Below, piece by piece: positions 1 through 64,000 of a stretch of DNA of 64,000 bases. The DNA comes from Cliona cf. orientalis (taxonomy: Eukaryota; Porifera; Demospongiae; Clionaida; Clionaidae), in contig OZ005700.1 in assembly GCA_963930775.1 (NCBI GenBank), positions 3,117,476-3,181,475 on the forward strand. Direction: 5' to 3'. A model generated the notes under the pieces. It was not told where the DNA came from and searched no databases. It was given only the letters and a program-made list of their open reading frames with translations. A program made the position numbers and the translations under genes. The stretch's first letter is position 1. Each line of letters opens with the position of its first letter.

Positions 1-21
1 GTCACAATTTATAATTCTTAC

Positions 22-3000
22 CTTGATGATTATTTCATCTTGATCATTCTCACAATGTATAATAAAAGTGTTATTTTGATCACACTGACATGCCAGTTCA
101 TTCGCACTGATATTTGCAGGCTGGCCAGTCAGGGTGAGACTGTAGCCAGCTGGACACAGGTCTGGATATAGCATGAATGTGGCTGAATTCACCTGTCAGT
201 GAGAGTAGAGCAACAGGTCTGAAATTACTAATTAGCTAATTAAATTTAGTATTACCCTTTCATGATACACCCTTATAATAGGTCCAGTAATATTAATGGC
301 CCCAGCTTTGTAGCAGTATACCACATGTAAGCTTATAGCAGTGCATGGGAACATGCATGACTAACTAAGAACAATTATTATTAGTACGTACTTCAACGAC
401 TTCAATTGCATCCTCTATATACAATGACAGCACCAAGTGGTCCATCAATGCTAAGAATCTCTCCGGATGAAATTGTGTAGTTGAGGATCACATTTCTAAC
501 TAAGGATACATTCTCAGTAGCATAGTTTACAACAAGACTTGGATTGAAATTGATCATCGCATCCTTTAGTTCCTGTGATTATAGAGCATAATGCAATATA
601 ATTATAATTATATCTATGTAGTTATGGGCATTAGACAAACCGAAGACTGATTAGTGAGCGTAAAACGTGCAGCAAAAGTTGCTTGTCTTTTAAATTGATC
701 AATTCCAGTGAGTTGGATGATGAATTGCTTTCCAGGCCATGCTTTAACCTATTAAATTTTGTGTGGCATAAAATTAATAGATCACTAATAGCCCACCATA
801 TGAATGGTATTGTTACAATGTATACATACTCACAGATTTATTGGCTGTGATGACCGATTCAAGTGTGGTTACAAAATTTAATGTATGTTCAGAAGCATTT
901 GAGTCTATATACGCTGTATTTGTACTGCCATCACTGCATGCATTTCATATAGTACACAATAATTGTATCAATTTAAGAGAGTGCATGCATGCATGCTTAA
1001 CCATGCAGTAGCTAGCATTCAAATTTTTTTCTGACTCACCCATAATCCCATATGGGCCAGTCATAGACGAAAGTACTATTGAAGCTTGGGTCATTATCGA
1101 GTGACACCCAGGAGCAAGTCCCCAAACGAGCAATCAAGAGTGATGAGCCCAACACTGCATTATTTCTCCGAAAAGACACTGATACCTATACCGTAATAAT
1201 TATTATTAAGGTGTTGGTATAAAAAGGATACTATGATATCCAAAATTAGAGCGTACATTCTTCCACTGCTCAGGCGGTTGTGATGGATCGTCATAGAGTA
1301 AAAAACACTGAGGGTTGAATGCCAGCTGATCAAATGTAATTGAAGCAGGCGGAGTGTCCACTAAAATGCTTGCCCCATAGCTACAGTGATAAGGGTAGCG
1401 ATTAATCTCACTAGGATAACTGATTTTGGAGGCTTAAGCTTGTTCTCACTTACACCCCAATATTTTGTGCAAATGTCAATTGTAGTCCGTAATGAAGCCT
1501 AATTTGTCCAAAGGACAGTAGATGCAAGGCTACACTACTAGTGGTAGCACCATTACCAATCCCGGAGTGATTCAGGAAAAACATGTTTCCATCAAATTCA
1601 ATCAAAGATCCAATTATCTGAGGAGGAAGAAGATTATAAGATAATTTCAGTCATCATAAGCTGGTGCATAGCTATAGTGTAGTTGTAATGGGTGATTTGG
1701 TTCAGAGGGGTACAAAATACTACCTTGAGTGCATCAGATCCTGTATTTCCAATAAATTTAGTGGTTCCATTGAAAGTCAACGGCAAATGAGTAATCGTAA
1801 AAATACCATTATTTCCACTATTGTTTTCAAACGTGCTGCAACATACATGAAGTGAATCATATTATTTCAGTAAATAATATTGTGGTTATTGTATACCAAT
1901 CAATAAATTCATATCTTGGTACGGTATCCATATTTTCAAACTGGTTGACCCTGTATATCGAAATAGCTGCTCCAAACTCATCCCGGGTGTTGTTTCCACG
2001 ATTCTCGGCCAAGTAGCAGTTCTTACATCGAGCATAGCTCACACCATTAGCTATTCATAATAATACGAAAGCCATGAAATTTAAGTTATTATTATGCTAT
2101 CACTATAATACTGCACAAGACTTGTGTAAATTTACCTTCATATGGTAAATATAGTGATAGTGCTCCTCCTGTTTGTCCAACATTCCTGATAAAGTTACAG
2201 TCACTCATTATAAGTGAGTTAGGAGCTCCTGGAATTCCATTTGAAAAGAATGTGTTACTTATTGCCCCACCTCCAAGTGGAGCTGCATTATTGGTGAAAT
2301 TACTTCTCCTCAGCGTGTACATATTCTGTGTCTGTCGGCCAAACGTGACCAGGTACAGTGCACCTCCAAAGCTACGGGCATAGTTGTTTTCAAAATGGGT
2401 ATCGGTGATTATGAGTGAAATATTGTGATATGATTCATTGTAGAAGATGCCAAGGCCACCTCCTCTGCCACTGAATATTCGACTGAAGAATGCATCGTTC
2501 GTTGGCCTCACCTTATTAGCTGCCGTGGCTCTATTATTGATAAATGCACACCGAGTTACTTCTGCTTTAATTTGAGGAAAGTATACCGGCACATTGTTGT
2601 AACCTATGGCCACAGCCCCTGTATTGGCACGGAAAGACTGACGTGATATTCCAGTACCACTATTATTGATAAATATGGAATCAATGATGGAAACCTTTGC
2701 ACTATTGAAAACGTCTAGTACTGCCTCTGAGAAATTTCTGTAATTTAAAGAGAATCTGTCTAAAAATAACAAATCATTCAATGTTTTAATGACTCACCTG
2801 AATATTGAATTAGACACAGTGACAGCTGCTACAGTGTCGAGTCTCAGTGGGAAGGGACAGCCTACAAATTGCACCATCTCAAATGACACCACTTCAGATC
2901 TATTGAAGTAAAAGGTGTAGTCGGTGTAGCTGTAGTCCAGATCAAAGATCCTTGACTCATCCACATCCACAGTGTAGTTGCAGGAGATGGAGCTTTCTCC

Positions 3001-3300
3001 ACTACCAAACATATGCACACTGGCTGCTCCAAAATGAACTGGTGCTGTTACTAAATGATCACCGGCTGGAACTATTATGGAGATACAGTCAGAAATGCTT
3101 TGTTGTTGAGCAGTTAAGTCTACCACCATCATCAAAGCAGACTGAAGGTTATCACACTGCCATTGGTGGGTAGATTCAGAGTGATGTGTTCTTGTACACG
3201 GCAGGTTGTTGCTGGCATCAATGGTCACAACCACTGAACACTCAGGAGAGACAGAGATAGCTAGATGAACAATCAATCCAGCAAGAACTACTAGTACTGA
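22..3300 (-). CDS. Receptor gene 1: beta-helix/multi-TM surface protein, 3' end outside window
   Basis: Eleven exons are visible: 3300-2798, 2737-2136, 2050-1897, 1835-1724, 1617-1454, 1380-1257, 1185-1040, 933-834, 748-641, 572-423 and 192-22. They match exons 1-11 of genes 2, 4 and 5 in phase and order. They encode the end of a signal peptide, the conserved N-terminal module (PAGDHLVTAPVHFGAAS), beta-helix repeats rich in FxxN and GGA/GGG motifs, and the start of the Cys-rich module (LCPAGYSL). The membrane part lies beyond position 1. Two oddities: the signal-peptide frame has no ATG, because a TAA sits in frame at 3301-3303 and the nearest ATG (3307) is out of frame; and exon 10 stays in frame only with a donor at 421-422, since the donor aligned with the paralogues (390-391) would shift the frame. 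It may be a decaying copy or have an extra 5' exon. Expected role: plasma-membrane surface protein; ligand unknown. Confidence 0.72.
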
Positions 3301-3672
3301 TTAGCCATTCTACATCCTTCAGGGATGCCACTTCCCAATAAAGGGGGTGGGGCTATATTAGCTACATCGGTGGGTGGGGCTCGGGTGTGCTCTATTAAGA
3401 TCACGCTGACAATAGAGTGATTCTTGCCAAGGGTCAACTAGCACTGAAACATTGACTTGTAGCTAAGTAGACAGAGGACTCCTCAATATTTAATAATTGA
3501 TGTCAAAGCCATGCATGCATATGCATTGCCTTAATAAGGAGGCAATGCATTATGTATGCATGGCTTTGACATCAATTCATTGTGTAATCTGATGATTGTG
3601 CTTGGCGTGTGCCTGTTCCAGGGCATGAGCTATACGATCATTAAATGGCTTTCTTAACATAATGAGCATGTG
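3301..3672. promoter_or_regulatory. Gene 2 3' end to gene 1 5' spacer with GC boxes
   Basis: About 370 bp separate the gene 2 stop from the gene 1 signal-peptide frame. Two GGGTGGGGCT-type boxes (about 3348-3378) resemble the GGGCGGGGC boxes upstream of gene 2 and at the gene 3 start, so a Sp/KLF-like promoter is plausible. The rest holds the large hairpin at 3495-3577. I see no coding sequence. Confidence 0.4.
3495..3577. repeat. Near-perfect foldback hairpin
   Basis: The left arm (3495-3530) and right arm (3541-3577) are reverse complements apart from about two differences, with a 10-nt spacer. The arms include GATGTCAAAGCCATGCAT and its complement. It lies between gene 2 and gene 1 and is either a tiny foldback element or a structured transcript end. 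Confidence 0.85.
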
Positions 3673-6600
3673 CTATAAACTACTCATATCAGTATAATCA
3701 TCACTAAAGTCGAAATCAAGTTCAGTTGTCGTCACTGGATTGACTGCATACACTACAGTGGGTCTCTGTTGTGAATCAGATTCTTTTAATGTCCTCTTGT
3801 TTCTGTATCAAACATAATATTATTAAGGAGCGTAGTGATCAAAACCGTTGATTGTCAAACTGGTACATTTTCCTAAGGATGTACATGTAGCATCATTAAG
3901 GATGACTCACCTAATATAAGCAACTAGTTTGAATATCACGACAATAGCAAATATGAGAAGTGGTGTATAGAACACGATCAGCTGAATTGTTGTAAAGGGA
4001 GATATCCCAGTATTCTCATCCTCACAGATGTCCATTATTGTCTCATTGAGATTGGTACCAGCTTCAGGCTGTGCTGCTTGAGAGGGTGAGAGTGCACTGC
4101 TGAGAAAGCTCACTGATTCTAGGGCCAGAAGGATGAAGAAGTTGGCTTGAATGACCAGCTCAACTATATTCGCTACTGCACTCTTGTACGGTTGTATTAA
4201 TCCATATAAGACTAGCGTAAGGCATACAACAACTAGTGGTGGTATCTGCATATGTAAGCATAATATATTATAGCTAGCCTACTTGTAGTGCAATACTGAC
4301 TCACAAAATTGCGTGGAAATGGTATGATAAACAGAATGAAGAGAAATCTTCTAGCTAGCTCCACTGCTGACCACCATTTCCATTTTTTCTTATATTGAAC
4401 TATTAGTGGTTCCTCAAAATATTTCAACCAGCGAAGTCCCTATTGATAATATACGACAAGTTACCAATCTTAATGCATTCCCATAATGATCAACCTTACT
4501 TTGATTAAGGGGCATTTCATTGAAATGATACCAGTTAAAGGGATAAAAATGATAGTCACCATCAACGCCACAATAGCCAGAAGAGCAAGTGGAATGTGCC
4601 ATCCACTGAAACAGCGAACACTGCCATTCACAAACCACCGCTGTAATCATAAATATAAGTAAGGCAAATTGAGATTAAATTTTCACAGTGCATGGTAACA
4701 TAATTTAGCCTTGTCTCCCAAGAGATCAGAGGAGTAACACACAACAGAGGTGGATTTTGTAAGCAGCTATCATTTGCTTACTGGAAACTCATAGGTTGGA
4801 AGGGAAGGGCACTCAAGAATAGACATTGAAGTATGGACTAGTTGAATATATAGCAGTAAAACAATCAACCAGACTCCATGATGTCTTAGTAGAATGATTC
4901 TCTTCTTCCTATAATATTAATAATTCAAGTATTATGACATCTAACGAGTTTAGAGTATTGCAGTTTCATGTAGCTAGGCAAACCTGATAATAAGGGCACC
5001 TGACAAGAGTATCAGGGTCACAAAAACTGGTAAATATCTCAAGAAGTACGAAACCAGTGGGCTCATGTTGCTATAGAGACAGAAGTCATAAACCAAGTAG
5101 AAACCCAAGGCACTGCCGAGGAAGTGGAGCTGCAGTGTTATGTTATATTCATAATGCATGAAGCAATTACAAGTATTTAACAGGAGCTTACAAACTTTCC
5201 ACCTTCAGTAAAATTGCCTGAAAAGTTTATGGCAACCAATGGAGCAACCTACGTATACACAATTATTATTAACAATCCTAGTGAGTAGTCTAAATTGTTA
5301 TCCTTTATTAATAATTGCGTAGAGGTATATATACCTGTACATAGAAGATGAACGGATAGATCCATCCAGGAAGAGCGACATCAATACCAACAATGGTAAC
5401 AAAAGTAATAGCATCAGCAATTACTGCAACAGTAAAATAAAATAATTATTGCCCACCGATTGCAGGTTTTTTAGCATATGACAAGTATGCATGGCAAACC
5501 TACTGAGTGCTAGGATAAGCAGTCCCTGTGCTCTAGAACAAGAAACACAGCGATTGAATAGGGCACTCACTCCTTTACCATCTCGACACTCTCCACACAG
5601 AGTGCCTGTGTTAATTTGGCCACCATATCATAATAATAATACTTGGTAGTATGATACATGCTTTATGATACGGACTTCACCTTGTCTGTCACATGCACAC
5701 TGAGCATCAGGGTCACTGTTGGTGTATGCAAAGGCACAGCTGGAGGGCCCTAGACTTGTGTTCTGACTACACTTGCAGTAGCCAGGTGGGCAAGGATAGA
5801 GAAACAGATCATAGCGATAGTTGGGAAGATCCAGAACAGCAGCTCCCCAGTATCCTTCCTATGGTAAGATAAGCCCATTATTATCTGCAAAATAGCTATT
5901 TCACAGCTAAACAATTACTATTATTCACCTCTACGATCACTTTATCCTGATCATCTTCACAGTTGACAATCCGTTTGTTGTTTTTCTCACACTGACACTC
6001 CAGCCCTCCCTGCTGACGGCCAGTAGGAACTAGGTCATAACCAGCGGGACAAAGGGCAGGATAGAGGGTAAAGTGAGCGGGTACAACCTGTGGGAAAAAA
6101 ACTGATAGATAGTGGAGTATGCAGAGTGAAACTATAGTCTGCTCTAAATAATTTAATTTCTCGCCAAAAATAGGAAATCTCCCTATTGTAAATTGCTGGT
6201 GCCAAGATGTCCTTAATTTATATATATAGGCTTCGAAGTTTCACTGTACATTATACCAATGTGTTCAGAGTAGGATCGTCAATGGTAACACTTCCTAGTG
6301 ACATGTCAGTAGTGAGAGCATCACCAGAGGATATTGAGTAGGTTACTTGGAAGATGCTGTTCAGGGTCATATTCTGTCCACTATCTCCACTATCAATGAC
6401 TACAAACTGAGGATTGAATCTCACCAGCATATTATTATCCTGCATGTGAACAAGTTTGATCAGTTTTTATGTCTGCACAACATTAATACTAATTTCTTCA
6501 CCAGAGTTGGATTAAAATAGAATCGTGCATTAGCAACAGTTGGCTGAGAGAACTGATCTTTGGCTGTAAGCTTAATAATAAACTGCTCTCCTGGCCATGC

Positions 6601-9600
6601 CCTCACCTGCAAGGCAGATTTGGATAGTTAGCTAACCATCGTTTATGTGTCATTAATTTTACTATTGACTTACAAAGTGAATTGCGATGTTGAATCTGGT
6701 AACTGATGTAACTACAGAATGTTCACTGCTAGACACATCTGCATAGCCTGTATTAATACTGTCATTGCTGCAAGAAAAAATTTAATCAGTTGCAGCATCA
6801 TTGGTGTCAAGTGTAGTGTATAACGTACCTAAACTTCCAAATTGGCCAATCGTAGAGAAATGTATCATTAAATGCTAGTGTTGCATCAGATGACACCCAA
6901 GAGCAAGTGCCGGGGTGAGAGATGAACAGAGACGAGCCTAGTACAGCCATGTTCCGTTCAAATGATACTGACACCTGTATATTATAATAATAACAATACA
7001 CTGATGTTTGCTAGCTACCTGTTTACTTTTCTATCCTCCTTATCTCACACACTCACACTCACACTACCAATGCAACACACAATTATTATGAGGTGTGTGT
7101 GTAACTTTAGGGTAGAAGGTGATACTATATAGTGTCCATGGGCGCTTAAACATAACTCGGGATTTTGGCCAGTATGGGTGCTTACCTGGGATCAAAATTC
7201 GATATGTTTGTATAGAAGCTGCTAGAGTGGCCCCTTGAAATGCAATACATGGGCACTTACCCGGGAGTGTGCCTGGGACACTATGGTAGATGACTATGCA
7301 TGCATCATATTCAATTTGTTATTCAGTGCCTCCAAGTATATGGATTTGTCAGTATTTTTACTGAATTCTGATCATAAATACTGATAAACTTTCAAAAATA
7401 CTGAAAATTGGGAGGAATTCAGTGCATACATCATATATGGAGCTCTAGCTTTGTAAAATACTGAAAATGTATGCAAAATACCGAAAAATGGGAATGTTTA
7501 TGCTGAAAGACAGGAGAGCAGCTTGGAGGCACTGTTATCACTTTCCCCTATAGCTAATTCAGAAGAAGGCACTAGAAAATTAATATTGAGTTGAAAAAAG
7601 GAATGACCATGACATTGTATTATGCTGAAGTGCATACATTGCTCCATTGTCCTGGTGGCACTGAAGGCTCTTCATAGAGTACGAAACACTGAGGATTAAA
7701 GGCAAGCTGGCCAAATACCATCGAAGTGCTTTGTGAGTCTGCTAGCAAGCTAGCTCCAAACCTGAGGTAAGATTAGGTGACATGAAATTTACAGTATGAT
7801 ACAGATTGAATGGATTATCAACAGCTAAAATATAGCAGATGTAATAGACTTACGTCCCATTGTTTCCAATGAAAGTCATCTGCAAGCCAGTCATCAGCCT
7901 TACCTGCCCAAATGATATCAAATGCATTGCTACAGCACTATCACCTGTGTTGTTGATGAACTCGATCTGACCCTCGAAATCAACTAGAGAACTGATTATC
8001 TGCAAAATGTTATAATTATCATTGTAATGCAATCCACAGGCACAGGATATAATATACCCTTAGTGCATCTGATCCTCTGTTTCCAATGAACCGAGTAGTT
8101 CCTCCAAACAGCAGTGGAGTATAAGCAATAATGAATATCCCATTATTGCCATCATTTTCCTTAAAAGAACTGTTTGTTGAATAGAATACAATGTCATGGA
8201 ATACCAGTGTTGTGAAAATATAGTACATACATGGTACATTGCATACCATAATATTATTGTTATCAGATTATTAGATTGTACAAGAACACCCTGAAATGAA
8301 GATATCTCCCTTAATCAGGACATTGTGCATGCATGGTCCCAGCTACATGAAGATGTGACAAAATTATGATCCCTGAAATCAGGATACTGAAGCTGTCCCA
8401 AGGGTATCCAGAATAGAGGGGTTCCACTGTAGTTCCTTATTTGTACAGATACACAATGCCATAATATACGTAATGAAACATGTGACACAAGTATGCAGTA
8501 CATGAATTAATTATGGAAGACATTTACTTCAGATACGCTGAAAACACCCTTACCAATCAATAAATTCATATCTTATTATGGATCCTCTCCGTCCAAAATT
8601 GTTGAACTGATAGATGATGACAGCTGTCCCATACTCATTATCCGAGTTGACACCACGGTTGTCGATAAAGCTACATCGCTCACAGCGAACAAAGCTGGCT
8701 CCAATATTTGCTGCATAGTGTTTTAATCAAGCTTCAACAAAGCTAGATCTCCTCTATATAATATCTGAAACAAGGATACTTTTAGATCTGCTAATCTGGG
8801 GATTATCTGTAGTCCCATATTTGTGCACAAAGCTATAGGTATAAGACGAGGACACTGTGTCTATAATTGAAAGGTTCCACTGTAAATACTGGGTATTAAC
8901 TTACTTTCATAGGCTGGATTCACAAATAGTGCTCCTCCAGTTCTTCCCATGTTACCAGCAAAGAGACAGTCAGATATAAGTGTTGTGTGAGGCTTACTGG
9001 GAACACCGTTGGAGAAGAAAGTGTTGAGAACTGCCCCTCCACCTAGTCGAGCAAAATTATTGATGAAAGTGTTTTTCTGTAAGATGATCGTGTTCTGAGT
9101 TCCCTCTCCAAATACAACGAGGTAAACAGCACCTCCGAAGCTCCTGGCGTAATTGTTTTGGAAGTGATTGTCATAAATTTTTAATACTATGTCATGAAGG
9201 GATTCATTGTAGAACACTCCAAGGCTCCCTCCCCTTCCTGTGAATATTCGATTGAAGAATGCTGCATTTGTTGATCTCACTCTTCTATCGGCTGTTGCTC
9301 TATTGTTGGTAAAGTTACAGTGGCTCACTTCCGCCATGATCCGAGAGAATAAACTTGGAATGTTGTTGTAACCAATAGACACGGCTCCTGTGTTGCCTCG
9401 GAATGCGTATCGTGATATTCCAGTTCCACTATTATCTATGAAGATGGAATCACTAATTGAAATATTCCCGCTGTTATAAATGTCAAACACGGCCTCAGTG
9501 AAGTTTCTGTAATGATCAATAATTATTATGACATGAATAGCATTAAAAATAAAAGAATGTAGTTTACCTGAATGTAGTGTTGTGTATCCTGACAGCTGCT

Positions 9601-10088
9601 ACAGTGTCGAGCCTCAGTGGGAAGGGACAGCCTACAAACTGCACCATCTCAAATGATACCACTTCAGATCTGTTGAAGTAAAAGGTATAGTCAGTGTAGG
9701 TGTAGTTTGGTTCAAAGATCCTTGACTCATCCACATCCACAGTGTAGTTGCAGGAGATGGTAATATCCTCTGAGCTTTCTCCGCTACCAAACATATACAC
9801 ACTGGCTGCTCCAAAATGAACGGGTGCTGTTACTAAATGATCACCAGCTGGAACTATTATGGAGATACAGTCAGAAATACTTTGTTGTTCAGCAGTTAAC
9901 TCTACCACCATCATCAAAGCAGACTGAAGGTTATCACATTGCCATTGGTCCATAGATTCAGAATGAAGTGTTCTTGCACACTGTCTATTGCTACCACCAA
10001 TGGTCACAATCACTGAACACTCAGGAGAGAAACTGAGAGCTGGCTGAACAACCAGTCCAACAAGGAACGCCACCAGAATGAAACTCAT
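3673..10088 (-). CDS. Receptor gene 2: beta-helix, Cys-rich module, multi-TM protein (21 exons, about 1262 aa)
   Basis: Exons: 10088-9568, 9506-8905, 8710-8554, 8169-8058, 7999-7854, 7761-7638, 6974-6829, 6767-6674, 6606-6502, 6439-6257, 6087-5929, 5858-5681, 5605-5504, 5423-5335, 5248-5192, 5129-4984, 4908-4782, 4640-4500, 4439-4305, 4245-3911, 3802-3673. All introns are GT-AG and the summed length is divisible by three. The start MSFILVAFLVGLVVQPALSF gives a clear signal peptide. Residues about 40-680 hold the conserved N-module and PbH1-like repeats; about 710-860 hold a Cys-rich module (CPAGYDLVPTGRQQ, CPPGYCKCSQ, GTLCGEC); about 870-1220 hold 8-10 hydrophobic helices with WWSAVELARRFLFIL and QPYKSAVANIVE motifs; the tail ends DDYTDMSSL. 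Expected at the plasma membrane with the beta-helix outside. The membrane domain is collinear with that of gene 3. Ligand and signalling role are unknown. Confidence 0.88.
6975..7637 (-). other. Longest intron of gene 2 (intron 6)
   Basis: At 663 bp this intron is several times the usual length in these genes. It contains short CA/CT-rich runs and copies of a phrase near ATACTGAAAAT (7320-7500), suggesting an old short insertion. I see no reading frame. Confidence 0.55.
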
Positions 10089-10436
10089 CGTTACATCTCC
10101 TAATTGCTAGTTTTGATCCCATAGCCTTTGGTCTCATGACCATTATTAAACCTTTTGAACCGCGCCGCCCACGGTAGAGGGTGGGGCTAGCTCTACAAGC
10201 CAGGTGGGCGGGGCTAGAGTAGGAAGAATGGCTTATGGCTGCTTTTGAGTATCGGCTGTACCATAGGTTATCACCCGCTCCTATGACTGTACTCGACTCA
10301 AAGTGGTGCTAGATACATCGAGTCACGTTTTACAGAATCAAATTTTCCTGCCATAAAAAGCTTACAATAATAAGGTAACATGCTAATTCAGAAACAGAAA
10401 GGGGGCGGGGCTCAAATGTTCATTGTGCAGGTAAAA
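10089..10436. promoter_or_regulatory. Divergent promoter region of genes 2 and 3
   Basis: Gene 2 (minus) and gene 3 (plus) start about 350 bp apart, head to head. The spacer has GGGTGGGGCTAG and GGTGGGCGGGGCTAG boxes near 10180-10215 and another GGGGGCGGGGCT at about 10398-10410. GC boxes of this kind are Sp/KLF sites in animals. Shared control of the two genes is inference. Confidence 0.45.
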
Positions 10437-13400
10437 ATGAGGCGGTTGGATACTCTACTCCTCTTTTGCTTCATGTGGTGTTCACTGATTGACCATGCAG
10501 AGCAGTCGGCATCAGACAGCGTCAAAGTATGGTACATCTGGCCCACCATTCCTAATGGAAATCTAAATTGTCCCAGGGATCCCTGCTACTCACTGCAAGA
10601 GACAATAGTAAACAGGTCTATTGGAGACATGATATTTCAATCCAACTCAAGGGTTGTTTTCCTCTCTGGTGTACATGTGCTAGAATCCGATAATCCTCTC
10701 TCTGTCACTATACGAGATGCCAAAAACCTTACATTGGTAGGAGATGATAACTCAATAATTGGTCTTTATGGCTTACCCCAACCAGCAACAAAGGTGCTTT
10801 GTAAGACCCCTGTTGGATTTGCATTTCTCAGCATCACAAATCTATCCCTAGTCAATCTGACCATGTCTGGTTGTGGTGCAAATATCAGTGACACACTCTA
10901 TGTTGAAGCCTTTGTGATTCTCACACATGGAGTCCATGCTATAGGAGATGAACAAAAGGCAGCTCTCTTTCTGGTCAATATCAGTAACCTTCACATTGAG
11001 CATTGCTCCATACAAAGCTCTCTTGGATTTGGTGTGCTTGGAGTTAACACACTAGGAAATACTGTCATTGATCAATCGGTTTTCTTAGCTAATAATATCA
11101 ACATCCTCAACCTTGAACGATGTCAATTCAGTCCAGCTGATAACTCGGACTACACAGCTTGTAATGGTGGCAACATGCTCCTCGTTTTTGAAGATGTATT
11201 CAATTGTCCTTCTGAAAAAGTGCAATATTCGGTAACAGTTAGTGCTACCGTATTTGCTTTTGGTATCACTACATTTGCTGGTTACCTATCGGAAAGCTTT
11301 CTCACTCGAGGGTCTGGATTTGGAGCCATTCTTAGCCAAAGCTCTTACGGTGTTGACATCACTCTGGACTCAATAGCATCGTACGGGAACGGCGCAGTTC
11401 GTGGTGCAAATTTCTACTTTGGGATATACGAGGTAGTTCGCAACTCCTCAATCACCCTAACTGATTGTAGTAGCTCCAATGGCAACAATGCTTTAGTTCG
11501 TATAGACAACTTCCTCCAAGTAAGTGAAGGAGTGGCTGCTGGGCTCCATCTAGAGTATGGTACCTCTGCTCCAGAGAGTTCACCTCGTCCCATCTGTTCT
11601 GGTGCTGTGAGGCTACCCAGAGAAATTCTGCGAGTCTCTAATTCTGTATTCACCAACAACAGTGCAGTGACAGCGGCAGGAATGTACATCTCTCTTAATT
11701 TGAATGATCGTATCATGGGAGGCAATGGAGATCGGGAAGTACTTGTGAGAGTGTTAGTAGAGAACTGCACATTCACTGAAAATCAAGGTCTGCGAGGAGC
11801 TGGAATTTTTATCTCCAAAACAAAAACCATTAACGTTCAAGCCCGAGCCCTAGTAACGATCACCAACACAACGTTCATTAGGAACGGGTACACTCCACTT
11901 CCCGTAAGGAACCTCACAGGCATCGCTGTTGACTACCGCTACAGTATACTCGAACTAGTCTCTACGAACTTATCCATGACTAGCTCAAAATTTATTAACA
12001 ATGAGGGCTCTGCAATGAGTTTATTTGCAAGCACTGCTTTAATTGATGGAGAAATTCTTTTTGACTCAAATAATGCAATTAAGGGAGGAGCAATGGACCT
12101 TGATAACTCATACATCTATCTCCGTCCAAATGCAAACCTTAATTTCATCAATAACTTCGCATTGCAAACAGGTGGAGCCATTAACGCCATCAGTCGGGAA
12201 GATATCCGCCTGCCCTGCTTTTACCAAGTCAGCGATCCAGACTTCCTCATTGATCCAAACATTAGTCTGTACTTTGAGGGTAACTACGCTGAGGAGGCTG
12301 GAAGTCTACTCTATGGTGGAAGTATTGACAGCTGCTATGTCGAGGCCACCTCTTACTTCAGTGGGCAATCCTCAACCTATGTGTTTGATCAAATCACCAC
12401 AATAGGTTACCATAGCAGTGAGTCTTCACTGATATCCTCTGAAGCTCTTCGGTTGTGTTCTTGCTCAAGTGGACTTCCAGACTGCACACAAAGTGGAGCA
12501 ATAAGTAACGCTCGAGTGTATCCTGGAGGAACATTCGTCACATCTGCCGTGGCAGTAGGTCAGAGAAACGGTACCACCCCTGCTATCATCTATTCATCTT
12601 TTAACCCAGGATTTGGAATGACTGGATCCATCTCTCCACTACAGGGCATCCAACAGGCTGGAAAATCGTGCTCAAACTTCACTTACACTGTGCAAACTGA
12701 TTCAAGCTATTCAACTATCATCCTCACACCTTCATCAGGCAACTTAATCGTAGCCAATAATCTGAATTTGGTCGTGAATGTTCAGCTTCTTCCTTGTCCG
12801 GCAGGGTTTATCTTACGGAATGGAACTTGTACTTGTGATCCTGTGCCACAGATTGCTAGCTACGATCTGGAGTGTAACCTAGAAGAGCAGACAGTGAGAA
12901 GGCCGGGAGGAAGCTGGATCAATGCAACCTACTATAATAACGGAACATACAGTGGTCTCATTGTCCACGAGAGCTGCCCATATGACTACTGCAATCGTGA
13001 TGAGACTGATATAGACTTGACTGATCCTGACATGCAGTGTAACTTCAACCGAACTGGGATTCTCTGTGGAGCATGCAAACCAGGGCTAAGTATTCCACTG
13101 GCGACGTCTCAGTGCAAAAAGTGCTCCAATGTGTCTCTCTCTCTTCTCATAGCTTATGCTCTCGCTGGTGCCACACTAGTGGCTATTTTGTTTATCCTGA
13201 ATCTCACACTGAGCATGGGCACTTTGGGAGGACTCATCTTTTATGCCAATATTGTGCACATCAATCAGTCAATCTTTTTCCCACCTGGATCACTGAATGC
13301 TATTGTTGTGTTCATTGCATGGATCAATCTAGATCCAGGCGCGGATTATTGCTTCTTTGATGGTATGGATAGCTACGCTCGGACGTGGCTTACTTATGCA

Positions 13401-14324
13401 TTTCCTCTCTACATCTGGTTCATCGTGGGTGTCATCATCGTTGTCAGCAGATACTCCACACGTCTGGCAAAGATCTGTGGCTCCACTGCAGTACCAGTCT
13501 TGGCTACTCTCATTCTCCTCTCCTACACCAAACTGCTACAGGCTGTACTGTTCTCACTCTCTTCCATAGCAGTATTGCTTCCGGATGGTAGCTTTCGTAT
13601 CGTGTGGTCTTTGGATGGAAACATAGACTTCCTGAAGGGAAAGCATATCGCACTGGGTATCTTTGGAAATTTGCTGCTCGTCTTCTTCATCATACCATAT
13701 GCACTCTTCCTGATTCTGGCACCGACGCCATGTGGACAGTACCTGACTAAATACCGACTTCTGAAATGGATAAATAAGTTGAAACCATTCCTTGATGCAC
13801 ACACTGGACACTATCGGGACCACTATCGCTACTGGACTGGATTACTGCTCCTTGCTCGTGTTATCATAGCCATCTTTGTCTCTCTCAACCTGGCTAATAC
13901 TGTTGTGACAGTCCCTCTACTTGTAGTCACTATTATGATGTTCATGCTGGTAGCCATTGCATGGAGTGGAGGTGGCGTGTACAGAAGTTGGCCTCGTAAC
14001 TTACTCGAGTGCTCCTTCTTCCTCAACCTAGGCATCTTTGCCGTGTCCACCATGTTTGTTCTCAAGATTGGAGGGAACCAAGAAGCTCTTTTCTACACAT
14101 CTGGCACCATTGCTCTTTTGGAGTTCCTTGGGATCTTGGTGTACCATATTTACCATCAAGCCAAGAAGCTTAGGAGAGTGAGAGAGTGGGCTTTAGCTAC
14201 AGTTGCCAATTGCAAGTGTATTAAGAGACCAAAGGATGAGGAAGAAAATGTTGACCTTGTTGAATCAACTTGCAAAGTGACACATACAACTGTAGGTTTG
14301 AGAGAGCCTTTGCTTGAAAATTAG
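10437..14324 (+). CDS. Receptor gene 3: intronless beta-helix/multi-TM surface protein (about 1295 aa)
   Basis: One uninterrupted frame. I chose the Met at 10437 because the signal peptide MRRLDTLLLFCFMWCSLIDH follows directly; an in-frame upstream ATG at 10380 would add 19 unhydrophobic residues. Domains: a Cys motif (CPRDPCYSL) at about 45; beta-helix repeats about 60-770 with NNSAVTAAG, FTENQGLRGAG and NNEGSA-like turns and many N-glycosylation sites; a Cys-rich segment about 785-890 (CPAGFILRNGTCTCD, GILCGACKPGLS); about nine membrane helices at 895-1246; and a cytoplasmic tail with Cys and acidic residues. The membrane part aligns with gene 2: GKHIALGIF with GWHIPLALL, and YRYWTGLLLLARVI with WKWWSAVELARRFL. 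Its lack of introns beside 21-exon relatives suggests a retrocopy or an old intronless lineage. The last roughly 100 bp recur downstream at 18384 and 25180. Confidence 0.93.
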   Translation: MRRLDTLLLFCFMWCSLIDHAEQSASDSVKVWYIWPTIPNGNLNCPRDPCYSLQETIVNRSIGDMIFQSNSRVVFLSGVHVLESDNPLSVTIRDAKNLTLVGDDNSIIGLYGLPQPATKVLCKTPVGFAFLSITNLSLVNLTMSGCGANISDTLYVEAFVILTHGVHAIGDEQKAALFLVNISNLHIEHCSIQSSLGFGVLGVNTLGNTVIDQSVFLANNINILNLERCQFSPADNSDYTACNGGNMLLVFEDVFNCPSEKVQYSVTVSATVFAFGITTFAGYLSESFLTRGSGFGAILSQSSYGVDITLDSIASYGNGAVRGANFYFGIYEVVRNSSITLTDCSSSNGNNALVRIDNFLQVSEGVAAGLHLEYGTSAPESSPRPICSGAVRLPREILRVSNSVFTNNSAVTAAGMYISLNLNDRIMGGNGDREVLVRVLVENCTFTENQGLRGAGIFISKTKTINVQARALVTITNTTFIRNGYTPLPVRNLTGIAVDYRYSILELVSTNLSMTSSKFINNEGSAMSLFASTALIDGEILFDSNNAIKGGAMDLDNSYIYLRPNANLNFINNFALQTGGAINAISREDIRLPCFYQVSDPDFLIDPNISLYFEGNYAEEAGSLLYGGSIDSCYVEATSYFSGQSSTYVFDQITTIGYHSSESSLISSEALRLCSCSSGLPDCTQSGAISNARVYPGGTFVTSAVAVGQRNGTTPAIIYSSFNPGFGMTGSISPLQGIQQAGKSCSNFTYTVQTDSSYSTIILTPSSGNLIVANNLNLVVNVQLLPCPAGFILRNGTCTCDPVPQIASYDLECNLEEQTVRRPGGSWINATYYNNGTYSGLIVHESCPYDYCNRDETDIDLTDPDMQCNFNRTGILCGACKPGLSIPLATSQCKKCSNVSLSLLIAYALAGATLVAILFILNLTLSMGTLGGLIFYANIVHINQSIFFPPGSLNAIVVFIAWINLDPGADYCFFDGMDSYARTWLTYAFPLYIWFIVGVIIVVSRYSTRLAKICGSTAVPVLATLILLSYTKLLQAVLFSLSSIAVLLPDGSFRIVWSLDGNIDFLKGKHIALGIFGNLLLVFFIIPYALFLILAPTPCGQYLTKYRLLKWINKLKPFLDAHTGHYRDHYRYWTGLLLLARVIIAIFVSLNLANTVVTVPLLVVTIMMFMLVAIAWSGGGVYRSWPRNLLECSFFLNLGIFAVSTMFVLKIGGNQEALFYTSGTIALLEFLGILVYHIYHQAKKLRRVREWALATVANCKCIKRPKDEEENVDLVESTCKVTHTTVGLREPLLEN

Positions 14325-15514
14325 GAGCATTAAATTTTATCTGTATAATAATTATTGGCCAGGGTATATATGCTATGATAATAATTATTATTATGACAAA
14401 AGTAATATTACCCACTCTTACCTATGTAGCTAATATTAATGGCAATAGTCATTGAAAAAAGAATTAGTACTTCTTTCAATACATAATATTATGGATAATA
14501 ATATCTGATATATATATATAGCTAAGAAAATTTTTCTGATACTTTGTAAAAGCTTCTATCCAGCCTGCATCGCAGTCGAGCTCAATTGATTACTTTACCC
14601 CTTGTTGGTATTGTTAGCTTCATGATAAGCAAAATTAAGCTTCGTACTAGTGGCTAGATCTATACAGAGAGATTATGGGTCATCGGCAATTAATATAATG
14701 ATACTATCATCATGCAGCAGTCAACGTGGCTATCCAATTCATGGAACTGATACAAGAGCTTGAAAACTGATGAATACAGAGCAGTACAATGGTAGTAATT
14801 CATATGAATATTTTTTTGTTCAATTGCAAGGAAATACTTAGTACATGGAAAGACAGTGAATGCATGGCAATCACATGCAGTGATGTGGACGGTGGTACTA
14901 GTGTTATTACATGTGTATAATGCTTTACTTAACACTATAAGAAATACTATCATAATAATATTATATATATTATTATATATACCAGGGATATATTATATTA
15001 TGTTGGTCAATACATGTGTAATAGCTAGCTTTTTTCCACTAATTTTGCAACCTAAGTGCATACTAGAGTATAGTGCTGTAATTTGCACATTGGTGGTACA
15101 AGATCCAATTCTGATGTCCGCTAACTTCTGATCCTATGCATGCAGACTCTCATCTTGGAGGATCAGAATTAAGTGCACGTGGAAATTGCTTAAGATTCAT
15201 TTGTCACTCAGTATGTACATAAAAAATTATACTATAATATAATGCTATAAATCAGCTACTGCTTTATTATTAAGTTTATGCGGAGAAGTAAGCTAATAAA
15301 AGATTGATCACTATATTTAATATATAGAATCTGATAATATTTAGCATAAGAAAAATAATAGTGAATTCAAAACTTGTATACTGGCAATTATTATTACATC
15401 TACAGTCTGCAGACTATATAGCCTAGCCTAAGGAGCTCAAAATTACAGCAAATTCAGTTCATTTCTAGTTCAGATAGCCTGAATTGTATAGTCTACGCTG
15501 CGTTCTATTGTCCT
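14325..15514. other. Gene 3 3' flank and duplicated noncoding sequence (block 1)
   Basis: No gene seen. The stretch is AT-rich and recurs with small indels at 18496-19560, 25276-25590/26143-26640 and 26655-27530; its last part (about 15020 onward) recurs at 22484-22970. It is the upstream half of the duplication block that carries each Kunitz gene. Confidence 0.7.
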
Positions 15515-16043
15515 TCATGCACATTTCTTCATACATCCTTTATATGTCAAAAAACGATTTTTGTTTCCCTGACAGCCTCCATAGATGAACTGTTTGCAGT
15601 CACGTGCATCTACATTGTAGTACCACCTTTCAAGGTAAGCCCTACACGGACCTGTTACTGCTTGAAGATGACAGATATTGCACCCAACTTGAGCTATTTG
15701 AGCACAATCAGGCAGGCCAGCAAGACTACATGTACTATAATATAATTGCAAAAAATAATTCGTGTCTTTTGATCATATTGAAGAAACTCACCAAGTTCTT
15801 CCATCTTCGAATTCAATATAAGTTTCACCCGGCTTGTATGCATTCCCTTTGTAGTCGTAGCAAGTTGCTTCTGCATGGTATAGTATAGCTAACTGTTGTA
15901 TCATTGTACAGTAAGAGTTGATATTGCATTCATTTAGCAATATTATACTTACTTGCTACCTCTGCATCGTAGTTATCTGGACTTGCAGCTGGTGTCAGAG
16001 TGAAAAGTGCACCAAGTACAATCCCAACTGACAAAATCTTCAT
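15515..16043 (-). CDS. Kunitz gene K1: secreted Kunitz/BPTI-domain protein (126 aa)
   Basis: Three exons: 16043-15953, 15870-15792 and 15725-15515, with GT-AG introns and frame preserved throughout. Exon 1 encodes a signal peptide (MKILSVGIVLGALFTLTPAA) and a short linker. Exon 2 encodes a small module with a CYDYKGNAYKPGETYIEF motif, resembling the start of a VWC-like fold. Exon 3 encodes a linker with extra Cys and a complete Kunitz domain whose six Cys have the classical spacing 8-15-7-12-3, with RWYYN, FIYGGC and KNRF hallmarks. The residue after the second Kunitz Cys is Arg (GPCRA), which in this family favours trypsin-like serine proteases. Expected to be secreted as a protease inhibitor; its target is unknown. 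Confidence 0.88.
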
Positions 16044-16429
16044 GTTCAGTATACAAGCAAGATGTAAGGAATTTGTTAGTGAAAAGATTAACTTGCAAGA
16101 CTCCGAGATGAATTCAATTCTAAGCTCCAATATTTAAACTAAGTGTATGCCTAAAAATGGTATTTTATTATAATAAATACTATGAATAATTATTATCAAA
16201 TGAGGAGTAGTGCAGTATATTCCAACAATAATAGTAGCAGCTACAGAGGGATTGAACTGTTCCATAATGCCAGTGTTTTCGGGAAAAAAGAAGATTTATA
16301 TGCAGTAGAGTTTGTTCTGGGGACCATGAGAGTGTTTTTATTTGAAATTCTGGTGTTGTAAGGGTTCTGCCGTATAGTAATAGGAGCTTCCGGAAAGTAT
16401 GTTTGCTTGTTTACTATTTTAGCGAGCTA

Positions 16430-17340
16430 GGTGACGCAAACTTGCATTGGAGCGTCTACTACTAAGTGATGGTATTTGTGCAGTTTCTAGTAGTCCATTG
16501 ACCATGATTTGGGACACATTCTAAGAGCGAACTTTTGCACATTTTCTAGCTCCTCAATTTCTCTTATTAAGCGGAAAGGATCCCATACCAGCGATGCGTA
16601 TTCCAGGTGGGGCCTGATTTTGGTCAGGTATAGTTTCAAGAGAGTATTTGAACTGGAGTGTTGATAAAGATTTCTATATAGCAGTCCAATTAGTTTCCTT
16701 GTTTTCTTGCATATTGCTGTGATATGAGGATGCCAGAAGAGAGTATTCGTGATGATTACACCAAGATAGTTATAGCTTGCCACTTGCACTAGCTTGGTGG
16801 AATTGAGGTATAACTGCGGAGGAGGTAAAGAGTTTGATCTCTTTCTCGAAATATACATTGTGCGACATTTTCCTTCATTAAAGTTAAGATATTTAGAGTC
16901 CAAAAATGATGAGATTGCACTAATATCCTCCTGTAATATTGCATAGTCATTTGGGGTTGTGATTATTCGGTATAGAGCAATGTCATCGGCAAACATGTTG
17001 ATTTCACTGCCAGGTGAGATGGTGGTAACAACATTATTAATTTTATATACATAATAAACAGCAAGGGACCTAATATACTTCCTTGTGGGACACCCGATAT
17101 AACTGGTAGTTTATTAGACAACCCTCCTTCAATTGCTACAACCTGAAATCTATCAGATAGGTAGTCTTTGAGCCATCTTATTAGGTATGGATTCAGATTT
17201 ACTTCTTCATGTTGTTGGATTAACGGAAGGTGTGGAACCTTATCGAAAGCTTTGCTTACATCAAAAAATACAACACACACTTCTTTTCCTTGATCGAGAG
17301 CACAAGACCAATCGTCAATTACTTTAATCGAGTTAAGTAT
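16430..17340 (-). mobile_element. LINE reverse-transcriptase remnant
   Basis: Two adjoining frames (17280-16963 and 16996-16487) encode the middle and end of a non-LTR reverse transcriptase: VFFDVSKAFDKVPH, GVPQGSILGPLLF, the FADDIALY catalytic box and YLGVIITNTLFWHPHI. They belong to the CR1/Jockey-like LINE group. A frameshift near 17040 splits them, and endonuclease and 5' parts are missing, so the copy is dead. It interrupts duplication block 1 between K1 and the receptor-gene tail fragment. Confidence 0.85.
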
Positions 17341-17399
17341 AATGATTGAGAATTTTCGGAAATAATATAATGTAATAATTATTATTCTTGATAAACTGT

Positions 17400-18075
17400 A
17401 TCATAAACTGCTTAGGCTTTAATTCATCACTAATTATTCCTAAATTCAGTTCAGTTGTTGTCACTGCATTGTTCGCGTCAGGAGCGCATGATAAAATATT
17501 ATAATGAAGATGTATTGTTGTAGCTCTCGATCCGAAGTTGAGACATCTTTCAAGTCATTCTCTTTCTCCTGTGTCTAGAAATAATCAGTGAAACAAGTAA
17601 TAGCAAGTCTTAGAGTGCCTTGGTGACAGTAAATCCAAACCTTTGCGCCCATTATAATTAACTCACCTAACAAATAAGATGAATTTGAAAGTTGCTAATA
17701 TAATCAAGAGAAGCAATGGCAAGTAATAGAATGGTAGCAGAATTGCGGTCAAAAGAGACACCCCAGAGAGGTCATCTTTGCAGACGTCAGTCCCATTCAC
17801 AGTTTGCACTTCGGATGGTGGGAATATATTATAAGCATCTCTGAGGAAACTGGTTGACTCAAGAGCAAGCAAAAAAATAAAGATCATTTGAATAATTATC
17901 TCAACGATATTAGCCGTTAGACTCTTGTACGCCATGCACAACTAGTATTATGCACAAAACAAGCAGTGGTGGAATCTACACGTAAAAGGAATCAATAGAT
18001 AGGACCATTGAGAGAGTATAAATATCACTCATGCACCGCACGAATTTCTTGGAAATGGAATGATAAAGATGCGAT
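17400..18075 (-). pseudogene. Broken 3' end of a gene 4-type receptor (exons 19-21)
   Basis: The 17400-17580 stretch matches the last exon of gene 4. Positions 17667-17935 match exon 20 (LLPFYYLPLLLLI, FKFILFVR), and 18041-18070 keep only a piece of exon 19. Exon 20 is damaged where gene 4 reads QPYKSLTANIVE: about 16 bp are missing after CTTGTAC, shifting the frame. At about 18076 the homology stops and jumps to opposite-strand receptor sequence. Confidence 0.82.
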
Positions 18076-18500
18076 AGACAAGGTACATTGTGGGTCACCA
18101 AATGCATTTTGAGTCATATAGTTCTACAGGAATTCTCTGTGGAGAGTGTCGAGATGGGATGGGAGTCAGTGCCCTGCTCAACAACTGTGTGATATGTCCC
18201 AGTGCTCAAGGACTACTTATTTTGGCTCTCAGTATATATGTCAATTGGATCAATTTAATTTTGTTCGCTTCACATAGTTATTGCAGATGAATAAGCCTTC
18301 GTTGCAATTATCGTTGTGCATTTGTATATCACTTCCTCAATGGATCCATCCTTTCATCTTCTATATTCAATTAATATGAAACTAGAGCTAAGAGACCCAA
18401 GGGTGAGGGAGAAAATGTAGACCTTGTTGAATCAACTTATGAAGTGGCACATACAACTGTAGGTTTGAGAGAGCCTTTGCTTGAAAATTAAGTTTTATCT
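18076..18500 (+). pseudogene. Chimeric fragment: inverted receptor exons 13-14 joined to gene 3 tail
   Basis: 18090-18230 reads on the plus strand as the Cys-rich exon (GILCGECRDGMGVSALLNNC) of the gene 4 type, followed to about 18370 by degraded exon 14. At about 18384 it runs directly into a copy of the gene 3 C-terminus (VGLREPLLEN, 18460-18490) in the same orientation. Both parts are inverted or displaced relative to their source genes, and no complete frame survives. The same junction occurs at 25140-25190, so it predates the duplication. Confidence 0.8.
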
Positions 18501-19559
18501 GTACTATAATTAATAATGGATAGGGTATACTATGATACTATAATGTTATCCATGCACTCTAAGACTTCCCTATGTACCTAATTTTAGTCATTGAGTCATT
18601 AGTACTTCTATCAATCTGAAAACAGGGATTATATATATTAGGGTATATATAATGCATGTCTGATATAGGTCTCAAGAAAATATTTCCTGATACTATGACA
18701 TTGTAAGTTTATGACTACATGCACCCATCCTGCATCACAATCGAGCTCAGTTGCTTACTTTACCCCTTATTGGTATTATAAAATTAAGTTTTGTACTATA
18801 GCAGCTAGGTCTACAGCGAGATTATGGGTTATCCACAACTAATTAATGATACTATCATCAGTAGTCAATGTGGTTATCCAATTCATGGAACCGATACAGG
18901 AGCTTGAAAAATGATGAATGCAGAGCAGTACAATGGTGGTAACTCATATGTATCTTTTTGTGTTCAATTGCAAGGAAATACTTACATGGAAAGACGGTGA
19001 ATGCATGACAATCACAGTGATCTGACGGCCGGTGGTACTAGTGTTATTATGTGTAATGCTTTACTTTACTGTAAGAAATGCTATCATATGTCATGTCGGT
19101 CAATGCAAATAATTGCTTTGTTCCAATTAATTTTATGGTCCGGAGAGGGAGCTATTGCTTGAAATTCCTAGTATAATGAGCTACTTCATAAGTTTGGCTA
19201 ATTTCAGATCTCGTGCAGACTCTCATCTTGAATTAAGTACATGTGGAAATTGCTTCGTTTAATATGATCTTCTATCACTCAGTATATGTACGTACTGTTA
19301 TACTATAATTGTAATGCTATGAATCAGCTACTGCTTTATTATTAAATTTATGAAAACTAAGCTAACTTGATCACCATAGAATCTGATAATATATAGCACA
19401 AGAAAACAGTGACTTCCGAAACTTGTATACTACAGTCTCCATGCAGACTATAGCCTAAGGAGCTCAAAATTACAGCAATAATATTCAGTTCATTTCTAGC
19501 TCAGATAGCCGACTAAGCATTTTACAGCTTGAATTATTATTTTTAGTCTACACTACTTT
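18501..19559. other. Noncoding part of duplication block 2
   Basis: Homologous to 14330-15514, 26160-26640 and 26860-27530. No gene seen. Copies differ by many substitutions and by 4-6 bp insertions listed in the findings. Confidence 0.65.
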
Positions 19560-20055
19560 TTACTGTCCTTCGTATTTTTTCATACAATCTTTGTATGTCA
19601 TAAAGCAATTTTGGTTTCCCTCACATCCTCTATAGATGAACTGTTCGCAGTCGCGTACATCCACATTGTAGTACCACCTAATTACAGCATATTTACTACA
19701 TGGACCCATTACTGTTTGAAGATGAAAGATATTGCACCCATCTTGAGCTACTTGAGCACAATCAGGCAGGCCATGCATCAAGACTACATTGCAAGAAAAA
19801 AAAAACTGATTAATTAATTCGCATCTTTTCATAATGAAGAAACTCACCAAGTTCTGCCACCTTTGAATTCAATGTATGTTGTTTCGCCCACAGTTTTAAT
19901 AGTATCATAGTATAGTAATCAGTTGATATTGCATTAATTTTATACTTACTTGCTTCCTCTGCATTGTGGTTAAGTTTTGTTTCTGCTTCAAGATTTGCAG
20001 CTGGTGTCAGAGTGATCAGTGCACCGAGCACAATCCCAACTGACAAAATCTTCAT
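19560..20055 (-). pseudogene. Kunitz gene K2: degenerate or two-exon Kunitz copy
   Basis: Exon 1 (20055-19950) encodes an intact signal peptide. The exon 2 counterpart near 19848-19900 has lost its 5' half, including its acceptor and the CYDYKG motif. Exon 3 (upper end about 19787) carries a 4-bp TGCA insertion at 19774-19777. Splicing exon 1 straight to exon 3 restores the frame, so a shorter two-exon protein is possible. The Kunitz domain has lost its first Cys (CNIF) and its last (MKKYEG), the pair that normally bond to each other, and FIYGGC has become FIYRGC. A new Cys replaces Arg in NRF. Inhibitor function is doubtful. Confidence 0.72.
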
Positions 20056-20690
20056 TGTTTAGTAGTATACAAGCAAGATGTATGCTAGTAGAAAGAATAA
20101 CTCTGGGATGAATTGTATCTTAATTAATTAAATTAGACTCCAATATATATTTATATAACCCAACTTGATTTACCTCAGTTGCACTTCACGGTTTGGCATG
20201 CTCCAGATTCACCATCTGGTCACAAAAAGGTATACAGTAGTTACGTAATTTGAGCCTTGACCATCAATCATACTGAATACAGGGTGCGTAACAACATTTG
20301 AAGTGCAGTTCCTTAAAATTAATTTCAAGTCACTTAAAGTCTAGAGTTTCAACTGACCACCAAGCATTTGAAGTAGCCATAACAATCTGGAAACCACTTA
20401 TCCTCTGATGATCAATGGCGCCAGATCCAATTACACAGGAATGGTCAAATGTGGCCCCTGGGGCCGTTTGTGGCCCCTGACAGTAGTTGCGCTATGCATG
20501 ACATTGCATATTCAAAATCAGTGGTGGCCATTGTATTGCAATCAGTGGTGGGTGGGGATCACTCGCGCTTGGGAACTAGTTTATTCCTCAAGTTTCTGTA
20601 TTTGAGTGGAAAATTGGGTCATATATTAGTTTGTTTATAAGCCTTTGTTACTTAATTTGTTTGATGTGCCTAGTCGGCATATCCATAGGT
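20056..20690. other. K2 5' flank and spacer
   Basis: 20056-20500 is nearly identical to 28034-28490 upstream of K4, apart from 4-bp insertions, so it is part of the duplicated block. Homology ends at about 20510. I see no gene between there and the Penelope-like element. Confidence 0.6.
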
Positions 20691-22480
20691 ATTCGTGTCT
20701 CTTTAACCATAGTTTTTTATTAGTTTCTTGGGATGGTGCCTGGGCTAACATTTGAAATCTAATTCTCTTGTATTCATGATCCTCTTATTTTATGTGATTT
20801 ATCATAGGTCCCTTGTCTAGGTGCTCGACTATTCTGCTTATGATTTGCCTGGTGGTGTAGCCCACGTACTGTGCTAGCAACAGCGTCTGATTGGATTTCT
20901 AAAGTTCTGAAGACTGCTTTTAAATATGCTTTGTGGGTATTCGGCGGGTAGTGGCTGTGGGGTGTGTGCAGATTAGCTAGGGTTTAGTTGTGTATTTCCC
21001 GATTGGGTGGGTTCATCTATGGATTTTAGTTTGGCTCGGACTAGCTTATGTTTCAGGGAGGGATGATTTCTATATGCAATTACTGGGGGTTCTGGGAAAA
21101 TATGGTTTAGTGTTTTATTATTTTTGATTAATTTCCAGTGTTTTTTGAGTATTTGTTTGAGTCTATGGGCATCGTCACAGAAGTGTGTGATGAAAACTAA
21201 TTTCTTTTTTTTGTCTTTAGGTTTATTTCTGAAAAGAATCTGGTGTCTTTGGTTAAATTTAACCGCATTTAGATGTGGTAAGACTTGTTTATGTTTATAT
21301 CCTCTTTGTAACAATCTATTTATCAGCCTTTGTTTCATATTTTGGAATCCTTTCTCATTTGAATTTATTCTCAGATATCGATTGGCTTCACCTTTGCTTA
21401 TGGCATTAGGGGGTGATACGAGGTTGCATGGACATATAGCTAATTGTTTGTTGGTTGGTTTTATGTGAGTACGTACGTCTAGGAGTTGATTGAGGCTAAA
21501 TCTATTACCTTTATATAAGGTTACATCCAAGAATGTGAGTTCAGTTTCGCTTACGTCATACGTGAATTTGATTGTGCGGTGGATTTGGTTAATGGTATTC
21601 ATATATGTTGTGAATTCGGATGCGGATCCAGTCCAGACGACAAAATGTCATCAATGAACCATTTCCATAGCATTATGTGTGGTTTGCCAAGTTCTCTAAG
21701 TTTTTCTTCTAACTTTCCCATAAATAGATTTGCATACGCAGGTGCCATTTTGGTACCCATAGCTGTTCCTTGGATTTGTAAGTAGTAATTGTTGTTGAAT
21801 TCGAACACATTATTTTTCAGGACTATCTCAATTAGTTCGGTTAAGATTTCTGGTATGATCGGGAATAATTATCTGGATTGTGTTGCAGAAAATGTAATAC
21901 GCTTTGTTTATCATCTTCGTGTGGTATGTTAGTATATAGTGAGGATATGTCTATGGATGCTAGTATGCAGTTTTGTGGTAATTTAGTGGTTTCTATTAGT
22001 TTAAGGAACTCTGTCGTATCCTTCAGATAGGATGGGAGGGTTTTTACATGCGGTTGTAACCACTTGTCAACAAATTGGGATATGGGTTCAGTAATGCTAT
22101 TACAGCTTGATATGATTGGTCTTATTCCCATTGGGTTTTTATGGATTTTTTTCAAAAAATATAGTCTTGAAGTGCGTGTATGTTTAGGTGGCTTGCAAAA
22201 ATCAAACCATGTTTGCTTTAAGAAACCATTTCTCTTTAATGCACCGAGTTAGTCTATGATTTGTTCTTTTAGTCTGAGTGATATATCTTCGCAAAGGGGT
22301 TTGTATACGTTAGGGTCATTTAGGTGCGACATTGCATTTTTAATATATTCGTCTCTCTCCTCAACCACTATTGTGGAACCTTTGTCTGCTTTGTTGATTA
22401 CTATGTGTGGATTGTTTATTAAGTCTCTAAGTGCTAGTCTCTCTTTTCTGGTTAGATTATCCTATTTGTTTTGTTTGTAT
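20690..22480 (-). mobile_element. Penelope-like retroelement, 5'-truncated and frameshifted
   Basis: Read on the minus strand from 22480: an N-terminal VINKADKGSTIVVEE motif, KIHKNPMGIRPIIS, SIDISSLYTNIPH, QGTAMGTKMAPAYANLFMG and the catalytic FIDDIL, then THFCDDAHRLKQIL and PPVIAYRNHPSLKH. These are the ordered blocks of Penelope-type reverse transcriptases. Downstream, about 20870-20800 reads QYVGYTTRQIISRIVEHL, the GIY-YIG endonuclease signature of this class. The frame is broken near 21820-21850, so it is inactive. It sits exactly between block 2 and the start of block 3. Confidence 0.9.
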
Positions 22481-22483
22481 AAT

Positions 22484-22974
22484 AGCTAGCTTTTTTCCAC
22501 TAATTTTGCAACCTAAGTGCATACTAGAGTATAGCGCTGTAATTTGCACATTGGTGGTACAAGATCCAATTCTGATGTCTGCTAACTTCTGATCCTATGC
22601 ATGCAGACTCTCATCTTGGAGGATCAGAATTAAGTGCATGTGGAAATTGCTTAAGATTCATTTGTCACTCAGTATGTACATAAAAAATTATACTATAATG
22701 TAATGCTATAAATCAGCTACTGCTTTATTATTTAATTTATGCGGAGAAGTAAGCTAATAAAAGATTGATCACTATATTATTATATAGAATCTGATAATAT
22801 TTAGCATAAGAAAAATAATAGTGAATTCAAAACTTGTATACTGGCAATTATTATTATATCTACAGTCTGCAGACTATATAGCCTAGCCTAAGGAGCTCAA
22901 AATTACAGCAAATTCAGTTCATTTCTAGTTCAGATAGCCTGAATTGTATAGTCTACGCTGCGTTCTATTGTCCT
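22484..22974. other. Start of duplication block 3, near-identical to 15020-15514
   Basis: From the Penelope-like element boundary the sequence is about 97% identical by eye to the K1 downstream flank. It holds no gene. The abrupt start coincides with the truncated end of the retroelement. Confidence 0.7.
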
Positions 22975-23512
22975 TCATGCACATTTCTTCATACATCCTT
23001 TATATGTCAAAAAACGATTTTTGTTTCCCTGACAGCCTCCATAGATGAACTGTTTGCAGTCACGTGCATCTACATCGTAGTACCACCTTTCAAGGTAAGC
23101 CCTACACGGACCTGTTACTGCTTGAAGATGACAGATATTGCACCCATCTTGAGCTATTTGAGCACAATCAGGCAGGCCAGCAAGACTACATGTACTATAA
23201 TAAAATTGCAAAAAATAATTCGTGTCTTTTGATCATATTGAAGAAACTCACCAAGTTCTTCCACCTTTGAATTCAATATAAGTTTCACCCGGCTTGTATG
23301 CATTCCCTTTGTAGTCGTAGCAAGTTGCTTCTGCATACATGGTATAGTAGCTAACTGTTGTATCATTGTATAGTAAGAGTTGATATTACATTCATTTAGC
23401 AATACTTACTTGCTACCTCTGCATTGTAGTTATCTGCTTCAATTAGACTTGCAGCTGATGTCAGAGTGAGTGCACCAATTGCAAGTACAATCCCAACTGA
23501 CAAAATCTTCAT
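22975..23512 (-). CDS. Kunitz gene K3: secreted Kunitz protein (130 aa)
   Basis: Exons 23512-23410, 23330-23252 and 23185-22975 mirror K1, and the frame is intact. The mature regions differ from K1 by only a few residues, and all six Kunitz Cys, the GPCRA contact site and FIYGGC are kept. The signal peptide carries two extra residues (VLAIGAL versus VLGAL) caused by a 6-bp TTGCAA insertion at 23479-23484. The high identity with K1, including introns and flanks, shows recent duplication. Expected role is the same secreted inhibitor. Confidence 0.88.
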
Positions 23513-23829
23513 GTTCAGTATACAAGCAATTGAGATGTAAGGAATTTATTAGTGAAAAGATTAACTTGCAAGACTCTGAGATGATCGAATTCAATTCTAA
23601 GCTCCAACAGTATAACTTAACTCACAACATCCTCCTTTATATAGTGTGAAAAACTTCCTCTCACTTATTCACTGTCACAGGAAGTTAATTACTTGAGTGT
23701 ACTAGCTAGCTCACCTGAATTGTGAATTGTATTGCATTGCTTTAGCTCTAGTGAACTACAATGTTACAATACAGCAGCCCTTCTCCTGCATCACAACGGT
23801 TACTTTATATATGTCTGGAGACACTATAG

Positions 23830-24605
23830 AGCTAAGTATAATGATTGAGAATTTTCGGAAATAATACAATGTAATTATTCTTGATAAACTGTATCATAAA
23901 CTGCTTAGCTTGACATATTCATCACTAATTATTCCTAAATTTTTGTCACTGCATTATTCGCGTCAGGAGCGCATGATAAAAATATTGTTCGTGTGCATTG
24001 TTGTAGCTCTCCGAAGTTGAGACATCTTTCGAGCCATTCTCTTTCTCCTGTATCTAGAAATAATCAGTGAAACAAGTAACAGCAAATCTTAGAGTGCCTT
24101 GGTGACAGTAAATTCAAACCTTAATTTGCGCCCATTATAATTAATTTTCTTTACTCACCTAACAAATAAGATGAATTTGGAAGCTGCTAACATAATCAAA
24201 AGAAGCAATGGCAAGTAATAGAATGGTAGCAGAATTGCCATCAAAAGAGACACCCCAGACAGGTCATCTTCGCAGACATCAGTCCCATTCACAGTTTGCA
24301 CTTCGGATGGTGGGAATATATTATAAGCATCTCTGAGGAAACTGGTTGACTCAAGAACAAGCAATAAAATAGAATTTCTATCTCAACGATGTTAGCCGTT
24401 AGACTCTTGTACGGCTGTATGTATCCATACACAACTTAGTCTAGTATTATGCACAAAATAACCAGTGGTGGAATCTGCATGTAGAAGGAATCAATAGATA
24501 GGACCATTGAGAGAGTATAAACATCACTCATGCACTGCATGAATTCAATGGAATGATAAAGAGAATGAAGAGGAATCTTCTGGCTAGCTCCATAGCCGAC
24601 CACCG
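23830..24605 (-). pseudogene. Broken 3' end of a gene 4-type receptor, second copy
   Basis: Last-exon similarity runs 23880-24055, exon 20 runs 24170-24480 (FYYLPLLLLIMLA, SKFILFVR), and a piece of exon 19 lies at 24540-24600 (LARRFLFIL region). There are deletions in the CATTTG/AATAATT part of exon 20. It parallels 17400-18075 in block 1 and ends at an unrelated junction near 24606. Confidence 0.8.
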
Positions 24606-24769
24606 CCTTGTGGTAGCTGAGTAAGTAACAGAAGTGCAGGCTTGCACACGTTAGTGAGCCACATCAACTGTTTTAATACCCAGGTACATACACATTAATG
24701 GGCACAAAGCATTCTAAATACATGAACACACGTTACAATAACATTGAAATGCATGAAATCACAATATAT
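24606..24769. other. Spacer between oppositely oriented receptor fragments
   Basis: About 160 bp with no similarity I can place, joining a minus-strand exon 19 fragment to a plus-strand exon 12 fragment. Confidence 0.4.
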
Positions 24770-25280
24770 TATCCTTGTCCACCTGGCTACTGCAAGTGTA
24801 GTTAGACCACAAGTCTAGGGCCCTCCAGCTGTGCCTTTGCACAGTGTCGACCCTGATACATGCGACAGACAAGGTAGATATAGAAACATTGTGGGTCATC
24901 AAATGCACTTTGAGTCATGTATTTCTACAGCCTAGGAATTCTCTGTGGAGAGTGTCGAGATGGGATGGGAGTCAGTGCCCTGCTCAACAACTGTGTGATA
25001 TGTCCCAGTGCTCAAGGACTACTTATTTTGGCTCTCAGTTTATCAATTGGATCAATTTAGTCTCATTCGCTTCACATAGTTATTGCAGATGTTATTGTCG
25101 TTGTGGATTTACCACTTCCTCAATGGATCCATCGATTCCTTTCATCTTCTACATTCAAGGAATGTGAAACTAGAGCTAAGAGACCCAAGGGTGAGGGAGA
25201 AAATGTAGACCTTGTTGAAATGATCAACTTACGAAGTATTGTAGGTTTGAGAGAGCCTTTGCTTGAAAATTAAGTTTTAT
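24770..25280 (+). pseudogene. Chimeric fragment: inverted receptor exons 12-14 joined to gene 3 tail, second copy
   Basis: 24775-24880 matches the Cys-rich exon 12 (CPPGYCKCS, GPSSCAFA) but has an internal stop and a deletion. 24935-25040 matches exon 13, and 25080-25165 matches exon 14. At about 25180 it joins a gene 3 C-terminal copy that ends with REPLLEN at 25250-25272. It is an older sibling of 18076-18500 and retains more of exon 12. Confidence 0.8.
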
Positions 25281-25593
25281 CTGTACTATAATTATTGGAC
25301 AGGGTATACTATGATACTATAATTATGATTAATGTTATCCACTCTTCCCTATGTAGTACCTAATTTTAGTCATTGAGTCATTAGTGCTTCTATCAATCTG
25401 ATTATTATTAGGGTCTATAATAATATTATCTGAGCTCAATTGCTTACTTTTATACCCCTTGTTGGTATTATAATAATTAAATTTTAGCTACATGATAAGT
25501 AAAATTAAGCTTTGTACTAGCAGCTAGGTCTACAGAGAGATTATGGTTTATCCACAACTAATGATACTATCATCAATATCAGTAGTCGATGTA

Positions 25594-25875
25594 CAGTGGC
25601 GTAAGAAGATGTTTTTGAACAGGGGGGCTGTAAATACAATTGTGTGCAAAACGCGAAAAAAAATTTTTGGACTACATGTACACGATACGCCTTCAAACCA
25701 TCCCCATTATTATGCTAATTTGGCTGTAAAGTAGACTTTACATCACAAATCTGAAGATGCCAACTTAAGACCTATAGTAGAATAAAATTATCTTCCGGCT
25801 AGATTTAGGCCCCTTGGCTGACAAGAGGGGGGGCTACAGCCCCCCAGCCCCCCTGCTTCTGATCTTACGCCAGTG
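25594..25875. mobile_element. Short nonautonomous element with inverted ends, copy 1
   Basis: Ends are CAGTGGCGTAAGAAG on the left and a near-complement ending CTTACGCCAGTG on the right, with a G-rich/C-rich foldback near the right end (GGGGGGGCTACAGCCCCCC). It encodes no protein. The CAGTGGCG end resembles hAT-type termini, but the flanking duplication is not clearly 8 bp, so the superfamily is uncertain. Confidence 0.7.
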
Positions 25876-25876
25876 A

Positions 25877-26142
25877 CAGTGGCGTAAGAAGATGTTTTTG
25901 AACAGGGGGGCTGTAAATAAAATTGTGTGCAAAAATTTTTGGACTACACGATACGCCTTCAAACCATCCCCATTATTATGCTAATTTGGCTGTAAAGTAG
26001 ACTTTATATCACAAATCTGAAGATGCCAACTTAAGGCCTATAGTAGAATAAAATTATCTTCCGGCTAGATTTAGGCCCCTTGGCTGACAAGAGGGGGTGG
26101 GGGGGCTACAGCCCCCCAGCCCCCCTGCTTCTTACACCAGTG
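25877..26142. mobile_element. Short nonautonomous element with inverted ends, copy 2
   Basis: Tandem second copy, one base after copy 1 and over 90% identical by eye. It lacks the ACATGT at 25674-25679 and an 11-bp A-rich stretch found in copy 1. The pair is flanked by ATGTA on both sides, while 26850 shows a single ATGTA in the uninterrupted paralogous sequence. Confidence 0.7.
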
Positions 26143-26654
26143 ATGTAGCTAGTTATCCACTTCACGGAACCGATACAGGAGCTTGAAAAATGATGAATGC
26201 AGAGCAGTACAATGGTGGTAACTCATACGTACCTTTTTGTGTTCAATTGCAAGGAAATACTTACATGGAAAGACGGTGAATGCATGACAATCACAGTGAT
26301 CTGACGGCCGGTGGTACTAGGTAGTGTTATTATGTGTAATGCTTTACTTTACTGTAAGAAATGCTATCATATGTCATATCGGTCAATGCAAATAATTGCT
26401 TTTGTTCCAATTAATTTTGAAATCTTAGGGACGGAGAGGGAGCTATTGCTTGAAATTCCTAGTACAATGAGCTACTCCATTAGTTTGGCTAATTTCAGAT
26501 CCCATGCAACTCAAGTGCATGTGGAAATTGCTTCATTAATGATCTTCTATCACTCAGTATGTACGTACCATTATACTATAATAATTGTAATGCTATAAAT
26601 TAGCTACTGCTTTATTATTAAGTTTATGAAAAGTACGGTAAGCTAACTTGATCA

Positions 26655-27534
26655 CCATCAATCTGATTATTATTAGGGTCTATAATATCTGAGCTCAATT
26701 GCTTACTTTTATACCCCTTGCTGGTATTATAATAATTAAATTTTAGCTACATGATAAGTAAAATTAAGCTTTGTACTAGCAGCTAGGTCTACAGAGAGAT
26801 TATGGTTTATCCACAACTAATGATACTATCATCAGTAGTCAATGTAGTTATCCACTTCACGGAACCGATACAGGAGCTTGAAAAATGATGAATGCAGAGC
26901 AGTACAATGGTGGTAACTCATACGTACGTTTTTGTGTTCAACTGCAAGGAAATACTTACATGGAAACTTTAAGATGGTGAATGCATGACAATCACAGTGA
27001 TCTGACGGCCGGTGGTACTACGTAGTGTTATTACATGTAATGCTTTACTTTACTGTAAGAAATGCTATCATATGTCATATCGGTCAATGCAAATAATTGC
27101 TTTTGTTCCTGGAATTAATTTTGAAATCTTAGGGTCCGGAGAGGGAGCTATTGCTTGAAATTCCTAGTACAATGAGCTACTCCATTAGTTTGGCTAACTT
27201 CAGATCCCATGTGACTCAAGTGCATGTGGAAATTACATTCATTTATGATCTTCTATCACTCAGTATGTACGTACCGTTATACTATAATAATTGTAATGCT
27301 ATAAATTAGCTACTGCTTTATTATTAAGTTTATGAAAAGTACGGTAAGCTAACTTGATCACCATAGAATCTGATAATATATAGCACAAGAAAACAGTGAC
27401 TTCAAACTTGTATACTACAGTCTCCAGACTATAGCCTAAGGAGCTCAAAATTACAGCAATATTCAGTTCATTTCTATAGCTCAGATAGCTGACTAAGCAT
27501 TTTACAGCTTGAATTATTTAGTCTACACTACTTT
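26655..27534. repeat. Local direct duplication, second copy
   Basis: Second copy of the block 4 upstream sequence leading into K4. No gene seen. It provides the element-free reference for 25594-26142. Confidence 0.65.
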
Positions 27535-28033
27535 TTACTGTCCTTCGCATCTTTTCATACAATCATTGTATGTCATAAAGCGATTTTGGTTTCCCTCATA
27601 GCCTCCATAAATGAACTGCTTACATGCAGTCGCGTACATCCACATTGTAGTACCACCTAATTACAGCATATTTACTACATGGACCCATTACTGTTTGAAG
27701 ATGACAGATATTGCACCCATCTTGAGCTATTTGAGCACAATCAGGCAGGCCATGCATCAAGACTACATTGCAAGAAAAAAAACTGGTTAATTAATTCGCA
27801 TCTTTTCACAATGAAGAAACTCACCAAGTTCTGCCACCTTTGAATTCAATATTATGTTGTTTCGCCCACAGTTATAATAGTATCATTGTATAGTAACCAG
27901 TTGATATCGCATTAATTTTATACTTACTTACTTCCTCTGCATTGTGGTTAAGTTTCATTTCTGCTTCAAGATTTGCAGCTGGTGTCAGAGTGAGCAGTGC
28001 ACCGAGCACAATCCCAACTGACAAAATCTTCAT
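27535..28033 (-). pseudogene. Kunitz gene K4: pseudogene
   Basis: Exon 1 begins at ATG 28033 and still encodes the signal peptide. Exon 2 is truncated as in K2. Exon 3 has the TGCA insertion shared with K2 (27753-27756) and a further 4-bp ACAT insertion at 27622-27625 that puts a stop codon directly after the third Kunitz Cys. Beyond it, the fourth Cys is replaced by Tyr (GGYEGN), although the fifth and sixth remain. The domain cannot be made intact. K2 and K4 are sister copies by shared lesions. Confidence 0.8.
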
Positions 28034-28489
28034 TGTTTAGTAGTAGCTATACAAGCAAGATGTATGCTAGTAGAAAGAATAACTCCGAGATGAACTGTAT
28101 CTTAATTAATTAAATTATATATTTATATAACCCAACTTGATTTACCTCAGTTGCACTTCACGGTTTGGCATGCTCCAGATTCACCATCTGGTCACAAAAA
28201 GGTATACAGTAGCTAGTTACGTAATTTGAGCCTTGACCATCAATCATACTGAATACAGGGTACGTAACAACATTTGAAGTGCAGTTCCTTAAAATTAATT
28301 TCAAGTCACTTAAAGTCTAGAGTTTCAACTGACCACCAAGCATTTGAAGCAGCCATAACAACCTGGAAACCACTTTTCCTCTGATGATCAAATGGCGCCA
28401 GATCCAATTACACAGGAATGGTCAAATGTGGCCCCTGGGGCCGTTTGTGGCCCCTGACAGTAGTTGCGCTATGCATGACATTGCATATT

Positions 28490-29440
28490 CTAGCTGAAAT
28501 GGATGTGGCCTGCACATATCCATGATCATATGGCTAGCTGTACTGTGTATGAAATGGAGCTATAATTGTTAATAGTTGAAAATAATGTGTTCCCTTCAAA
28601 ACAGCTGGCCTTACGGTTTGATTCAAGTGTAGCTACCTCAAGCTTGAAATCCAATCTTCTCCGTGCATTTTTCTGTATCTGTCTAACCACCCCTTATAAG
28701 TAGGAGGGTTTGGTTCACGAGACTACAGTGCTATACACACAGCAAGAGTAACTTTGCATGCGCACTTATTAACCCTCGCAGCAAAGCGTAGGCGGAGGGT
28801 TACTACAATCGTTTGGCGTCCGTCGGTCCGTCCGTATGGTAAGGGTCGTCTTTAAGTCATGCCCAGTGGTCAATGCTGTGACAGTGTAAACAGGCAGTGG
28901 CTAGGGTAGGGTGCTCTCAAGTGCATAATTCAGTTCAAGTAGTCACAGAGGCTTTCAGTGATACGATATAGCCAGGTGTCTTCCCCCTATGCCTATATCA
29001 TGTCATGCACTGACCGCTCTGAAGAAAACCCGAGTACCTCAGGTGCAGGGTATGTATATAGCTAGTTCAATACTCCTTATATTGAGCAGACATACACATT
29101 GAGACACGCTATAGATCTAGCTACACGTGCATGAGTCATGCATGCGTGTAGCGGTGAGGGTTCTGCACTCCTATGCATTCATTTTTGCCTAGATCTACCG
29201 GTAGCTATGTGATCATTGTAATTAATATTATATCACTTTGAGCAAAAAGAAATAACAAATCTAGTAATTGACAGCAGTTGAAGATATCTGTGCATGACAA
29301 ACTTGAAATTAATAGTTAATTATTGTTAATCTTTAAATATGCTCAAAGTGGAGAAGGAGAGCAGGAACTTGAACGTGGGTAGCACGATTCTGTAAGAGCT
29401 GTCCTACTGCTACTTCCCACAGACCATTACCACGACCATG
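28490..29440. other. Spacer between blocks 4 and 5 with a possible small repeat element
   Basis: No gene seen. 28765-28850 contains a palindromic AACCCTCGCAG...GGAGGGTT segment and a TCCGTC-rich run. A related GAGGGTT end occurs near 29152-29161, so a small inverted-repeat element of about 390 bp is possible but not proven. The rest is AT-rich. Confidence 0.35.
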
Positions 29441-29772
29441 ACTCTCAACTTGGAGGATCAGATTAAGTGCATAATATGGAAATTGCTTCGTTTATGATCT
29501 TCTGCCATTCAGTATGTACATATACTATAATGTAATGCTATTATAAATCATCTACTGCTTTATTATTAAGTTTATGAGAAGTAAGCTAACTCAAAAGATT
29601 GATCACTATAGAATCTGATAATAATAATAATTATAAGAAAACAGTGACTTCAAAAAAGGCTTGCGTACTACAGTCTGCAGACTCTAAGGAGCTCAAAATT
29701 GCACAATAATTATGCGATCAGTTCATTTCTAGTTCAGATAGCTAGCTAAGCATTTTCAAATTGCAGCTTGAA

Positions 29773-30345
29773 TTATTTATTTTTTACTGTCCTTCGCATC
29801 TTTAAAGTCATACATTCATTGTATGTCATAAAGCGATTTTGGTTTCCCTCACAGCCTCCATAGATGAACTGTTTGCAGTCACGTACATCCACATTGTAGT
29901 ACCACCTCATTACAGCATATTTGCTACATGGACCCATTACTGCTTGAAGATGACAGATATTGCACCCATCTTGAGCTATTTGAGCACAACCAGGCAGGCC
30001 AGCAAGACTACACGTACTATATTATAGCAAGAAAAAATTATATTAATTCATGTCTTTTAAAAGAAACTCACCAAATTCTGCCACCTTTGAATTCAATATA
30101 GGTTTCACCCGGCTTGTATGCATTCCCTTTGTAGTCGTAGCAAGTTGCTTCTGCATACATGGTATAGTAGCTAACTGTTGTATCATTGTATAGTAAGAGT
30201 TGATATTGCATTAATTTAGCAATAACTTACTTGACAATGTAACCTCCGTATTGTTGTTAAACTTTGTTCCTGCTTCAAGACTTGCAGCTAGTGTCAGAGT
30301 GATATTTAGTGCACCAAGCATAATCCCAACTGACAAAAGTTTCAT
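29773..30345 (-). CDS. Kunitz gene K5: secreted Kunitz-like protein with altered C-terminus (142 aa)
   Basis: Exons 30345-30231, 30150-30072 and 30007-29773 keep frame and splice sites. The signal peptide is MKLLSVGIMLGALNITLTLA. The exon 2 module is intact. The Kunitz domain keeps Cys 1-5, RWYYN and FIYGGC, but a 4-bp AAAG insertion at 29804-29807 shifts the frame just before the sixth Cys, so the protein ends KMRRTVKNK instead. Without Cys 6 the first disulfide cannot form, so inhibitor activity is uncertain. The residue after Cys 2 is Ser (GPCSK), unlike the Arg of K1 and K3. Confidence 0.72.
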
Positions 30346-30695
30346 GTTTAGGAATTTGTTAGTGGAAAGATTAACTTGCAAGACTCCGAGATGAATTGAA
30401 TCTTAAACTCCAATGATATATAACTTAACTCAATGTAGCTAGCAACAACCTCCTTTATATAGTGTGAAAATTTCCTCTTATTCATTGTCACAGGAAGTTA
30501 ATTACTAGCTGGCTCACCTCAAATTGTGAATTGTATTGTATTGTATTGCTCTAGTGAATTACAATACAGCAGCCCTTCTCCTGCATCACAATGGATGCTA
30601 TATTATTATAAAAAAATTATGTCTGGAGACGCTAGAGCTAGGTATGATTGAGAATTTCGGAAATAATATAATGTAATTATTCTTGATAAACTGTA

Positions 30696-37491
<6,796 letters not shown>

Positions 37492-37946
37492 TTTTTATTA
37501 ATAAGTGCGCCAGGTGACCTGTGGATAATCGAAGATGTCTCACCAGTTTCAGTTATCTATTGATTGAGCTCACCTCATGTACTCTGTGGCAAGCACTCCT
37601 CTGTTTGAGCTAGCCCTCGAAATTGACCACTGTATGCAGACCCGCCCCGGAAGTCACGTGAGGTACGAGCCCCTCCTCCAAATATTCGTGCATCCAGCAT
37701 GGCCTGCTGTGAGAAAGGGAACATTGATTCTATGATAATGTCCAACTTGCTTTCTAAAAATTACTGTAGTATATTATTATATAATTGATAGAAAACATAG
37801 AGCATAGTACACTACAGCATATCACTCCATACACACAACAATGCAAGCTACATACTACAAACATAAATCTCTCAATCCCTTTCTCATAGCTGGTCACATA
37901 CTAGCTACTCCTTGCATAACAAACTGACTAGAGTAATTTTTACACA
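37492..37946. promoter_or_regulatory. Gene 4 promoter and gene 5 3' flank
   Basis: A CCCGCCCC box and a GTCACGTGA palindromic E-box lie at 37640-37665, about 150-170 bp upstream of the gene 4 ATG. The remainder is AT-rich. I see no gene. Confidence 0.4.
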
Positions 37947-40900
37947 CTACATATCATCTTTAAGTTCAATATACAGTTCGGATGTTGTGACTGTTACTGC
38001 TCTCTGTACACAGTGTATTGTGGAGTGCCTTTTTAGGGCCTGATTTCTCTGCTCCCTCTTGTTCCTATACATATTTAAAAAAATGCCCAAGTACATGCAT
38101 ATCATGAATTACAACAATTAGTATGTGGATTAGCTATCCCTATGATCAGTACATTGTTGAAATATCGAGCACCTGATTCCAATTGCAAACAATATTCAAT
38201 GCATATTAATACTTATACCTACCTAATGTACTGGATGAGTTTCATGCTTGCTGTCACGATGAAAAGAAACAGTGGAAAATAACAACACAGCAGCAAAACT
38301 GCTGTGAAGGGTGACACTGTGTGATCATTCACTTCACCACTACATTGTTCACTCGTCTCATTCCTGAGACCGGTACCAGCCTGCACCCTGTGGCCCAGCG
38401 ATGGAAATGTATCCCTGAAAAAACTGGTTGATTCCAGAGCCAGCAGTATGATGAAGTTGGTCTGAAGCACTAGCTCCATGGTATTGGTGACGAGGCTTTT
38501 GTAAGGTTGTATGGAACCATACAAAGCCAGTAGTATGCACATGATCAGCAAAGAAGGTATCTAAAGGGATCAATGATGAATATTCACAACAGTTAAGAAT
38601 GAAATTATTAGCTACCTGCTTGGGAAATCATTCTCATGGAATACTCACCAAATTTCTAGGATAAGAAAGAACAAAAAGAATAATGATGAATCTTCTGCCT
38701 AGCTCCACGGATGACCACCACTTCCATTTCTCCTTGTAGGCAGCAGTTAGCGGATCTTGAAAATATATCCACCAGTAGAAACTCTGTATAAAACAAAGTT
38801 ACTGCTATACTATTACTTTAACTCTTAATACATACCTGAATTAAATACTTCTTTAGAGAAATAAGGCAGACCAGTGGAACAAGTATGACAGCCACTACTA
38901 ACACAGCGATAGCCAGCAGAGCGAGTGGTATATGCCATCCAGTGAAACAGCCAATATTTCCATTCACAAACCATCTCTGTGGATTAATATGTTAAAATTA
39001 TTGTAACTACGTTGATACTTTTTTGCAAAGTAACCTATAGCTACCACTACCTGTACACTGCATACTATGGGACGGTTTTATGTACTCACTGGAAATTTAT
39101 GATCTGGAAGAGAAGGGCAATGAAGAATGGACATTGAGGTGTGAATCGTGTGGGTATAAAGCAATAAGATGATCCACCAGACGCCATGATATTTAAGAAT
39201 CCGCAGTTTCGTTTTTCTGGTGGTTATCAATGTCATTAAATGCAAACATTCAATCAGTAACAATAATATTATTAATTACCTAGCAATATAGATGATAGGA
39301 GAAATTAAGAGTACAGCCACTATAGCAGGTATGTATCTAATGAAGTAGGAGATCAGTGGGTTCATATTGCTATAGAGACAGAAGTCATAAACAAAGTAGA
39401 AGCCCAAGGCACTGCCGAGGAAGTGGAGCTATGAAGAAAGTACATACATTCAGTGAGTAATTACATAAATTAGCAGGTGGTTATACTCACAAATCTTTCG
39501 GCTGAAATAAACTCTTCAGAGAAGTAGGATCCAACATACAAAATAACCTAAGGCAGTAGATTAACAGTTGGTATAGTTAATCTATAGTCCATAAAAATAA
39601 TATACCCTTAGGCTACCTGAATGTAGAAAATAAATGGATAGATCCACTCTGAAAGAGAAACATCAGCAAGGACGATAATGGTGAAGATGATGGCATCACT
39701 AACAACTATAATAAGTCAACGAATATTATTGATGATAGATATGCAAGTAATTGTTCAGGTATGTTCATACTGAGAGCCAACAGGAGTAGTCCCTGTGCAT
39801 TGCTACAAGAAACACAGTTGTTAAGCAGGGCACTAACACCTTTCCCATCACGACACTCTCCACAGAGGATCCCTGTTAAAGCAATGGGTAGGTATAGCTA
39901 GTTGCTGAACGTCCGACTTTACAGATACATAGACCTAGCTAGTACCTTGTCTGTCGCATGCACACTGAGCATCGGGATCACTGTTGGTGTATGCAAAGGC
40001 ACAGCTGGAGGGCCCTAGACTTGTGTTCTGACTACACTTGCAGTAGCCAGGTGGACAAGGATAGAGAAACAGATCATAGCGATAGTGTGGAAGATCCAGA
40101 ACAGCAGCTCCCCAGTATCCTTCCTATGGATGATACCAGATTTAATAGCAGTATAGTAGTAATTATAGATACCTCTAAGATCACTCTATCCTGATCATCT
40201 TCACAGTTGACAATCCGTTTGTTGTTTTTCTCACACTGACACTCCAGCCCTCCCTGCTGACGACCAGTAGGAACAAGCTCATAACCAACAGGACAAAGGA
40301 GGGGATACAACAGAAATGAAGCTGGATATTTCTGTAGATGAAGAAATCAAGCAGTAAAAATTGTATCCAAGGATTATCAAACTGCATGCTATAGGTATTG
40401 CTGCCTTGTGGCTGCTTGATAAGCCCAATAAATGATTACAGTGGCTTTGTTGAAGGTGTTATCGATGATAACTCTCCCAAATGAGCTGTTGATAGTGAGG
40501 GTATCACCAGGAGAGATGGAGTAGGCCAGGGTAAAGTCCTTTATCAATGTGGAGTTCACTCCAGCAGCTGTGATCACAATCACCTCTGGATTAAGGTACA
40601 CCTTCACTTCCTATCATGCACCAAATTAATTATTATCAGAATCTGATTAATAATAGTTTCTACTACTTGAAGAGTGGTGGTAAACTGAAGATGTGCATTG
40701 GCCATAGTTGGTTGGGAGAACTGATCCCATGCCGTAAGTTCAATTGGAAACTTTTGACCAGGCCATGCCCTCACCTGAATAATTGATACCGCCAATGCAT
40801 GTAGCATCAATATACGTGCAATGACGTCACTCACAGAGTGGCTTGCAACTCTAAAGGTGCTGACTGCAGTGGCAACACTGTGTTCAATATTTTGTGGATC

Positions 40901-43635
40901 CACATAACCAGTATTGATGCTATCGTTCCTATACAGACAGAACAATAATGTTGTTATTATCATGCAGTGCAACTCCAGTTATGATACACCAACATGATTC
41001 ACTTGACTGACCCGTAGTCCCATATTGGCCAATCAAAGAGGAAGGTGTTGTTCATTATGTCATGGAACACCCACGAGCAAGTATCCAACCGGGATATCAT
41101 AAGTGATGACCCAAGGACAGCAATATTGCTACGAAATGATACTGATATCTGCAGCCAATTTTATAGTGTCAGATTCATTCCCTGGCAGAATACTTGTACA
41201 TAATACCTACAATACCTACATTATTCCACTGTCCAGGAGGCTTTGATGGATTCTCATACACAATAAAACACTGAGAGTTAAAGGCAAGCTGACCAAATAC
41301 AACAGAAGTGCTCTGATCATCAACCAGTATACTGGCTCCAAAACTAGGGTGGAAAGGAATGATTAAGGTTAATAATATTATATACTCCGCATTGGGGGAA
41401 TTCTTCAGGATTAAGATAATGTCACTTCCTACTAGGGAATACAACCACATGCATGCATATGATTGAGACTTCAGTTGATTCAAAAGAAAAACTCACGCTC
41501 CAATATTGCCCTGGAAAGTCATCTGTAGGCCAGAGAAAAGCCTTGCTTGTCCAAATGATAACAAATGCATTGCTACACCATTGTCATCTGTATTACTGAT
41601 AAATTCTACTTTCCCAATGAAATTGACAAGTGAGCCAATGATCTACATGTGTGTATAATATATGTGTGTGTGTGCATCATGATCAGTGTGCATCCGTGTG
41701 TATGCAGTTGTAAGCCTGCTTGTGTGTGCATGATGACTGATGAAGAACAATTAAAGTGGCAGAACCAACTTTAAGTGAATCTGTTCCTTTAGTCCCAATA
41801 AATGTGGTGGTTCCATTGAATGATATGGGAGCATAGGCTACGGTAAATATCCCATTATTTCCTTTATTTTTGCTGAATATGCTGCATTACAAGATAGTAG
41901 AGGAGTAATCAAAAACAAAAGTATATATACATAATTCATGCTGACCAGTCAGTGAATTCATAAGCTTGTGTTGACTCTCTGCTTCCGAACTGGTTTCCAA
42001 GGTAAATTCCAACAGCTGCTCCATACTCATCAGTGGAGTTGATGCTTTGATTTTCAGTGAAGTTACAATGTTCACAACGAAAAAAACTCACACCAAACAC
42101 TGCAAAAAATGATGCAATAAGAGCAGGAATATATACTGTGGTGTTTCCCTATATCTATCAGCTCAGAGTACGTACATGCTCTAAATTAAAAGCCTCAGAC
42201 TCTAATCCAAGTATATTATTGATAAGCTATCTTTTGTTAATGACAAATTTTGAAAGTTGTCATAACATAAATCATGATGTTTTTCTCCCAGTGTTGGAGA
42301 TTAGACACGAGGCAGTTAATAATACAACATGAAAACAAAACTACTGCTCATGTTTAGCCACAAACAACTGTACAGTACGTAGGCCTACCCCAGTGAGCCT
42401 GTAGAATCGGTAGAACTTACATTCATATGCTGGATACACAAACAGTGCTCCTCCCGTTTGCCCATTGTTGCCAACAAAAAGACAATCAGATATCAATACA
42501 GAATGTGGCCTCCCACTAACACCATTGGAGAAAAATGTAGAAAGAATCGCTCCTCCACCAAGGAGAGCATAGTTGTTGATAAAAGTGTTTCTCTCCAGAG
42601 TGTTGATATTCTGAGTACCTTCCCCAAAAAACACAATAAATATACCACCACCGAAGCTCCTTGCATAGTTATTCTCAAAACAATTATCAAATATCCCTAC
42701 ACTAATGTTGTAGTAAGACTCATTATAGAATACACCAATTGCCCCTCCTCTGCCACTAAATATTTGACTGTAGAATGTTGAGCTTGACGACCTCACTATT
42801 CTGCTTGCTGTTGCCCTGTTGTTAGTGAAGGTGCAATGAATCACTGTGGTGGAAATTTGAGAGAAGAAGGCTGGAATGTTATTGTAACCAATGGATACAG
42901 CTCCTGTGTTTGCACGGAAGGAGTGACGTGATATTCCAGTCCCACTGTTATCTGCAAAGGTGGAGCCAACAACTGAAATATTTGCACAGTTGTAAATATC
43001 CAAAACGGCCTCGGTGAAATTCCTGTGGAAAATATATTGTCATAATATCTACGCTGAAAGATAGACCTAGCTAAACTAGCTCACCTGAATGTAGAGTTGT
43101 GTATCCTGACAGCTGCTACAGTGTCGAGCCTCAGTGGGAAGGGACAGCCTACAAACTGCACCATCTCAAATGACACCACTTCTGATCTGTTGAAGTAAAA
43201 GGTATAGTCAGTGTAGGTGTAGTTCAGATCAAAGATCCTTGACTCATCCACATCCACAGTGTAGTTGCAGGAGATGGTAACATCCTCTGAGCTTTCTCCA
43301 CTACCAAACATATACACACTGGCTGCTCCAAAATGAACTGGTGCTGTTACTAAATGATCACCAGCTGGAACTGCTATAGAGACACAATCAGAAGTGCTTC
43401 GTTCCAAATTCTTCATTCCATTTTTGGAGCTTAGTTTTACAGCTGCTGCTAGTGCTGACTGAAGGTCATAGCACTGCCACTGAGCTGTGGTATTGGATTC
43501 AGAGTCTGGTGAATCTCCTGTGCTGCAGGAGCTGCCCAGGCCAGTGATGGCTATTGATCGGAGACAATGAAGAGATGAAAAACAAATAGGGAGGCATAAA
43601 AGGAAAACTACAATCGCGAAGTATTGCATCAACAT
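37947..43635 (-). CDS. Receptor gene 5: beta-helix, Cys-rich module, multi-TM protein (21 exons, about 1263 aa)
   Basis: Exons: 43635-43085, 43022-42421, 42099-41946, 41881-41770, 41642-41497, 41343-41220, 41148-41012, 40928-40835, 40774-40667, 40610-40440, 40331-40173, 40123-39946, 39872-39771, 39705-39617, 39547-39491, 39428-39280, 39216-39090, 38976-38836, 38783-38649, 38560-38223, 38064-37947. Frame is maintained throughout. The start MLMQYFAIVVFLLCLPICFS is a signal peptide; MQYF at 43629 or an in-frame Met at 43671 are alternatives. The beta-helix (SFGGGIFIVFF, NNYALLGGGAI), Cys module and membrane domain parallel genes 2 and 4. The cytoplasmic tail is longer in basic residues (NKREQRNQALKRH) and ends ELKDDM, so tails differ most within the family. 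Intact by sequence; ligand and signalling unknown. Confidence 0.88.
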
Positions 43636-43660
43636 ATCAGGATAGCTTGGTCGATGCATG

Positions 43661-43683
43661 TTACGACGCAAACGCGATCGCGA
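43661..43683. repeat. Left member of a 23-bp inverted repeat (partner 55786-55808)
   Basis: Positions 43661-43683 are the exact reverse complement of 55786-55808 and include ACGCAAACGCGATCGCGA. It sits just upstream of the gene 5 start. The partner sits about 200 bp upstream of the gene 6 start. Confidence 0.85.
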
Positions 43684-43689
43684 CCCGTT

Positions 43690-44549
43690 AGCGATCTAAG
43701 AGTATATGAATATCATTAGGCCGTACGGCCACATAAAAATGGGCGTATATCAGATGCAAGGGGGTAAAGTTTCGTCAATCCCCGCCAGATCCAAAATCAG
43801 CTGGACAAGCTACATGCACAAAGTGTACCGCTAGGACCAACTTCCTGAGCTGGTGCGGAAGGAAGCCCTTTCTTAGCACTGCCCGGCTGCCAATCGGGCA
43901 GATCTCTCTCGTGGAAAGTCCAGGGATTCTTATCCAGTTGGGGTGGACTGAAGCTGAGCCAGTAAGCTGCCGGGCCGGGCCTGCTCGTGGAAACGCCATC
44001 AGAGTGGGCTCTAACTGGAACTTGAAAACCAACCTGAGGCTGAGCTGGAGAAATACACTGACAGTGGAAACGCCACTGAAGCAGGCTCAATCACAGCAAA
44101 AAGACTACCAAAATCAATGCACTACATTCAAAAATCCATCAAAGATTGAATAGTAAAATCTTTACAAGAATCAATTCTTCTATGTGATTTCAGGGATTTT
44201 ATAGAGGCGTTTGATTTTACAGATAGTTTTACTATTCAATCACAGAGTGATTACAACATGATTTTGGACCAAATTCAAGTTCGCTGTGCAATGAGGAAAA
44301 GTGGTTTGCCAGTGCAACGTTTTACTAATGACAACGTCAGTCCAGTAATGCCCCTCACAACATGATCTGCCGAGAAAGAAGAGGATCTGTCCATCTAGAG
44401 CTCGCAGGAATGCCAAGCGGTTACAGGCCTTTCTGGACAGAAAAATGCCTTTGGTACACCACGCTCCCCAGAAAGTGCTTGAATCTGTGTCACAGGAATC
44501 TAGTAAAGTGTGCCTCAGTTGAGAAACCGTTGCTGATGCTGACAGGATA
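43690..44549. other. Intergenic stretch with a GC-rich patch
   Basis: 43770-44060 is clearly more GC-rich than its surroundings and may be part of an unrecognised repeat. Frames exist on both strands but none resembles a known protein. 44100-44549 is ordinary AT-rich sequence. I see no supportable gene. Confidence 0.35.
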
Positions 44550-45783
44550 CTGTATGGCGGGTAATTTTCGTGGGGGCTAATTTTCCAAGGAGTAGCTAGT
44601 CACTGCTATGTACCCTGTACTTCCATCTGCGACGGCGATCAAAATTTTTGATCGCCAAAATTTGCTCTTGATCGCTTGATCCTGCTTTGAAGCACCCGTT
44701 GATCTCTTGATTGACTAAAATTTTACGCTTGATAGTTGATCGAGCAAGTGACCACACCCATTGGTTATGCCCACCATGCATCGTGTGTGCACCCATAATT
44801 ATTATAGCTCTGATTATAGCTATGCTGTGCCTGTAAACCATGCCTACTAATACGTGCACGCACTAGCTCGAATAAAGAACAATATCAATACCTTGCATGT
44901 AGAGCTAACTTCAGTGTTAGTATTCTTTGCTTTCAAGTTGATTATTTGGAATATTCTGACAGTAGAGCTAACCTCTTGTGTATGCTAAATGCGCATGACG
45001 CATTGTAAAGAGACAAGCACGCTAGAAAAAGTGCCCAGCCCCCTTCTCTCATGTGCGTGAAGGGGGCTGGGTTCTCGAGATAAGCTATAGACATAGATGA
45101 TAATAGTAGTACGGACTATATATTTATCATCTATGCTATAGACAAAATACAGTTGATAGTGAAATACGCTGTTACAGTAGCTCGATCGGATGTAGTACTA
45201 GTCTGTCTACAGGGCAGTATGAAATTTCCGATTTTGATCGTCTTTTTGGCCTAAATTCTATCTTGATCCTTTGATTGATGCTTGTCAATGTTCTTGATCC
45301 TTTGATTTCACTTTGATCGCTGTCGCAGATGGAAGTACAGGGCACGTTACGATGACCACCCCTTGTTTTCGTGGAAAGTCTGAAAAGGCCCTCAAAATTA
45401 ATTTTCGTGGTTTTGAATTTCGTGACAGCAACCAGTCCAGGGGCATGGCACCACTGCACAAGGGATGATGTATTATTGATACACGCGCTCGCAATCTTCT
45501 TTGTTACTAAGCCATATACCTACAGAGACTTGGACAAATAGCTAGCATGAGATAGAAGAATGTTGGTGTCAAAGGTGCTGTCAGCTGGATGATAATGGCT
45601 ACTGTTGCTGCTAATACTGGGAAGTGTTAGCCGTGCTGCCACGATGTTTGTGGCCACGCCCATCATCATGGACTCGCATATCACTATTGGCATTAATTTT
45701 CGTGGGTGGGAAAATTTCGTGACTGCCAAGTCACCACGAAAATAACGAAAATTAGCACCCCACGAAAATTACCCACCATACGG
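44550..45783. mobile_element. Inverted-repeat DNA element flanked by TA (outer)
   Basis: The left end (CTGTATGGCGGGTAATTTTC onward) and right end are near-perfect reverse complements over about 37 bp, flanked on both sides by TA (44548-44549 and 45784-45785). A TA target duplication is typical of Tc1/mariner-type elements. No transposase frame is seen, so it is nonautonomous. It contains the element at 44613-45342. Confidence 0.75.
44613..45342. mobile_element. Nested inverted-repeat element (inner)
   Basis: Both ends read inward as CCCTGTACTTCCATCTGCGA followed by C[GA]GCGATCAAA, giving terminal inverted repeats of about 30 bp around 730 bp. The interior has repeated TTGATCG words and an inverted pair at about 45040 and 45065 (CCAGCCCCCTTC and its complement). 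No protein is encoded. Confidence 0.75.
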
Positions 45784-45784
45784 T

Positions 45785-46889
45785 ATTTGGATTCGGTGGA
45801 CAGGAACGATGGAATGGAACGGTGGAATGGACTGGACTGGAACAGCGGAATAGAATGCGGAAAGCAACAGAGTATTAAGACGCATACACACATGGTACCA
45901 TCATCTTTCATCATATTATGAGAAGTTTTTGGTTTGTGGTGCTGTATCATTAGGATATTGTCAAGGGGGATGCATGCATGGGGCTCAGGGGATTGGAGCA
46001 CTCCCTTACCCGGAGCATGAACTAACAGCTGGTAGCTATTGCTATGTCACTTCACTTGGCAATACAGTAATCAAATGTTAGGGTGTGACATACATACATG
46101 TTGGATCATGCGGAAATCTAACATAGCATTGTTGCTTTGAATCCTTTTTAGATGCCCTCAAGTGTAGCAATTGATTACAGCTCCATAATAATAATAATAT
46201 TAATATTATTATGTAGGGCGATCAGCAACTTTCAATCATACCCACATTTACATGGATGAGAGTGACATAATAATTATTCAAGGTGTGTGATGAATAAATT
46301 ATAATAAGCATGCATGTGCTAAACAGTTTCATGGCAACTTTTATCACCCGAAGGTATATATTATAGTAAAACTACAAGTACGGATAACCTCGCTAACTGC
46401 TTGGACCAGCTAGCCATGCCCCCGCTACTAGTGTATGCTCACGGTGCAGCACTGCTGGTATGTACGTAACCAACCCCTTCATGAAAGGACTAAATTTTCT
46501 CCTTGATGCATGTGTCCCATACTAGGATGACCAGAATCATGTAATAATTATTATTGTTTACAAGGCTTGCAATACGATTGTCAATGAGACTTGAGCGGTG
46601 AATTCTGGCATAGGAAGCATGGGTGTACCGGGTGCTGGTGCACCCATGAAATTTCTAAGTGCATGGAACACAATGTCATATGTACTTCACTCTGAAGTGT
46701 ATATTATCGATTAGTATAAACATAGGCACCAGAGCACCCATTAATAGACTAAGACTAGTCTTCCTACACCTCTGCGCATGGCTAACCATAGCTATTAGAG
46801 CACTGACATATGTTCTCTATCATTCCACCTTTCCAGTCCAGTCCATTCCACCGTTCCATTCCATCGTTCCAGTCCACCAAATCCAAACA
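45785..46889. mobile_element. Third inverted-repeat element, abutting the outer element
   Basis: The left arm (45785-45842, TTTGGATTCGGTGGACAGGA onward) and right arm (46832-46889) are reverse complements with few mismatches. The arms are built of GGAATGGA-like words. The interior has no recognisable protein. It begins right at the TA that ends the neighbouring element. Confidence 0.65.
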
Positions 46890-48130
46890 CCCGATGATTT
46901 AAAAGCATTCTTGGACAATCAAGTATCATGTATTGATTTTTTAATTAGTGATGGTGAGCCTAGTCTGACTCTGGAACTAAATTCTGGAGCAACTGTGTGG
47001 AAGCCAATGTGTGTTTTCAAGCCAATGAGTGAAAATATGTAATTTTAAGAAGTCTGTGTTATCTGTTGAAGAGCTAACTGACCTGGATGAGCTTGAGTTT
47101 GAGTCATGCAGTTACTGATGCACCTGATCTTGTTTTACACAATGGCAATTCTACAGTTTGGACACCGATAGTGGCTAGGAATCACTCCAGACTGAAGCAT
47201 CCTAACATAATTTGCTATATTAACTATTAATACTGCATGCTGCACCAATTGTGGTGTATTTTTGCAAATAATAATTAATAATATACAATTTAAAGGCACC
47301 ACAAAAGCCTAGAAATAAGTATAGAATTCAGTCAATCTCAGGTTAGTTAATAGCAGCTACTATTATAGGCATGTATATTGTATCTATAGCTAGTGAGGTA
47401 TATTATGTAGTCTCTATTGTTTATGACTATCCGTAAGAACCTAGTAACTTGAGAATTAACTATGGACTAGTTATCTTGGACTATATAATAATGTTTAGCC
47501 TGAACTCAGAATCCACTTATAATAAAGCTAATTAATAGCTAAATAATATTATAGCTATTGATATTTAATAGCCTCAGTTTGGTCTGATCCCAATTAGCTT
47601 GATACTGTAACACTAGCTCTAACCACTAAGTCTTTAGGTTGTACAAAATTTAATAGAATCTATGAAAATTGAAGAGTTGAAGACAAAGCTTAATTGTTGA
47701 GAGTGAAAATTAATGCCTTTCATGACAACTTTAATGCCCTATATAGCCATCTGGCAACAATGTCATGGCTTGTAAGATTTCCAGCCATATATTGTTGATA
47801 GTGACTGAAAGATATAGGGACAAAATGAATACTGAATCCAAGACTTGGTCCGGAACTTGGAAAGATAGCAGTGACGTAGAACAGACAATACTGAAGTACC
47901 CAAGGCTCTGTGTCAGTAAGTTTAAGGAATCAATGGCATTCTCATCCCTGACTCTATGTTGAACTGAGAATAGAATTTCATGATCATGAAGTTGTCATGA
48001 GGCATTCATTTGTTGTTATGTTACCAATCATGCATTACACAAAGAAGAGGAGACGAGGTTGACCTTTTAGGAAGAATTCCCCATTGCCTAGCTGAAATAG
48101 GGCTAGAATTACACAGATGATCATTGCATA
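46890..48130. other. Intergenic, no gene recognised
   Basis: AT-rich sequence. A short plus-strand frame ending at 47042 (TPDDLKAFLDNQVSC) has no family I recognise. Nothing else is supportable. Confidence 0.4.
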
Positions 48131-49060
48131 TATATAGAGTATACGAACAGTGCACATATCGCTCATTGAAGCAACTTCTCCTGATTCAAGTCCCATGGAC
48201 TGTTTCAGACACATAGTAGGCATCCTCAGACCAAACCATGCATGCATGGACCTTCTCAATGGCCTCAATATCATTAGCTATAGGTATGGGTCCCATACAA
48301 TGGAACAGTTACTGTATTCCAGGTGGGGCCTGATGAGTGTCTTATATAATTATAAATCTGAAGTACGTAGTGTCATTGTGTCTGCATTCTTAGAGAATCG
48401 CTGATACATGAAATCAATAATTATTATGGTCTTGCTCTGTTACAGAGGTTACTACTTAATATGTGTGGTGATCGTGTTAGGTTTAATTGCTCCAAGGTAT
48501 TTGACTGAGGAGAATTTAGCAGGTAGGCAGTTAGATGATAGGGGGAGGAATTGCACAGTTCCTCCTGGATATGAGCATAGAGCAGCATTTCGCTGGCTGA
48601 AGTGATAGGCAATTTATATCAATCCAGGTGGCTAGCTATAGAGCTTCGACATCACACTGGAGGTGCCAGTAGCTATAGTCCTCCACAGTTATAGGATAGG
48701 ACAGAAGAGGGCCATGTCATATATTAAGCAAAATAGTGTAAGAATGCTTCCTGGATAGATCTGCAGGACAGCATAATTATTGGCCCAAGCATAGATCCCT
48801 GGAGGGACCGTACACCTAATAGAGCCTGTAAAACTGGACTGCATGTTCTCCTGGAGTCCACCTACAACCACTGTTTGGGATCTGTTGGTTAAATAGCATC
48901 TTATCCACTGAATAATGTGAGGATTAAGTTGGATACGAGTTTAGACAACAGGAGTTCATGTGAGATGCTATCAAAAGCTTTCGGATATCAAAAAAATACT
49001 GTCAGTGAGTACCTATTCTATTTTATGGCCATTATCCAACTGAGCCACAGAGTAGGGAAA
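48130..49060 (-). mobile_element. Degraded LINE reverse-transcriptase fragment
   Basis: On the minus strand, about 49010-48930 reads VFFDIRKAFDSISHELL, followed by LTNRSQTVVVGGLQEN (48890-48840) and, near 48500, YLGAIKPNTI. It matches the order of the LINE at 16430-17340, and both share a TTCCAGGTGGGGCCTGAT segment (16609 and 48318). Many frameshifts; inactive. Confidence 0.72.
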
Positions 49061-49359
49061 TCATAAAATTTAATGTTAAGATGCGGGGTTGCGCAGATAT
49101 AGCTAGCCAAGAATCTGATGTTTAAGTTCTGATGTAGATTTGGCAAGGATAGCACATGAGCATCCACACATAAGAAATACTAGCCTTTTTATAGTTATAG
49201 CATGCAGAAATCAGCAATAGACAGTATACTTACAATTAATGTTACAAATAGAAGTAAGGGTCCTAGGACATCAATTGCAATCCTTTCCATCGGGTTACCA
49301 ACATTATACTGCCCAAGTGGTGCTCTCAGCTTCTTCTTAGGGCCAGATCTAGATGAACA

Positions 49360-51180
49360 TGCAAACATCATATATACGTCTTACACCACTTCTTCACGTC
49401 ACTGTGATAGTTCACCCAATAGAATCTTTCTTTAACTTTTTCCATGGTCTTACTGTGCTGTTGGCAAGTAGTGAAGCTGCATGATGTAAAATGGTAGCAC
49501 GAAGAGATTTTGGTAATACTAGCTGCTTTGTGATGTAGTTGCCTGCCGAGTTCTCCCACAGGCGATAAAGAACTCCGTCGTACAAGCAGAGGATGTCCTA
49601 CTATGCCCAGTAGGACTTGACAATTTCACAAAAGGTGCAACGATCTCCCATGCAGGATGGTCGCGGATGTCACTTTTCTCCCTCCAATGCAGAATCTGCT
49701 GCACATCTTTTTCCTGCTCCTAAGCCTCCGAGTCCCTCAACTCCTGCTAGCTCCATCTCCCTGAACTTCCACCAACGCACGTAGCACAGCACACATGAAG
49801 ACCAGCTTCTTCTCCAGGACCTCTTATTAATAAATGCTCTTCGTTTTGATCCAACCGATCACAGTGTCTGCATATGTCTCGGGCACAAGGCCTTCTTGAG
49901 AGTGTGTCAGCATTGTTGTGTTTAATTCCTTGTTAAACTTTGTGTTCGACTTGATAATGTAAATGCTGAAGCCACCTGGCTCTCTGGCCTTCTGGAGAAC
50001 GGAAATTGATAAGCCATCGTAATGCTGCATAATCAGTACGAAGAATGAATGGCCTTCCCAGCAGATATCATAAGGATGAAAATCTCTGATAGCTTTTACA
50101 GCTGCCAGAAGCTCCTTCCTGGTAATACAAGTTTTTCTCAGCTTGATCAAGGCTGCGGCTGTAGTAGGCAAGTACCCTTTCCACCCCATCCTGCATCTGT
50201 AACAAAACAGATCCCACAGCAAAATTACTGGCATCTGTATCCAGAATAAATTGACCATCTGGAGAGGGATAACCTAGCACTGGGCTTAAGTAAGAGCTTG
50301 CTTCAGTTGAGTGAATGCCGCTTCAGCTTCAGCATTCCAATTGAATTTTTCTGCACACTGATGGAGAGGAGCGATGTGCAATATTAGCAAAATCAGAAAT
50401 GAACTTCCGATAATGGGAACAAAGACCAATAAATCAACAAACCTCTTTAGAGTCTCGGAGTTGGCCATGATTGAACTGCTTCAACTTTTTTCAGGATCGG
50501 TGGCAATTCCCCTGCTGCTCACGATATGCCCAAAGTAGCTATTTAACTTCCTTCTGAAATAGGGAGCACTTTTTAGGCGACAGCTTTAGATGCACCTGCC
50601 TGAACCGCTGGAAAAATAAATTGTTGGAGATTAGGAATTTGATCAGCAAATGTCCTTGCTGGAACTAGGACATCATCCAGATAAACCGAAGCAGTAGAGA
50701 GTGGCAGACCAGAGAGAACTATGAGACACTCAAACATAGCAGGGCATTGCACAGTCCGAATAGCATGACAGTGAATTGCCATAATCCATGCACTTCCAAT
50801 TGAAAATACCGTCTTCTCCTTATCTCCATCATCCATCTTCACCTGCCACTAGCTAACTGCTCTTTAGATCAAAGGTCGAAAACCATGCATTCAGATCCAG
50901 CAAGAGCTTCGATGGCGTTATATATCAGAATGAGGCAGTGGGTATGAATCCTTCCTAGTGATCTCATTGATCGAGTCTATGGTAGTTCAGAAAAATCTTA
51001 TTGTACCATCCTTTTTCTTAATCAGTACAACAGGAGATAACCATGGACTAGCGGATGTCTCAATAACTCCTTGCTGCTGCATCTCCTCTATGGCTTTCAT
51101 AGCTTCCCCTCTCCTGGCCAAGGGTAGCTAGTCTGTGGTGCTGCTGATGCACAGGTGGAGCATCTCCAGTATCAATTTAG
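49360..51180 (-). mobile_element. Degraded Ty3/gypsy-type pol remnant
   Basis: Read from 51180 downward on the minus strand: an HTGDAPPVHQQ-like motif, SPWLSPVVLIKKKDGTIRF, an RT stretch with YLDDVLVPA (50640-50690), the RNase H start FILDTDASNFAVGSVLLQ (50280-50215), and an integrase zinc-binding stretch with KVKERFYWVNYHSDVKKWC (about 49380-49440). The order RT-RNase H-integrase is that of Ty3/gypsy retrotransposons. No LTRs are identified, and stops and frameshifts break it throughout. Confidence 0.85.
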
Positions 51181-51815
51181 TGTTTAATGAGGTCAGTTCT
51201 ACCCAGATCATGTACACCCTGTGAGAAGAGATTAGAATACTCACAAAGTAAATCATACACCTGCTTTTTGTGGTCAGGCATTAAACATGACACACTCCTC
51301 TTGTACAGATCCTGCAGGTGGCTAGGCAGAATGGTAGTGGTTGCTGCACAGGAGGAAGTGTTACGCTCTGGACCATTAGACAGACTGCAATCTCTGTCCC
51401 TTGCTTGGCTTCCTTGGATAATCAGTCAGATTCAATAAGTGTAGTGGCAACTCCTCTTGATCTAGCTAGCTACATCCACCAAAGACTGAAAGTTCTCCCC
51501 ACCAACAGCCCATCAAGTGGTCTGGAGCTGGCCGCAGACTGAGCAGGTTCCGAAATTCCCTATTTGATTTCACTAGGACGCTCATGAGCAGCTGAATAAC
51601 ACAAATCCCCTAGCTCATCCAGTTCTCTCAGCTGTCTCAACATATTAAACAGAATCAGAGTCAGCTGAGACTGATCACTCTGACATTAAGATTATACCAC
51701 GCCCACAGGATGTGGACTGCAATTATCGGACAATTGTCACGCATGTGGTATATAGCAGTCTGCTAATATTAATCATTAGCTATTAACTGATCCTCCACCT
51801 AGCCTATAAATGCGC
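51181..51815. other. Flank of the gypsy remnant, nothing recognised
   Basis: Probably the upstream part of the same retroelement by position, but I cannot identify protease or gag motifs in any frame. Confidence 0.3.
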
Positions 51816-52634
51816 CTTTGTAAACACGTTGATTGACTCGATCGCGAGACGTTAGGAAAGAATGGCTATTCGAATGCCCGCCTACTCCACTATTAATTTC
51901 AATAATGCGAGGAGAGTTAGCTACTGTACAGTTTCTGTTGCTCCTTGGTGTGCCTCTTGCAAACGCGTTGGTTGACGCGATCGCGAGACGTTTGGAATAA
52001 GTGGTTATTCAAGCGCCCACTGACTCCACAAATAATTCTATTAATGCGTGAACGACGAGGGGAGTCCAGTTCCCCCGCTCGGTTGCTCCTTGGTGCGTCT
52101 CTTGCAAACGCGTTGGTTGACGCGATCGCGAGAAGTTTGGAATAAGTGGTCATTCAAGTGCCTATTGACTCCACAAATAATTCTATTAATGCGTGAACGA
52201 CGAGGGGAGGCCAGTTCCCCCGTTCGGTTGCTCCTTGGTGTGCCTCTTGCAAACGCGTTGGTTGACGCGATCGCGAGACGTTTGGAATAAGTGGCTATTC
52301 AAGCGCCCACTGACTCCACAAATAATTCTATTAATGCGTGAACGACGTGGGGAGTCCAGTTCCTCCGCTCGATTGCTCCTTGGTGCGTCTCTTGCAAACG
52401 CGTTGGTTGACGCGATCGCGAGACGTTTGGAATAAGTGGTTATTCAAGCGCCCACTGACACCACGAATGGTCAAGAATAATTCTATTAATGCGTGAACGA
52501 CGAGGGGAGTCCAGTTCCCTCGTTTGGTTGCTCCTTGGTGTGCCTCTTGCAAACGCGTAAGTTGACGTGATCGCGAGATGTTTGGAATAAGTGGTTATCC
52601 AAGCCCCCACTGACTCCACGAATAATTCTATTAA
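51816..52634. repeat. 145-bp satellite array, about six units
   Basis: The phrase ATCGCGAGA recurs with spacing of about 139, 145, 145, 145 and 155 bp (51842, 51981, 52126, 52271, 52416, 52571). Units contain AACGCGTTGGTTGACGCG and AATTCTATTAATGCGTGAAC. The array is interrupted at its right end by the TTAA-flanked element, and a last scrap of unit lies at 53651-53672. Frames across it are repeat artefacts, not genes. Confidence 0.92.
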
Positions 52635-53650
52635 GGTACCATTTAATTGCGTGGGCGTGAGCGTCAGGAATGGCTAATTCAATTAGCGAATCGTGAAGGG
52701 GCGTGGCCGAAGAGGCCATACGAGTGCTTTTGGTCGAAGGTGGGCGTGTCCAGAATCGGCCAGGGACGATTATGCGCGTGTAATTAGCGACCGGAAGTGG
52801 CCCCTGAAGAAAAGGCCGGTAATTGCCCACATCAAAGCAAGATCAAAGCATTCTTTCTTAACTATTAACCGCAACGACTTAAAAAAAAAAAAAAAAAAAA
52901 AAAAAAAGCTTATTAGGCCTAATTAAGCATGTGGGCGTGTTCCTGGCACTGTGTGGAGTGTGTGCGTGTGCATTAATGCAGGTTTTATTGCTTCCGATTG
53001 GGCGTGGCTTCACGGGCCAGTGCTTGGACATCGGCGCCTGGGACTTGGCCTCGGCGATAGGTGGGCGTGTCCCGGAAGCGGTGGTGACCTTTGAACCCCG
53101 CGTGGAGGCTTTGGGGGCGTGACAGGAGGTCAAAGGTGAGGCCATGTCTGTTAATGAGGCACTGTACGGCGGTGCGATCGAGGGGCCTGTACGGCTGGAC
53201 GGAAGCTGACGATGGTTTGAAGCGGATGTGGTTGCGATGACGTGTTGTTACTCCGCCCACACAGGAAATGAGGTGAGCTCTTGCGTGGGCGGTGTGGCAG
53301 AACGGCCTCCAAGTGTTTGTGTGTGTTTTGGCCTTGAGGAAGCTGTGTGTTTTAATTGGGATTGATTGTGGGCTTCCGGTGGACATCCGGTGGTTAGTAG
53401 GCACTTGATTGAGAATGGTGGTCCTTGGGGAACAGGGTGGGGCTGTTTTGGGCGTGGCCTGGCCCCTCCCTTCCGGCTCGGCTTCCGGTCCATGGAGGAT
53501 ATTAAATGAACACTTCCGGCTCTAGCAGCCACACCCCTGAGACCTGTGCAATTAAAAGGGCGTGGTTACACAACATGCACCTCACTAATGACTTTGATGT
53601 GGTTTAGGTGTCATATCCCCCACCTCACGCCCACGCAATTTAATGGTACC
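52635..53650. mobile_element. 1016-bp TTAA-flanked nonautonomous element
   Basis: The ends are GGTACCATTTAATTGCGTGG and its near-perfect complement, with TTAA on each side (52631-52634 and 53651-53654). Neighbouring satellite units read TCTATTAATGCGTG with a single TTAA, giving the empty site. TTAA duplication is the hallmark of piggyBac-type insertion. The interior is unusually GC-rich with many GGGCGTG words, has an A-run at 52880-52906, and encodes no recognisable protein. Confidence 0.88.
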
Positions 53651-53672
53651 TTAATGCGTGAACGACAAGGGG

Positions 53673-53939
53673 AAAAATTGAAAAAAATATAGTGACTCTG
53701 ATGAACTCTGTGCAAACTTTATTTGGGATGCCAGAATGTATGTATTCAGAACTCAATCGTGAAATTTATGATGAAATTACTTATTACTATTAGCTATTAT
53801 TGATTTGATAAGACACACCACAACAGGTGCAGCAAAATATATTAAAATACAAGAATAGTATTATATTATAATAGTAATTAGAATTATAACAGCTAGTTCT
53901 TAGCTAACAGGTACAGACCTAAAATACTTAATGATTGTT
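53673..53939. other. Short AT-rich spacer
   Basis: Between the satellite scrap and the LINE. Nothing recognised. Confidence 0.4.
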
Positions 53940-55480
53940 GACATCAAGTGCTAGTCTCACATCTCGAATAAAGGCAGCACACAAACAATCCTGTTCAGTG
54001 TAGAGTTTCAGATGGCGGGATTTAAATGCAGAATTATAACCAAGAGTGGTAGCTTATAGACCAGCTGAGAAGAGCAGCAGCGAACACTTCACGAACTAGT
54101 TGCGATTCACATTTAAGAGCTGATAGCACAAGGTTCGAGCACCTACGAAAGACTATATGTACTTAATTATCCAAGTGAGCAACTTGGTGAAGAATGCCAG
54201 TATGACACATAATATTAATATGCGGAAGAAGCCAGATCTTACGCAAATTATTCTTAAAGTTGTCTCTAAAGACCTTAATGTGGTGGAAGAAGACCATAAA
54301 GAGGGTCCATAAAGAGACAGACAAAAGCTAGAGAAAAGCTTGGTCTTAACACAAGAACGAATGTAGCATGCAATTAGCTAGCTTTATGAATGAGATCTTT
54401 CTGCACACGAACAATGTCTTTATCATCTGAATGAAGGATATGACCAAGGTACGTACTTAACTGAGTTCATAAGCTGAAGATAGCGACTATATGAAGAAAA
54501 AGCTGCATAATTGAAAGGGCGTCAGGAGTACGGGAGAACCGAATGAGTTGAGTTTTATCTGCATTGAATATCAGATTGTGAGAAGTGGAAAAAGATGAGC
54601 AAGTATTAAGCATTAAATGAAGAGCTGCAGAGGGTGAGGGTGCCAGTAGAGTGAGGTCATCTGCGTAATAAACGGCACCAAAGAAGTGCTTATTCCAGTA
54701 GCAACCAATACCCTGCCTCTCAAGCTCACGCAAAAAGGTCGCGTCAATAATATAATACAGTAGCTAAACAAAATCGGTGAGAGCACACCACCTTGGTGGA
54801 CACCATGAATTAGAGACAGGAAACTCATCAGATTTTTTGGAGTTCCAAGAGACACACATATCCTCTGGTCAGAATAGTATTACCATATGGCTCAGCATTT
54901 ACCACGTCTTCTCTTCAATTTGGCTTTAAGCGTGGTCTGTCAACTCATCTGTGTACAGGTTACCAGAAGACATGCACATAGCTACCCTCTTGTCAGAATA
55001 CCAGAAGAACAATAGGAGACAAATTTCGTTGAAGGAGTTTATCAAAAAGAATTGAGTAGTTGACCCTATCAAAGGCTTTGCTAGCATCTATATAAGAAGT
55101 ATCCATAGATAGGAGAGTCATTGATCAATGCTGTAGCAAGCAACCACATTCTATATATAAATAAGACCTGTACACAGATGAGTTGACAGGCCATGCTTAA
55201 AGCCAAATTAAAGAGAAGACATGGTAAATGCTGAGCCATATGATCAATCAGTATACGCCATTCAAAGATCTTACTTTAGGTAGGAGCCAAGGCAATGGGC
55301 CTATAGCTGTCTGAATCGCAAGGATCCTTGCCAGGCTTAGCTATAGGGTGTAGAACACAGTCTCTGAGGGACTCAGGGACATAGCTAGCCATGCTGTAGC
55401 ATAGCAGTGAAAAGCGGCTTAGGGAGAGGCGCCGACAGTGAAGTACGTAGCAGCACATATGAAATGGTCGGAGTCGAGTT
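53940..55480 (-). mobile_element. Degraded LINE reverse transcriptase with internal inverted duplication
   Basis: From 55458 downward on the minus strand: LHPIAKPGKDPCDSDSYRP, FGFKHGLSTHLCTGL, AKPLIGSTTQFF, GVHQGGVLSPILF, YYADDLTLLAPSPSA and, near 54250, RKIWLLPHINIMCHTGILH. These are successive blocks of a LINE reverse transcriptase and its C-terminus. It is a different family from the LINEs at 16.4 and 48.1 kb. Frames are broken, and an inverted copy of part of its own sequence (54908-54963 versus 55165-55222) lies inside. Confidence 0.85.
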
Positions 55481-55785
55481 GTAGCTATGCCATCAGATTT
55501 TTGTGAGCCAAAGCGCTAGCCTCTGAAACACAGCCAGGAGATCAGGCAGAGAAGGAAGACGAGTCAGTGGACACAGAAGTTCTGAAATTCAAAAGCTGGC
55601 ACAACTTCATGATCATGATATGAACTCAGGCTAGCCAGAGCCCCTCGATTGTGCCATTTGTGCTGTAGCTACATATACACGATAGCACAGTAGCTCATAA
55701 CAAAATTTAAAATTTCCCGCAAATTGGCGATATAGCGGCGCGCGCATGGCGGCGCGCGTACCACATTAGTGTCCTATGGGGTTGA

Positions 55786-55808
55786 TCGCGATCGCGTTTG
55801 CGTCGTAA
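55786..55808. repeat. Right member of the 23-bp inverted repeat
   Basis: Exact complement of 43661-43683. Immediately left (55733-55765) is a CG-rich palindromic stretch with repeated GGCGGCGCGCG words. It lies in the gene 6 upstream region. Confidence 0.85.
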
Positions 55809-56004
55809 CAATGCATGCGTAGATGATCATCTATGTGCTGATGTAGGAATCTAATCTAATTGCGTGGGCGAACCCCTACATCTGACCACGATCTGACTAT
55901 GATCTGACCCGCCCATGGCCCAGGAAGTCAATAAATTACGAGCCCCACCCCCAAACGGACAACCCCACCCTCTCAGCTTCATCATTCATTCTAGGGCATC
56001 AACC
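55809..56004 (+). promoter_or_regulatory. Gene 6 upstream region
   Basis: Contains TGCGTGGGCG (55861-55870), GAGCCCCACCCCC (55941-55953) and ACCCCACCCTC, the complement-strand form of the G-rich boxes near genes 1-3. No clear TATA box. An in-frame ATG at 55915 exists but is less convincing than 56005. Confidence 0.4.
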
Positions 56005-59000
56005 ATGTCAACAGCTGCGATGGCTGTTCCTTCGTCTCTCCTCTACTTTCTAATATTGTTTTGTGTGCTATCTACAGCTAGAGCGCAGTCGCTGATCGTG
56101 GTGAGGGTTGATCCCGTCTCGGGGAATGATTCCAGCTGTTTCTCCGCTCAAGAAGCGATGGAAGCCGCCACTGCTCTGCCAGACCAGGCCTGTGCGACCA
56201 TCAACCGTGCCCTGGGGGACGTAGGCTGTGGCGGAAATGCCTCTTACGTGCCCTCCGATAGTGACCGACTGAGCGGAGTTGAGATACGACTTGCTGATGG
56301 TGTACATCAACTAACAGGTGAGCTAATAACACGAGTTCAAAGTGTTTATGCTAAACAGCTAGCACTGTGTTGATGGCTCAGTCAAGCTATTTATTAATAA
56401 AGCTACATCAAACCGCCCTCTGATTTAGAATGCCACAGAGCTTGAGGGTTTTTAGTTATTATATCTAGTTGATCGTGACAAAATTCAAATTACTAGATTT
56501 ATGAACACCATCGGTGCCAAACCCTCTGCGCTGTGAGATTTATTGTTAATAAGAAATAGTAGTGACACATACTCTAAAGCTAGTAAAGGCACAGGTACAA
56601 GTATGTAGCTATAGCATCTACTGGATGCAAATTTGCAAGCTAAGCCATGGAGGCATAGCTCTATGATGGAGCAACACTGTTGCTGTTAGCAGTGTTGTAG
56701 AGGGTAACCACAAGAATGCACTAATATCGATTGCACGATATTGCGTCCAGTTCCACGTGCCCTCTAGATCAGCAGATCTAATACGAAGTAAAGCCAAGAA
56801 GCGTAGTTGATAGCCTACGATGACTATTAATGATGAACTATCACTAGACCTACACACTGGTCTTCTTGAAATTGAAGTGATCGCATATCCATCGAAGCAG
56901 TGGTGATCAATGGCAAATGTCGCCAGAACCTAAGCGTTTTCAACAATGTTCACATAATACACACTTGAAAATTCCATAAGAAGTCTAATAGCACCTTATT
57001 TTCAATGTATAAGCACACACACAGCTACACACATGTGCTGATGGTTAAAAAATGTACATACATACCATATATGTACCGCTCGTGCATATAAATAGAAGAT
57101 TGAGTGTTGAAAGTTAAAAAAACTCAGCATCAGCAAATGACGCCAAAGCTGGGATTTTCACACAATCTCTGCGTTAGTAGGAACCTTATAAAACTGCAGT
57201 TTAGACTCATAAATGAGGTATGTAGCAGTTAGCATGGTAACAGACACATAGAACAACTACCATAACCCTCGCACATGCACCAAGGTTTAGACTCAGCTGT
57301 TTTGTTAATAGATGATATTGGCATTCAATTGATACTGTGTGCACTTGTCACCAATATTCTTTAGCTAGCACCAACTTGAGAATTTTATTTATTCTTATTC
57401 ACATTCCAGGGTGTGTTGGGGTTGGTCAAGGTGAGAACGTCCACTTTGTTGGTGAGAGCCGTGGTGGGGCCACCGTGGTGTGCGGGGAATTCCCCAGTGA
57501 AACCTATGACAACATTGAAGTCCGCAACAGTGACAATGTGAGCTTCACCAACATCAGCTTTGAAAACTGTGGACCTCTCTCACCCAATATCTTCTTCAGC
57601 CATTCCTCTGGCATAGTGTTTGATGGATGTATCTTCACGTAAGTGCAGACTGCCACACAGCAATTCTATCATTGAAATGGGAACAATAGCTAGACTGACC
57701 CTCTAGGCTGGTTGTGATGTGAAAAGATACTGGGGGTATGCATTAGGTGTTAGCAAGAGTATATAAAGAGCATATTGCTGTAATACGGTAGGGAAGTAGA
57801 TGTGAAAATGAATAATTCACAAAGTGGACTTGTTGACAAACTTTGTGGTCTTCTTTGAGGTGTGTGGGTCAGTCCCACTGTGCCCCCAGACAAGCCTCAG
57901 TGGCCTAGTTAGTTACCCTTCACATTAGGAACAAACCTCATTAATTTTAATTGTTACAGTATTTAACTTTATGTCAAGTGTAGTAATTTAGCATCGAGTA
58001 CTGGTATTTTATTTCCTGCACATGCTCACAATGAAGAACACGACAGCATACAGAGTGCTTTCTTGCTGGGTTACAGTATCTAAGACCTAGAGTTGAAAGT
58101 TTATCTATGCACATACCATCACAGTACCTGCCATATTTGTTGCCACTAGGAACAACACAGGAGCCGTGGTGCAGATGCAGCAGTCCACGGGAGTGGAGAT
58201 AAGGAACAGCTTATTTGTAAACAACGACAACCAGGCCAGAGCTGAGCCTGATGTCAATGAGACCACCATTGAGGAACTCTTCAGGACAATCACTACTGGA
58301 GGGGCGTTCACCTTCTTCAGCAGAAACATGGACTTTGTAGATGTCACAATCACGAACTGCATATTCCGTTCCAATTCTGGGAATAGGAATAACGTCAACA
58401 ACACTCGTCCAGTGCTGCTCAAGGCCAATGGTCATGGTGGCGCTGTCTTGATAAGACTAGCAAACGTGCAAAATTCATCGTTCAGGATCGAGGATTGTGT
58501 TTTTGAGAATAATTCTGCTGAGGTGGATGGTGGTGCCGTGTTTGTCTCGATATCTCAGGAGGTCTCATCCAATCAGTTTGTGCTCATGAACAACACATTC
58601 ACAAACAACCGAGTGGAAACAGCCTCCGGTGGGGCCGTGAGCATCAACTCCTTCAACATCACGTTTAACAACAACATAACCATCGCTGACTGTGAGTTCA
58701 TTAACAACACCGGCAACGCAGGAGGGGCCGTCAGTGTGGCACTCTACGACAGCAATCTAAACAGTACAACATTTCCTGATGCAGTCAATTTCGTCCGGTG
58801 TAGATTCATTAATAATTCTGCATTCAACGAAGGAACTGCCGTTGGTCTTTTCTCTCTGGTGCATGTGGATCAAGTGGGATTCCCTGTCGGCTTTGTTAAC
58901 TGGTAAGATGAGGAGAGGGTCCGGGAAAAGAGGAAGGAGAGGGGAGAGAGAGAGGAAGAGAGAGAGGGGGGATGAGTGAGGGAGAGGTGAGATGGACTAT

Positions 59001-62000
59001 CATGGGCTAAATCACTTAAATCACTGGTCATGTATTATTGCGAAATCTGTTGCTATAAAACACATACCATATTTGGCAGCGAATTTACAAACAATACTTC
59101 CTTGGAGGACAATGAAGATACAAGTGCTGTTGCTGCATTTCGATTCCCAACTGTCTTTTGGGGGAGAAACTACTTCGTCAGGAACAGGGGTGGTGGTATC
59201 ACTTTGCTCAACACGAGAATGCAAGCTAATGGAACGCTGCTATTTGACAGCAATGTGGCTGTCTTTGGAGCAGGAATAGCCATGGATGATAGATGCTTGG
59301 TAAATCAAATTGATCTTCTCTTTCCCTCCCTCCCTCCCTCCCTCCCTTCCTCCCCCTCCCCCCTCCCTCTCTCTCTCTTTTTCATAATAGTACATGCACG
59401 TATATGTACAATGTCATGCATACATGAACTTGCATTAAATTTTGGTAAAGACGATAGCTACCCAGTGGTACTGATTGAATAACAATCTTGCTACTCTCCT
59501 CCTCCACATGTCACTGCAGTTGGAGATTGGCCCTGGACTGAACATGACCTTCTACAACAACACTGCCACTGAGTCAGGTGCTGGGATCTATGTTGAGTTC
59601 CCTCCCATTCGCTTTGTGGTAGACATCTTCAACCGCCTCTGCTTTCTGCAGTACAACGATGGCACTGGAACTGACCGCCCGCCTCAGAACTGGATTGTGA
59701 GTTGGTTGATTCAGTCACTAGCTGGATACAGCGATTGGTAGTCTACCCTATTCACTGTTACATGTACCTACTTACACTTTGCTCTCAACCCAATTGGCTC
59801 TGCCTACATGACCACTGCATAATAAACAGCACTGACACACTGCATGATATTTGAATCCAACATCTCACATGCACACACACACATACATGTACATGTATGC
59901 CTCACACATACACAGAATGTGACTATTGCGTTCATTGAGAATCAGGCGCGCCTGAGCGGGGCATCCATCTTTGCATCAGACATGCAGCAGTGTAGCTGGC
60001 TGGGAAACAACTTCACTAACTCCTCTCTCATCTTCCAACCTCCAGAACAACTCAGGACCCCCAGCTACCCATTCCAATACACGTGAGAAGATTACAGCAC
60101 TACATGATACCCTCCTCTCTCTCTCTCTTCTTCTTCCTCTCTCCTTCTCTCTCTCCTCACTTCTTCTCTCCACAAGAGGTTGTTTGTGCATGCAAAAAAT
60201 TAATTGTTGTGCACACTTTGAGTGCAGTACGAAGTATGTTTTCTACTCGCTATGTACAGAAACAATACATTGATGCCTGAAGGTATCAGTGTGCTCTCTA
60301 ATCCTGTCGAAGATTTGGCCACTTCTCCATCCTCAATACTCATTGATGTCAAGGTATCGTATATTATTATGTGATTGCACACTAGTAGAGCAGCTGTACA
60401 GCCTCATCACTGGTACATATAGATATCCTTATACACATACACGTGCACTCTGCAGAACCCAGTACGTATTTGGTCATCAGCTACATGATGTATTACCACA
60501 TTACTGGTATCGTAGCACACAGACATGTAGGCCCTATCTAGAAAGGCATCACAGCAAAATTAATTTACTGCCACTTCCCTGTAATCTGGTTGGTCAATAG
60601 AAGGTAACTAAGCAGCTTAATTACTTGTAGGTTTTACTTAGTTACTTGTGAAGATTGGCCAATAGGATCCATGGTATTATGAGAACTCCAAGGCAAATAG
60701 CTATACTACGTACTATAGCAACAGTTGTAAAACTAAATAACTTAGCTCACCTCTGCCAATGGGATCCACAGTATTTAGCATCCCTCTGTCCCCTTAGTAA
60801 CACCCTCGCTACGCTCGAGTATCACAGCTCGGGGCCATCGGGATGCTAAATACTGTAGATCCCTTGGCCTCGGTGTCTAACTATTATTTATTAGCTTAAT
60901 GTACATGTACTGTATGTTGTATTATTGTATTTCAGTACACGCTGGTTCAACCGGGGGAGACCCTGCCCATTAACCTCCTGGCCATAGACCAGGTTGGCAA
61001 CAGCAGAGAGGCAGTCTGGTCACTCGAGGCTCCACAGCAGGACGCAGTGAGTCACGACATACATTATCGTAGGATGGAGTAATAAATAAGCAATTTAGGC
61101 AAATTTGCAAATCCAATAACTGCATTCGAAGGTCAACCCCCCCCCCCCCCCAAACTGGTACTATACTGTACATTGATTAAATCAATTACTACACTTGTAA
61201 TTAGTCATCATAGAATACAGTGGATTGTGAGTGTGAATATTGGTATACGGCCACCTGTTTGCAGTGTAGTCATGCAGTCAGTAATTAAGTTAGTAAAAAC
61301 ATTGACATGAGTTATGTGAATTCTTGGTGAGGTATTACAATAGTCATTAATTTAGTGCTCTGAAAACTTTAAATGTGGCTAAAATAATTATTATTACTAA
61401 GTGTAGAGTTAGGGAGAATGCGGCATGTACCAGGTGTAGTTACACGTACTGAATTTCTTTCTATGATGCTGTAGAACCTGGACGCTCTGTCTGCCATGAA
61501 TGATACCTATCCTTACCGTGTTCCGAGAGTTAGAGATCTCCCTGGCTACAACGACAATCTCACTGATTACAACAACTTCACTTCAACTTTCAACCTGACC
61601 TTCACCCTGCTCAGAACACTGGTGAGTACTGAAAACTGCTTCTATATGGCATAGCTGCCAGGAAATCTTCTAGGGATACAATTTGTATTATTATCTGACC
61701 CCTCCCCCATCACGTAACACACATAATCTCTCTCTCTCCCTTTCTCTCTCCCTCTCTCTCTCCCTCCCTTTCTTTCTATGTCTCTCTCTCTTAGGGCAAT
61801 ACGAATGTGTTGAGCCTGACTGTCAGTGGCTGTCATCCTGGCTATGTGCTGAGCGGTGATGGAACTTGTCAGTGTGACACATCAAACACAAGGATCCTTC
61901 GCTGTGACGACAACAACCGATACATCTACCTCAGGGTAACTACGATACTTCACAATAAAATATCTATGGGAATATTAACCATGGGTATCCATGCACACAT

Positions 62001-63886
62001 ACACATTTACTTGTACATGTACATGTATATAGTGTCATAGCAGATACATGTACATGTACATGTAACAAAAAAATTGTGCAAAGTACTTAAATCTGTTAGT
62101 GAGGGAATACAAGAGAGAGAGAGAGAGAAAGAAAAATCAACTCATGTATTGTAACTCATTCCTGTTTCTAGGAGGGTATCTGGGGTGGGGTGATAGTGGA
62201 GAATGGTGCCCGGAGGCTGGTGACTGCCAGGGTTCAGCCGGGCTATGTCAACTGCACTGCTCAGGGACGACTTCCCGGATGCCTCTTCAAGTTTGATGAT
62301 CAAGAGGCACAGTGCCGGACTGGAAGACGGGGTGAGTATGCTACCGCATCTGCAACTTAAATGAGAGACATCTTGAAAGAAGGAGAGAGAGAGTGGATGA
62401 GCATTATTGTGTATCCATCTATATAATTATATAAATGTGACAAAATAAGTCCCTGCATTAATATGATCATCTCCCCCTCAAATGTACACACCAAACGTAA
62501 TGCTTCTGCATTTCATGTAGGTCAGCTTTGTGGTCAGTGTATCAGTGACTACGGTGTGTCCCTTGATCTTCAGACGTGCACCTCCATCAAATGCAGCTAT
62601 GGCATTGCACTCTTCGTCATCTTCTGTAAGTCTGGCAAGGAAGAGAGGGAGAAAAGAGAGAGTGAGGAAGGGAGAGAGAGAGGAGGGAGAGGGAGAGGGA
62701 GAGGGAGAGGGGGAGGGAGGAAAAAAGAGAGAGAGATTGGTATTCGTTTGTTCATTCGATATGCAGGCATTTTTATCACAATATTTTCAACTTTGCTGCT
62801 GGCCTTCAATGTTAGTATTCCCAATGAGCTAAAGGGATTCTTCTTTTATGCTCAGGTTTGCCGCATGCATATTATACACACTGTTATCAGTTAGCAGAAT
62901 AATAGTTCCATTTCTCTTCAGGTGATAGGCCTGGTCTTCAGACCGTACGTTGTGGTACAGAATGATGAAGTATCAAGGGTAAGTACTGTGCTGTGCTGGT
63001 CAGTCAATGTCCCAGTAGATAGGGTACCCAAGGTCAGACTCACGAATGCTTTCAGTTTATACAGTGACATAGCCAAGTACTTTCTCCTACGACTGATCTG
63101 CAAAGCACTGTTGAGTAGCTGCATAGAGCTGTTATACGTGTACATGTGCCATGAGCTCACAATAGTGTATTTTAAATTTCTTCTCTTCTTGTTCATATAT
63201 CGTGCAGGTGTTTAGCTCTCTGCTGAACCTGTTTGGAATCAGTGTACCGTTCCCCCTCTGTCTCTCCACCTCCCCTGCTCTGAAGGCGCACTACGTTGCC
63301 CTGCTTGGCTACGTTGCTCCCATCCTCGTCCTGCTTCCCTTGATAGTCTATGTCATCGGGTAAGTCAGCCAGTCAGTACAGGTGTGGTTTATGAGATCAT
63401 ATCAATTAAAATTTTGGTGGAATGGTGTTATTGGGACTCAAGATCTTGATTTGGTGATCACACCGTATTTGTTCTAAAAATTTGGTGCAAAATAATTATT
63501 ATACTCGAGATTTGCCCACTTTTTGCAGGAAAATAAATACTTATCTTTCAAGCTGCACGCACATTCTACTTCAGTTTATAGCATAATTAGTATGTGTGAC
63601 AATCTTTGCCGAAAATTGGAGACTGCAATGTCATTAATTTTATTTAATTAGGGAGATACAAAATAAAACAAGTTACGTGTACGTGTAGATATATACCTGT
63701 TCCTACATGTATATTAATCCGTTTCTTGATCATTGTAATGTTTCTTTACTCAGTGCTCGGTTTATCCCAAGGCTGGCCAACCACTCCACCCTCAAGGGAC
63801 TCACCACAATCTTTCTGATCGTCTACAAATATGTAGCAGACACAGCTGCCGTTTCATTCAACTGCAGCCAGACAGCCTATGGACTG
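56005..63886 (+). CDS. Receptor gene 6: divergent beta-helix/multi-TM protein, 3' end outside window
   Basis: Sixteen exons (1016 aa so far): 56005-56317, 57410-57638, 58150-58902, 59080-59299, 59520-59696, 59916-60082, 60260-60353, 60936-61046, 61475-61621, 61795-61935, 62172-62331, 62521-62625, 62767-62855, 62922-62978, 63208-63359, 63754-63886. All GT-AG, frame open. The signal peptide is AVPSSLLYFLILFCVLSTAR (ATG 56005 or 56020). N-terminal VRVDPVSGNDSSC, beta-helix repeats (FENNSAEVDGGAVF, FINNTGNAGGAVSV), Cys module (CHPGYVLSGDGTCQC, GQLCGQC) and the first membrane helices follow. Exons of 94, 89 and 57 bp are identical in length and phase to gene 2 exons 8, 14 and 15, proving homology. 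Compared with gene 2 it has one extra intron in exon 1 and lacks intron 2. Its introns contain many GA/CT runs. Confidence 0.88.
58916..58990. repeat. GA-rich simple repeat in intron 3 of gene 6
   Basis: GA/GGGA-rich run beginning 14 nt after the donor of the third exon. Confidence 0.8.
59322..59380. repeat. CT-rich simple repeat in gene 6 intron
   Basis: CCCT/CT repeat about 20 nt after the donor at 59300. Confidence 0.8.
60112..60170. repeat. CT-rich simple repeat in gene 6 intron
   Basis: Imperfect CT/CTT run between exons 6 and 7. Confidence 0.8.
61727..61794. repeat. CT-rich tract abutting a 3' splice site of gene 6
   Basis: A 65-bp CT-rich run ends directly at the acceptor AG before the exon at 61795, forming an expanded polypyrimidine tract. 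Confidence 0.85.
62636..62745. repeat. GA-rich simple repeat filling most of a short gene 6 intron
   Basis: GAGAGG/GGGAGA repeats occupy most of the 141-bp intron between 62625 and 62767, on the purine strand and therefore unlike a normal pyrimidine tract. Confidence 0.8.
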
Positions 63887-63924
63887 GTAAGTCTACCACC
63901 ACCAGTACTTTTCCCTACCAGTCA

Positions 63925-64000
63925 AGAGAGAGAGAGAGAGGGGGGGGAGGGAGAGGGAGAGAGAGGGGGAGGAAAGGGAGGGAGAGGGAGATGAAAGAGG
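63925..64000. repeat. GA-rich simple repeat at window end
   Basis: GA/GGGA run in the intron after the last visible exon of gene 6. The window ends within it. Confidence 0.85.

What the first reader, a model, noticed from the sequence alone, without database searches (positions are those of the whole stretch)
14700..28220. Recurrent 4-6 bp insertions that create palindromes distinguish the duplicated blocks
Aligning paralogous blocks by eye gives a repeated lesion type: clean insertions of 4 or 6 bp that are palindromic or complete a palindrome. TGCA: 14713-14716 and 14876-14879 (absent at 18856 and 19016), 19774-19777, 27753-27756. AGCT/CTAG: 26147-26150, 28045-28048, 28211-28214 (absent in the 26836, 20065 and 20238 regions). 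GATC: 23583-23586 (absent near 16110). AATATT: 25422-25427. ACATGT: 25674-25679. TTGCAA: 23479-23484. An AAAG insertion at 29804-29807 makes CTTTAAAG; an ATTG insertion near 23529 makes CAATTG. Several hit Kunitz coding exons. A random 4-mer is palindromic only 1 time in 16, though sliding alignment raises that. Hairpin-opening repair (P-nucleotide-like, as in hAT/Transib excision or V(D)J ends) or a snap-back polymerase error would leave such marks. The same words (TAGCTA, CATGCATG) are abundant across the window.
Basis: partly seen in the sequence, partly recalled or inferred. Interest (0 to 1): 0.78.

Follow-up and report, generated by a model that had tools for sequence, protein, structure and literature searches.

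The report
Short insertions that copy themselves backwards
In this animal-type genome, about half of the recent 4- and 6-letter DNA insertions examined are small palindromes, many made by repeating the neighbouring two or three letters backwards and then forwards again; insertions in flies and primates are mostly plain repeats, so an unusual mutation process may be at work here.

Summary
All 13 listed words are present. At 12 of 13 sites (11 events) a paralogous copy lacks exactly that insertion; 26147 lies on a block boundary and cannot be tested. Three events are firmly polarised as insertions. In paralogs of 264 kb around the window, 26 of 48 4-bp and 13 of 43 6-bp indels are palindromic after sliding; 5.6 and 2.8 are expected with sliding matched. 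In three dispersed repeats (126 sequences), low-frequency insertions are palindromic in 19 of 38 (4 bp), 10 of 20 (6 bp) and 2 of 4 (8 bp); insertions outnumber deletions 38:6 and 20:1.

Two forms dominate. One is a micro inverted triplication, p to p.p'.p (CA to CATGCA, ACT to ACTAGTACT), with varied local p: 9 of 20 6-bp repeat insertions, nulls about 0.4%. The other is TA to TA.x.x'.TA, notably TACATGTA, which Tc1/mariner-like footprints might also explain. Best reading: self-templated inverted copying of 2-3 nt at a break or stalled end, then rejoining. The enzyme route is inferred.

The parts
14711..14716 (.). CA.TG.CA: 4-bp palindromic indel (p.p'.p, p=CA)
   Evidence: absent in the 18.8-kb and 26.8-kb copies; polarity suggested only
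14874..14879 (.). CA.TG.CA: 4-bp indel (p=CA)
   Evidence: absent in 3 related copies; polarity suggested only
19772..19777 (.). CA.TG.CA near the 5' end of a Kunitz-coding frame; shared with 27753
   Evidence: two sister copies have it, three lack it
27751..27756 (.). same event as 19774 in the sister block
23476..23484 (.). CAA.TTG.CAA: 6-bp in-frame insertion in the signal-peptide exon of a Kunitz gene (minus strand)
   Evidence: absent in the sister copy and 3 others; translation compared with three copies
23529..23532 (.). ATTG insertion making CAATTG (p.p' with a partial third copy)
   Evidence: absent in the sister copy and 2 others
23583..23588 (.). GA.TC.GA: 4-bp insertion
   Evidence: absent in the sister copy at 16.1 kb and in the 30.4-kb copy
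24121..24126 (.).
   Evidence: absent at 17642 and 30884
17527..17532 (.).
   Evidence: absent at 24010 and 30788
24529..24534 (.).
   Evidence: absent at 31290
25421..25428 (.). TA.ATAT.TA: 6-bp indel (TA.x.x'.TA form)
   Evidence: absent in the 26.66-kb copy; polarity unknown
25673..25680 (.). TACATGTA: 6-bp indel
   Evidence: absent in the 25.9-kb copy; polarity unknown
27019..27024 (.). TA.CG.TA: 4-bp indel
   Evidence: absent at 14899 and 19039; a TAGG insertion at the same place at 26318
28044..28049 (.). TA.GC.TA: 4-bp indel
   Evidence: absent in the 20.0-kb copy; polarity unknown
28210..28216 (.). TAGCTAG: 4-bp indel (AG.CT.AG)
   Evidence: absent in the 20.2-kb copy; polarity unknown
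29804..29807 (.). AAAG indel making CTTT.AAAG (p.p' without the third copy), at the end of a Kunitz frame
   Evidence: absent cleanly in the 27.5-kb and 19.6-kb copies, less cleanly in two more; altered C-terminus

Best explanation
This genome has a germline mutation process that makes short insertions by self-templated inverted copying. A 2-3 nt stretch p at a broken, nicked or stalled end is copied backwards (p'), the end is rejoined at or near the start of p, and p is copied again, leaving p.p'.p: a palindromic insertion of 4 or 6 bp flanked by a 2-3 bp direct repeat, in effect a micro inverted triplication. A second form at the self-complementary site TA leaves TA.x.x'.TA. SHOWN: the excess, insertion polarity in repeat copies, presence in three repeat families spread over many contigs and in the window's paralogs, varied p. 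INFERRED: that one process makes both forms, and the route. I favour a short-staggered break whose ends receive palindromic (P-nucleotide-like or snap-back) extension before end joining, because most inverted copies are 2-3 nt, abut p without a spacer and leave p duplicated; I give this route about 45%.
For: Repeat copies against family consensus (126 sequences, 53,713 aligned bases): palindromic 19/38 4-bp, 10/20 6-bp, 2/4 8-bp low-frequency insertions; three other parameter sets give 17/33, 19/37, 19/34 and 8/15, 10/20, 7/14. Insertions against deletions 38:6 at 4 bp, 20:1 at 6 bp. Slide-matched expectations 4.1 and 1.3; at slides of 2-3 bp 11 of 13 4-bp events are palindromic. Form p.p'.p, tandem cases excluded: 7/40 4-bp and 9/20 6-bp repeat insertions, nulls at most 1.1% and 0.4%. 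Controls with the middle mirrored or complemented: 6 inverted against 1 and 2 at 4 bp; 9 against 0 and 1 at 6 bp. Sixteen different p in 25 events. Paralogs: 26/48 and 13/43. Some insertions are shared by two or more copies, so they are inherited and not read errors. Inverted copies are not in excess in 7-12 bp paralog indels (14% against 13%, n=114), which points to a small fixed geometry. Ku-domain exons on two contigs and pol-X palm exons on two contigs exist, so classical end joining is plausible.
Against: No molecular intermediate is seen. Standing p.p'.p words are little above mirror and complement controls (927 against 762 and 633 at |p|=2; 304 against 239 and 337 at |p|=3; 20 against 16 and 28 at |p|=4), less than simple accumulation would give. 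In paralogs only 2/43 6-bp indels are p.p'.p; four of the five TA forms there are TACATGTA. Family M2 alone is weak (2/5 and 0/2). The hold-out family M4 gave only two 4-bp insertions, both palindromic, and no 6-bp ones. Longer inverted copies do occur in repeats: a 12-bp insertion in L121, and 5 of 8 insertions of 10-30 bp have an inverted match of 5 or more (null 29%), which suits template switching. In the window itself only three events are firmly polarised.
Confidence: 0.66

Rival explanations
1. Double template switch at a replication fork: the nascent strand switches to the complementary strand at the end of p, copies p backwards, switches back and copies p again; a miniature of iterative template switching or of small inverted triplications.
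For: Same order of parts as inverted triplication. A 12-bp insertion in L121 has a 9-nt inverted match to its flank. Reverse-strand templates are reported in primates.
Against: Mostly 2-3 nt with no spacer; great-ape switches have a median fragment of 12 and small inverted triplications have inverted parts from 20 bp and spacers near 30 bp, though both methods are poor at the shortest events. No inverted excess at 7-12 bp in paralogs.
Confidence: 0.3
2. Footprints of DNA transposons: TA.x.x'.TA left by Tc1/mariner-type excision, p.p'.p by hairpin-forming elements.
For: TA.x.x'.TA is the shape of Tc1/mariner footprints with 1-4 bp terminal fragments. TACATGTA is in strong excess, 110 against 8-11. 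Two elements with ends TACAGTGGA...TCCACTGTA, i.e. TA then CA...TG, lie in the 264 kb, except that the second reads TTCCACTGTA (646 and 687 bp). Ac/Ds footprints carry P-nucleotides. M1 and M2 ends read TA-CCGTA.
Against: p and x vary; no constant target-duplication length. Pairs TACAGTG...CACTGTA within 3 kb are no commoner than the reversed order (15 against 20), so such elements look few here. TACCGGTA, expected of M1/M2, occurs 3 times in 264 kb (0.5 expected). 31 events in 53.7 kb of repeat copies would need very many insert-and-leave cycles.
Confidence: 0.16
3. Ordinary slippage or deletion in a genome already rich in palindromic words such as CATGCA and TAGCTA.
For: Palindromic words are enriched (6-mers 5274 against 4449, 8-mers 1692 against 1171 under order-3 Markov). 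Six of ten TA-form 4-bp paralog indels are TATATA-type. 3/6 4-bp deletions in repeats are palindromic, two of them in tandem runs. Deletion nulls rise with sliding, to 16% at slide 4 and 24% in the window alone.
Against: Slide-matched expectations stay far below observation: 4.1 against 19, 1.3 against 10, 5.6 against 26, 2.8 against 13. Insertions outnumber deletions at 4 and 6 bp; 13/38 and 10/20 palindromic cases are non-tandem.
Confidence: 0.05
4. Alignment or assembly artefact.
For: Short gaps can be placed in several ways.
Against: Sliding handled explicitly; four parameter sets agree; some insertions shared by two or more copies; seen in M1 and M3 strongly and in window paralogs.
Confidence: 0.02

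Closest known systems
Tandem-duplication insertions (flies, primates; PMC2374710, passages read)
   Same: short insertions templated by the adjacent sequence
   Different: there 80-90% of short insertions are simple or complex tandem duplications; here 6/38 4-bp and 1/20 6-bp repeat insertions are simple tandem; complex tandem was not scored
Short-range template switch mutations (great apes; PMC7954356, passages read)
   Same: inverted copy of nearby sequence on the other strand
   Different: median inverted fragment 12 nt in their set; 2-3 nt and no spacer here
Small inverted triplications in FEN1/rad27 mutants (PMC13334657, abstract and passages read)
   Same: DUP-INV-DUP order
   Different: flanking duplications 7 bp to >10 kb, inverted part from 20 bp, spacer about 30 bp there
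P-nucleotides at opened hairpins, Ac/Ds footprints (PMC5873905, passages read); V(D)J coding joins (recalled)
   Same: a few palindromic nt copied from the end
   Different: no 8-bp target duplication at these sites; p duplicated exactly
Tc1/mariner (Stowaway) excision footprints (PMC1925063, passages read)
   Same: TA.x...x'.TA shape, x 1-4 nt
   Different: many different x; only two candidate donors with CA...TG ends seen, in 264 kb

Membership tests
Tandem-duplication insertion | insert can be slid by its full length (adjacent identical copy) | tested here: not met
   6/38 4-bp and 1/20 6-bp repeat insertions are tandem
Inverted triplication (small) | order p, p', p | tested here: met
   7/40 4-bp and 9/20 6-bp repeat insertions; nulls at most 1.1% and 0.4%
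Inverted triplication (small) | spacer of about 30 bp, inverted part of 20 bp or more | tested here: not met
   p and p' abut and are 2-3 nt in the class counted; reference values
Short-range template switch | insert matches the reverse strand nearby, with varied length and distance | tested here: inconclusive
   inverted match of 5 or more, 7-12 bp: paralogs 14% against 13% (n=114), repeats 29% against 14% (n=21); repeats 10-30 bp 62% against 29% (n=8)
Hairpin-opening P-nucleotide joins (hAT, RAG) | few palindromic nt templated by the end | tested here: met
   p' copies the adjacent 2-3 nt
Hairpin-opening P-nucleotide joins (hAT, RAG) | target duplication of fixed length at the site | tested here: not met
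   16 different p of 2 or 3 nt in 25 events
Hairpin-opening P-nucleotide joins (hAT, RAG) | recombination signal or transposon ends, and a transposase or recombinase gene | not tested
   not searched
Tc1/mariner footprint | TA duplication around terminal fragments | tested here: met
   TA.x.x'.TA forms 5/40 and 1/20 in repeats, 10/48 and 5/43 in paralogs; the class is defined by this shape
Tc1/mariner footprint | abundant donor element with matching ends | tested here: inconclusive
   two elements with TACAGTGGA ends in 264 kb; paired ends not in excess of the reversed order, 15 against 20; genome not scanned

The most novel reading that the evidence does not exclude
A lineage-specific germline repair or replication pathway generates micro inverted triplications (p to p.p'.p, |p| 2-3) as a main kind of 4-6 bp insertion, continually writing new short palindromes into the genome and perhaps seeding the palindromic-unit microsatellites (CATG, TAGC, TACATG) that fill it.
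Probability: 0.35. Interest if true: 0.78.

Novelty: new variant of a known kind. Interest (0 to 1): 0.62.

Why it matters
In flies and primates most short insertions are tandem duplications (passages of PMC2374710). A genome in which half of the 4- and 6-bp insertions examined are palindromic would be a distinct indel signature. It would offer a natural system for asking which polymerase or nuclease turns round at DNA ends, would matter for indel models in alignment and dating, and would give palindromic binding sites and palindromic microsatellites a mutational origin. The rows listed by the searches made here (20 of 180; 31: 12 of 12; 43: 20 of 43; 55: 6 of 6; 56: 11 of 11; 61: 12 of 39; 71: 15 of 710) showed no description of it; they cover open-licence papers only, and most were seen as listings.

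Tried and rejected
Rejected: deletion polarity and word abundance; a single transposon footprint for p.p'.p (varied p); a pure microsatellite account (non-tandem cases stay in excess); a strictly even-length rule (3- and 5-bp palindrome-creating indels also in excess in paralogs, 29% of 49 against at most 6% and 41% of 17 against at most 9%). Led nowhere: a general inverted-template search in 7-16 bp paralog indels; literature for the word TACATGTA (30 of 290 rows) and for palindromic microsatellites in sponges (8 rows); a passage of PMC10287916. Not obtained: polymerase theta domain (PF00476) and 18S rRNA; those requests did not complete, so neither polymerase theta nor the species was determined. 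My sponge guess is recall only.

Dropped before counting: repeat indels seen in more than 3 copies (among them a TATA insertion in 6 M1 copies, a TCGA one in 16 M2 copies, a CAGC one in 12 M3 copies), indels without clean 8-bp (repeats) or 10-bp (paralogs) flanks, paralog indels over 30 bp, HSPs under 150 bp or 75% identity. Counting rule: one search counts an event palindromic if any copy is (21/38 at 4 bp); searches use the first copy for repeats (19/38).


Full report
WHAT WAS CHECKED. Aligning each site to the surrounding 264 kb shows a copy lacking exactly the insertion at 12 of 13 sites, i.e. 11 events, because 19774 and 27753 are one event in two sister blocks; 26147 is at a block end and untestable. 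Polarity is firm for three: 23479, 23529 and 23583 are in the 22.5-kb block and absent in its 95%-identical sister at 15-16 kb and in other copies. For 14713, 14876, 19774/27753 and 29804 two to four copies lack the insertion, but from the identities these may be one lineage, so insertion is only suggested. Four events have one clean comparator.

CHANCE. Seventeen paralogous block pairs in the window gave 35 4-bp calls, 20 of them palindromic, but many are the same event seen in several pairs. Merged into events over the 264-kb stretch (442 events up to 30 bp), 26 of 48 4-bp, 13 of 43 6-bp and 1 of 17 8-bp indels are palindromic in some placement. Nulls cut from the same sequence give for 4 bp 8.4% (random insertion), 8.7% (deletion) and 10.7% (tandem duplication), and for 6 bp 3.1%, 3.3% and 5.0%; against the largest null the binomial probabilities are 1.5e-13 and 1.1e-7. 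Deletion nulls rise with the freedom to slide, to 16% (4 bp) and 15% (6 bp) at full slide; matched slide by slide the expectations are 5.6 and 2.8. In the window alone the 4-bp deletion null reaches 24% at full slide. 2-bp indels are 19/48 palindromic, mostly TA, against about 24% in the window null.

POLARITY IN REPEATS. Three short dispersed repeats found in the stretch were followed genome-wide: M1 (43 sequences), M2 (41), M3 (42), taken from the top 40 scored of 1204, 671 and 922 first-look candidates plus copies in the stretch. Each copy was aligned to its family consensus and events in at most three copies were kept. Insertions: 4 bp 38 (19 palindromic by the first-copy rule, 21 if any copy counts), 6 bp 20 (10), 8 bp 4 (2). 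Deletions: 4 bp 6 (3, two of them in tandem runs), 6 bp 1 (0), 8 bp 2 (0). At 1 bp the balance is the other way, 9 insertions to 35 deletions. By family, 4 bp: M1 7/15, M2 2/5, M3 10/18; 6 bp: 5/5, 0/2, 5/13. Three other settings of gap penalty and flank give 17/33, 19/37, 19/34 and 8/15, 10/20, 7/14. Slide-matched expectations are 4.1 and 1.3; at slides of 2 or 3 bp, 11 of 13 4-bp repeat insertions and 17 of 23 4-bp paralog indels are palindromic. The copies hold 2329 substitutions in 53,713 aligned bases against 31 palindromic 4-, 6- and 8-bp insertions.

HOLD-OUT. A prediction for a fourth family, M4 (42 sequences; 2705 candidates), was written in the notebook together with the search that listed its places and before any copy was fetched. 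It gave only two 4-bp insertions, both palindromic, no 6-bp ones, and no palindromic deletion among ten of 3 bp or more, of which four have even length. This agrees but is too small to weigh much.

STRUCTURE. Excluding tandem cases, 7 of 40 4-bp and 9 of 20 6-bp repeat insertions (M1-M4) have the exact form p.p'.p with p not self-complementary (CATGCA, AGCTAG, ACTAGTACT, TAGCTATAG, AAATTTAAA, AAGCTTAAG, TAATTATAA, GCGATCGCGA and others); nulls give at most 1.1% and 0.4%. Five of 40, one of 20 and one of four (8 bp) are TA.x.x'.TA (TAGCTA, TACGTA, TAAGCTTA and others); nulls at most 0.4% and 0.2% for 4 and 6 bp. In paralogs p.p'.p makes 7/48 and 2/43, TA.x.x'.TA 10/48 (six of TATATA type, where (TA)n slippage is not excluded) and 5/43, four of which are TACATGTA. 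The window's own 23479 is CAA.TTG.CAA; it is not among the 6-bp calls, another gap lying close by. Control forms with a mirrored or complemented middle: 1 and 2 at 4 bp against 6 inverted, 0 and 1 at 6 bp against 9. The 25 p.p'.p events of 4 and 6 bp use 16 different p (strand-collapsed), so p is set by the locus.

WHAT DOES NOT FIT NEATLY. Palindrome-creating indels are also in excess at 3 and 5 bp in paralogs (29% of 49 and 41% of 17 against at most 6% and 9%), with smaller numbers in repeats (25% of 12, 17% of 12), and at 12 bp in paralogs (56% of 9 against at most 24%); 7, 9, 10 and 11 bp show little or none there. Some window events are p.p' with no or a partial third copy (CTTT.AAAG at 29804; CAATTG at 23529). 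Longer inserts show no inverted-template excess in paralogs (7-12 bp 14% against 13%), but direct matches are in excess (32% against 18%), and repeats show some inverted excess (10-30 bp 5 of 8 against 29%), with a 12-bp insertion in L121 as the clearest case. Standing p.p'.p words are only slightly above controls, while TACATGTA is 110 against 8-11 expected and TACATGTACATGTA occurs 9184 times in the genome, so the TA class may have its own cause. Two elements of 646 and 687 bp with inverted ends starting TACAGTGGA lie in the 264 kb; their excision could leave TACATGTA, though paired ends are no commoner than the reversed order (15 against 20).

MECHANISM. Inferred: an end carrying p is extended with its own complement and joined so that p is repeated. 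Opening a hairpin 2-3 nt from its tip, or snap-back copying on both ends followed by pairing of p' with p, gives p.p'.p directly from a 2-3 nt staggered break (geometry recalled from V(D)J and Ac/Ds work; Ac/Ds passages). Classical end-joining parts are present as exons: Ku domain on C12 and C19, pol-X palm domain on C12 and C6, one of the C6 matches with a TAG inside. Polymerase theta was not determined. A double template switch gives the same product and cannot be excluded.

COMPARISON. In flies and primates 80-90% of short insertions are attributed to simple or complex tandem duplication, with a reverse-strand minority in primates (passages of PMC2374710). Great-ape template switches have a median inverted fragment of 12 (passages of PMC7954356). 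Small inverted triplications in FEN1-deficient cells have flanking duplications from 7 bp, inverted parts from 20 bp and spacers near 30 bp (abstract and passages of PMC13334657). Stowaway footprints keep 1-4 bp next to TA (passages of PMC1925063). The present case shares architecture with these but not size or share of insertions. No other animal genome was run through the same pipeline here, so this contrast rests on published figures.

SURROUNDINGS. The blocks carry Kunitz-type genes on the minus strand (recognised by eye from the cysteine pattern; the Pfam scan did not include them). TTGCAA adds two residues in frame to one signal peptide.

Noticed in passing
264 kb around the window; whole genome: TACATGTA occurs 110 times in 264 kb (8-11 expected), 78 of them outside (TACATG)n runs, the 40 printed having varied flanks; TACATGTACATGTA occurs 9184 times in the genome.
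   Followed up: partly
L005:3397-4042 and L007:2573-3259: Two elements of 646 and 687 bp with inverted ends starting TACAGTGGA, Tc1/mariner-like by their TA and CA...TG ends.
   Followed up: partly
L011:5518-5951; L005:755-1217; L010:718-1185; L022:6829-7149: Four abundant short dispersed repeats (1204, 671, 922, 2705 first-look candidates); the first two have TA-flanked ends CCGTA...TACGG.
   Followed up: partly
L006:5771-8832 (C12 about 3033245-3036307) and window about 52612-53654: A 1-kb element with ends TTAAGGTACCATTAAATTGCGTGGG, three head-to-tail copies plus single copies, 97-99% alike, so young.
   Followed up: no
window 16490-17110 (-): Reverse-transcriptase fragment (RVT_1, E 6.5e-5, below Pfam's cut-off) between the Kunitz blocks.
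   Followed up: no
window 2095-2793, 8864-9598, 36158-36874 (-), 58097-58903 (+): Four of ten ORFs scanned match the Chlam_PMP repeat over its cut-off, two of them with beta-helix hits below the cut-off.
   Followed up: no
window 27621-27624: A 4-bp TACA indel in a Kunitz exon; the open frame of that copy ends early compared with its paralogs.
   Followed up: partly
window 51811-52634: Tandem array with units of about 140 bp, 76-86% alike.
   Followed up: no
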